From Terebella lapidaria (lineage: Eukaryota; Annelida; Polychaeta; Terebellida; Terebellidae), in contig OX424563.1 in the NCBI GenBank assembly GCA_949152475.1, positions 26,013,001 through 26,077,000 on the forward strand: 64,000 bases of DNA, read 5' to 3'. A program made the translations under genes and the position numbers. Numbering within the stretch: position 1 is the stretch's first letter; each line of letters starts with the position of its first letter. Positions 1 through 64,000 of this stretch are shown one piece after another. A model generated the notes under the pieces. That model saw nothing but the letters and a program-made list of their open reading frames with translations. It was not told the DNA's origin and did no database searches.

Positions 1-294
1 ATTTTTGGTATTACAGTTCAATGGTTCGATGGAAGTGCCGAAATGGGGTCATGAGTGACAATCACACCAATAATATCGTGGTCTAGTAATGACCGAAAAT
101 TTTTACTTTGTTGAAAGTAAAAAGTTGATAAATAAGGACCACCCTATTGGTGGTTGTGCTCTTGTGTCAATCCTGACCAAGGGCTATTACTCTGTAGAGT
201 CGTGCAAAACTGAAGCATATTTATTGAATATTCATTGACAGGTGCTACATCCTCAAGTCGGAAGCAGAACTTACAAGGAGACATAGATCTGATC
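1..294 (+). other. 5' flank of TRPA-like copy 1
   Basis: No gene of its own is seen. The last ~150 bases resemble the sequence just before the second channel gene (about 19130-19193), including a shared stretch around 'cagaacttacaa' shortly before the start codon, so this is duplicated promoter/leader sequence. An acceptor-like 'ttgacag' near 234-240 could mark the 5' end of a leader exon. That is inference; no promoter motif is evident. Confidence 0.4.
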
Positions 295-3200
295 ATGGCT
301 GATACAGGATGGGCAGATGTAAAGTGAGTTTGATATGTACACAATTAGCTATTTTTTTTCATCTTCACTGAAATATGAGTCGTGCACAACGACGCTGATA
401 TATTACCATGTCCTTCTACGTGATATATTTTTGACAGGCCGATGATCGAGGAATTCCTGTTGAGCTGCAATGAGACTTTGCGAGAATTGACAGCTGGTAG
501 ATTGCCTCAAATCTGCAGGAAGGTTGACAGCCATGGTGGGAACGTGATGCACTGGGCAGCCAGAAAAGGTCCCGTGAGTATGATTGACTTCCTCACGAAG
601 AACCTCGATTCTCCTGGAGTAACGAAGCTGGTGATTACTCGAGACGACCTTGGGAACACACCACTCCACTATGCATGCCATAGGAACTATGAGTATGAAA
701 CTACAGAGTATAAAACTCTGTTCGTTGACAGATTGGTAAATTGTGTTCCTGATAATATTGTTCTGGAGAAAAACGTAGGTGGGGTTTCAGCTTTGCACTG
801 GGCTTGTCGATACGGTGGAGCTGACGTCGTGAAACGTTTGCTGAATTGTTTTAAACCCACCGACACCAGACCGTTCAAGGAAGTGGACGAAGTATATGGG
901 ACTACGGCACTCCACTGGGCATGTCGATATGACAAACCTGACATTGTTCGATTACTTTTGCAGACCTGCCCCAAGCAAGCAGAAGAGACCATGCTTATGT
1001 TGAAGAGCAAAAACGCTGACTGTCCCGACGAGGCACATTTCGAAGCACAACTGGCCTATGACCCTGTTGGTACAGATTCCGTCACGGACCACGTTGTCCT
1101 GCCTAAAACTAATGGTGGAAGCTTGGCGTTCCACTGGGCTTGCCTACATGGGCACCAAGATGTAGTAAGGGTGTTTATTGAAGAACTGAGTGAATCCACT
1201 TTGTACGAACTTTGTGCAGCACAGGACGACATTTTCGGGAATACCGTTATCCATTGGATCTGTGGAAGAGGGCACCTATCCATACTGGAACACATCATCA
1301 CAGCACAGAAGAAACGTTTCAAGGATTTGTTGCTGATAAAGTCAAGAGATCACAACACAGCACTTCACTGGGCTTGTGGTCGAGGCCACCTGGATGTTTT
1401 CAATTTAATTGCCGACGAAATGGTCAGTGATTTCCAACGTTTCATCATGGAGAAGAACAAACGTGGTGAGAATGCATCACACTGGGCCTGTTACATGTTC
1501 GCTGGTCACCACTTGATTGTAGCCGCCATCCTGAAAAGACTGGAGCCTCTTCCGAGAGAATCCCTCATGAAAACATTCACAGAATCAGCGAATTCCACTG
1601 CTTTACATTGGGCATGCCAATTCGGTCATACCAGAGTTGTTGAGGAGATTTTTAACCAACTGCCACCTGATAGCATTTCTAAAGTAGTTCAAATGAAGAA
1701 CAATCGTGGATTGACAGCTCTGCATGTCGCGTGCTCAGTTGGCCACGCCAATATTGTTGACAAATTCAAGCGGTTGAATTCATTTTTGCTTTTCAAGCTT
1801 GTAGCTGATAGAAATAATGATGACCACAGGTGCGCCATTGATACCGTCATTGCTCTTAAGCGTTTTGCGATCCTGTCTGTTCTATTGTCATCAGAGCGAG
1901 AATTGTTTGGAAACATTCTTCGGAATATTCGAACAAATGTTGTTGTTGAGGCATGTAGGCGTGGCGAATATGATGCAGTTTGCAGTATACTCGATGCTGC
2001 TCACATGTCGGATCGTACGGGTGATCTTCTATATCAGTTTCTCAAGGCAACAGACGACGATGGCAAAAGCGTTATTCATATTGCCTGTAGAAATCGTGCG
2101 AGGAATGTCATTGAAAAACTTCTTTTGTTTCTGCAAAAAATTCAAGAAGACGGTCACAACATACGAGATATTTTTTGCAGCACAGATGGGAAAAATGTGT
2201 TACTCGAGTGTTCTCATTTGGTTGACGAGGGAATTGTGCAGATAATCTTGGATGTAGCTGCAAACTCCGAATTGTCACTCGAACTGCTGCAAAATTCTTT
2301 CTGGGGAGCATTTGAAATGGATAATGTTACCATTGTCACATGTGTACTGAAGCAGGCAGAGAAATTGGAGTGTCTCGAAGAAGTTCTACTTTACACTAAA
2401 AGTCAACATAGAAACCAGACAGTGGTTCATCGATCATGTCAGCATAGATATGGTGGCATCAAGTGCCTTGAATATGTACTTGATGTTGCTGAAAGGAATG
2501 ACTTGTTGCTCCAGCTTTTCTCAAAGAAAGATTCACTCGGAAGAACGTTCTTGTTCTACACAGAGGACGCTCGTTCTGAAATCTCACAAATCTTAGTTAG
2601 GTATGTGACCGTTCTTGATGCAAGGTACAAAGAACGTCACATATGCAATAAGCTCTTAACGAATCGGGATAATCAAAATAAAACCGTGCTTCATGATGCA
2701 CCAGAAAATCGAACCCAGGTCTTATGTCAAATCTTCTCCAATCTCTATGAGACACTCTCGAAAGGATCTTTTACTGCCAACAATACGGAACAAGTACCCA
2801 GAGACAATGTTCCATCAGCTTTCCGTCTCTTACATGATGAAAAACCATTTGCTTTTGAATTACTAGATAATATGGGGTCCACAAATTGCCTAGATTTGAT
2901 ACAACACAACTATACTAAGGCTTACCTGAAAGTTTGCTGGGAAACGTTTGTTTTGAAATTCTTCTTGATCAGTTTTGTCCTGTATGCATTTTTACTGTTC
3001 TTCCTTACTGGGTTCGTAGTGTCACACAAGTTTCAACTACCCCACAACGATCGGGACACCAACGTCAGCTCTACAACAAAATCACCCTCATTTGGCTCAT
3101 CAATTCAGTTCTCCATCATACCAATTTTCACGAATCTGTGTCAGTACAGTCTGACAGTTGCTACTGTCTTGATTGCCACTAACGAAGTTATACAGATGTG

Positions 3201-3918
3201 CGCCAAAGGCAGGAATTACTGGAAGACGCCTGGTAACTATGCTGATATCGCCGTAACTGTCGGTAGCTTGGTCATCTTACTTGCAACATTTGTCTCTGGC
3301 TATCAGCCATGGGTCCATCAGTTGGGAGTGGTGACTATGTGTGTCGCTTGGATCAATGGTGCTTGGATGATGACATTCATCAGTCCAGTTCCGCACTTGA
3401 AGAGGGTCAGCTTGATGTTTGTGATGCTGTTCAGAGTGATCAAATCAATCCTCTTGTTTCTGCCAGTATTTGGGGTATTCGTTTTTTGTATGTCATCCAG
3501 TTACTACAGCCTCATGCATAACCAGCCATCATTCCAGAACTTGGGTTACTCGTTGATGAAGAGTCTGACAATGACAGTTGGCGAGATGGAATTCACATCC
3601 ATGTTCTTCCCAGAAGACGAAGCAGAGATCCCACCATTCTATGTTCTGACATGTATCATGTTCGTCGTCTTCTTGGGTATAATGAATATTGCAATGATCA
3701 ATCTTCTCGTTGGTCGAGCTGTTGGTGACATTCAGCAACTCAATTCACAGAGTGAAATTATTGCTTTCGAGTCTATGGTAGATCTTACAAAGGAAAGCCA
3801 AGCCATGGATATTTTGATCGCAGGAATCAACTGTGATTTTTCTTGTCAACCAACCGATGTTGCCAGGGGTGGATCAGAATCAGTGTCTCTGACATCTCGC
3901 AATCCAAACAGCACATAA
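295..3918 (+). CDS. TRPA-like ankyrin-repeat cation channel, copy 1
   Basis: Join of 295-323 and 438-3918, about 1169 aa. The first exon (ATG at 295) ends AA before gtgagt, and exon 2 starts after 'ttgacag', which restores the frame. The first in-frame ATG of exon 2 is at 442, but the paralogue at 19194 has the same two-exon design, which supports the upstream start. Residues ~43-450 hold about ten ankyrin-type repeats, with weaker ones to ~770; the usual 'TPLHLAA' reads 'TALHWAC'. From ~848 there are six hydrophobic segments. A pore-like loop with 'MTVGEMEF' (~1058) precedes a last helix ending 'NLLVGRAVGDI', which matches the TRPA family ('NLLIGLAVGDI'). Role by family: non-selective cation channel in the plasma membrane, often sensory; ligand unknown. 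The C-terminus after the last helix is short. Family placement is good; orthology to TRPA1 itself is not claimed. Confidence 0.85.
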
Positions 3919-4381
3919 TAATTACAGAGTCTTACTCATCTTGACATGCTATGTTATCGACCAAATGAAACGTCATCTGTGTACAATGAATATTTGATCA
4001 ACAAAATTTCAGTCATCAAAGTTTTATATCATCAAAATTTAGAATTTTGTATCTAATAGCGTAAAGATGGTCATCGTAAAACACTACAGAAAATATACAA
4101 ATATAAATGTCACCACACTAAACTTTTGTGATATTGTGTATTATGATGCAAAAAGTATGATGCTTACTTTATCGACAGTGAAATAATCAGATTTAATTCA
4201 ATGAGAATGGTAAAATTTGAATATATGTATACGTTTGCATGTGCATTCTCGAAAATGTACATTCTGTCAATCATACCTATCGTGTACGGCATTTCTTGTG
4301 TCAGTACAGTCATGGATATATTCTTGATCTATTTGGTAACTATCAAATCCTGCATATATATCTCATATTCAGTGCTATTTG

Positions 4382-4387
4382 AATAAA
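4382..4387 (+). other. Candidate polyadenylation signal, TRPA-like copy 1
   Basis: AATAAA about 465 bases after the stop codon. It is one of several possible signals in AT-rich sequence, so the choice is tentative. Confidence 0.3.
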
Positions 4388-4459
4388 CTGTACATAACTT
4401 TTGTATCATGCACCAGGTATACAATATCAGACACCATTTTTGTACGAGAGGCAATGTAT

Positions 4460-5330
4460 ACTAAGAGATAGTGTTGATATGTGGATAAAAGGATCGTGAT
4501 ATAACAAGCTTTGGAAGCGTTTGTAAATACTGTGATCACATTGCACTTAAAAAATGTGTATATGTTTTGTATATATATATGTTTTGTATTTTGTATATGT
4601 ATATGTCTGATACAATGTTTATCAGGAGATAGTGTTCATAATTATATGTAGATTAAAAAATGTAGATGGTGACATTTGTAAGTATAATGATCGAATTGCA
4701 CTACAGCAAAATATGTTTGTATTTTGTTGATGCAATGTAGACTAAGGGGTAGTGTTCATACGTAGATAACAAGATCGAATATAACAAGATTTGGTAACGT
4801 TATAAATACTGAGATCGAATTGCACTATAACAATGGGTATATGTTTCATTAAGGCAATGTAAACTAAGAAATAATGTTCATACATGTATGTAGATAAAAA
4901 GATCGTAATATAAAAAGCTTTGCTAACTCTTTGGTAACGTTTATGAATACTATAATTGTACTACAACAACGTGTATCTGTTTCGCTGATTCAATGTTGAC
5001 TAAGAGATAGTATTCATATGTGGATAACAATTTCGTAATATAACAAGCTCTGGTAACGTTTGTAGTGTTCATAATTATATAGATAAAAACAGCGTAATAT
5101 AACAAACTTTGGTAACGTTTATAAATACTATAATTGTACTACAACAACGTGTATCTGTTTCGCTGATGCAATGTGGACTAAGAGATAGTATTCATATGTA
5201 GATGAAAATATCGTAACACAACAAGCTCTGGTAACGTTTGTAGTGTTCATATGTAGATAAAAACATCGTGATATATAACCAACTTTGGTAACGTTTGTAA
5301 TATGATGAAATGCAATACATACTGAATTAT
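4460..5330 (+). repeat. Degenerate tandem repeat (~125-180 bp period)
   Basis: At least six related blocks can be read. Each has 'gttcatatgtagataa', then 'taatataacaagctttgg', then 'taacgtttgtaaatact'. Two neighbouring blocks (about 4930-5240) are nearly identical at a ~180-bp period. Only one such block is seen behind the paralogue (about 23530-23600), so the array expanded after the gene duplication. Confidence 0.6.
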
Positions 5331-6488
5331 CTTACAACTTTGTGTCATGTATTCCTGTGACAGATGTTGTTTTGTATCATTGATTCGGTACGATGTTTAA
5401 CTCAACTTTGTGTGTATTTCAATAACTTGATCATTTGTCAACTGTGATGCTTTTAATACTAGTATCATTAGTCAGCTTTGCATAATAATGCTGTTGAAAA
5501 GTTTTCACATTTGTCTTAACGAAAAGTTAGTTTATCTGTACACACTACACTGGAAGATAATTTGGTATATACAGCTGTTTATGAGTACATGTATGTACAT
5601 AATTATGTGTACACTAGATTATCTTAAGATTTATGTACTCACTAACAGTATAAACCCGAAATTGTTCCGTTTACTAGAAATCGCAAGAAGTCTCACATAT
5701 ATGTACGAGTGTGAAATAAAATTGCTTGGCTTCATCCTTTGTGTTTCTATGTCTTAAATTGTATATTTGTGTTACCCAGTGTCAGAGTATTCATGTGTCA
5801 GAGTATATATTTAGAGATGGAAAAGAGTTTTTGACATATTTCACATATTTCATTTGTGCTGGTACATGTACATTATGACATGTTCTTGAATTTATTTCCC
5901 TTGGGAAACAAACACAAATATTTGGACGTGTTCCAGTATTTTTCTACCTGGTATGCTCATAATAAAATACTACAAGGCGTTTTTCAGATTTGACCTTGAG
6001 GCTAACCACTCAATGTCATCTGATGTGTCAAGTTCAAGGTCAACACAGTTCCACCATATATGACTAGCTATATATTTATAATACAACCCTAAGCTCTGTC
6101 CACACGCGTTTTAGTCTGCTAAGACTTTTCTAAAACTCGGATCAAACATGATATTGAAAGTTACCATTCAATGTAATCTGAGGTCAGGTTCGAGGTCACA
6201 GATTTACTTCATATGATTCCTGTATGGTTGTTATACATCAATAACCTTATTTTCATTTGTTGTAACCTAAGAGGTCAATTATATGATATGGAACGAACTT
6301 ACACATACATACACAAACGTTTATGATTTTCATTCATTGTAAATTCCTAAAAAGACGACAACGTTTGGCAGGGGCGTACACAGACGTAAATGGAAGTGTA
6401 TCCCAGTCCAAGCTAGGGAAGACATGCAATTAGCGTGGGGTCTGGGGCCCACATAGGGCCACAGAAGCCATCGATATACATGATATAA

Positions 6489-7686
6489 GGTTGTTCGCTA
6501 TCGTTGGACCCGGTCAGAGGAGCTGAAATTTGAAATTCATTTTATGATTTTCAGACTTTTGAAGAATCATCAATATGACATTGTGCATTCGAAAACAGAA
6601 AGTTGGCGTCGGTTTTGAATACACCCAAATAAAGACTGATTTTGTGTATTACTTGACTTCAGTCAATGTATTTTATTATGACAAAAAAGTTCACAGCACC
6701 ACACACAACAACATGCCATACAGTTACAAACACCCAGTCCTGGCAGTCCTTGAAAATCATCTTGAAAACATTTATATACTTGTTACTGTCCTTTAGCTCA
6801 TAGTTCATGATAGTTTCTGCTTGTCATTCACATGGATTGTCATGTCATTTTTTACTGATGTTTACTTCTAAAAACCGTCCAAAAAACTCATTTGCGTCGT
6901 GAAACACACAAAAATATTAGTAAAGTTGTTTAACAATGTGTGACTCACTGCCACTGAATAATGAACAAAATATCAATTCATAAAGATAAACACACATATT
7001 TATCATTGATATGGAGGCAATGTCAACATAATGTTTATATGGTCACTGGTTGTGACAGTTGGGATCACATATTATCTTTAGTGTGGAATTATGGGTAATT
7101 TTACTCCAAAAATACCACCAAAAGAGAGCGTTTTTTGGCCATTGTCACTATAATCAGTATTTAATAAAATCTTGTGAATAGATTTCTCTGCCATTTTGTT
7201 AATTTATCAAATAACTGATGTGTATGTTTTCGAAACAAAAACATATTGGGGTCACCATGCTAGTTTTTTTTGTAACAGGTTGTCATATATGTGGATGTCA
7301 GTGAATTTATACAAATGTAGGTGGATTTTCCCATCCTTGCTCCATATAAATGCCTTTAAAGCAAAAATTAGCATAGTGACCCCCATAGTTTTTTGTATCA
7401 AAAACATACACAGCAGTTCGCTGATAAATAAAAAAAAATCAGAAAAAAACCTATTCACAAGCTTTTATTGAATATTGATTTTAGTGAAAATGGCCAAAAA
7501 TAATCCATTTCACTGGTATTTTGGGGTGAAATTACCCATAATTCCTCACTAAAGAGAACACTTGATCCCAATTTTCCTGATTTCGATTGCACAATGTGAT
7601 TGATGATTCTTTAAAAGACTGAAAATCATCAAACGAATTTCAAATTTTAGCCCCTTTGCTTGGATCGAAAAGGAGCGAACATCCAT
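6489..7686. repeat. Fold-back element (imperfect palindrome, ~1.2 kb)
   Basis: Sequence at 7320-7686, reverse-complemented, matches 6489-6600 ('ctgaaatttgaaattc') and 7055-7315 ('gaattatgggtaattt', 'tttttggccatt', 'gtgtatgttttcg'). The centre is near 7320. The left arm is interrupted by ~450 bp (6600-7055) with no counterpart on the right. No transposase is seen, so this is probably a non-autonomous inverted-repeat element. Confidence 0.65.
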
Positions 7687-10600
7687 GACATTCGCTGGTG
7701 CATTCTATGCATTTCGTAGCTCTAAAAGTTTCAGTCGGGAGAGGCGCGATCTTGTATTACTTGTGTTGTATATTGTTAAAGCAGCTGGCTTCGAAACCAG
7801 TCAATATTTCATGAAAATTATATTTCATATTAAACATGCTAAACTAACTGAATGAAACATACTCACATCAAATGTAATGAAAATAACCAGCCCTCAGGGA
7901 AATTTTGCTCATTTGAACAGGCGGTTCTCGCGTAAATACAGGAACTGTATCCATCACACGCAGATGTAAACAAAGCATAGAAATGCGAGATGGACTGACA
8001 ATTCCACGTACATCATGATATATCACTGATTTTTTTCTTACAACTACACTATATATGCACATACAAACTGGAAAATGTAGTCGATGTGGACTTTTAAGCG
8101 CGATATGAGCATTTTTCTAACATTCGGGTTTGATGGATACACTTCGTTTGTTTATTTACAAAACCGGTACAAAATGGGCACTAAAACGGATGAAAAGACA
8201 ACTCGGACGGACTGTAATCGTCAAAATCATTGAGCACACCTTTTGTTATATTGCATTAGATGTGTTTAACAAAAAATTGGTTTTGAAAAAAATATTGCAT
8301 ATATTCGAAGGCAGCAGGTTTAAAAAGACATGTGATTCGGTTGTGAAGTGTGATGACATGGCATGCAAGCAGAGAGTGGTGTTGCAATGATAATGTGAGC
8401 CTACAATATGTTGCAAAACCAATCTGACAAGGGAAGCGGGGGCCTAGTTTTTTTGTGTGTTGGTTTCTATTGATCATCCTGCAATCAAGTTATTGAACAG
8501 CAGATCGTCGAGATTGGATGTGGGCAATACTGGACATATCCTGATTGTTATTGCGTAGGCCCATTGAACTACTACCATATACCAAACAGGCAGACTACAT
8601 GAGCCTATTATACATTTAAGTGCCTTGTTGAGAAATGAAAGGAATATCCATTTTTGCCAGTTTCCCTACAAATGCGGTCCTCACTCAGTTTCTGATTTCC
8701 TAGCAATTCCTGTTGTTTGATATCGCCCATATCTGGGTGAGATGGACCCAGGGGCTGGGTGGAATGTGACGATGCCCCGGGGGATATGTGGTATAGTAGG
8801 CCTATTACATGTCCTTGGGACATGATGCAATACATTTGAGATCTTCCTTACTTTTTCAACGGCCGTTGGCTGACCAACGATTAGATATGTCATTGTTTTT
8901 TTTTCGAAATAGAAAAAGATTGCAGCTTAATTTTCAGGAACTGATATGGTAATAAATAATTCTATATAATATATCATGCTTGGTTTATGACACAATACAT
9001 GTATATATATATATATATGTACTGTACTGGTCAAATCAACGGAAAATGAATAAGCATAACAAATATCTTGTCACGCTTGCCTGAACGATGAATATCTGCG
9101 TTGTATTATTATAGGGAGATATTGTACGAAAAAGTGTACGCACGTGACATTTGGTGTAATATCCAGAGGCGGATCCAGGAATTTTGAGTAGGGGGGTGGT
9201 GCAAACAAGGTAAATGCGGTAAAAATGAGCAATTTGGTGTTTTATGAGAGCATTTGGGGTGGTTTCTGGGACTATTGGTTGCCTATTTCGTGTACTAATC
9301 AGGGACGAGTACAGGGTGCTTGGTTCCAGGTTGTGTGTGTGTGTGTGTGGGGTGAGGGTGGGGGGGGGATTGGGTTGCGCCGTAAGCCCCCTTCAGTAAT
9401 TGAAGTAGTATAAATGTATATTATACTAAATGAAGAGAGTAGTGCATCCAGGGGAAGATCCAGGATTTATGGGAGTGGACCAATGCGAGCCCGGCAAGCA
9501 CCTCGCGGCCGGGGATCTGGGGCCCGCTGGAAGGCCCCAGAAGACAGAGCCCTTTTCATGTTCCGTAGTAGCTTCTTGGTCTCTCCTGAGTATAAATTTC
9601 ACACAAACTTTTATTCAAGCAATTGTTATTAAATCCAAATTAATTATTTTTTTCACCATCAATACCAAATAATGCCAATACCAAATTTATTATATCTCAA
9701 AGCATTTGGTGACAAAAATGCATCAGAACTATTATTATATTCCCCATACATGTGCGCCATATCGCATATACTATTTTGACATTTCTGTACCGACACTACC
9801 CCTTAAATTCTCGATATTAATTGTGTGTGTGTGGGGGGGGGGGAGTGGACGAGGCCCCCTTCCGCCCCCACCCCCTGGATCTGCCTTTGGCATTTTTTAG
9901 TACCTTTTTAATCATCAGTAGATACAGGAGAAGTAGCACCAATTTAAGTCAAGTCCCTGGGCCAAGATTGGAACTTGCATGGGAACGGTCAATCATGCTA
10001 AATGAGAGGGTTCCAGTGGAAGAAAAACGCAGAACCAGAACCCTTGGACACCCCCTCCTCCCAGATCCGCTCTTGTGGCCGACCATCGATGGGGATATAA
10101 CGGAATATTTTATGCTTGAAACTGACTCTTTTGCTATTGGATCAGTTGGGTTCAAGCCTGGAGTTTCAGGTGAAAATGGGGTTCGACCAAACCCCCCGAT
10201 CCGGAGAACATTATCCAAGGCACAAAAACGTAATTATATTTTGTTCCGGCACAATATTTGTTTTCATACATTGTACACAAATACATATTAATTAATTCGC
10301 GCGAAAAAATTGTCCCTCGATATAACAACGCAGTGTAATTAGGTTGTTTTCCGGGAACAAAGAAATTTTTGTTATGGAATCTGCGAGAAAAATAGTTCCC
10401 TTGGAAAAACAAAACGCATGGCAGATACCGGGTGTCTCGAAGGGAACTATTTTATTTGAAATATAGAGAATACGCGACGAAACAAGACTCATATATTCGT
10501 AATACTCATTGAAAATAGTAAACTAGCATTGCGTTTGTCAGTTGCAAAACTCTCTGTTTAAAGTCGGGTGATATAATAAGATATTTATGCTACAAACACT

Positions 10601-10926
10601 GCTGGGAAGGTGTGCCATTAAAACATAAACACGAGTGGCGCTGTATGTTATCAAACACGCATTCAAGCATATCAGGTTGGATGCTCTGAATAAATATATG
10701 CTATAGTTGTTCCGTAGTTTGTGAGTTGTTTGCATGCACAGTATCTTCCAACTTAATAAGATTTTCGAGGTGATAAATCAGGTGATCGAAAGGTCACATA
10801 CTATGGGAACGCATATGATCCCCAAAAGTCTGACGCTAAGTCGAGCTGTATGTGCAGTTGCTCCAGCACCTTTATGAAACCAGATATATTTATAGAGTAA
10901 CTTGAAATATTTTGTGTCTCAGTGGA
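7687..10926. other. Gene-less intergenic stretch
   Basis: Only short, unconvincing ORFs are present. It contains a (TA)n tract at about 9001-9020, GT- and G-rich runs at 9337-9370 and 9823-9845, and dispersed-repeat pieces annotated separately. I see no RNA gene. Confidence 0.5.
9160..9900. repeat. Pieces of a dispersed 'ggcggatccagga' repeat
   Basis: Motifs 'gaggcggatccaggaatttt' (9170), 'gaagatccaggatttatggg' (9455), 'ggggatctggggcccg' (9514) and 'cccctggatctgcct' (9870) recur. Related pieces lie at 6370-6460 ('ggggtctggggccca'), 15450-15545 and, inverted, near 49260. This looks like an old dispersed element broken into fragments; its class cannot be determined here. Confidence 0.4.
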
Positions 10927-12426
10927 GGACCTGGTTAAGATATGTATGCACATAATTTATGAGAGAATAACTCAACTGTTTTAGGCTAATTTGATCCCAA
11001 GGAACAACTTGGGATGTGTGCCAAATTCGCTATCCTGGACAAACAGTTCCAAAATGACGAATTTCTAAATTGCCGCCAATGGTCGAACGGTTAAAATAAA
11101 ATTATTAACCACTGGCCCCAGGATTAAGTGTAGTACCATTTTTCGTGCTAATATGATGGTCAGAAATCCATTTCTGGGTGTATTATCCAAATTTAATCAA
11201 CCTGTATTCATTCAGGATCAAAATGGCGGCTAGTGACATTGCAAAGCTAGCCTGAAATTGCGTTTTTGAGCCACTAGTTATAAGATCACATTTATGACCT
11301 CTCTTCGTATTAATTCGAGGGTTATGAACATTTTCTGTCCTTAATTCCTGATTGCAAACAAGCTATACCCCTAAATACATAAAGTGCTAAGTCAATATTT
11401 CGATATTGAATCCGACCAATGTAAGTACAAATATCATGCATGTATTTCCGGGTTCGGAGCAAGGTGGTGAACCTTTCGTGCTATCTACTAGAGTTGTACT
11501 GCCAATTTGGAATGAAAACAACAGACTAGATTTTTGAGGGAAAGAAACTGAGCATGTTATTTTCATTCATGCATTTAACGACAACAAAGTCCAGGTATGA
11601 GGATTAATACTCTCCAATCAAACATGTTTTTTTTTTACAATTATCACCTCTTTTTCATTTACAGTACTTGGTGCAGTCAAGGACTTCTTCTCTGCAGAGA
11701 CACACATTCTTGTGTACATGTACCTGGCAGGCTTTTGACTTCAATCTGAATCTGAAGGATCTGAAGTCTGTAGGATTATTGATCCGCCCATTATTGCAAA
11801 ACCATAAGATTCAGCCTTAATTAAAACGTGGTGTCTCGAAATGGGGCATGGATCCACAGCTGTTGTTGGTATAAACTCCTGTGGGTATGTTTCCTTGCAT
11901 CAGTTGAGGTACATGCGGTTTTATCACGAGGGCATTGCTGTCAAATGCAGCGAGACGCAGCTTGTCAAATGTGTCCAGTTCTGTTGTCGGCTTGAAGAAC
12001 TTGGCCAAGAAAGTTTCCGTCATCTGTATTGTGGTTCCCATTAGTTGTGGACAGATGAACACGTTCAAAACTGTTACTTAAGTCGATACATTATTGATCG
12101 TATCACACCCAGTCAACGCATGGTATACTGGGACACATCTTAAGAGGATGTCTCCCAATGCCAAGCAGATACTTATGAGTATTGGGTGGAGTATTAAGCA
12201 AATACTGCATTGTACTGGGTTTTATTCCGCACGGGTCCTTTCACGGAGCACGAGTTTAAATCTTTTCAGTACAGAAATATAACGTAAAATCACAATGGGT
12301 GACGTCATAATAACGAATTCTGACCAATGCAGTATAATGACAACAGTGCAATACGGATATTTATTGCACTCGCCAAATTACATTGAATAAGAAGGGAACG
12401 CACTGACGAGACATATAATAATTATA

Positions 12427-12552
12427 GGTAATCGACTGAATTCAGTGTTTGAGGCACGAAGTCGGGTCTGGGCCGTAGCTCGCACGAGCTTGCGAGTGCG
12501 TCCGCGGCCCAGACACGACCGAGTGCCTCAAACACTGAATTCAGTTGATTAA
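12427..12552. repeat. GC-rich MITE-like hairpin
   Basis: Left arm 12427-12475 and right arm 12504-12552 are near-perfect inverted copies (both contain 'gtgcctcaaacactgaattc' or its complement) around a ~28-base GC-rich loop. It sits inside the unpaired part of the larger palindrome, consistent with a later insertion. Confidence 0.65.
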
Positions 12553-12956
12553 CTTATTATTATATACCGCACAATGACATGTACATCCATTGGAAAGCAA
12601 ACTATTACATTTTCTGACATTAATTTGTGATTATTTACACGAAAACATGAGGTGTTTTTATCAATTCTTTGACCTACAAAAAAGTCAGGTTACAAGCGCA
12701 TGAAAAATGCATAAACACCGTTGGTTGCTGAGCGCATTGCCACGGATACGCCGTGCAATTAACACATGACCTGTATGTTCCAATACAGGAATTAATCGCA
12801 CGATCGATTGTCTATACTGTACAATAGGACAACTCCCATAGGTATATAATAATAATATTGATCTTTTCGTTCCCGGGTTCCCGCCACAGTTCTTCCTCAC
12901 CATTGTCGCTCTAACTGATTGTGATGTGGTATCAGAGGCACACGAAAATACACATC

Positions 12957-13169
12957 TGTGTCACCTGGTGACAGCGTCGGATATGTAGATCTGGTGAAAA
13001 TAACCTGCACATGGAAAAACATCCTGGCATCAGCTTCTTCATGTGTACAGTTGAGCCAAGGGAATTGCGAAGCACACCCAATTAACTACCCATGCCTGTG
13101 GAATTGTGCAGGACATTCAATCTCACTGGACAGGACCTACATATCCGACGCTGTCGCCAGGTGACACAT
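12957..13169. repeat. Central hairpin of the large palindrome
   Basis: Arms 12957-12988 and 13138-13169 are inverted copies; 'tgtgtcacctggtgacagcg' pairs with 'cgctgtcgccaggtgacaca'. The 149-base interior shows no recognisable feature. 'gatcttttcgttcc' near 12860 and its complement near 13250 continue the symmetry outward. Confidence 0.6.
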
Positions 13170-14591
13170 GGCTTTTTTGTGTACCAGTTGTTCCACGTCA
13201 CAACCAATTGGTGAGGCCATGACCCTCAGGAGCTCTGGGCGATATCTGGAACGAAAAGATCAATATCACTACTGCACATGATATCTACATGACATTCACA
13301 GCAAGCTCTTGTTATGTCTCCCAGTGCTCCATGCAATGACTGGGTGTGGTACAACCAGCAAGGTATCCACTGATATAACAGCTCTGAACGTTTGCTGCAA
13401 ACCAGGAAAGTCCTCCTTGATCTGGGATTTAGACTCTCCACAAATATCAAAAAGCATAATACAAATGGCAAGAACATAGTCAAGTGCTTTAACTGTCAAT
13501 TTGACAGCAATGCCAACAAGATGGATTTTAAGGCAAACCACATGCACCTAAACTAATGCAAAAATACATATTCACACAACCTATAACCAACGACAACTGT
13601 GGGTCTAAAGCTTCATTTGGAGATGAAACGTTGATAATGAAGGCTGAATCTTATGGTTTTGTAAGCAGAGACAGCGCATCAATCCCTATGATCTCTAGTG
13701 ATCTCTAGTGTTGAAGGACTGCTAAATCCACGTGCATGTGGGAAATGTGCGCAAGAGAACGTGTCCCTGCCGGGTAGCAGGGATCCATAGTTACATCGCA
13801 ACCCTGGGACAATGCCCCAGCCACCCACCCAGTTTCGTTGGAACCACGGGGATCCACTGCTGCAAGAAATGTAAATAAAAGGAGAATATCGTCAAAATCC
13901 TATCACTGATTGAACAGTGTTCACCCAGAAATCTGGTTTATGATGTCGTTAAAAGTACGATTGAAGATCAAAATCTCCCTCACTTTCTCCTAAAAACCCA
14001 GTGTATTGCTCAAATTCCAAATTGGCAGTACCACGTAGTAGATGACACAAAATGATAACCACTTTTCTCTAAACCTGGAAATACATGTATGAAGGTTCGA
14101 TTGCATTTTGCGGTTTCAATGTCGATATAGTTAGCTGGCAATGGACTGTATTGGGAATTACAGCATGATGGAAATCAGAAAATAAGGGCATGAACGAGTG
14201 CACATGCCTCAAATGCACAAAGCGTGCAAATACATGTAATCCCATGACCAGTGATTGAAAAAGCATTTTCAGGCAACTTTTGTGATGTTGCTAGCCATTA
14301 TTTTGTATTTTAAAAACACAAATGGATTAAAATTAGATAATATGCTCAAAAATGGATTTCTTACCCTCAAATTAGTACAAAAAGTGAATTACACATAATT
14401 CTAGGGCCTGAGGTTCGAAATTTTGACTGTTCGACCATTGGCAGCCATTTTGTGAATTGTCATTTCCGGACTGTTCGCCCTGGATATCAAATTTGGCACA
14501 CTTCCCAAGTTGTTCATTGGGATCATATTAGCCTGGAACAGTTGAGGTATTTTATCCTAAATCATGTGCATAAATATCTAAGCTAGGTCCT

Positions 14592-16772
14592 AGACTATAA
14601 TACATGTATTATGCATACAGTGTAGGCTTTGTGTAACCCACCGCGAGCCAATCCTCGGAATCTCGTATTTTAGGAAGATTAATACAGGACATCGGAAATT
14701 GTATCAATCATTGTGTCCTGTTGTAAATATTATATTGTATATGATTGTTTGATAAGGTATATGATATACATTGTGGGGAAATGATCACCAACGAAATAAC
14801 ACCAGGAACATCATTATCACACAATAACGACTAACAACATTTGATAAAGCAAATATAACCATATACACATATATTATATTATTCAATGAACATGTTGGGT
14901 AGCATACAGTCTCGAAAAGAGATAACAAGGATGGCTTAGGTTGAACTGTTGGAGCCGCTTTTGAGGTCGAATCTCATCCCGCTGAGGTGATTCGAGTTGA
15001 GACGCGGAACCAGAGATCTCGAATGGGAACATAACGGATTGAACGCAGCTCAAACCAGGAACAAATGTATAATAGATTTAACAAATCAGGCATTTGCACC
15101 TGAATACACGCAGTCTAGAGGATGGCGTTGGATCGAAGTTAAATCTTATTAGTTTGAAACTTGGTTGAGTAACGTCACAGCTGAATTTCAACCAGAAATT
15201 ATGTGCTGCATCAAGTGATTGTGAAAACCAATACAATTTAAATGAAAATGTGGCGCATTTAAACATTTGATGGGAAATCATCACGACTAGGATATTCTGT
15301 TGACTGTATTGACGACCAGGTTTGTTCATGTATGCATTTCATATATCTGAAATCTTCCGTCAAATTGTATCTGTATATTATAAGACGTTGACAATCATTA
15401 GAGAACGACAAAAAACACAACAGTACGACATATAGCATGAACATGACAGTCACGGGCGGATACAAAATTTTAGAAGAGTGGGCGCAGTGTTGCGTGGACT
15501 GACGGAGCAAACAGCTTTAAGCCGGGGTCGGGGACCCGCCCATGGGCCCAGCAGCCAACGATCTTGAAAATGTATGTCGTTATCGAAAAAAGAGTTTTCA
15601 TATAAAACCACACCTTCAAATAAAAAAAATATTTGTAAAGTTCATTGGAAAACGCATGATATGGATCGAATTTTGTATGTGTGTGTTTTATAAAGTTTCG
15701 TTCCTATTTTTCCCTGAACTGTTTTTTTTTCTTGTTCGAAAAGCATATGTGCATGCGAAAAATATCATGTCGATTCAATAAAAATTTAATGCCTATACAC
15801 ATGTGGATGTACAAAGTAATATACATTTATATTACAAAGACCAACATCAAATGTTGATGCTTGCCCCAACCCTTTTCGCACATGTTCGCTGATATCCTTG
15901 CCCCCATAACACTGAGATTGGGCAATCCTTATTCAGATGGAAACCACAAACTTCTAAATAACTTCAAAAATTTAGTGGATTACTGATAGACCCACATTTG
16001 CACGATTTCCATGCTGAGGTTTTACAGCGCATCAATTTTGTGTGAAATCCCTTTGTTTATATAACACAACTAAACGACAGGAATCGAGAGTGACAAAACT
16101 GGTCGATGCATTGATTTTCTTGCCTACACCAGAATCACTGTGTTCATTGTCGAGTGTACCTCGGGCTACACTCCTTTGTGAATACCAAAACGTTTCTGGT
16201 TCACTCAGCTAAATTTGTTTACATAGGTAGCTGTTACAAAAACATGAAATAGCAGCTATGAAAAAACATGAAATAACAGAAGCCCATGATAACGATTCTA
16301 TCATTGGGACTCTCCAAAACATCATCCCGTATGGCCCACCTGAAGTCCACAATACAGAAAATATTGTGAGGTCGCTTGAAAACTCAAATAGGGCGTGGTA
16401 TTGTCTTGTTCGAACAAATGTGTCACCGACCTGGTAACGGAACATATATGTAAGATAGCCCAAAGATGGTTAAAGAATACATGTATATAGGCGAGTCTGG
16501 GTTTGGGTGTTGGTAGTGGTTTCAAGTAGTCATAGCCATGAGCATATGACTCGGGTTTTCAAACCCAAGGTGCTCGGTAAGCAATGTTCCCCCCGGGAAT
16601 ATGTTTCCGAGGGGACTTTGTCGGCATAACATTGTATTATTTTTTCGGTAACCTTTCTTAGTCTTTGAGTTTATTTTTACCACTATTCCTTCTACATCAT
16701 AACAATGTTGAAGAGCGTTTCCACATGAAAAATAATTCATCGAATGTTTATGTAGTAGATCTACATGATCAA
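14592..16772. other. Gene-less intergenic stretch
   Basis: AT-rich sequence with short ORFs only. It contains one fragment of the dispersed GC-rich repeat (about 15450-15545). Nothing else is recognised. Confidence 0.45.
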
Positions 16773-17523
16773 CAACTTTCTCTTCGATGCTTACCGACTG
16801 CAGTCGGTTTAGTTCGTCCTGTATTACACTTCTCATAACTGGAATAGGCCTGGTTTTGCAAGGAAACGGGTTGTCTTTGATTACTTCAATGGGATCTTTC
16901 TGAATAATCCTTCTTTTGTCATGAATACTGGTTCGAAATCACTTAGCACTTCTTATATATGCCTAGAGTTATGAAAATTAAACTGGATTCGCTTGGAACT
17001 TCGCGCTCTGGGGTTCATCAAACTTCGCTAACCATGGACATCCCAGCAATGTGGTCCATGTTGCCGTCCACAACGATTGGCGGTAGTTCTTCCATCTGCT
17101 TGTAAAATTCCGTTGTTACAATCTGATCTCTGCGAACTGGAATGTCTGGGATGTAATATTCCTATTGTACGACTGCAATGATATTCTTGACGTTTATGTT
17201 TCTGGCAATCTGGGTGCTCTTCTGATAATCATCGAAGATCATTCCGAAACATTCGCTCATGTGGCCAACTAAAAATTCATGGGTTTGTCATTAACTTTGT
17301 CATTCACAGTCACAAGCGATGTCCATTCATTTGCACTTTAATTGTAGTGTCCCGTCAGCAGTCTGGGGTTCCAGATTTCATGGATCATTCTCCTTACACA
17401 GCCTGTGGTTTTTCATACCACATTTTTACAGACCGCACCACTTGTTGTATACTTGAAAATGGATCTGTTGATGTTTGTAGAGGTGGGCACAGATATGCCT
17501 GTAGCTCGTGTAGCACAACAGTT
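16773..17523 (-). pseudogene. Ty3/gypsy-like pol relic, copy A
   Basis: Read on the minus strand, the fragment contains 'LLGCPWLAKF'-like sequence reminiscent of the end of a retropepsin, then 'DNPFPCKTRPIPVMRS' and 'DELNRLQSVSIEEKV', which resemble the lead-in to a gypsy reverse transcriptase. Frames are broken by stops and shifts. It is a direct repeat of 18090-18850 at an offset of about 1317 bases. Family assignment is by motif resemblance only. Confidence 0.45.
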
Positions 17524-18089
17524 CGAAAGCACAAGCACAACAGTTTCCCCGTTCGAAAGTAAATTTCAGAGTATTTTCCCTATCAGATTTATCAACAATG
17601 ACGAGGTTTTACTTCACTGGTGAATGAGTCATCACTGTCACTACGTTCTAGCTAAATTACAAATATGAAAAATACTTGCGAGTGGTTGTTGTATGTAGCA
17701 TATACCGTACATGCATATTATCGCCGAATGAAAAAGAGGACGTTTTCCGCCGCGTTCACTTCCCACCACGACCACGATAAGTATTGGTGTTAGCATTTTT
17801 GCATGAGTCAAAGCTATTGTGTTTTGGCGATACTCGCTTGGACGAAAACTGTTGTGTCTGGGATGAAGCGTTTCTGCCTGAGCGATACCATTTGTGTCTT
17901 GACCTGAAGAATACCGCCCAGGCTATAATTCTCGCGTGTAACATTCACCACACGTTTGGCAAGGCAACTTGAAGCAATATTGGGAAGACTTCTCGTACTC
18001 ACACAATAGTCCTGATGATCTGATACCAAGCTTTTGTTGATTGGAACTTTGTCTGAAGATTTCAGAACTGGCTCGATTGGTGTAGACTG

Positions 18090-18850
18090 TGTGACTTTCT
18101 CTTCGATGCTTACCGACTGCAGTCGGTTTAGTTCATCCTGTATTACACTCCTCATAACTGGAATAGGCCTGGTTTTGCAGGGAAACGGGTTGTGTCTTTG
18201 ATTACCTCAATGGGAGCTTTCTGAATGATCCTTCCTTTGTCATGAATACTGGTTCGAAATCACTTAGCACTTCTTTTATATGCCTAGAGTTATGAAAATT
18301 AAACTGGATTCGCTTGGAACTCCGCGCTCTGGGATTTCTCAAACTTCGCTAACCATGGACATCCCAGCAATGTGGTCCATGTTGCCGTCCACAACGATTG
18401 GCCGTAGATCTTTGATCTGCTTGTAAAATTCCGTTGTTACAATCTGATCTCTGCGAACTGAAATGTCTGGGATGTAGGCTAATATTCCCATTGTACGACT
18501 GCAATGATATTCTTGACGTTTATGTTTCTGGCAATCTGGGTGCTCTTCTGATAATCATCGAAGATCATTCCGAAACATTCGCTCATGTGGCCAACTAAAA
18601 ATTCATGGGTTTGTCATTAACTTTGTCATTCACAGTCACAAGCGATGTCCATTCACTTGCACTTGAATTGTCGTGTCTTATCAGCAGTCTGGGGTTCCAG
18701 ATTTCATGAACCATTCTCCTAACACAGCCTGTGGGTTTTTCATACCACATTTTTACAGACCGCACCACTTGTTGTATACTTGAAAATGGATCTGTTGATG
18801 TTTGTAGATGTGGACACAGATATGCCTGTAGCTCGTGTAGCACAACAGTT
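18090..18850 (-). pseudogene. Ty3/gypsy-like pol relic, copy B
   Basis: Near-identical to 16773-17523 in content and order. On its reverse-transcriptase side (down to about 17814) the reading continues 'EEKVTQSTPIEPVLKSSDKV', the usual 'EKV..S.W..PIVPVLK..G.V' region of gypsy-type reverse transcriptases, then degenerates. Two copies in the same orientation, separated by ~570 bp, point to a local tandem duplication of a dead element. Confidence 0.45.
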
Positions 18851-19193
18851 AGTTTGTGCACTGGTGTAAGTTATCCCATTGTAGTTTGTAGCAGTGTGAC
18901 GATTGCACTGATAACACAGTTTTGTTTGTAAACAATCACTTCGCGAAATCTAACTCTGATTTGTTCCTCACCCATACCAAGTTGTCTTTGAACGTTTATT
19001 CAGAGCTAGATATATGTATTTCGTTAACATATATGTAGAATCTTAGCCTGCATTATCTCACGTTACTACTCACTTACTTCCTTTATATTATCTTATATAT
19101 TAAGTGGTTTATTTGTGATTTACTTGATCATGTTCGTTGAATATTCATTCGTTGAATATATGCAGAACTTACAAAGAAGACGAAGATTTGACC

Positions 19194-22100
19194 ATGGCGC
19201 CTACATGTACAGGATGGGCGGATATAGAGTGAGTTTGAAATGCACAAAATTAGTTATTTTCCATCATCGATGACATATGTGTTGTGTTAAAACGCCTCCA
19301 ATATAGTGCGTTGTCTTTTTGCATGATACATTTGTATGTTCAACAGACCGTCTATCCAGGATTTTCTGCTGAGCTGCAATGAGACCTGGCAAGAATTGAC
19401 AGCCGATAGATTACCTCAAATCTGCACAAAGGTGGACAGTCATGGTGGAAATCTGATGCACTGGGCAGCTAGAAGAGGTCTCGTGAGTATGATTGACTTC
19501 CTCACGAACAACTTGGATCCTTCTGGAGTGAAGAAGCTTTCGACTTCTCGAGACGAACTTGGAAACACACCACTCCACTATGCATGCCGTGGAAATTATG
19601 TACAGTTTGTTGAAAGATTGTTACATTTTCTTTCTGATGATATTGTTCTGGTGAAAAACGTGGGTGGGGTTTCAGCCTTGCACTGGGCCTGTCGTTATGG
19701 GGACGTCGATGTCGTGACACTTCTGCTGAATTGTTTCAAACCCACAAACATCAGACCGTTTGAAGAAGTAGACGAAGTATATGGAACAACTGCTCTTCAT
19801 TGGGCATGCCGATATGGCAAACCTGGCATTGTCCGATTACTTCTTCAGACCTGCCCTGAGCACATAAAAGAGACCATGATTATGTTGAAGAGCAAGGACG
19901 CCAAAGAATGTCCCGACGAGGCCTATAAATGTCCCGACAAGGCCCATTGCGACGCACAACGAGCTTATGGCTCTGTTGGTACAGATTCCATCACCGACCA
20001 CGTTGTCCTGCCTAAAACTAATGGTGGAAGTACGGTGCTCCACTGGGCATGCCTTCATGGACACTCGGATGTAGTACGCATGATTATTGAAGAACTGGAT
20101 GACTCTTCTTTCTACAAACTTTGTGCTACACAAGACCACATTTTCGGGAATACCGTTATTCATTGGATCTGTGGAAAAGGTCACCTGACTGTCCTGAGGT
20201 ACATCATCACAGCACTGAAGAAACGTTTCAAGGATTTACTGCGCATACAATCAAACAACAAAAACACGGCCCTTCACTGGGCTTGTGGAAGAGGCCACCT
20301 GGATGTCTTAAATACAATCGCAGGGGAGATCGAAGATGATTTCCATGAGTTCATCTTGAAGACGAACGAGCGTGGGGAGAGTGCATTACACTGGGCCTGT
20401 AACACTGGTCACCACCTGATTGTAGCAGCCATCCTGGAAAGACTGGAGCCTTCTGCAAAGGAATCTATTGTGAAAACAGTGACAAAGTCAGAGAATTCCA
20501 CAGCGCTACATTTGGCATGCCATCATGATCATACCAGCACTGTTGGGGAGATCTTTAGCCACTTGTCATCCGTTGCCATATCTGATCTAGCTCAAATGAA
20601 GAATATTCGTGGATTGACAGCTCTGCGTGTGGCGTGCTCATATGGCCACGCCGATATTGTTGGCAAGTTCAAGCGACTAAATTCATTCTTGCTTCTCAAG
20701 CTTGTAGCTGATAACGATAACGAAGACCACCGGTGTGCCATAGAAACTGTCCTTTCACGCAAGCATTTCGCGACCCTGTCTGTTCTTTTGTCATCATACC
20801 ATGCCCTTTCTGAAACTATATTAAAAAAAATTGAGAAAAATGTTGTTGTCGATGCATGTCGACATGGCGATAATGATGCCGTTCACAGCCTACTCGATGC
20901 TGCTCACAAGTCTGACTGTACTGGCAATCTCCTTTATCAGTTCCTCAAGGCAGAAAATGATGAGGGGAAAAACGTTTTCCATATTGCCTGTAATAGACGT
21001 GACATGGAAGTCTTCAAAACCCTTCGCAGGTTTCTGCATGAACTTGAGTCAAAACAAGTTGGTCATGACATACATGTACCACATATTCTATGCCACGAAG
21101 ATAACCTCCGGAAAACTATTCTCCTCGGATGTTCTCCCCAGGTTGATGAGATAATTGTGCAGATGGTCTTCGATGACGCTGTGAAGTTTGAGTGTCTTCC
21201 CAAACTCCTGCAGAATTCTTTCTGGGATGCATTCGAAACAGAGAACCATGCCCTTGTTACCTGCCTACTGAAGCAGGCAGAGGAGTCTAAGTGTATCGAA
21301 GACGTTCTTTTTCACACCGATAGCCGGCATAGAAACCAAACTGTGATTCACCGATCATGTCAGCGGAGTCATCGGGGCATCAAGTGCCTCAAATATGTTA
21401 TTGATGTTGCTGAAAGACATGAGGTGTTGCTTCCGCTTCTATGCCAGAAAGATGCACTCGGGAGAACCTTCTTATTCTATTCAGAGGACGCTCGTCCTGA
21501 TTGCATGCAACTGTTATTGACGTGTTTGGACGAACTCGATACACAATACAAACACAAAGACATACTCCATTGGTTCCTGACGAATCGAGATAAGAAAAAC
21601 AAAACTGTGCTTCATGATGCACCATTCAACCGATCAGAGTATTTGAGCCACTTCTTCACGTCACACTATAGAAAACTTGTTTCACAATCATCCTCCTCCT
21701 CCTCCGGACACTCCTCATCATCTGCACCCCCCTCACCCCCTTCATCATTATCAACAACAACTCCTGTCAACAGTTATACATCGCTAGCTAAAAATGGAGA
21801 GTTTATTTTAACTAGAGGGAATTCCGAGTTCGATACCGAGTTACAAATTAGTTTCACCAAGATACTTCCCTCCGACTTTCGTCTCATACATAACGAAGAC
21901 CCATTTGCCTCTACATTGAGCTTACTAGATATTATGGGGTCCACACGTTGCTTAAAACTGATTCAGCACGACTATACTAAAGCGTATTTGAAAGTGTGTT
22001 GGAAAACGTTTGGTATGATTTGTTTGTACTGCAAGTTTTCAGTATGTATGATTTCAATGATTCTCGTGACTTCCTTCGTGCATGCGCATGAATTTCGAGT

Positions 22101-22989
22101 TTCCAACAACCACAACACCAATGGCAGTGCTACAGCTAATTCGACAAATGGCTCTTCTATTCAACTATCCGTCTCTCGAATGTCCGATCTGGTTCAGTAC
22201 TTACTAACAGTATTTGCTGTCCCGATTGCCATTAACGAAATTCTGCAGGTGTATCTCAAAGGCAGGAATTACTGGATTGCTCCTGGTAATTATACTGATA
22301 TCTTTGTCACTGTTGGTAGCTTGACCATCTCACTGGCACCGTTCATCTTTGACTATCAGCCATGGGTCCATCAGCTGGGATTGATGACCATGTGCTTCAC
22401 ATGGTTCAATGTTGCTTGGATGATTACATGCCTCTTTTTGCCATTCGAGAAGGTCAACCTCATGTTTGTGATGCTGTTCCGAGTGATCACATCATGCATC
22501 CATGTTCTGCCTGTGTTTGGGGTGTGCCTTCTTTGCATGGGAGTGATCTACAGCAGGCTCTTATATAACCAAGCTTCTTTCCAAAACTTTGGGTACTCGT
22601 TGATAAAAAGCTTGGTAATGACAGTTGGGGAGATAGAATTTACATCCATATTCTTCCCAGAAGACGAAGCAGATATCCCACCATTTTATGGTTTCACGTG
22701 CTTCATATTCGTCGCCTTAGTGGCTGTAATGAACATTGCTCTGATGAACCTTCTCGTTGCTCAAGCTGTGGGTGACATCCAGCAACTCATTTCACAGAGT
22801 GAAATTATTGCCTTCCAATCCAGGGTGAGTCAATTGAAGGATTGCCAAGCCAAGTTAATTTTGATAAGAAAAATTGCATATAAACTTTCATCACCCAAGA
22901 AAGTGCCGAGAAGTTCTCAGGTAACAAGTGTCAGCAACGGTGGACCAGAATCAACATATTTGACATCTCACAATTCAACCAGTGTATAA
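19194..22989 (+). CDS. TRPA-like ankyrin-repeat cation channel, copy 2
   Basis: Join of 19194-19228 and 19347-22989, about 1225 aa. The first exon ends GA before gtgagt and the acceptor is 'ttcaacag'; an in-frame ATG at 19336 lies in the intron and is not the preferred start. Architecture equals copy 1: about ten 'HWAC'-type ankyrin repeats, weaker repeats to ~780, then six hydrophobic segments with 'MTVGEIEF' in the pore loop and 'NLLVAQAVGDI' ending the last helix. Differences: a Ser/Pro-rich linker of ~50 residues (21685-21770) with extra sequence before the membrane domain, and a duplicated 'CPDEA/CPDKA' stretch (19906-19945). Both genes look intact, so both are probably functional. Copy-specific ligands or expression cannot be read from sequence. 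Confidence 0.85.
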
Positions 22990-24560
22990 CTGAGGCTTAC
23001 ATAGTATTACCCACCTTGTTGTACTGTTTTCAAAACGAAATGGAACTTCCTGGGTGTACGATAAATTGTCGATTGTTATGAACCATGTACATGTAGCTTG
23101 TAATTAATAATATATAGTGGACGTGTATATTAGTGTATTAGTGGACGTGTATATTATTTGCTTACTTTATTTACAGTCAAAACGATAAAATGATATGATT
23201 TAACTAAATGAGAATGGTGAAATTTGCATGTTTGCTAGTGCATTCTTGTAATTCTAATTATTGTGTACTGCCTTTCCAGCTCAATAAGTCAAAATTTCAG
23301 GATTCTATTACTTTATTTTTTTATTCCTTTATTTTACTATTTATTTTGGTATCTAATAAATCGTGGATATGTCGATCATATATTTAGTGCTATATAAATA
23401 CACTGCACATATACTTCGTAGAACTTCATACGTGGACTTTTTTGGAAAAAACATCATATTTTTGTAAATATCATGCATCAGTTATATCCATTATTTCTAT
23501 TTCATGTGTCAGATGAAATATATAATCAGAGATAGCGTTCATATGTATATATGGAGATTGTAATATAACAAGCTTTGGTAATGTTTGTAAATACGCACTA
23601 CACAGCAATTATCTGTGTCTGTTTGCTGATGACATGTCGATATATACGTGCGTATGAAATATACAATGATAATGATGACAATAATAACTGTATTATATTC
23701 CCCATGTAATAATGCCTGGATCTAAACCAAAAACATACTACACTATGTTTAACACAACGTGGCATATATATCCCAGTGATAGATGTTGTTTTGTATTATT
23801 TGTGACAAGGTTCAACTCAACCATGTGTGTATGTTTCGATAATTTGATCATTTGTCAACTTCACTTTTGCAATGCTAGTTTTATTATTCGGCTTTGCATG
23901 ATAATGTCGTTTGCAATCCTGGTGTATCATAAAAGTCGAACCCTCTTCTCTGTGAAGCGTTCACATTTGTCAAGTTTATCTGTGCACGCTCCATTGGAAA
24001 AGAACTTGTATGAGGATATATTTACTATTACAATTATGTATATACATTATATATGTTAATAGAGAATATAAGTATATATATATAATATGTGTAAATATAG
24101 CTATATTGGCGGTGATACTTATATATACATGTAAATATTCATAATTAAAAGGTTTGTTTTCACTGTTTTCCCTCTGTAACAGTATAGACCCGAACATACA
24201 TGTTAGACCCGAACTTTCATAACATATCTATATTGTAACAGAATTCTCACATATGCACGACTGTGAAAAAAATTGCTTGGTTTCACCCCCTTGTGCTTCT
24301 ATGTCTAAGAAAGCAAAATTTCACCTATTTCGTCATAGCTGTGTTGATTCGTTATGAAATATTTGGAGGTCGTCCAGTATTTTTTGTTGTTGGTACTCTG
24401 GGTGTATTTTTCTGGACTGTCAATATAGAGGGGTTCTTCACTTTCCAGGTCAGACTTGACTTCGAAACTTACCAATCAATGTCATCTGATGTGATGAGTT
24501 CAAGGTCGTCTAAGATCAACCATACAAGTCTTGACTTCTTATATGTACATTTTGTATGCT
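22990..24560 (+). other. 3' flank of TRPA-like copy 2
   Basis: AT-rich, gene-less. An AATAAA at 23355-23360 is a candidate polyadenylation signal. Large parts align by eye with the 3' flank of copy 1 (3919-5760), but only one block of the tandem repeat is present here. Confidence 0.45.
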
Positions 24561-24920
24561 AAGGATATTTTATTTGTGAATTTCTAAAATTTAGATCAAA
24601 ACATGAAATTGAAATTTACCATTCAAGGTAATCATAAGTCAAGTTCAAGGCCATCAAAATTTCCTATTTATGCGACTCCCCATAGTAACCCAAATTGTAT
24701 GTGGCAGCGTTTCGGCTTCAGACACCAATGTCCAGATTTCAGGTAATATGTGACAACAAGATTTAGCACTCAGGTAATATAAGGTCAAATCAAAGTCACT
24801 GACATTTCCAATGTAGAACTTCCTACATGTTCACATTACAAACCAGCAAGCATTTTGTCTGCATTTCAGGTCATACGTGACCTCGAGATTAACCACTCAA
24901 GGTCATTGGAGGTACAATTC
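24430..24920 (+). repeat. AGGTCA-rich dispersed repeat fragment
   Basis: Repeated blocks of 'caaggtcat' and 'gttcaaggtc' with spacing like the copies at 5990-6210 and 34870-35700. It is a degraded member of the same dispersed family. Confidence 0.4.
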
Positions 24921-25131
24921 GGGGGAAACAAATTAAACTTTTGTGCTCATCTCCCAACATGGAACAATAAAGAAAAACATCCCAAAGAAACAATCATATG
25001 ATCGTTATAATCATTTAACAAAGCTATACACTGTACAGTATACACTACGGTCTGACACCATGTTAATGGGGTTTTAGACCGTTGGTTCAGAACTTGGAAA
25101 TGAAAGAATCACACGTTCTCAGTTTACACGT

Positions 25132-27075
25132 TTTATTCATCCTTCCTGATATGGAATATTATTCAATAGTATTCATTCACTGCAAGGTAACGTTCCCACA
25201 CTGTGAGACACTCAACGTTCAACATTCCGTCTACACATAATAAAACATTATTTGTTACATGCATGCTATACAACAGTGTGGTATTACCTGTGAATAATAG
25301 CTATAGTCATAATAGCTAGTGGCAATGGTGTATCAACATAGAAAGGGGAAAAAAACAAAATTTCTGCATATACATGTATGTATACTACTCAAATCATGTA
25401 GTTCCTGCAATTTGAGGCCATAACATGTGGAAGGATCATAATGCAAATCTTATTCACTAGGTGGTAGCCATGCGATAGTGGTCAATTTTGGTGCAGAAAT
25501 TTTCAATGAAATGAAACTGAAAGCTGGTAATTTTCCTGCATCACAAGCCCTGTGTTGAATATTCCTGATGATCTTATTTTAAGAAGATCACCTGCAATGG
25601 AGGCCCACAATCTACTAGATTTTACTTACATTTTAATTACATATACTGTGATTCAATCTGATATGACCAAATTGTTAGTGGAGAGGGGGGTTTTGGCACA
25701 AGCAATTAACATATATTATATGATATGGAACGAACGTACAGATACATGAGCGAACGTTTCTGATTTTCATGCATTCTAAATTGTAATATAATGTAATATC
25801 TGACAGCACACGAGGAAAATAATAATATACATATTCAACAGTACACATCAATACCTAACAAATATCAAGTCAGTAATCACTATGGTAACAGCAACTGAAG
25901 CCCATACAGGGAACAAATAACATAATAGGTTGTTTTGCACAGCTATACAGTGTATGAGTTAAGCTGTTGATATGCCGAGTGTATTTGTGCAGGTAACTGC
26001 TAGGACAATAGTTATGATTTGTTCCGTCCCGTTGTATTTCTCTCAAAGAAAAGGGATGTGTCTACAGATGTTACACTTTTAGTATCAGCTAGAAACCTTT
26101 TTTGCGTATTTTCAGGCATATCAGGTTAGAAGGGACACAGATAAAATGCAAACATAGAATCATCCATACAAAATACACGAAAATTGTCAGCTAGATTCAA
26201 GCAAGTAAGATAGTATTTCAAGCCAGAACGAACAGAGCAACCCCTAACACATTATATCAACTTTCACCATGACATACCGGTAACAGTTAATATTGCACAA
26301 TACGTGAAGCCACAGAAATCATTCACTCCTAAGTACATTTTACTATGTACAAACAATACGCCCAAACTGTAGCAAAAAAACAAATATCACAGTCGAAAAC
26401 AGGTAATTAACCATAGTGATACATAGTCAACTCTCAGGCTTTTGGAATTATTGGCACTAGTATCAACGGAATGAATTTGTCCGATTATGAAGGTTAATTT
26501 ACAAAGGAATTCATCACTTCAAAGCCTAGAACATTGAATTTACACAGTAGGCGCGGTTATTAACAGCAATTGTTAATTACATTAATTTCATTTTGGGTAG
26601 AATCTCAATTTTATCGCTCTATCATATTATCTACAAATATACAACTAAATTCCGTGCTCTTCATGAACAGCAAAGAATGATAAATTATAAGGAATTTTAA
26701 ATGAAATTTCTCATATTGGAAGTTGCATAGTTATTCGAGCACATCATAATGTGCTACGGTCATGCAAATATACACACAGGTAAACCACCCAATTTGTATT
26801 ATTTAGGAGCGTTCGCTTTCACCGATAATAACCAAAGCACCATAGAATATATAAAAGCCCCGGTAACCAATCAAACTCTCACAGACAACTCTCAATCCTT
26901 TTATAAAACGTAAGAATCTTTCAAAACGCACACTTGAACAAAATACATTTTTTATATGAACACCAGTTGCCATGGAAACCGAGTGCAAGACCCACACATA
27001 CCCTATAGCTATGCATTTCATCTCTCCCCCCCCTACCCGACCCCCCCTAACCCCTCCCTACCCGACCCCCCAAGA
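25132..27075 (-). other. Presumed EXOC6 3' UTR
   Basis: No coding sequence is evident between the EXOC6 stop codon and an AATAAA on the minus strand (25132-25137), the first canonical signal I find downstream of the stop. A 3' UTR of about 1.95 kb is inferred. It begins with a G-rich tract. Confidence 0.35.
27026..27071 (-). promoter_or_regulatory. G-quadruplex-type tract just after the EXOC6 stop
   Basis: On the transcript strand at least seven runs of three or more G occur within 46 bases, beginning five bases after the stop codon. The plus strand reads 'ctacccgacccccc' twice. Runs separated by loops of 1-3 bases fit the G-quadruplex pattern; formation in RNA is inference. Confidence 0.5.
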
Positions 27076-30000
27076 CTATACAAAGTGGGCCTGTCCGTTG
27101 ACTAGTTGTCGAAGTTGACGCAACACGGCATCCAGTAGTTTCTTCTTGTCGCGTTCGTTTTTCTTGAAATGTGTGAACAGGTTGTTCTTCTTCTTGTCCG
27201 CATCTTTCAACCTATTTGGAAGAATAAAATAATTTGAATATTATGTATATGTACAAGTGAGTAAATATGAGTAGATATTTAATCGACTATGAGTGAACAT
27301 TTGCAAAAAAATGCACACATACATGTACTGCTTAAGAATACATGTAAACATCAAAATACCAAAGAATTTTTTTGTTTCGAGAGTTGACAAAACAAAGACA
27401 CTGACTTTTCCAGTAGAATAATACAAGTGGCTGGATTGACGCGCAGATATCGGTTCTGATCTTTGCCGAAATCCGCGATGTAATTCGTCCAATCCCAGGC
27501 CAGGAACAGGTCCATCAACTGTAGTGACAACAGAACATGACATTGAGACAGAATTTTCGATGTTTTGCGTCATTTAATATTGAAACTGAGATTTTAACGG
27601 CACTTGATTATATATTTGTCAAAGATAATTACATTTCTATTAATATTCTATTACTTATTACACATGTAATCTGAACAACTATGCCTTACTTGTCTAAGGT
27701 CCATGAACGCCAGAGATAAAGTCCCATCGTTCAGGCCAGGAACGGGGTTGGATGCCGCGAAATCTGACAGGAAAACGGAGAGAAAAATGCAAATAGCGAT
27801 ACATATCAACTGAAAAATTATGGCTGAAAAATCCTACTATACATGTAATGAGGAAAAAAAACCTCCAAGCTGACTTCTTCTTCAAAATAATAAAATTAAC
27901 ACACAAATTACAAAATTTTTTCTGAAAATTGTGTGACAGAAAAGTAGGATTGTGTGACAGAAAAGTAGGATTGTGTGACAGAAAAGTGTGACAGCACTGA
28001 CCTTCACACTGTTTGAGGTCAAGGTTGAACTGTTGAAGGACGCCTGGGGACATGGACTTTATCTCCTCATCCAGGAGCAACTCCAGCATTGACTGCGAGA
28101 TGTGCTTACACGCCGACATGCACGCAGTCTGGGCTACCTTGTTCTGTACAGGGTAAAACAGACTGTTAGATGTGCTTATATGACATATACCTATAACATA
28201 TGTACAGTTCTGTGTTTCAAGACAACCCAAGGGGGCCGCAAAACTGTGGTCTTAAATGACAGGTGCTCTCTCATAGCAGGTTCATTTGAGGTTAAGATGC
28301 CATTCGGGACCGAGGGAAGGGACCTCTAAAACCAGGGTGGTCTATCTCGACAGGTGGTCTTAAACACAGGATCCACTCTATACTATGCCATTTTTTTTTG
28401 CTAATTCAAAGTTATCCTGCACTCATGTGATATAAGTTTTATATATTTTTTATTTGATATTAGGCCTAGTGCTGAATTTATGTTCAATATTCCATGCTTT
28501 GTTAATCATGATAAATTCACAACCCCATAAGCCATAAATGATACAGACGACACAGAATTACGCCACTAACCGGGAGATTGGTGAAGGAGATGAAAGTGCT
28601 GCGTAGGAAGGCGATCAGATCTGTCATGTATTCGCTAGCCTCGGTGTCTGCTTCGACCGTCAGCCAATCATACGACGCTAGAAAGACACAAACAGTTACC
28701 ATGGAGATGGTGTATAACAATTGACAGTTATCATATGATAGCATCTTATTTTCATTGATGGCTTATGTTTCTGGCTATTTTGAGCATTTATATTATTTTC
28801 TTGTTATGAATTTCTCTGGGAATTTTCAGATGAAATATATATGTTTACTGAAACCATCATATTGATCAACCAAAATACTGAAAGGATTTCGCGTTTGAAC
28901 TATCATATTGATCAACCAAAATACAGAAAGGATCTCGAGTTCAAACCTAAATGGGTACATGATATATCTCACCTAGTTCGAAAAATTCATCGATTTTTTC
29001 ATTGATTTGTTTGTAGATTTGTTCTTCGGCTTCACTTCTGGCATCCTGTTGTGAAGATTTTTTTCAGGTAATATAGATTATAGTACATTTAAATACTTCA
29101 GAAATTGTACAACAATTTACATAAGTCTCCAACTTCCAAAAGCCCAAAATTATTCATCAATTGTAGGTATTTTCAGAAGAATACATGTACAGTGTACATT
29201 TGAATTAGTGTTTTGAAATACTTCTAAAAAGCACAGACCTTAAACATGGATGTTCCTTGTAGCTTGGACACATGAACACTGTCTTTCTCAGCACTGAAAT
29301 AGAGTAGTTTCCCATTGTCAATCTAATTAATATGTATTATTTGTATACTTGGATTTATTACAGTATGAGGAACAATACAAACCCAGTAATATTGGAGATA
29401 AAGTCTTCCAAGTAGGCACATGATATTTCAAGGTGGTTCATGTTGATCGAAATCTGGATTAACTGGAAAATCAAAATATGCATTTATAATGAATTCATTG
29501 TTTCATCTCTATACATCATATCATACCAAATTCACCAGTAATGAGTCTTGTGAATGATAAGTATTATGCCATGATATCTAGTGATTATCCAGGCAAAAAT
29601 ACCCGATACTATGTCAAGATTACATGACCAACATTATGATTACAAAATTTAGGATTGCATTATGATGAACATGCAAATCTATAATTCATTCTCAACAGTG
29701 AACATATTTCTAGGAGCAGTTAGAATACTTATACAAAAGTGTGAACAAATCTAACTCTGATTAGATCCTTAAATACACAATAATATTTGACTAGATGTCG
29801 CCACAGTGGGCAAGATAATTGATTCACACAAAGACAAGCAAATCGAGGCATGGAGCAAGGAAGCACAATATAGATTCAAATGAAAGACCTTTTTTTTTTA
29901 AACAACATTCATCTGGGCATGCAATACTGGTAAGAGGCAAATATCTGCAGTCGATTTGTTTTGCGGATTTTGCGGGGATATTTTTTCAACTGCAAAATTG

Positions 30001-33000
30001 AATCGACTGCAAATATTGTCTTCTATATACATAATACACATGACAGCTAAAATCCGCAAACTTATACTCCCCAAATTTGTCTGGACATGAAAACCGCAAA
30101 TACTTTTTACAGTAAAACACCAAATCTTTTGACAGTAGCACTACGGAAGAAAGAAACGTGCTGGAGTTTCTTTCGTTAACATTAGGCAACACCCTAACTA
30201 CAATTCACATCAGCTAAATTCAAACAAACATGGGGTAGTTGGAAACTGTTAGCATCTTGTGTAGAATATTAATAGACAGGTAGTTGGAAACATTAAATTG
30301 AGTAAATTTAAAATTCTGGTGGAATCAGAATCATGAAAGTTGCCATTGCACTAGCTCTCATTGAACAACATTGTTCACAATATACATGCATTTTCCTGTG
30401 TGAACATCAGTACCAACTTTCAACAACATACAAGGCGAGGCAGGAATTCGATTCCAAAGACAATATCAATGACTATTCAACATAAACATCAGAGGTTTAG
30501 GCATGCCTCTTTATTCAAAAATCTTCATGACATGCAAACACAGCAAGGATATTAACTGAGAAACCACATGCAACTCAAAGTTGATTCGTTCGGGTTGTAG
30601 TAAGCACTGGGGGAAGGTTAGACAGATGGGTGGGGCATGGGGGGATGAGATTGGGTGGTCGTGGTGGGGGGGTGCGGGGGGGGGGGGGGGGGGAGTTTGA
30701 ATGCTACCTGGACCAGACTGAGGTGGGGCTGGCGGATCAGTCCTGCAAGGCATCCGCCTAGCGTCCTCGTTAGCAGAATGTTTGCCAGCTTGCGGATCAT
30801 ATCGTCAATTTCCGTGCGACTGTTGGGCCACAACGAGACAGAGGGCAGGGCAACAGTAACAATTGTTGTTTATATACAAATTGGTTATATGCAGACTGTA
30901 CTACAATGGCATTACAAATGCCAAAGATTTGCAGGGAAATGAAAAAAAGATAAGTTGCATCCGAGCTGCAGCCCTGACTTCGAAATTGGGTAAATGCACT
31001 GATTCAAAGCAGAGTGACAAAAGAAGATGAAAAAATTTGGGAGAGTTCATTAATTCTGCAGAAGAACAAACAAATCACCAAGAAATTCAGACCGTTAGGT
31101 GTAATTTGTGTACACATGAATCCTTAAACCACTGAAATGTAAATACTTATATGTACATGTAAATACAACGTACAGTGGTCTATCTGATTTGAGATTTCAT
31201 GTTAACTTCAAAATACAGTAAAATGCAGAAGTTTCCTTACGTTTGATGGTACCAGATACTGTAAAACCAGAAATATCAGCATCCATAAGTTTAGCGTTTT
31301 CATGAAAGTGGACGTATCAGTGGCCATTTAATTCAGCGGGTGGATGACAGGGGGCATTTTCGGGCACCAGTGTTTTCTGACTTAGCGTCTATCAATATTA
31401 CCAATTTCTTTTTAAAACGCTAATTAAATAAATGGACACCAATACTTTCTGGGTATACAGTATAACTGAATACCATAATCCCATCAAATGGACCACTATA
31501 GAAAGAACCAGAAGAACATAATATTTATACAAGTTAAGATATTAACTACAGTGAGTATATATATATACATTTACACCTCAGTTTCCAGCCCTGACACCTG
31601 CAGCACACAACACCCCTCAAGCCGTAACCTTGGTAACAAAACCAGGCCGCAACCATGGTAACAAACCTGTGCGAGGGACAGGCGAGGCCCGTGTATGAGG
31701 TGCAGCAGGCTTTTTCGTAAGGTCTCTCCAAGCATTTTGCTGGCACCTTTGAATACCATCTCCTCTTTTTCAGTCATGCTAGGAGAGATGTACTCGGTAA
31801 AGTGGGGGAAACTGGGGACATGCACTGGTGCCGTTGCAATGATGCTATCTGTTGTTGTAATAAGAATCGATATCATGAGACAATCTGGCAATACTATTTT
31901 TTTGACGGTAAGTTGTCCATGACGGCACCTCCTTATACAACAAACAAACAAACGAACAGAGATTTATATTTTTCACGAAATATTCAGTGGAAATGAATAT
32001 ATCTATCAACATGTTCAAAGATCATTTCTAAATTATCATTTCATCACAACAGAAATAGTTCACACCACATATATATAACTCCGGTATATACTTATACATT
32101 TGATGAGCATTTATCAATTCTGCTAATTAATCGATGCAAATGAATTACATGTTTTCGAAAACTGGTTGAAAATCAGAAGTTCTAATTTTCATTCAATATA
32201 CAAAATCGAGTTGGTCAATTGTTGATGGACTGATCTGTTCCGCGTACAAATACCAACCTAAGGTGGAGATCCTCCGAAAACTTGAGGCAGGCGTAGATGT
32301 ACTCCTTGACTTGGCAGTACACCTTCGGCACGAACTGCGAAAATGGCAGTCGCTTTGGGAACGGTTCCTACAGGAAAAAAATTTGAGGTTTTTGTCTGGA
32401 TTTGAGTTTGTGAGGTTTTGTAACTATCATTAATATACTATGTAATCATGGCTAATGAGAAATGTATGAGAAATATGCACTATTTACGTTCATACCCCTA
32501 ATATTGCTGGGGATAAATAAACATACACAGAAATTTAATTTTCCTTATTCATGTTATGGAAGAAGATGCAACGAGACCTGAATAGCCATGTTTAAAAATT
32601 ACTTCACAAACTACTCATACACCATATACATCTAAGAAATATTCGTGTGACAAAACAGGCAACAAATCATTGCTACAATTTTTAATATCTCCCCCCTTGT
32701 ACCACCGACCTTCTCAAGCTGTTCGTCTCGGAAGGGGTAGATACTCGTGACCCGCTCCAAATCACCCTCCGACTCGGCCATGATCGGCGTGTAATTGTCC
32801 TCGGCAAATATCCCGTTGAAGACCTCGACCCACTTTCTCATGAGGATCTCACTGTACTGGTCTCTGCACACCGGTCACGAAAATCATACTTTAATGTCTC
32901 AATTTTGGTGAAATTTATCATTCAAAACTTTGAATCAGTACTAGTAAGTCAGTGAGTTTATTTGATTTCATTAGAAAGTATTTCATTTGAGGTTAATTTT

Positions 33001-36000
33001 TTGTAATTGAACAAATTTCACCATATATATTTATTTATAAAGACTAGAATAATTGTAAATATAACTGATGCTGGAATGCCAAATCAGCTCATAATATTTC
33101 CTTTTCCCTGTTGAATCACAAACCTGATATCCAGTAAAAGGTCATACAGCTGACTGACAGTGAAGCCATAACCCTGCAATAAGTATCGAGGCATTTACAA
33201 TACATGTATATGCAAAACCAATGTGTAAAACATACATATCATCATTTGTGTACTTTTCTTCCATACAGTGAAACTCAATTTCAGAATTTGCTACAAACAT
33301 TACTAGCTAAGTATTTTTTGTTTTTTACCATAAATTTAGACTTTTGAGAATGACGATACCTTCTGTTCTAGAACTATGACAGAATATGTACTTACTTTCA
33401 ATGTGTGACAAAACAGCATGACCAACTTCTTGATTTCCAACATCAAATTGGGATTTGTACAGAAACCCTGGAAAACAAACCAGGAAATATTTAATCATTT
33501 GAAAATGTTATATGATTGCAAAAGATCAAACACGGCTCTTTCAATAATGTTATGAGCATATGAACTATTTGAGACGTGAATTCATATAGCACTCGAATAA
33601 GTTTGAATTCTACATTGAACAGTGTTAATCTAAGTACAATTTTGACTGGTATTTAAAGTATAATTTTGACTGGTATTAAAGCTGTTCAGTTTTGACTATT
33701 TTGTACTTGTATGTATGCATTGCTTACAATATGCGTGCGTAGAACTGCAGTAAGTTTCGATAGAGCTGTGTCCCAAAGGTTATCTATGGTTGCCCGGGTA
33801 ACCAAGCCTGTTGTTGTGTTCAAAATATGGTCCTCCACAACAAAAAATCTGTGAATTAACAACAAGTATCATGTGAATATATAATGTATATGCAAACACA
33901 TAATTGCACCATAGATATACAACTTTTTCAATTAAGTAAAATGTTTGGTTGTGTGCCAGACATTGATTCGCTAATTGCTGCTTTAACCCAGTGATTTGGA
34001 ATGACTGAACAATATAAATAATTTCTTTTGATTTCTATATATTTTTCACTTTAGAGATACATGTATTATCATGATATATGAAAGCTATTTATACCCAATG
34101 ACATCATGGAAGTATTTCTTGTAACCGTCCAGGGCTTCATGCTGTGAAAGGCAAAAATAATACATATTTAAATTCCCTCCATGGAAAACATTTTAAAGAA
34201 TTTGAAAGACCAATATTATGCAATAAGCATGTATAAAATCTGAATGATAAAACTGATACTCAAAGAAACACACACTATTCGTACGAAAATTAGTGCACAA
34301 ATCAAAATTGTAATCAATTCATTTGGTTGAACGGTCTTAATAAAAGAGTCAAATAAATTTACACACGGAAGACAGGGAACAGATATAACAGACATATATG
34401 TGTCAAGTCAGAGCAAAACTATTATAATTTAACTTCTAGATGTAAAAGTGCTGTGCAGTGGAATTGATTTGTTAGTAAGGTCGTGAATCAGATTATCTGC
34501 AGTCATGTCACTCAGAAACGGTTGTGAATAAGATAATTAGTAAAGTTGTAAATTTCTCGAAAAAGTATGGGTGCCACCGAGAATTCCGTTTCATAAATGT
34601 ACAAGCTTACAGGGATAGTATCAATATGCGGTAGAGAACGAATGTTTCAAACAATTTAGGATATTCTTCCTGTAAACATTAAAGTACAAAACCTTTCACA
34701 ACATTATATCTTAACTTTTAGAAATTCAACAGATCTCAATATACAATACTCGTAGGGGCCTATTTCACGAAGCATCAAAAAATTAGCCCAAAGGCTAAGA
34801 TAGGTTACCGGACAATTTTGGTTTGGCCATGGCAGAATTGGCAGGTAACAGACCTTTTACCAATCAAGGTTCGCAGTGTAAACATATGACCTTGGGATTT
34901 ACCAATCAAGGTCATCCGTATGAACTTCGATGTTACCATTACATGTATGTGTGCGGCATTTGATATTCTATATGTTGGGTGGAATCGTTTAGGCCGCTTA
35001 GATCAATTTACACATTCCAAGTCAGACATTTGGCACTCAAGGTCATCTGACGTCAAGTTCAAGGTCATCATTAGTTGTGCCATATATGTCTTCCTATATG
35101 TTCATAATGCAAACATGAGCTCTATCTGCAAGCATTTCATCTATAGAGGCAAATCTGGGCATTTTTTGACCCCAAAATGGCTGTTTTGACCTTTCAAGGT
35201 CATCGAAGGTCGAATTCAAGGTCACCACATAAGTCGCCATATATGACTTCCTATTTGAAAGTGCCAATTTCTAAGCTCTATCTTCAAGCGTTCTATGAGT
35301 ACAGTCCGGACAGCTCCCATTATGAAGGAAAAAAGTGCAGAAAATTTTTCAAGTCCAAAATTTTTTTCAAAGGGTGAAAATTTTTTTTTTGCCTAGAAAT
35401 GGCTCAAAATGGATAGTAATGTTATTTGGGGCGAAAAAAATTTTTTTCGCCGACTCGTCAAAAATTCAAAATGGCCGCCACACTGAGATCGGCGATTCAA
35501 GGACAACAAAACATATACACATCACAGAGGTATATAAGAGGAATCTTTTTAAGCAAAAATCTCAAAACTGATCAGACAGTTTTTGAGAAAATACAGACCA
35601 GGTGCAAATTTGAGCGTTTTTCGAACCAAAAATGGCTGTTTTGACCTTTCAAGGTCATCCAAGGTCAAATTCAAGGTCACCACACAAGTCGCCATATATG
35701 ACTTCCCATTTGAAAGTGCCAATTTCTAAGCTCTATCTTCAAGCGTTCTATGAGTACAGTCCGGACAGCTCCCATTATGAAGGGAAAAAGTGCCGAAAAT
35801 TTTCTAAGTCCAAAATATTTTTCAAAGGGTGAAAAATTTTTTTTGCCCTAGAATTGGCCCAAAATGGATAGTAATGCGATTTGGGGCGAAAAAAATTTTT
35901 TCGCCGACCCGCCAAAAATTCAAAATGGCCGCCACACGGAAACCGGCAGATTTAGGGCAACCAAACTTATACATATCACAGAGGTATATGAGGGGAATCT

Positions 36001-39000
36001 TTTGAAACCAAAAACTCAAAACTGATCAGACAGTTTTCGAGAAAATGGCCGTCAAAGTCCAAAATTGAGCGTTTTTCGACAAAAACGGCCGCCATTTTGA
36101 AAAAAATGCGAAAATCAAAAAACAAAAAAATACCTCCTTCTCAAAATATTTTTAGGCATTTTTGTGCAAAATTTCAGAAAGATTCGATCGTTAACTTTAA
36201 AGATAAAAATGTTAACGCCGGACGGACGGACGGACGGACGGACGGACGGCCATACTCCCGCCAAGGGATTATGAGGTATTGTCCTTATGACGTACTTTTT
36301 GGCGTCATGTTCGTCCTTGTGAAGACACCTGATAAGGACAATGAAAATACTTGACAAGGACAGTCATATTCTACCTCACAAGGGAAATTAGGAGTACCTC
36401 ACAGGGCTACATCAGACCTACAGTCGGACAACTATCTCACAGGGTCTTAAAAGTACTTATAGTTGGACACTACCTCACACAGCCTACTTCAGAGCTACAG
36501 ATGAAAACTACCTCACAGGGACTACAACAGACCTGCAGTTGGACACTACCTCACAGGGACTACACCAGACCTACAGTTGGAAACTACCTCACAGGGACTA
36601 CACCAGACCTACAGTTGGACACTACCTCACAGGGCATACACCAGACCTACAGTTGGACACTACCTCACAGGTACTACACCTGACCTACAGTTGGACACTA
36701 CCTCACAGGGACTACACCAGACCTACAGTTGAACACTACCTCACAGGGACTACACCAGACCTACAGTTGGACACTACCTCACAGGGACTACACCAGACCT
36801 ACAGTTGGACACTACCTCACAGGGCCTACACCAGACCTACAGTTGGACACTACCTCACAGGGACTACACCAGACCTACAGTTGGACACTACCTCACAGAG
36901 ACTACACCAGACCTACAGTTGGACAATACCTCACAGGGCCTACATCAGACCTACAGTTGGACACTACCTCACAGGGACTACACCAGACCTGCAGTTGGAC
37001 ACTACCTCACAGGGACTACACCAGACCTACAGTTGGACACTACCTCACAGGGACTACACCAGACCTACAGTTGGACAATACCTCACAGGGCCTACATCAG
37101 ACCTACAGTTGGACACTACCTCCCAGGGACTACACCAGACCTACAATTGGACACTACCTCACAGGGACTACACCAGACCTACAGTTGGACACTACCTCAC
37201 AGGGACTACACCAGACCTACAGTTGGACACTACCTCACAGGGACTACACCAGACCTACAGTTGGACACTACCTCACAGGGCCTACATCAGACCTACAGTT
37301 GGACACTACCTCACAGGGCCTACATCAGACCTACAGTTGGACACTACCTCACAGGGCCTACACCAGACCTACAGTTGGACACTACCTCACAGGGACTACA
37401 CCAGACCTACAGTTGGACACTACCTCACAGGGCATACACCAGACCTACAGTTGGACACTACCTCACAGGTACTACACCTGACCTACAGTTGGACACTACC
37501 TCACAGGGCCTACATCAGACCTGCAGTTGGACACTACCTCACAGGGACTACACCAGACCTACAGTTGGACACTACCTCACAGGGACTACACCAGACCTAC
37601 AGTTGGACAATACCTCATAGGGCCTACATCAGACCTACAGTTGGACACTACCTCACAGGGACTACACCAGACCTACAGTTGGACACTACCTCACAGGGAC
37701 TACACAGACCTACAGTTGGACACTACCTCACAGGGCCTACACCAGACGTACAGTTGGACACTACCTCACAGGGACTACACCAGACGTACAGTTGGACACT
37801 ACCTCACAGGGACTACACCAGACCTACAGTTGGACACTACCTCACAGGGACTACACCAGACCTACAGTTGGACAATACCTCACAGGGCCTACATCAGACC
37901 TACAGTTGGACACTACCTCACAGGGACTACACCAGACCTACAGTTGGACACTACCTCACAGGGACTACACCAGACCTACAGTTGGACACTACCTCACAGG
38001 GACTACACCAGATCTACAGTTGGACACTACCTCACAGGGACTACACCAGACCTACAGTTGGACACTACCTCACAGGGACTACATCAGACCTACAGTTGGA
38101 CACTACCTCACAGGGACTACACCAGACCTACAGTTGGACACTACCTCACAGGGCCTACATCAGACCTACAGTTGGACACTACCTCACAGGGCCTACATCA
38201 GACCTACAGTTGGACACTACCTCACAGGGACTACACCAGACCTACAGTTGGACACTACCTCACAGAGACTACACCAGACCTACAGTTGGACAATACCTCA
38301 CAGGGCCTACATCAGACCTACAGTTGGAAACTACCTCACAGGGACTACACCAGACCTGCAGTTGGACACTACCTCACAGGGACTACACCAGACTTACAGT
38401 TGGACACTACCTCACAGGGACTACACCAGACCTACAGTTGGACAATACCTCACAGGGCCTACATCAGACCTACAGTTGGACACTACCTCACAGGGACTAC
38501 ACCAGACCTACAGTTGGACACTACCTCACAGGGCATACACCAGACCTACAGTTGGACACTACCTGACAGGTACTACACCTGACCTACAGTTGGACACTAC
38601 CTCACAGGGCCTACATCAGACCTGCAGTTGGACACTACCTCACAGGGACTACACCAGACCTACAGTTGGACACTACCTCACAGGGACTACACCAGACCTA
38701 CAGTTGGACAATACCTCACAGGGCCTACATCAGACCTACAGTTGGACACTACCTCACAGGGACTACACCAGACCTACAGTTGGACAATACCTCACAGGGC
38801 CTACATCAGACCTACAGTTGGAAACTACCTCACAGGGACTACACCAGACCTGCAGTTGGACACTACCTCACAGGGACTACACCAGACCTACAGTTGGACA
38901 CTACCTCACAGGGACTACACCAGACCTACAGTTGGACAATACCTCACAGGGCCTACATCAGACCTACAGTTGGACACTACCTCACAGGGACTACACCAGA

Positions 39001-42000
39001 CCTACAGTTGGACACTACCTCACAGGGCATACACCAGACCTACAGTTGGACACTACCTCACAGGTACTACACCTGACCTACAGTTGGACACTACCTCACA
39101 GGGCCTACATCAGACCTGCAGTTGGACACTACCTCACAGGGACTACACCAGACCTACAGTTGGACACTACCTCACAGGGACTACACCAGACCTACAGTTG
39201 GACAATACCTCACAGGGCCTACATCAGACCTACAGTTGGACACTACCTCACAGGGACTACACCAGACCTACAATTGGACACTACCTCACAGGGACTACAC
39301 CAGACCTACAGTTGGACACTACCTCACAGGGACTACACCAGACCTACAGTTGGACACTACCTCACAGGGACTACACCAGACCTACAGTTGGACACTACCT
39401 CACAGGGACTACACCAGCCCTACAGTTGGACACTACCTCACAGGGACTACACCAGACCTACAGATGGACACTACCTCACAGGGACTACATCAGACCTACA
39501 GTTGGACACTACCTCACAGGGACTACACCAGACCTACAGTTGGACACTACCTCACATCGACTACACCAGACCTACAGTTGGACACTACCTCACAGGGACT
39601 ACACCAGACCTACAGTTGGACACTACCTCACAGGGACTACACCAGACCTACAGTTGGACACTACCTCACAGGGACTACATCAGACCTACAGTTGGACACT
39701 ACCTCACAGGGACTACACCAGACCTACAGTTGGACACTACCTCACAGGGACTACATCAGACCTACAGTTGGACACTACCTCACAAGGACTACACCAGACC
39801 TGCAGTTTGACACTACCTCACAGGGCCTACACCAGACCTACAGTTGGACACTACCTCACAGGGACTACATCAGACCTACAGTTGGATACTACCTCACAGG
39901 GCATACACCAGACCTACCGTTGGACACTACCTCACAGGGACTACACCAGACCTACAGTTGGACACTACCTCACAGGCACTACACCAGACCTACAGTTGGA
40001 CACTACCTCACAGGGACTACACCAGACCTACAGTTGGACACTACCTCACAGGGCATACACCAGACCTACAGTTGGACACTACCTCACAGGGACTACACCT
40101 GACGTACAGTTGGACACTACCTCACAGGGCCTACATCAGACCTACAGTTGGACAGTACCTCACAGGGCCTACACCAGACCTACAGTTGGACACTACCTCA
40201 CAGGGACTACACCAGATGTACAGTTGGACACTACCTCACAGGGCCTACACCAGACGTACAGTTGGACACTACATCACAGAGACTACACCAGACCTACAGT
40301 TGGACACTACCTCACAGGGACTACACCATACCTACAGTTGGACACTACCTCACAGGGCCTACACCAGACGTACAGTTGGACACTACCTCACAGGGCATAC
40401 ACCAGATCTACAGTTGGACAATACCTCACAGGGACTACATCAGACCTACAGTTGGACACGACCTCACAGGGCCTACACCAGACCTACAGATGGACACTAC
40501 CTCACAGGGCCTACACCAGACCTACAGTTGGACACTACCTCACAGGGCATACACCAGATCTACAGTTGGACAATACCTCACAGGGACTACATCAGACCTA
40601 CAGTTGGACACGACCTCACAGGGCCTACACCAGACCTACAGATGGACACTACCTCACAGGGCCTACATCAGACCTGCAGATGGACACTACCTCACAGGGC
40701 CTACATCAAACCTGCAGTTGGACACTACCTCACAGGGACTACACCAGACCTACAGTTGGACACTACCTCACAGGGACTACACCAGACCTGCAGTTGGACA
40801 CTACCTCACAGGGACTACACCAGACCTGCAGTTGGACACTACCTCACAGGGACTACACCAGACCTACAGTTGGACACTACCTCACAGGGCCTACATCAGA
40901 CCTGCAGTTGGACACTACCTCACAGGGACTACACCAGACCTACAGTTGGACACTACCTCACAGGGACTACACCAGACCTACAGTTGGACACTACCTCACA
41001 GGGACTACACCAGCCCTACAGTTGGACACTACCTCACAGGGACTACACCAGACCTACAGTTGGACACTACCTCACAGGGACTACACCAGACCTACAGTTG
41101 GACACTACCTCACAGAGACTACACCAGACCTACAGTTGGACACTACCTCACAGGGACTACACCAGACCTACAGTTGGACACTACCTCACAGGGACTACAC
41201 CAAATCTACAGTTGGACACTACCTCACAGGGAGTACACCAGACCTACAGTTGGGTGCCATCATTGCAGGGTCATACGGAGATTATTGATTTTTAAAAATC
41301 ATTGATATGTGAATGTTTTTTTATAGCTGTATACAAAATTCAAGATTTCCATACTTGACAGGTTCTTGGGGGTTATTATTCCAACAGCAGAAATTGAAAT
41401 GGGATAGTAGCATGTGTTTATTGAATCTTGTGACAGTAAATGATTTTATTCATTATAGTTAAGGCATATATGATAACAAAATTGGCCTAAAGGCTAAGAC
41501 CGGTCACCGGACATGTTTTATATTTTAGCCACTTTATCCTGTTTATTTTTAATATAAGGTCCCTGGTCAAATCCAAGGTCATGGAAATATTCATCATGTA
41601 TCATTTCCTACATGTCCACAATTGATTCCTAATCTCTAATACCAATATAAAGCTCAGGAGAATTTAACATGGGAAAGTCCCATTTGGGCGAGTTTGGACC
41701 CAAACCCACTTGGAGTGATTCAAGGGCAACGAAACTTATACACAGGTACATATGAGAAGTGGTATGTATCAATAAGGAAAAGAGTTACTGAACAGATTTT
41801 GAGGAAACGACCGTCAATGTCCAAAATTGGCCGCCATTCTGAAAAAAATTTGCTGAAAAAAAAAATTACCTCCCTCCCGAAATAGTTTTATGCATTTTTG
41901 TGCAAAACTTCATTAAGATAAGATTGAAAACTTTTAAGATAGAAATGTAGACATACGACGACGACAGACGCAATGCCATGGCAATAGGTTATCGAATCGA

Positions 42001-45000
42001 AGGTCCGGTAACCAAAAACAAAGACAACCCAAAAATGTGATTCAAACGGCATGAATGGCCACGTTTATTTCTTATTCATATTGGATATTTTTTTGACAAT
42101 ATTGGCATAGGGTCTCATATGGAGTAGACCGCCACTTATTTGACTTTGCCGCATGGCGAAGAGACAATCTTTCTTCCCAGGTACTGTCTTTTGCCTCAAA
42201 TGGTCCCCAAAGAATGTCTTGACTTCACGAACTTCTTCTTCACTCCAATTCACATGAAGCCGTTTAGTTGACGTTCTACTTCCTACAACATATGAAACCA
42301 TTTTCAAACTATAGGAATGAAAACTAGAACAATATAACCCATGTGGTGAAAACTGCCTAGACAGTATCAATACTATAACATTTGAGCCTCACTTTGGCAC
42401 AATTCGACACTGTTGTATTGAAATACCTGATGGTTTCGGCAGATGTGGTCTAGCCTGGACACCAGTATCTGGAACCCAGTCCGGGTCAAGGTCAACGTCA
42501 TCGTCACGTTTGGGTATTCCATGCTTTCCTCCTGCAAAAAAAATGCATAGAATCAGACATACACAAGTTAGGGATTTTGGTAGAATATATTATTCAAACC
42601 CATTACATGAAAAGCACTAGATGAGATCCTTCACATGACAACACTTCAAAACACCCAAATTTGAAAATACCTGTCAATTTGAGGTATTTTGACGGTGGTG
42701 ATTTTGCTCTCTTGTTCTCTCTTGTGACCTCATCAGAAACTTTCCGTTTTTTTTGTCCTACAAAATTCACTAATCAAGTTCATATCAAACTATTACTTGT
42801 GCCTTGTGATATCAGACGAGTACACAATCACTATGCTGTCCCTGTCGTGTCTAAGGATAAAACACCATGTAACTGAACCTTCATCACCTGGATAATTCAG
42901 TACCTGAAATTTGCCCCCTGTTTGTCTCGCACTGTGCATTTTCATCATGGTCCTGATCGGAAGAATTTTCCACTCCTGCAAAAGAAAACCAGAGTTGGAC
43001 AAAGGCTTGTTCATTTTCACCATAACACACTACCTCACAAGGCCTACATCAAACATACAGTTGGACACTATCTCACAGCCCTACATCACACCTACAGTTG
43101 AACACTATCTCACAGGCCTACATCACACCTACAGTTGGACACTACCTCACAGGCCTAAACCAGACCTACAATGGGACACTACCTCACAGGGGCCCCACTA
43201 GACCCCAATTGGATACTTGACCTCACAGGGCCAACACCAGACCTACAGTTGGACACTACCTCACAGGGAGAACATCGGACCTAAAATTGGACATTGCCAA
43301 ATTCCTGTAGGAAGAAATGCAATACCTGGTGGACAATTCTCATCAGGGTCGCACTGAGCAGGTGGTGGCAACTGCTGTGGCTCATTCGCCAGGTTCGAAT
43401 CAGCGGATGATTCCTGAACAGTCAATCCTGCCAAGAAATTTAGTATAATTTGGTCATAAATTTTCTACCATAAACAAAAAATATTGCCTATTAACACCCT
43501 GGGTATACCAACCTTCAGTAGCAACGTATTCGGTCAGAGTCTTGTCAATTGCTGGAAATGAAAGAAGACAACTTATTACATAAAGGATAGTTTCTGGGTA
43601 ATTAAGGCAAGCTTCAGTCCAAAATAATGTCTTCGAAACAACTGACCAGTTATATCGATATTGTCGAGGTTATGCCCTCTGAACTTTCCAAGGACACCAT
43701 ATTCTGATGCAATCAGAAGTTTCGCGATTTTTGCCCTTTCGATTATCCCAGAAGTTTGGCGGTAGTGAGTCTCGTGCACACGTAATGTATGACCCAAGTG
43801 TCTGACAAGGTATTGCATGTGATTTTCTGGCAGGTCAAGAGTCTATAATAGAAAAACATGTATCATAATCAATAAGCATTCAACTATACGACTGGGATTC
43901 ATATCACACCTGAGATATCACACCTGGACAGATGTAGCTAAAGTCTTCCGCAACAGTGTAGATTTCATCAGTGCCGGGAAATCAAGTTGTACTTCTGCAC
44001 TACAAGCAATCTTCTGCAAAACTTCTCCAGCTCTCATCGGAAATTCACCTGCCAACACACCAAATCCACATAGTTACTTTATCAGGTCTACGCAAAGAAC
44101 TGAATTATAACCAGACCTTCAGATACCTGAAACAATACCTGATGTGGGGAAAATGTAAGGATTGTCGTCCTTTATGCGCGCCTGTTTTCTTTTGTCGTCA
44201 TCACACAGGAAAACCATCGCTGGTTTCGTGTCCCGGGGCACAATAATTGGCACACCTCTCCCAAACTTGCCCCTGACTATGAAAACATCTTGATCAGTAA
44301 CCAATTTCTTCTCGAGCTCAGATAGGTCAACTTGATCAGTCAGTTCATCATGGTTGTGCCGTTGTTTCCAGTTGTTAATTCTGAAAAAGGAAGATTATGT
44401 GATCAAGTGTTTATTCAAGATCAATCAGCTCAAGTGTATTAGCTTTTGCAAATACTAACAGGTTATTCAATATGTATGATAACTGTGGCAGTAAATTAGT
44501 ACCTCGCTCCCTCTAGCTCCCCTGGCCTTCTTTTGTTGTACGTGATAAGCCTTGCCATCGCATATTGTCCTACTTCCACAAATGTCATCTCCTCTTCATC
44601 AATAAGCTGCAGTTTTTCAGTGAGGAATGTTGTCAGCCTAGCACAATCTTCTGGCTTTGGTAATTTCACAGCTTTGTTGAATTTCCTCTCGTCCAGCAAT
44701 GCTTGGCACATGGAAGTCACTCTCTGCTTCCAGTCCGTCTTCATCATCCTCAGAAAACGTTCCCCTTCGAGAATGCAGGCTTCATTACCACTGGTGCCCA
44801 TCCCATGAGAGATTTTTGTTGCACATAGTCGTTCCAAATCATATCCCAGCTTAAGTGCAACACTGGGATGCTTGACCTCTTCTTCAAGGAAATCAATTTC
44901 TTCCCCTTTGTGACTGCACTTCAATGCTGCTTCAACAACTATGTCGAAATGACATGTTTTCAACAACGACTTCATGTCTGTTATGTCAAGTTCTGGCTTG

Positions 45001-48000
45001 TCCTCATCCGACTTGTAGATTTCACGTGCCATCATCAACAAATTTGCTGCAGCCCTAATTCTTTGTGACGAGTACTTGATTCTTTTTGACTTGTTCCTGA
45101 TGCATTTTCGATACCAGTACGCACCTAGTTTCTTCAAAAGCAGATCAGACTTGATGATTCGTGTGGCTTGGTCCATGCGCATGTGTCCAAATATTTTTCC
45201 CATTATTTTGGCATCCATCTTGTCAGTTTCCTCAACAGGCCTTTTCATTTCCTCAGCAATATAAACAAGCTCACCCTTCTTGTAGGTCACTTCTCTCTTC
45301 ATCACACATCTGTAACGCTGATGCTTAGCAATGTCCGCTAAGGCATACCAACCAAAGCAACACGAGCAGGCTCCATAAAGAGAAGTATCAAAGGCCTTTT
45401 CAGTACTTCTGCGAACAAGAAATATCTCTCCCTTCCTTTCTTGTAATACTTTGGTGTTATGAACATTGTTCCCCTTATTTCTGATGAACTCTATTGCTTG
45501 CCTCCTGGCCTTGCCACGCTTGCTGAGTCCTAATAGCCGAGCCACCTCCAGTTCATCTTCATGCTGTCCGATCACATGTTTGCTGAAATTACTCACAATT
45601 TTCGAACAGAAAAAACAGCAATTTCTGCTATTGAAGATTCTTTTGCCATCTTTCTTCATTACAAGCGACATATAGATGTTTGGGTATGTTTTATCGCAGA
45701 TACATCCCACTGGAGCTGTCGTCGCCACATCATAGTTAGTTTCACTTTCTGAATCATCTCCACTACTTGAACTCTCTTCGGACATCTCGGCAATTTCGGT
45801 TTCCTTCGAGTGGTGTGATATGTGTTCACCATCACTGCTTGAAAAATCTTCACACTGGGCAAGTTCGGCTCCCTTCAAATGGTCTGATATGCGTGGAATT
45901 GCCGGTAATATCACAGGACTTGTGTCACGTGAATCACTGCCATCAACAATATCCTCGGAATTAGTCCGGACTCCAGCTCTCCTCTTGCCACTGATGCTAT
46001 TACTTCTGCGTCTAGATCCTTTCTTCGAAAGTGTACGTTTTCTGGGACGTGAAACTCGCAAGACATCAGTGAACTCCTGGTCAACAGCAACTGGCTGGTC
46101 AAGATGACCGGGTTGGATGGCATCGGGTTCTTTGTCGGCGACTGGCTGGTCGGGGTGAACAGGTTGGATGGCATCGGGTTCTTTGTCGGCGACTGGCTGG
46201 TCGGGGTGAACAGGCTGGATGGCATCGGGTTCTTTGTCGGCGACTGGCTGGTCGGGGTGAACAGGCTGGATGGCATCGGGTTCTTTGTCAGCGACTGGCT
46301 GGTCGGGGTGAACAGGTTGGATGGCATCTGAATCCTTGTCGGCGACTGCCTGGTCGGGGTGAACAGGTTGGATGGCATCTGACTCCTCGCCGGCGACTGG
46401 CTGGTCGGGGTGAACAGGTTGGATGGCATCTGACTCCTTGTCGGGGACTGGCTGGTCGGGGTGAACAGGTTGGATGGCATCTGACTCCTTGTCGGGGACT
46501 GGCTGGTCAGGGTGAACAGGTTGGATGGCATCTGACTCCTTGTCGGGGACTGGCTGGTCGGGGTGAAAAGGTTGGATGGCATCTGACTCCTTGTCGGCGA
46601 CTGGCTGGTCGGGGTGAAAAGGTTGGATGGCATCTGACTCCTCGCCGGCGACTGTCTGGTCGGGGTGAACAGGTTGGATGGCATCTGACTCCTCGTCGGC
46701 GACTGGCTGGTCGGGGTGAACAGGTTGGATGGCATCTGACTCCTCGTCGGCGACTGGCTGGTCGGGGTGAACAGGTTGGATGGCATCTGACTCCTTGTCG
46801 GCGACTGGCTGGTCGGGGTGAAAAGGTTGGATGGCATCTGACTCCTTGTCGGCGACTGGCTGGTCGGGGTGAAAAGGTTGGATGGTATCTGACTCCTCGC
46901 CGGCGACTGTCTGGTCGGGGTGAACAGGTTGGATGGCATCTGACTCCTCGTCGGCGACTGGCTGGTCGGGGTGAACAGGTTGGATGGCATCTGACTCCTC
47001 GCCGGCGACTGGCTGGTCGGGGTGAACAGGTTGGATGGCATCTGACTCCTCGCCGGCGACTGTCTGGTCGGGGTGAACAGGTTGGATGGCATCCGACTCC
47101 TCGTCGGCGACTGGCTGGTCGGGGTGAACAGGTTGGATGGCATCTGACTCCTCGCCGGCGACTGGCTGGTAGGGGTGAACAGGTTGGATGGCATCTGACT
47201 CCTCGCCGGCGACTGTCTGGTCGGGGTGAACAGGTTGGATGGCATCCGACTCCTCGTCGGCGACTGGCTGGTCGGGGTGAAAAGGTTGGATGGCATCTGA
47301 CTCCTCGCCGGCGACTGGCTGGTAGGGGTGAACAGGTTGGATGGCATCTGACTCCTCGCCGGCGACTGTCTGGTCGGGGTGAACAGGTTGGATGGCATCC
47401 GACTCCTCGTCGGCGACTGGCTGGTCGGGGTGAACAGGTTGGATGGCATCTGACTCCTTGTCGGCGACTGGCTGGTCGGGGTGAACAGGTTGGATGGCAT
47501 CTGACTCCTCGTCGGCGACTGGCTGGTCGGGGTGAACAGGTTGGATGGCATCTGACTCCTTGTCGGCGACTGGCTGGTCGGGGTGAACAGGTTGACCACC
47601 AAGGGATCGTGTGGCACTCTGTGGATCGTGGAAATAAAACTTGTTGAATGTTAGTTAGATGAATATATAGTTTTCCTAAACATCAAAAAGTCAAGATGAT
47701 ATTCTGAACCTTTATTACTGACCGATGCTCGATCTGGCTGCAATTTGTCAATTTGTGCAACCCATTCCACATCACACAGAAATGCCTCCAGGGTTTTCAC
47801 TTTTGCCTTCAGACAAGCTAGTAATAATAAAATGAAAAATAATAATCAGTGGAGACCTGCTTTAGGTGAGGAAACGCTGCACATACCAATTTGAAAAATA
47901 TTTAATTCAATGTATTTCATGTCGAGTAACATGCTATATGCAATCATTATCTGCATTCATAATACAGATTATCTCCAGTTTTGACAGAATAATTCATGTG

Positions 48001-51000
48001 ATTTTTATAATAAACATTCAACAACAGATCTTATTCGATTTTTCCAGAAATACGATAAAATCTCTGGACTTCTAGAAAATTGAATACAAAAAGTACATAT
48101 AATTTCATGAACATCTTTCCTGACAACACCTTGGGCTTAGTCTAACTGGTACTATACTATGCTGCAACATCAAGGGGTTAGTAAAGTTTGAATACTAAAT
48201 ATTAACTGCAAATAATTAGTATATGTGGAAAAATATACAAAATGAATACAACAGACAACAAACTCTTGTATCTCATGAATATGGTACCTTTGCCTATCTC
48301 AATGAGCTGATAACTGTCTTCGATTAGTTTGGACTTCTTGACAGTGAAGCTGATCAAATTAAACAACATTTAATCGTAGATTCTGCTCAGTGTTCTTGTA
48401 TTCATTCATTTTCATTGAGCATGTCGTATAAGATCAAGGCACGAGACAAATGCCCTAGTAGTTTCAAACAATCTATCCAACTAGTGGTTTTAATTCTGTT
48501 TAATTCTGATTTTCTCAAAGTGAAATTAACTATTTAATGTACTCACTATGCATCATCAGCCTTGCAAAATACTGTCACAGAATGCTCGTCATCATCCTCT
48601 GTGCACAGGACTGGCCACAGTAACCTCCCAGGTGTACCAGGGAGGTGGCACCACATAATACGACCTAGAATATGAATCAGTGAACTTTGAACTTCCATTC
48701 GTTTTAGTTATGGTTTGAAAACATAATATGGAATAACACTTGAGAATAACTATAACTCATATCAAAACAAACCTTTGAAACTCATCTTCGTATTCATCTC
48801 ATCGTTTTTGCTGTAAATATTAACATCAATATATAATATTAATATCTTAAGCATTATAAGACATATGATAATGACACATGCAAATTATTTTTATTTTTTA
48901 AGACTTCTTCACCGCTGAACCTGTAATCATTGCCACAGTAATAGCCACCCTTGAATTCATGGATCGACTGTGACCTAAGACATTTTGCAGATTTCAGAAA
49001 TAGCCATAAGTACAAAAAACTGACAACCAATCATCCACAATTTATTACATGGATACAATTGCTACTGATATAAGGTTGATGGTTCACCATGTTCATATTA
49101 TAACGTGTCAGTGATAAAACTTTGACCTTGACAAGAGGTAACTAAAGAACAGCAGAGGTTAGTACTTTCTCAATCAATCATTAGAAGAGTACCAGTGGCA
49201 GATCGAGGCAGAAAATTTCTCTAAGTACTGTCCTGCAAGCTTCAAAATACAAGTATTCTAGATCCGCCCCTGGAAATTCCAATACTTACACATACTGGAC
49301 TTGTTGCACTCAAAACCAATACAGGTATTTAATCAAATATCTGTTATCCATCCAGCCCCAGAATATCAAAAACTGAATTTCATCAAAAAAAACTATGGCG
49401 TTATATCCAATAAAATTGAAATCTGTCACTATGAGATTGAAGTTCTGGCAGAATTCGAGTGCTTCAGTAAACTCGTGATTTAGGTGAAACGCTACCAAAA
49501 CTTTGGTAGGTTCATCACTCCTGAAAAAGAGCAGGAGCAAGTCATTGAACACTGATTAGCAATTATATGATTATGATTCCTAATTTGTTATTTCGTAAAC
49601 AATCTGATCATATTTTAGTGATTTCTGTAGCTTCAAAGTCACAGGTTACAATTTGAAATAGAATAGTCAGTGTCACCCACAACCTTGATGAGTGTATCTA
49701 ACGATCGCTCCTTATCATTGTTCTGCCACAGCTCCCCCCCCCCCCCACATGAATGCATCACTATATATAACAATAACATACATGTAACATCATTACGTTA
49801 TCACCATAATATCGCTGCCTATCAAGTTTGACGACAATATCTCAAAAACAAAACCAATGTGCTAAGGCCACATTTTTAAAAAAAATTTGTGGTTGACGAA
49901 AATTTCCCAAAATATTTCTGAGTGTCGGTCGAAATGAACTTTACCATTTCTATATAGGGATCAATAAGTCAGTTTGAAAAGTGTTCCTGTCGGTCGAAAT
50001 AAAATTAAAAACAACAATTGATCTCTGGCACAATGAACAGTGATACTGAATAGGCAAAATACTGGTAAAAAATTTAGATCTACCTATAAAAAAGCAAAAC
50101 TTTTCTGAATACAAAAGCACTTTTATTGTCATGAATATAGCGTTCTAAAGATAGGCGCCTCTAGTCACTGCTCACATCAGCCCTGTTTGAGTGTTGCCTG
50201 ATTGGAGTTTCCACCAGAAAATCAATAGAATTCTTCAGCCACTGAGCAAGGCAGGCCATGCTGCAGGCACACCACGTTTGAGTGGATCTTATTGTTATTA
50301 GAAGGGGTGTTCAGGATGTTAAACCATAGACATCAATCTCGTTTCACACTGTTGTGTGCTATTCAAAAGTCACATCGCAGATAACATGATAATAGCTCAT
50401 TTAACAGCTGTGAAAAGATCTGCAAAAAAATCTGCGCTCGCACCCAATTCTACAGTTAAACACAAGATCTTTCGTGACTGTTCACCCCCTCCTTAAGTGA
50501 AAATGAACTTGACCATGAATACTTCAAGATCTTGGAGTTCAAAGTAGATGTAGATCTACAGTAAACGAACCAGACTGACAAATTGCTATGATTAAAGTTC
50601 TTTCTCTCGTTGAAACATCATAAAATCGAGCTCCATGCTACCCAACATCACTGTATCAGCTCTTATGTTCAGACTGGTTTACTATCAAAACAAAAACGAA
50701 CGAGGATTTTCCATACAAGTGGCCAGGCTTCTGTCGTATGGGGGCAAAATTTGGGCACGGCTGGTGTTGTCAACAAGGAGACCCATATGGGCTTTCGGAA
50801 TTGCGCTTGACAGGAGCATTATAGTTCACTGGAGTCTAGTATGACAGTGTATTTCTGAACATTGAATGCCCTTGGAACCCCCTGAGGGTACTCAACACTT
50901 GCCAGGTGAATGTTTCCGACATTGAGATTGACAGATTTCATGTGATCATGATCTTTCGTGAAAGTAAAATAAAATGAAAATTATTGATTGTCAGGAGAAA

Positions 51001-54000
51001 TAATAGACAAAGCACGTCTATCGGGGTTACCTGCTGAGTATCGCAGGTCCGAAAGACGAAGTGCCATGCATGATAAAATTTGTACCTGGATGCGAATGAA
51101 ATCTATTCGCCATTTGAGAACTCAAAACATGGTGAGAAATGAGGAGAATTACAGCTAAACCTGCCAAAATGGCTATGATAATCATTTATAAGTTGTTATT
51201 TGCACTAAAATCGCTGACTTATTATGTTTTACAAACATCTTGAATCGTTTGAACCAAAGATGCAAAATCTGGCAACTTTCTCGCTTCGAATCAATGGAGG
51301 TTTTATACGATGTTGAATCAAATCGAAACTGGCTTAGTGTTGCGTGCATGTTGTTTAGCATCACACACCACGTTTTCCGTTTCGATTTGATGCTACATCG
51401 CAGTTCTATGTGACGGAGTTTGTCGAGGCAATGGTGAAACCGCCATTGAAACGAAGCGACAAACTTTCTCGGTTTAGTTCAAACGATTGAAAATGTTTGT
51501 AGAACACATTGGATCAACGATTTTAACACAGATAACAACTTTGAAATGATTATGCTTGCCATTTTGGTAGGTTTAGCTGTAATTTCCGCTAGTTTTCACC
51601 AAGTTTTGAGCCGTCAAACGGCGAATAGATTTCGTTCCCATCGAGGAACACAAGTCGACAAGACCATGCATGATGGAACTTCCGTCTTTCGGACCTGCAG
51701 TCCTCGACAGGTATTCCCGAAAGATGTCTTTGTCTTGGGAATATATTATTAATCCCATAGATTTTATTTTTGGCGGAGATTTTTGCACTTGCCGGTGGAT
51801 TTGTCAAGGAGAATATGAAAAAAAAACTGTCGCCTAGCTGAATTTTTGTCACATTGACAGTGCGGGCGTGGCAAAATTTTCCTCATTCGAATTGGCTCTC
51901 TGCCAGGGTGTGTCATGTCTATCGTCAGGTATATTTCATCGATATTGATTACTGGGAACAATAAATATATAGTACCTGGTAATATAACTTCCGGATAGCT
52001 AGATATACGCCATAAATAGGAAGTTTTAACTTGTTTAAAACCAGTATTTATTACATACCTACCTCTATAATAAACTCTTTGGGTAATCTTACCTTGGCAT
52101 TCAAAGAAGAGGAGAGAGAAATGAATGTCACAAGAATTTTCTCAAAATTCCTGACATCCATCTCGAACTCGAAATTGAAGGAAATTACTCTCACACATCT
52201 CAGATTCCCCGCGGTGTAGATGTGACGTCACACCGGTCATATGATTGACCTTAACCGCCATTAATTTGCCCACCTGGTTAAGGCAGGGGAGGCGGGAGGG
52301 AGAATAATCGTGTTTATTATAGAGGTAGGTATGTAATAAATACTGGTTTTAAACAAGTTAAAACTTCCTATTTATTGCCATACCACTACCTCTATAATAA
52401 ACTCTTTGGGTTATATCAGAATAACCAAAGGAGGTGGGTTTAACCCTCTCCCGGGAATTTCATCACCGATGTGTGAGAGTAGGAAATATCCATTGAAAGT
52501 AGTAAATATTGTGTTTTACTTTTAAATTATAATTTTAAGTCGAAAATACATATTTACAGGATATTTACAACTATACCATAATACACGCCTGAATTACCTT
52601 CAGATGCATGGAGACGAGCAGGGGCTCTGCAGAGGTGACTTTCCTCTTGCAGAAGAACAAAAATTTCCCTCGCCAAAGAAGAGGAGCAACTCCCCTGGGA
52701 GTCGACCTCAGGTGCATCTGTACAGAGGCGTGCTGATCTATTTACAGGTATCTACAGCTGGACTACACGCTCCGCCGCCACCAGTCGTCCAAGCTGGAGG
52801 CCGGAGTCATCCTCCCAAGCTAACTCCCTGAGATAGAAAGAAGTGAATGTGTTATGAGATTTCCAGGTACAGGCAGACATGACATCATTCAGAGACACTT
52901 TATTTGTAAAGGCAAGTGAAGCCGCGAGAGCCCTCACATCATGCGCTTTGACTCTGAAACCTGTGGATTTTTTCGCCTGTGACTTTTCATAGCAAAATCT
53001 AACACACTTCTTGATCCAAGATGAGATCGTAGCAGGACGGATATCATTTGGAAAATCCTTAAGATAGGACACGAAAAGCAAACGCTTGCCGAGATGCAGC
53101 TCACGCGTACGATTAACGTAGATGCGGAGGGCTCGCACGGGACAAAGCTTCGCGTCTTCCTCCAGGCCCGGCCCCAGAGAAGGAGTCAGGGCGGGAATGG
53201 AAAAGCTCAATAATGGCGTACCTGCTAATTGAGTTTTGGCCAGAAAGGAGGGAATGACTCCGAGGAGAACCGAGGAGCCATCCGACTTCCACTTAACTTT
53301 GGAAAAGGACAGAGCGTGAAGCTCACTCCGTCGCTTCCCGGAAGCCAGAGCCAAAAGGAAGACCGTCTTAAACGTCAGCAACTTTAGTGAGGCCCGCTCA
53401 AGGGGTTCGAACGGATCTTTTCTTAAGACGTTGAGAACAAGCGATAGATCCCACTCAGGAACCGGGTTCCTAGCTTTCGGTCTTTCGATCTCGAAACTAT
53501 TAATCAACGCAGTCAAACCTTGATCATGACCAAAATCGATCCCAAGTTTGGGTTTTAGAGTCTTCGCGATAGCCGTACGGTAACCCGCGATCGTGGATGG
53601 AGCTCGCCCTTCATTGAACTTTTCGAGAAGAAATTCGGAAATTAGGGGAGCATCGACTCTGAAAGGACTAACCTTCCGGCGACGACACCAAGCACAGAAG
53701 GAAGTCCACTTCGATTGGTAGACTGCCAAAGAAGATTTTCGATTTGATCGGGCGATCCTAGCGGACACCTCCCTTGAAAATCCCTTCTTTCGGAAACATC
53801 GCTCGACAATATCCAGGCATGAAGCTTCAGACTTGCGGGAGCCTGATGGAACATGCTGGAACGAGGTTGTTTGAGGAGGTCCCACCGATCCGGAAGCTGA
53901 CGAGGGAAGTCTACTATCAACTCCAGAAGGTCCGGGAACCACGACCTCTGCGGTAGACACGGAGCAATCAGCAGGAGGCGACACTGGTGAGTCCGAAACT

Positions 54001-57000
54001 TGGCGATCACCTTGTCCAACAACACCGCTGGGGGGTAAGCATACGCGTACATGCCCTCCCAGGACGTCGACATCGCATCCACTGACATGGCCGTGGGATC
54101 GGGAATGGGAGACACAAACGAAGGAAGTTTGTGGTTCCACCGGGTCGCAAACAAATCGACCATCGGCGTGCCCCATAGGCCGCAGAGAGATTGGAATACC
54201 CTGGGGGCAAGACTCCACTCCATGGCCTGGACCTGGCCCCTCCGGGAGAGGCGGTCCGCCCAAACATTCATATGACCAGGGATATGCCTCGCGAAAAGCG
54301 AAATACCCCGGTCGTGACACCAGAGCAGGAGGTCGATAGCGGCCTGGCACAGCGACTGGGACTTCGTACCGCCCTGCTTGTTGATGTAAGCGACAACGGT
54401 GGAGTTGTCGGTGGCCACCAACACAGCCTGATTGAGGAAATGTGTTTCCCAATGCCTGAGAGCCAAGAACACGGCCTCCAGTTCCAACAGGTTTATGTGC
54501 CATTCCTGCTGAGACGAAGACCAGGTGCCCGAGACCTCGCTGTCGTCCCAGTGAGCGCCCCAGCCGTCCATACTGGCATCCGTAAATACGTGCCTGGATG
54601 GAAGCGGCCGGCGGAATGACGACCCTCGGAGCAGATTGACGGGATCCAGCCACCATTGCAGATGGGAAACGACTTCCGGAGAGACCTGCACGAGCTGGGA
54701 TCTGTCTCCCGTGACCTGGGACCATTGAGAGTGTAGATGCCGCTGAATAGGCCGCATGTGCAGGCGGCCCAACGGAACTAACTTTTCCGTGGACGCCAGC
54801 ATCCCGAGAAGGGACTGCCAGCGTCTGGCCGTCTGTGGAATGCGACGAAGGAAGCCTTCTGACAGCACGGATAATTTTGACTGACGATCCAGCGTCGGCA
54901 ACACAGTCTCTGAGGTAGTCTGATAACGATACCCCAAGAAGACGAAGTCTCGACGCGGTGACAAGTCGGACTTTTTTTGGTTGATTTTGAACCCCATCCG
55001 TGAGCATAGATTTACCACAAACTGTGCTTGGACGATCAGCGTTTCGCGACAATGGTGCCGGATTAGCCAATCGTCGAGATATTGGTGGATAAAAATCCCC
55101 CGCTTGTGGGCGAGAATCTGGACTTCCCGAGCCACCATGGTGAAAATCCACGGCGCTGTCGATAATCCGAACGGGAGCGCCCGAAACTGCCATACGCGGC
55201 CGAGATAGAGAAATCTCAGGTATTTGCGAACTGCAGGTTTCATTGGAATATGGAAATAGGCATCTTTGAGATCGATCGTTACCACCCACGAATCGCGAGG
55301 CATGACTGAACGAACTTGCTCCGGCGTTTCCATGGAAAACGTCGGCACTATTAAGAACTTGTTCAACGGAGAAAGATCTATCACTGGTCTCCAACCCCCC
55401 GACGCTTTGGGAACCACAAACAACACGCTGTAGAACCCGGGAGTGTCCCCGGGAGCAGGTTCTATCGCTTGTTTCTCGATCATCGCCGTTATCTCCTCGT
55501 GGAGAACACGGCGGCGTTCTGGATCGTTTGGAAGAGTGAAACCCCTTGGGACGGGCGATAACGGTGGCAATTTCTCGAATTTCAGGCCGAATCCTCGACG
55601 GAGCGTCGAGACGACCCAGGGGCAAGCCCCGAGCCGCTCCCACTCTTTCCAAAACAGAATTAAACGAGCTCCTACGGGCTCGTCTGAGGAAGGAATATCG
55701 ACCGAAACGAGCTGACCATGCAGCTCTTCTCGACACTCGAGCAAAGGATCCGGCCCGGAATCCGAAGCTATACGTACCCGGTTTCTTTTCCCCTGCGGGC
55801 TTGGGAGCCTCTCCGCGTCCTCGGCCTCGGCCACGACCACGGTCTCCTCGGGTGCTGCCGGCAGAGGCCCCGCGAAAGGGCAACCCTGAGGCCCTGCCTC
55901 TCGCTCTACCACGGCCACGAGTCGGCTGTTGCTGAGGCTGAGACTGCTGAACTGCAGACTGGGGCTTCTTAAAGGCCGAAACCATCTGTTGTGTGAGGCG
56001 TTCCAGAGACTTCGACTGGCTCAGGAGGGCATTGGAAGTAGAGGACTTCGCGGCCTTCTCGTCGGCCTCCTTCTTCACCTCCCGCAACTCCGCAGAACGG
56101 TCAGGGAGTAGAAGTGAAGTAGGGGCTCCGGAAGAGGGGATAACGGGGTGGAGAACTCTCATGTCTGTCATGAGCTGGTCCGGAACCTCGAACTTGAGGG
56201 ATGAGAGGAAGGCGTCACGCCGCCACAACTCGGACACCCAGAGTGAGTGGGAGTCCAGGGCCACCTTGTCACCGACACCTTTGCCAATGGAGGTGACCAA
56301 TGAAGCGCAGCTCAATAAGGCTTCTGCCAAATCATCCCGGTCGACGTCAGGGTTGTCCAGGACCTGGTCACGGCACTGAAGAATGGCCCGTCTCGTAGCC
56401 ATCGACAGCCAGTCCATGGCCGAATCCGTGGCCAGCCCCACTCGAAACGTGTGCTGCAGCTCCGCCAAGGCCGCCCATGGGATCTCCACGGCCTTAGGCT
56501 CCTTGAAAAAGGCGTAATGGGGGTGATGCCTCCTCAAAGCTGTAGGCTTGTCGTCCAACTCCGACGACGTATAGTAGTCGTTGACAGACGGGCGAGCAGG
56601 ATACGCGCCAATCGCCGACTTGTTGGACCTGATGGTCTCGTCCATGCGCTCCTGCATGGAGCCGCGAACTCCCTGTGACAGAGGGAACCGTAAGGCGTCC
56701 TTCGACGGCCGGGGGTGCTCTATCTCAGAAGAGATCATCGAACGAGCCACCTTCTTGACTGGGGCCGGAGCATGCTCTTCGGGCCACAAACCCGGGAGGA
56801 CCCTCTTCACAAAATCCAACTTCTCCCCCCAAGAGAGAGGGTCGTCGGACTCGGGCTGGTCCGCCTCCTGGTCCGGGTCCGCCTTACGCTTTCGCGGAAG
56901 CGTGAGGCCTGACGGGCCAGGTAACGGCTGGTCAGCCGACTGAGAGACCTGTAGGGAAGGTTCCTCATCTGAAGACGGCTCTTCCCTAAGCAGAGGGGAA

Positions 57001-60000
57001 GACGGGGGCGGTGGCGGCTGTGGAGGCGTGAACCTCGCCAGAAACTGCTGCCACTGGCCTAACATCTCTTCCCGAAAAGACTGAAGCTCGCCCCTAAGGC
57101 GCTGCTCTGACGTCGTGGAAGAGCTCCCCTGGACAGGAACACCGGACGGCTCCGACGCACGGGAAGACCCTTGGTCCGCCAACTGGGCGAAGGACAACAT
57201 ACCCTGGCTCGAGGCGACGAAACCGGAGGGCAGGGCCGTAAGAGGGGAATCGTCCTTGATATCCTCGGCGATCTGAAACACACAGGGCGAATCAGAAAAA
57301 GGAAACTCTGGAAACCGTGGAGACATGGAAACTCCAGGAACCCATGGGTTTGGACGGCTCATGGCCCTTGGCTCCCGGCCCCTACTGGCCACGGCTCCGG
57401 TAGCCACGGCCTGGGGTCCAGTAACCGACGGGAAATCGGGTGCCGGCGGCCGTATCACTGGCGACACGGGCCCGGACCGAAATCCGCCCTGGCTATGGGG
57501 TTGAAACCCAGCTCCGGGGGCAGGTGCCCGACCCGGAGGGGGAAACAACACTCTCTGTCCAGAGGGATCCCGGGCGCAGGGAACCGTCGTGAGCCCGACG
57601 GAACCGGCAGACCCCGAAACCACACTCGGACACTGAAACCCAGGTCGTTCAGCCAGAGAAGCATGAGAACGAGGGGCCAGTAGAGAGGGAGCCAAAAGTG
57701 AGCCACACAAACCCGTAGGTTGTGGGGAAGTTAGGGTGCCGAGAGCCGAACGCGCGGCTCCCGGGACCCGTACCTGGCTGAAAGAAAATGACAATGATAA
57801 ATCAAAACTTACAGCACAAACAGCATTGGTTAACTGCAAATCTAAACGCCGCTTGCGTTCCTCAGACGCCTTGGGACGCGGCCTGGCGCTATCAGAATCT
57901 GACGGGGAAGGGGGAGTAGGGCAACCAGCAAACCTGCGGGCCTGAATCTCCCGTAAGCCTTGAAGACAGAGTTTCCACTCGTCGATGGACCAATCCGCGC
58001 ATAACTCACAGGTGGCTGAAGGACGGCAATAAACAGTGTCCCTACACTGCCAGCAGGCGTTATGAGCCTCCCACTTAGGAAGGTAGTGTTTGCAAACGAT
58101 GCACTTCATATCTGAAACATATCAAACATCGAAGTACAAACGGGCGATAATGGGGGAAGGAAAGGGGCCTGGGGAGGCTTTACCATTTCCTCCCAAAAAA
58201 ATCGCAAATCACTAACTCTAAGCTAGTCTAACAACGAAAGAACGATCTACTGAAGAAAAAGCTGTGCAAAGAACAGCCTAAAGACGATCGTAGACGTGAA
58301 GAAATTCGACTTTGAATGCCGAAAGCAAGACTTGCTGCACATCCAACAATGGAGGAGCAAATTAATGGCGGTTAAGGTCAATCATATGACCGGTGTGACG
58401 TCACATCTACACCGCGGGGAATCTGAGATGTGTGAGAGTAATTTCCTTCAATTTCGAGTTCGAGATGGATGTCAGGAATTTTGAGAAAATTCTTGTGACA
58501 TTCATTTCTCTCTCCTCTTCTTTGAATGCCAAGGTAAGATTACCCAAAGAGTTTATTATAGAGGTAGTGGTATGGCAATAAATACTAAAAACTTTTGACA
58601 ACTTACCCAAGAATGTTCGCCATCTCTGGGCATGTCTCCCAGGTGCTTTGCTGGTGTGTGTGACTGCGCATGCGCAACACTCCAACGAGGCTGCTATGAT
58701 TCCCGCAAAATGACGTCACGCGGGAGAGGGGGGGGGTTTGATTTAATTGGCGGGAATGTCACCTCAAGACCTCTCAAGACTGTGCCTACACCAAGGACAG
58801 TCACAAACAGTGGCTCCACCTGATTTCGGACAAAAGAGACGATGTCCATTGAAACGGACATGTGAATGGACGGTACCTCACAAGGTTCAATCAGGCGCTG
58901 TGCCAAACGGGCTCAGTACCTCATAGGGGCACTGTGGGTACAATTTCCTTGTGAGGATACTTCATAAGGAATTGGTACCTCGGAAGGATTTTTTCTACTC
59001 ACAAAGTACCTCACAATCCCCTGGCGGGAGGACGGACGGACGGACGGACGGACGGACGGACGACGGACGCAACGCCATGCCAATAGGTTATCGGACCAAA
59101 GGTCCGGTAACCTAAAAATACTTTAGCCGACTAAGTTTATGATTTAGAATATGTAGACGGCTAAAGCAGATTAATTTAGCATCTTCGTGAGACAGACCCT
59201 GTGTGTCTCCTCAATGCCCCGTTGAGTTAACAATCACCCACAACTCATTATAAAATCACCCACTCACACCCATGATAGCATCTTATTTCTATCAATTTAT
59301 TGCACAATGCAAAAGATATCGGAAATGAAAAGATGATCAGAAATGCCCGAGATACTCACTGGATCATACTTGTGGCCTGACTGTTCTAAGCGCTTAGCTC
59401 TGTCCTGTATATGGCACGATATACAAATAGTGGTATAACAAACAAAACACGGGGTCACAGGGTGCATTCTATGGAACTACAAACAAGACATATATTTACT
59501 ACACATTCAATTCCAACATGGTCAGGCATTTTGATGTATTTCATTGTATACCATCAATCAATTAGTTAGCATTTTTGCAGTGGTATGAATTTATGAACAA
59601 TATGAAATGCTCTGTGATTGCAAAACCGATATCCATATAAGCATTAACAGAATATAGGTCATTATTTTAGTTACACAAGTGGGTCACAAATGAAGTGACG
59701 GAGAATATGACCATGTTAGAAACAGCTGTGATATGCAAATTATGCAAGGAATTCCTACAAAAATGTTGCTTAATTGATGTGATAAGCAAAGTAACGAATT
59801 GTTCAGAAGTATAAAAGAAAGTTCACGTAGCAATTCATGTGATTTAAAGTACTACAGCAAAGAATGATGATATATTGTTGCAAGAACATGAAGCATGTCA
59901 AAGCCACATTAAACTCAAGGTTACATGAAAAAACTTGGAAGCTAAATTTTCAATTGATGGTGTATGAAATTTCAAAGAAGCTTCATAAAAAAAACGTTAT

Positions 60001-62847
60001 TGAGTGAATTTGTTCTTTGCAGCAGTTGCACAACAAAATTTCATGGCCAAAAAAAAGGACCAAAGACATATATATGTGCACATGTGCAGCGTACAACACA
60101 GAGGCTAGGACAACACAAACAAATTCACCTCGGCTAATTCCACACTGGTATTAACCTACCGGTAATCAATATTGGACAGTAAAAATTATAACTGATGCAA
60201 ATTGCGAATATATTGACAACTAATTCAATAGACAAGAGATTTATGAAAATTAAAAGCTTTTCAATGCAACATGATACAATAATATATGATAATCATGCAG
60301 GACAAACAAATAGTTGGTATTCAATACATTACATAAAGACTTCAACAGATTTACAATGTACTTCAATCTGTCTCATCTCCAGTTCGATAAATTATACCCC
60401 CCCCCCCCCCCAAGTACATGGAAACTATTTCTCAGAATTTGCAGGGTGTGCATAATAAACATGCATTGACCCCATGCTATTATGCACTATTACATGGGAA
60501 TTCGCCTTGGAGTCATGCTTTTATGGGTACAAGCTTTCGAAGTTGAATTCTCGAATTATATTTCAATGAGAACCACCAACTTCTGTGGGAAAGTGCGATT
60601 CACACTGGATATTTTTGTGCTACAGCAGGAACAATCAATAAATCATTTCAAATTTATTGATAATTGTGCTTCATTAATGCAATATACGTTTGCATTTATA
60701 TACATGTAAATACACAGGCAAATGACTCTTTAGTAAAGGGGGTATTTTTCTGTAAGATTTTTGGAAAGCCTTATATTTATACACACCATACTGGATGGGG
60801 GTTGTAAAGTGAGACGGGATTGCTTCTTCCGCTGTTTCCGATAGTATGACTCGAATTCACCCTTAGCACCCTGTCGTAAACAGTGAACAATGGAAACGAA
60901 TATTTGAGGTCATTTATTTTGCACTACAATAATGAATGAATTCATCATGATCATTATGTATACATGTCATGTAAAACGAGTATATCTAAGGTATAACGAA
61001 TCATTTGTATGACATCTGAGGGCACTTACAAGAACGGAATAAATGTGGAGGCAGCGATAAACAGGCGAAAAATCTATCACGTCCTGGGCACTCATGCTCT
61101 GAAAATAAAGTTTTACATGGTTATATTAGCAACTAAGTATGTTTTTTCAGGATTTTATTCATGATCCCTCAAATAATAATTTTAATTTATTAACACTAAA
61201 TGAGTGTAAGGCTACTATGGTTCTGTATAATTTTGACACACTTGTCAATCTTTCACAATAAAACATGAGAAATATACCTATTCGATATCAAAATACACAC
61301 AGAATTGGGAATCACTTAAGAACCACTGACTATACAAAGAAATGCAAAACATGCAAAAGAAATAAAACATCCCATATGGGTGTTATCATCACCTCATCTA
61401 AGTCGGTATCGGGTCCATTCGCCAGGTCATCGTCCGAGTCCTCCGTCTGTTCCACGACCCCTGTGAATGGATTTGGTGGCGGCGGCGCGGGACGTTTCTT
61501 CAGTTGCCGTTTCCTAGTGGCTAGAGAAGGGTCCATGCCGTGGGCCTCTGCCGCCTTTGTGGGATATTGAATTCAGTCTTGATTTCAGTTTTTACCAGTC
61601 TTGAATTCAGTGTTCAACAGATATGTTATCATACATGTTTTAGTTAAACAGGCACTTGCGCTTTAATAATAATGTTTATTTGCGACAATTTCTAATATGC
61701 AATTCAAATAACTGAGCATACAGAATATAATTAAATAGAACATATTTACTAGTTTCTATCACAAGCATCAAAATACCGGAATTTGATTATTGTTCTCCAA
61801 ACTATTCTCAAAACTGAACACAGAAATTCTGGCTAACAGAATTAGCCAGGAAACATACATGTTTCATCGCAATTTCTCCAATTCGTTCCGAATGTTTGCG
61901 AATGCTCTCCAAGAAATCTTTCAGGTCTGACATGGAAGCTTCCTTGATTTGTTCACGGACTTTGGGTATCGCATCACACATGGGCGCCGAGAATCGGTAC
62001 TTGCTCACGCGTGGCAGATAGGTGTGTTCCAGCTGTTCTAGAGTCTTCAACGCTGGGTAATACCTGTAAAAACATTTGGATATTTCTAAAGAAAAGTCTT
62101 AAGGAAAGGATAATGGTCCACTGAAAGGCCATTATCCTATCCCTATTATCATGATTATTAAATAAAAATATTTTTGCTCTATGCATTCAGAATCCTCAGC
62201 AATTTTCTAATGCCAAAGTACCCCTGATAAATCCCTAAATGTCATTGCATTGCATGAAAAAGTTGATACAAAGCTCACCGTTTACTGTTCATCTGGCCCT
62301 TCAGTTTGCCGTACATTTCCAGAACGGGCAGGCACATGGACAGTGTGTCCACTGTTGTTTCAATGTTCTTCTGGATCAGCCGATGGCGAACCAGTTGTTC
62401 CCCTCGCGACAACAGAGCAGATCCAGACGATTGCAGTTGTTCGTTTGTAGTCTGGATCTCGTGCTGGTAAAAGTAAGTACATTGAGCTTGTGAAGGAAGC
62501 CTTCCGTATGAAATTTCTAAAGCTCTCACCAACCTCAGCAAAAAACCTCATTTCGCTGATACCACTAATATTAAATCATTCGGTCATTTCGCTGATACCA
62601 GTAATGGTCACTGCTCTTGCTATTACGGCTAATCTATGAGGTATACATTCTCGTGGGTAATGGGTCTTTTGTGACGTTTCTAACCTTTAGATTCTCCACA
62701 TCTCCCCGAACTTGAAGCAAACCACGCACAGACTCAATGAACCCCTGGTAGTGGTAGTTGCACATTCGCTCAATCTCCTTGTCGTGGGATTTGATCCGGG
62801 CATCCAGCCGCTGTTCAAACTTATCCGGCTCCCCTTCAAATATCGTT
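27076..62847 (-). CDS. EXOC6: Exocyst complex component 6 (Sec15), missing first exon
   Basis: Exons, high to low: 62685-62847, 62279-62463, 61859-62063, 61393-61554, 61030-61098, 60787-60870, 34095-34141, 33728-33848, 33396-33467, 33124-33173, 32710-32863, 32258-32367, one of 31667-31778 or 30708-30819, 29383-29462, 29239-29293, 28973-29045, 28571-28677, 28002-28143, 27690-27763, 27406-27518, 27076-27211. All junctions are GT-AG and keep frame, giving ~770 aa; human EXOC6 is ~800. The protein matches Sec15 throughout, e.g. 'FSPVYRCLHIYSVL', 'MSMSDLKDFLESIRKHS'-type sequence, 'KVAQTACMSACKHI' and the C-terminal 'LRQLRQLVNG'. Sec15 is the exocyst subunit that binds Rab GTPases on secretory vesicles and helps tether them to the plasma membrane. 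The first intron-phase requirement (one leading base of a codon) shows that the start exon lies beyond 62848. A ~26.6-kb intron contains another gene and a retrotransposon. Confidence 0.95.
27930..27992. repeat. Three-copy 21-bp tandem repeat
   Basis: 'tgtgtgacagaaaagtagga' recurs three times just inside the intron next to the EXOC6 exon ending at 28002. No function is apparent. Confidence 0.6.
29935..30025. repeat. Small inverted repeat in an EXOC6 intron
   Basis: 'gcaaatatctgcagtcgatt' and the complement-like 'aatcgactgcaaatatt' flank ~45 bases. It looks like a short MITE-type hairpin. Confidence 0.4.
30640..30706 (-). promoter_or_regulatory. C-rich intronic tract at the donor of EXOC6 exon A
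   Basis: On the transcript strand the intron after exon A starts gtagcattcaaact and then runs into ~18 C, followed by more C-rich sequence. The donor is weak against the consensus. C-rich tracts near donors are known binding sites for poly(C)-binding splicing factors; a role here is inference. Confidence 0.4.
30708..30819 (-). CDS. EXOC6 alternative exon, version A (canonical)
   Basis: A 112-nt exon, acceptor 'cccaacag', donor 'gtagca'. It encodes 37 residues plus one leading base: 'RTEIDDMIRKLANILLTRTL' and onward, close to the known Sec15 sequence 'STEIDDMLRKSTNLLLTRTL'. The leading base joins AG from the previous exon to make Ser. A homologous exon of identical length and phase lies 847 bp upstream in the transcript (31667-31778), so the two are predicted alternatives. 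Confidence 0.9.
31667..31778 (-). CDS. EXOC6 alternative exon, version B (diverged copy)
   Basis: A 112-nt exon, acceptor 'ctctcctag', donor 'gtttgt'. It encodes 'MTEKEEMVFKGASKMLGETL' then 'RKSLLHLIHGPRLSLAQ'. Aligned without gaps to version A, 16 of 37 residues are identical, with similar residues at many others. The same leading base phase recreates the Ser codon. Because 112 is not a multiple of three, including both or neither exon shifts the frame, so only one can be used per functional mRNA. Confidence 0.8.
34781..36250 (+). mobile_element. AGGTCA/GACGG mobile repeat, 5' part
   Basis: Begins 'aattagcccaaaggctaaga' followed by 'ggttaccggac' and continues through AGGTCA-rich sequence to a (GACG)n-like tract at 36218-36249. 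The same start recurs at 63761. A complete short relative (41481-42013) ends with the inverted 'gtccggtaacc', which suggests terminal inverted repeats and a non-autonomous DNA transposon. In this copy the 3' terminus is missing and the 38-bp satellite follows instead. Confidence 0.55.
35177..36080 (+). repeat. Direct 455-bp duplication inside the mobile repeat
   Basis: 35177-35631 and 35632-36080 are direct copies at a 455-bp offset, both starting 'atggctgttttgacctttca'. The short ORFs they contain are not believed to be genes. Confidence 0.75.
36390..41252 (+). repeat. 38-bp satellite array, ~128 copies
   Basis: Unit 'ctacctcacagggactacac' + 'cagacctacagttggaca' (38 bp), head to tail, with first units degenerate. 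Common variants are 'ggcctacatcag', 'gcatacac' and 'acctgcag'. A rarer variant pair ('gtactacacctgacc') starts at 36671, 37469, 38570 and 39064; spacings are 21, 29 (less one base) and 13 units, so blocks were duplicated. One 37-bp unit near 37700 shifts the register. Because the plus strand lacks stop codons in every phase, long ORFs (up to ~886 codons) arise in all three frames; I do not treat them as genes. Confidence 0.95.
41481..42013 (+). mobile_element. Short complete copy of the AGGTCA/GACGG mobile repeat
   Basis: Starts 'attggcctaaaggctaag' with 'ggtcaccggac' and ends with 'ggtccggtaacc'. The two ends are imperfect inverted copies and the internal part matches the longer copy at 34781 ('ccgccattctgaaaaaa', '(gac)gacgaca'). 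It ends about 50 bp beyond the stop codon of the nested gene. Confidence 0.5.
42064..42069 (-). other. Polyadenylation signal overlapping the nested gene's stop codon
   Basis: AATAAA on the minus strand includes the TAA stop (42065-42067). If used, the 3' UTR is only a few tens of bases and ends near the border of the mobile repeat at 42013. Confidence 0.4.
42065..48797 (-). CDS. Tyrosine-recombinase-like protein with PWWP-like and Myb/SANT-like ends
   Basis: Exons: 48773-48797 (start chosen at the first ATG of exon 48773-48810), 48547-48664, 48288-48349, 47723-47817, 44503-47618, 44139-44380, 43924-44048, 43647-43842, 43513-43551, 43326-43427, 42904-42975, 42671-42757, 42427-42531, 42065-42282; all GT-AG, frame kept, ~1533 aa. 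Residues ~10-75 ('GRIMWCHLPGTPGRLLWPV') look PWWP-like. Residues ~105-605 are a 17-residue repeat. CxxC-H-H at 768-786 and a second Cys/His cluster ~851-871 look like zinc fingers. Then comes a recombinase-type domain: RR at 1130-1131 ('KRRPGELEGAR'), R1253 ('TLLRKTLAT'), H1279 ('RHLGH') and Y1288. Thr replaces the usual His of HxxR. The C-terminus (1462-1533, 'WSEEEVREVKTFFG') is Myb/SANT-like. Many introns argue for a host gene related to YR transposons, not an active element. A DNA-binding or chromatin role is inferred. It is nested in an EXOC6 intron on the same strand. Confidence 0.8.
43029..43285 (+). repeat. Diverged seven-unit outpost of the 38-bp satellite
   Basis: 'cactacctcacaaggcctac' and variants recur about seven times at 36-38 bp in an intron of the nested gene (between exons 42904-42975 and 43326-43427). 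Units are more diverged than those of the main array. Confidence 0.8.
46090..47610 (-). repeat. 51-bp coding minisatellite (~30 copies)
   Basis: In the gene frame the unit reads DAIQPVHPDQPVADKES or a close variant, about 30 times, inside exon 44503-47618. Variants (PF for PV, YQ or DQT for DQP, EES for KES) are conservative and no stop interrupts the frame. A second minus-strand frame is also open across the array (unit 'NLFTPTSQSPTRSQMPS') but it does not continue into the conserved domains. Confidence 0.9.
48921..48974 (-). CDS. Possible extra 5' exon of the nested gene
   Basis: Flanked by an AG ('cttag') and a GT ('gttcag'); 54 nt reading 'SQSIHEFKGGYYCGNDY' in the phase needed to join the next exon at 48810 (AG + C gives Ser). 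If used, the protein starts further upstream. No further exon could be connected, so this is tentative. Confidence 0.3.
48975..51000. other. Gene-less stretch upstream of the nested gene
   Basis: Probably contains the nested gene's promoter and any leader exons. A minus-strand stretch at about 49340-49523 follows an acceptor-like 'tttttcag' and is open for ~70 codons, but I recognise no family and no matching donor. Poly-C runs occur at about 49735-49748. Confidence 0.4.
51001..51750. repeat. Fold-back element (imperfect palindrome, ~750 bp)
   Basis: Left arm 51001-51330 and right arm 51420-51750 are inverted copies. Landmarks are 'gcaggtccgaaagacg' (51048) against 'cgtctttcggacctgc' (51683), and 'attacagctaaacctgcc' (51150) against 'ggtaggtttagctgtaat' (51566). 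The centre is near 51375. Short ORFs in it are not believed. Confidence 0.7.
52059..52269. repeat. DIRS right inverted terminal repeat
   Basis: 211 bp, inverted and apparently identical to 58357-58567. Just outside it, 52012-52058 is the element's right-specific tip. Confidence 0.9.
52312..52411. repeat. DIRS internal complementary region (ICR)
   Basis: The 100 bases complement the right tip (64 bases) and the left tip (43 bases), sharing the 7-base core at 52369-52375. In the DIRS1 model this region templates completion of the ends and equals the junction of the circular intermediate. Confidence 0.9.
52752..58109 (-). CDS. DIRS gag-like protein with C-terminal tyrosine recombinase (one 1785-codon frame)
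   Basis: The start ATG is at 58109. The N-terminus has paired cysteines (C3/C6, C19/C22, C28, C34/C37) like a zinc-binding knuckle, followed by a Pro/Ser-rich gag-like region to ~735. The last ~350 residues are a tyrosine recombinase: Arg in 'SGKRRSELHAL', H1723/R1726 in 'HDVRALAAS', W1749 and nucleophile Y1759 in 'FTSFYLREL'. The middle (~735-1430) overlaps the reverse-transcriptase ORF in another frame and reads as low-complexity, Ser/Arg-rich sequence. Whether one long protein is made, or gag and recombinase are expressed separately, cannot be told. The recombinase would integrate a circular DNA copy without target-site duplication. Confidence 0.85.
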   Translation of the reverse strand: MKCIVCKHYLPKWEAHNACWQCRDTVYCRPSATCELCADWSIDEWKLCLQGLREIQARRFAGCPTPPSPSDSDSARPRPKASEERKRRLDLQLTNAVCAVSFDLSLSFSFSQVRVPGAARSALGTLTSPQPTGLCGSLLAPSLLAPRSHASLAERPGFQCPSVVSGSAGSVGLTTVPCARDPSGQRVLFPPPGRAPAPGAGFQPHSQGGFRSGPVSPVIRPPAPDFPSVTGPQAVATGAVASRGREPRAMSRPNPWVPGVSMSPRFPEFPFSDSPCVFQIAEDIKDDSPLTALPSGFVASSQGMLSFAQLADQGSSRASEPSGVPVQGSSSTTSEQRLRGELQSFREEMLGQWQQFLARFTPPQPPPPPSSPLLREEPSSDEEPSLQVSQSADQPLPGPSGLTLPRKRKADPDQEADQPESDDPLSWGEKLDFVKRVLPGLWPEEHAPAPVKKVARSMISSEIEHPRPSKDALRFPLSQGVRGSMQERMDETIRSNKSAIGAYPARPSVNDYYTSSELDDKPTALRRHHPHYAFFKEPKAVEIPWAALAELQHTFRVGLATDSAMDWLSMATRRAILQCRDQVLDNPDVDRDDLAEALLSCASLVTSIGKGVGDKVALDSHSLWVSELWRRDAFLSSLKFEVPDQLMTDMRVLHPVIPSSGAPTSLLLPDRSAELREVKKEADEKAAKSSTSNALLSQSKSLERLTQQMVSAFKKPQSAVQQSQPQQQPTRGRGRARGRASGLPFRGASAGSTRGDRGRGRGRGRGEAPKPAGEKKPGTYSFGFRAGSFARVSRRAAWSARFGRYSFLRRARRSSFNSVLERVGAARGLPLGRLDAPSRIRPEIREIATVIARPKGFHSSKRSRTPPCSPRGDNGDDRETSDRTCSRGHSRVLQRVVCGSQSVGGLETSDRSFSVEQVLNSADVFHGNAGASSFSHASRFVGGNDRSQRCLFPYSNETCSSQIPEISLSRPRMAVSGAPVRIIDSAVDFHHGGSGSPDSRPQAGDFYPPISRRLANPAPLSRNADRPSTVCGKSMLTDGVQNQPKKVRLVTASRLRLLGVSLSDYLRDCVADAGSSVKIIRAVRRLPSSHSTDGQTLAVPSRDAGVHGKVSSVGPPAHAAYSAASTLSMVPGHGRQIPARAGLSGSRFPSAMVAGSRQSAPRVVIPPAASIQARIYGCQYGRLGRSLGRQRGLGHLVFVSAGMAHKPVGTGGRVLGSQALGNTFPQSGCVGGHRQLHRCRLHQQAGRYEVPVAVPGRYRPPALVSRPGYFAFREAYPWSYECLGGPPLPEGPGPGHGVESCPQGIPISLRPMGHADGRFVCDPVEPQTSFVCVSHSRSHGHVSGCDVDVLGGHVRVCLPPSGVVGQGDRQVSDSPVSPPADCSVSTAEVVVPGPSGVDSRLPSSASGSVGPPQTTSFQHVPSGSRKSEASCLDIVERCFRKKGFSREVSARIARSNRKSSLAVYQSKWTSFCAWCRRRKVSPFRVDAPLISEFLLEKFNEGRAPSTIAGYRTAIAKTLKPKLGIDFGHDQGLTALINSFEIERPKARNPVPEWDLSLVLNVLRKDPFEPLERASLKLLTFKTVFLLALASGKRRSELHALSFSKVKWKSDGSSVLLGVIPSFLAKTQLAGTPLLSFSIPALTPSLGPGLEEDAKLCPVRALRIYVNRTRELHLGKRLLFVSYLKDFPNDIRPATISSWIKKCVRFCYEKSQAKKSTGFRVKAHDVRALAASLAFTNKVSLNDVMSACTWKSHNTFTSFYLRELAWEDDSGLQLGRLVAAERVVQL
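53642..55918 (-). CDS. DIRS reverse transcriptase / RNase H / methyltransferase-like ORF
   Basis: 758 codons from the first ATG at 55918, fully inside the span of the longer ORF but in another frame. Reverse transcriptase: D216 in 'VVTIDLKDAYFHIP' and 'YLDDWL' at 280-285. RNase H: D447 ('FTDASMDGWGAHW'), the 'LLELEAVFLAL' glutamate, D504 ('ATDNSTVVAYI') and D555 in 'HIPGHMNVWADRLS'. After that, ~588-690 ('VDLFATRWNHKLPSF', 'AYAYPP') matches the DIRS methyltransferase-like domain related to phage Dam enzymes. The catalytic NPPY-type motif reads YPP there, so enzyme activity is doubtful. The start could be upstream of the first ATG if frameshifting or reinitiation is used. Confidence 0.9.
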   Translation of the reverse strand: MAVVEREAGPQGCPFAGPLPAAPEETVVVAEAEDAERLPSPQGKRNRVRIASDSGPDPLLECREELHGQLVSVDIPSSDEPVGARLILFWKEWERLGACPWVVSTLRRGFGLKFEKLPPLSPVPRGFTLPNDPERRRVLHEEITAMIEKQAIEPAPGDTPGFYSVLFVVPKASGGWRPVIDLSPLNKFLIVPTFSMETPEQVRSVMPRDSWVVTIDLKDAYFHIPMKPAVRKYLRFLYLGRVWQFRALPFGLSTAPWIFTMVAREVQILAHKRGIFIHQYLDDWLIRHHCRETLIVQAQFVVNLCSRMGFKINQKKSDLSPRRDFVFLGYRYQTTSETVLPTLDRQSKLSVLSEGFLRRIPQTARRWQSLLGMLASTEKLVPLGRLHMRPIQRHLHSQWSQVTGDRSQLVQVSPEVVSHLQWWLDPVNLLRGSSFRRPLPSRHVFTDASMDGWGAHWDDSEVSGTWSSSQQEWHINLLELEAVFLALRHWETHFLNQAVLVATDNSTVVAYINKQGGTKSQSLCQAAIDLLLWCHDRGISLFARHIPGHMNVWADRLSRRGQVQAMEWSLAPRVFQSLCGLWGTPMVDLFATRWNHKLPSFVSPIPDPTAMSVDAMSTSWEGMYAYAYPPAVLLDKVIAKFRTHQCRLLLIAPCLPQRSWFPDLLELIVDFPRQLPDRWDLLKQPRSSMFHQAPASLKLHAWILSSDVSERRDFQGRCPLGSPDQIENLLWQSTNRSGLPSVLGVVAGRLVLSESMLP
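58357..58567. repeat. DIRS left inverted terminal repeat
   Basis: 211 bp, inverted and apparently identical to 52059-52269. The left-specific tip continues to 58584. Confidence 0.9.
58860..59112 (+). mobile_element. 3' fragment of the GACGG mobile repeat with 'tacctcac' motifs
   Basis: Several 'tacctca' motifs (about 58874, 58917, 58976 and 59004) at irregular ~30-60-bp spacing lead into 'cccctggcgggag', a (GACG)n-like run (59033-59068) and the terminal 'ggtccggtaacc'. The block resembles the material bordering the satellite at 36250-36400, there inverted. Confidence 0.5.
59360..59404 (-). CDS. Possible 45-nt cassette exon of EXOC6
   Basis: Acceptor 'atatacag', donor 'gtgagt', both strong. 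It reads 'DRAKRLEQSGHKYDP' in phase 0-0 and would fall exactly between the exon ending '...PSSM' and the exon starting 'HEALDGY'. Other Sec15 proteins join these two directly, so it would be an optional insertion of 15 residues. It has not been confirmed by any homologue that I know. Confidence 0.5.
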
Positions 62848-64000
62848 CTGGTTGGGAAAGTAGAGAAACATGAAATCACATGGTGCGTCTCACAAATTGT
62901 TCCACATTCAGACCTGTCACTGACATATTAAAGTAAGAACGAATGATTCCATACAGAATATTACTCATGTTACATCAAAGATCTAGAATGGTATTATATC
63001 AGAACAAAAGACCAAACGAACAACATATGGCAGAGCAAATAGAGAATCATGTACCAAAATGGGTTCAGGGCCCAAGTATCGGTGCGACTATGGTGCCACC
63101 AATCTGATCTGTAATCATGGTTATGCCACAGTGTTACATGAGCAACATCTTATATGATCAAAATGCACTCATCAAAGCACACCATACTATAATACAAGAA
63201 AAATTGACTGCTCTATTCCATACATAAGGCAATAGGCCCTACAGTATTCTACTATATACTGTTGAGCCCTTAATATTTCGCGGAAATTGAATTTCGGTAA
63301 TTTCGCTGTTGACAAAAACTCCCAAAGTTAATGTCGGCAAAATAATGTCAATTACATCACGTTATTTGTTGTAGACATTCATTTCGTCAAATTAAATGTC
63401 CGCGAATCAGTAGGAATGACAGATCGGTGAAATTAACGGTCCTCGAAAATTAAGGGGTTTACAGTAATCAGACTAAACTCAGTGCCACATGCTTTATCAT
63501 CGCATAACATCGGGCCGAAATAATAGAGAAAGACACTTGAGTAGCAATCCACAAGTCAATCTACAAGCTGTGCACAGGGCACTCAACCAAGGCAATTACA
63601 GGGGTTATATACGACTCGGCCACTGTGCATCTGTTAACTTTTCGGAGTAGGCCCCTGGGTGTGTGTGTGGATGTGTGCATTGTCCTAAGTCACTAACGCC
63701 ATTGTTTGTTCATACGTTTTTCTTTGTTAGATCTATCATGTTTTTCACCGCTGTAAAAAAAATTAGCCCAAAGGCTAAGATAGGTTACCGGACAATTTTG
63801 GTTTGGCCATGGCAGCATTGGCAGGTAACAGACCTTGAGATTTACCAATCCAGGTTCACGGTGTGAACATATGAGCTTGAGATTTACCAATCAAGGTCAT
63901 CCCTGTGAACTTCGATGTCACCATTACATTATATTATACATGTATGTGTGCAGCATTTGATATTCTATATGTTCATAATACAAAGATATATCTGGGTGGA
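62848..64000 (-). other. EXOC6 intron 1 (partial)
   Basis: No EXOC6 exon was found here, although the reading phase at 62847 demands an upstream one. Its final 240 bases (63761-64000) are a copy of the AGGTCA mobile repeat. Confidence 0.6.
63761..64000 (+). mobile_element. AGGTCA mobile repeat, cut by the window end
   Basis: Begins 'aattagcccaaaggctaaga' and closely follows 34781-34985, with small deletions. The copy continues beyond the window. Confidence 0.7.

Follow-up and report, generated by a model that had tools for sequence, protein, structure and literature searches.

A tandem pair of frame-locked, probably mutually exclusive exons in the exocyst gene Sec15 of the annelid Terebella lapidaria

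Sec15 is a subunit of the exocyst, the complex that tethers secretory vesicles, and vertebrates carry it as the paralogue pair EXOC6 and EXOC6B. Variation by splicing has been described as well: oligodendrocytes have an alternative exon of Exoc6b (PMC6952364), and splicing reportedly gives isoforms of exocyst subunits in mammals (PMC4828438). Other genes vary a protein segment by means of mutually exclusive exons. Human tandem duplicated exons of this class carry mostly conservative substitutions and stem from mostly ancient events, and the main text of the report on them mentions neither EXOC nor the exocyst (PMC9741552). Exons 6a and 6e of coq-2, of 134 nt in C. elegans, are mutually exclusive in nematodes, annelids and molluscs (PMC7434440). 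The choice within a pair can be directed by Fox proteins, for which UGCAUG is the site of action and which repress one exon in favour of its partner, as occurs with exons 8 and 9 of FGFR2 and with exons 5A and 5B of C. elegans egl-15 (PMC2880598). Here we describe two tandem exons, A and B, in the Sec15 gene of an annelid. Our preferred reading, to which we assign a probability of about 0.8, is that an old tandem duplication would have been kept as a mutually exclusive exon pair, exon B being of the ancestral type and exon A the faster-evolving copy, with RBFOX as a candidate for making the choice between them.

The window, by which we mean the whole stretch of 64 kb that was analysed (C9:26013001-26077000), contains the Sec15/EXOC6 gene on its minus strand. 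The C-terminal half of the gene, from exon x1 to the stop codon (27076..34141, minus strand), was assembled by hand from splice sites, and each isoform consists of 15 exons with A or B counted once; all exons of the model are preceded by AG and all except the last are followed by GT. The B form of this half comprises 481 residues and matches Sec15 of fly in the structure 2A2F (E 5.9e-92) and Sec15 of yeast in 5YFP/6VKL (E 1.6e-13). Both isoforms match the Sec15_C profile (PF04091) along its full length, positions 1-348 of 348, with 368.7 bits for B and 358.5 bits for A, which agrees with the initial annotation in placing the exons in the C-terminal half of Sec15/EXOC6. A profile search of the genome (761.6 Mb in 438 contigs) located three EXOC6_Sec15_N matches on the minus strand of the window, at 61865-62065, 62278-62466 and 62685-62810, and no further genomic match to Sec15_N among the seven candidates scored. 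These stretches (from 61.9 kb, 61865-62810) and the C-terminal half (up to 34.1 kb) presumably belong to one transcript. No second Sec15_C or Sec15_N locus was found in the genome among the best candidates scored, nor was a second genomic copy or haplotype found with which the exon pair could be compared.

The interval that separates the N-terminal matches of Sec15 from its C-terminal half holds a satellite-like array with a 38-bp unit in about 128 copies (36395-41253), and a 37-bp array at 43027-43293 resembles it. The same interval contains a stop-free frame of 1052 residues on the minus strand (44499-47654), which has no Pfam match and much of which is filled by a 51-bp (17-residue) tandem repeat in 29.5 copies (46090-47594); this frame is perhaps a mobile-element gene. 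Elsewhere in the assembly, a contig of 15,973 bases has a COX1 frame that is open under the invertebrate mitochondrial code, the code chosen for it, and the genes next to it, as read by eye, give the series nad3-nad2-cox1-cox2-atp8-cox3, a gene order of annelids that suggests an annelid source. Contig C417 (61,412 bases) carries a second, very different COX1 frame that is read with code 4, and our guess is that the contig is perhaps the mitochondrial genome of a protist.

Exon A (31667..31778, minus strand) and exon B (30708..30819, minus strand) are both 112 nt long and lie between a common upstream exon, x6 (32258..32367, minus strand), ending in ...DLHL plus AG, and a common downstream exon, x8 (29383..29462, minus strand), which encodes LIQISINMNHLEISCAYLEDFISNIT followed by GG. 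The diverged copy, A, encodes (S)MTEKEEMVFKGASKMLGETLRKSLLHLIHGPRLSLAQ, and the conserved Sec15 copy, B, encodes (S)RTEIDDMIRKLANILLTRTLGGCLAGLIRQPHLSLVQ. Each of them has AG before it and GT after it, in the same phase, and the donor at 32258 (...CTTAG/gttggt) and the acceptor at 29462 are common to the two. The Ser codon split at the x6 junction is rebuilt from AG+C with A and from AG+T with B, and either exon alone gives a full open Sec15 C-terminal half. When A and B are joined together the product reads ...SLAQSHGN and meets a stop after these last four codons, and when both are skipped it reads ...LHLS, with the stop directly after the Ser. Exclusivity is therefore enforced at least by the frame, 112 nt being 3n+1, and the use of both exons or of none leads to an early stop. 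The initial annotation had reported tandem 112-nt exons of equal phase with 16 of 37 identical residues, a Ser codon formed from AG plus T or C, and a frame that breaks with both or none; coordinates, splice phase and identity all agree with that description, as do the two Ser codons.

Since only one of the two interchangeable exons is usable per working transcript, the animal probably makes two versions of Sec15. The two exons would encode one segment of the C-terminal rod of Sec15, so that the swap would be confined to that segment. The double-inclusion and double-skipping mRNAs would give a truncated protein or, presumably, be removed by nonsense-mediated decay.

After the split Ser 16 of 37 residues are identical in A and B (43% identity), or 17 of 38 with the Ser included, and at the DNA level 56 of 112 bases are the same. 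The ungapped BLOSUM62 score of A against B is 61 over 38 residues, a value reached by none of 200,000 shuffles, whose maximum was 34. With B as query in the six frames of the 64 kb window, exon A is the sole other stretch scoring above 30. A scan of the window for duplicates with 15 exon queries (x2-x6, A, B and x8-x15, that is, all exons except x1) gave the same picture: A and B find each other at 57, the next best scores being 24 for B and 35 for A, and the second-best scores of the other 13 queries range from 16 to 41, with no clear duplicate in the window. The DNA of exon A has a single match in the genome, which is exon A itself. Scans of collections of prokaryotic and viral contigs, the former with the B form (genome_contigs) and the latter with the A form (viral_contigs), brought no confirmed relative, as was to be expected of such collections.

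The splice sites of the pair show a reciprocal arrangement. When compared with the gene's own sites, using a matrix of 13-14 sites from which A and B were left out (each of the other sites was itself left out of the matrix when it was scored, whereas A and B were compared with the full set of other sites), the acceptor of A obtains -2.6, the lowest of 16, and that of B 9.4, the second highest; the donor of A obtains 10.2, the second highest of 15, and that of B 3.0, the third lowest. The numbers of pyrimidines before the acceptor are equal in A and B (16/23 for both), so the acceptor of A is maybe less poor than its score. The choice between A and B would probably be set by these reciprocal weak splice sites together with a trans-acting factor.

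The motif TGCATG, the RBFOX consensus, is found upstream of exon A at 31819..31824 on the minus strand, with 40 nt separating it from the exon. Five further copies are located on the minus strand in the intron after B, in a stretch covering 29670..30572, their first bases being 30572, 30536, 30390, 29923 and 29675. The intron that separates A from B is free of the motif, and so are, on the minus strand, the 17 kb upstream of the copy before exon A. Ten motif classes were counted and TGCATG was chosen post hoc, and with this reservation the five copies in the 1,245-nt intron after B stand against 0.5-0.6 expected. The copy just upstream of A would hinder the acceptor of A, the five copies downstream of B would help its poor donor, and cells rich in RBFOX would make Sec15-B, other cells making more Sec15-A. 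On contig C1 the genome has an exon with an RBFOX-like RRM half, which is 80% identical to an RBFOX segment across 35 residues and is the best of the 15 genomic matches of a 79-residue RRM query; no separate close match to the first half of this query was found in the genome. A search of the genome for the Fox-1_C domain was empty, and in it no control was detected either. TGCATG is only the fifth among the hexamers with at least four copies in the intron after B, where poly-C motifs (20 against 1.2 expected), TCAT (15 against 7.3) and motifs of the CELF type (4 against 1.4) are also in excess, and the intron between A and B has an excess of the PTB type (9 against 3.9). For this reason RBFOX, the best candidate factor for a switch towards B, is proposed tentatively, with doubt outweighing confidence. 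An uninterrupted stretch of 18 C (30676-30693, minus strand) begins 14 nt past the end of exon B, and it could bind poly-C proteins, with an effect on the low-scoring donor of B.

There is only a little less than an even chance that the exon pair is real and that the choice is made without RBFOX, through competition between splice sites, a different splicing factor or pairing of the RNA, in combination with decay of the double-exon form. Such a choice would be in keeping with the reciprocal site scores, with the excess of other motif classes, poly-C foremost, and with the early stops held by the both and none forms. The pairing of whole introns also points in this direction, as the first and the middle intron pair more stably than in 40 of 40 shuffles, the other two intron pairs being ordinary (12 of 40 and 21 of 40 shuffles as stable). 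However, local pairings are ordinary in all three intron pairs, where 3, 10 and 9 of 12 simulations were equal or better (the controls were first-order Markov resamples, not exact dinucleotide shuffles), and the excess and the placement of TGCATG would require another reason. RNA docking sites as enforcers of exclusivity are not convincingly supported, the whole-intron signal being present in one pair and the local search being unremarkable.

The two exons differ in their closeness to fly Sec15. A 98-residue stretch scores 101.6 bits against fly 2A2F with B and 70.8 bits with A, and the identity to fly Sec15 is 18/37 for B and 10/37 for A. The initial annotation had regarded version A as conserved and B as diverged; these roles are reversed, provided that its A denotes the exon that comes first in the transcript, which is what the order of its junctions implies. 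At the 19 positions where B and fly differ, A is equal to B at seven and to fly at one. This siding of A with B suggests, with fly as the one outgroup, that the duplication postdates the split from the fly lineage and that A has evolved faster. Exon A retains 9 of the 18 residues common to B and fly and 7 of the 19 elsewhere (P 0.51), a difference that is not significant, and a preferential retention of the most conserved residues in A was therefore not found.

A copy so much further from fly than its neighbour (10/37 against 18/37), and with the lowest of the 16 acceptor scores in the gene model, might be a duplicate in decay, included in transcripts seldom or not at all, whose frame and splice sites merely persist so far. 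We consider this improbable. A neutral copy at 50% DNA identity should usually show stops, indels or broken splice sites, and the donor of exon A ranks second of 15 in the gene. In a neutral simulation that starts from B, introduces mutations towards A and takes no account of indels or splice sites, a fraction of 0.0001 of 20,000 runs at 56/112 DNA identity is free of stops with 16 or more residues still identical, that is, about 1 in 10,000 for frame and protein similarity alone. The identity between the DNA of A and B is distributed by codon position as 22/37 at the first, 21/37 at the second and 13/38 at the third, and positions 1 and 2 taken together (43/74) differ from the third (13/38; Fisher P 0.027). 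The Sec15_C score is 97.3 bits with B, 88.3 with A and 49.4 when X replaces the residues of the exon; eight shuffled exons, half of them derived from A and half from B, all gave 58.4-63.9 bits, and exon A thus exceeds every one of them by 24-30 bits. Third codon positions have a GC content of 0.59 in exon A and of 0.68 in exon B, the remaining exons of the gene lying between 0.29 and 0.78, and the three introns around A and B have 34-37% GC. In our reading, exon A would encode a Sec15-like fold under selection with changed details and would not be a dead copy.

It is very improbable that exon A is not an internal alternative exon and instead begins the coding part of a short transcript made from a promoter within the gene. 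It opens in the Sec15 frame with C-ATG-ACT, an in-frame ATG directly after its first base, but this Met may be a coincidence. The AG acceptor of exon A corresponds exactly in position to that of exon B, and joining exon A to x6 restores both the Ser codon and the frame.

Within exon residues 1-30, 10 of the 14 hydrophobic positions of B are still hydrophobic in A, those lost being I4K, L11G, I14K and C23S. The two versions had been thought to differ in charge and in hydrophobicity; the second difference stands, with a mean hydropathy of -0.21 in A and 0.24 in B, and the first does not, the net charge (K, R, D and E counted) being +2 in both. A remodelling of one helix face was also considered and rejected, since the radical substitutions do not cluster on one face (P 0.27).

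The exon maps to residues 101-138 of the 2A2F chain, within the crystallised C-terminal domain of Sec15. Sec15 and Rab11 were reportedly studied by Wu et al. in 2005, and Asn659 is, as we assume, the Rab11 residue of fly Sec15. The swapped exon is probably upstream of the Rab11-binding helix, which would follow 70-140 residues further downstream, an estimate derived from the Sec6 helix 624-645, from Asn659 and from the Sec6-Sec15 ranges of PMC2635961. On this estimate the idea of a changed Rab partner, first suggested for this exon pair, has no direct support as stated. The swap could instead keep the fold while altering the packing of the rod or its contacts with partners and leaving the Rab11 site itself as it is, and such altered packing or contacts are as likely as a switch of Rab partner.

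Mutually exclusive exons arranged in tandem are a familiar phenomenon, annelids included (coq-2, PMC7434440), and it is the Sec15 pair that is likely to be new: no published mutually exclusive exon pair of Sec15 was found in the open-licence literature, in line with the earlier remark that no switch of such kind was known in this gene. In the human tandem exons, as here, adjacent homologous exons swap one protein segment (PMC9741552); the present pair differs from them in belonging to an exocyst subunit, in the 43% identity between A and B and in being known from genomic sequence alone. The resemblance to coq-2 is found in the identical length of the two exons, not a multiple of three, and in the presence of one exon common to other animals and of one that is special, whereas coq-2 encodes an enzyme for which a switch of substrate is known and RNA-seq gives support, and the Sec15 pair is seen in the DNA only (PMC7434440). 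As for the regulation, the FGFR2 site precedes the exon that is repressed and is intronic, like the TGCATG before exon A; however, it is placed between the two FGFR2 exons, and both site and factor were tested, while the intron between A and B of Sec15 is devoid of TGCATG and the case consists of a motif pattern (PMC2880598). The EXOC6/EXOC6B pair, the alternative Exoc6b exon (PMC6952364) and the exocyst isoforms (PMC4828438) likewise provide variation of Sec15 or of the complex in one animal, partly by splicing, but they represent a pair of paralogues, one alternative exon by itself or isoforms, whereas here one Sec15 locus was found with two versions of an exon. One gene and a splice switch might then produce two exocysts differing in a segment of the Sec15 rod, as a counterpart of EXOC6/EXOC6B in which RBFOX would choose the tether for each cell type, an extension of the argument that we regard as unlikely. 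Should both isoforms be produced, this core subunit of the tether, apparently encoded by one gene, would exist in two versions in one animal, and the role of the segment would be open to a direct question, namely which partner, cargo or cell type requires each version; the exocyst would moreover be added to the annelid exon switches of which coq-2 is an example.
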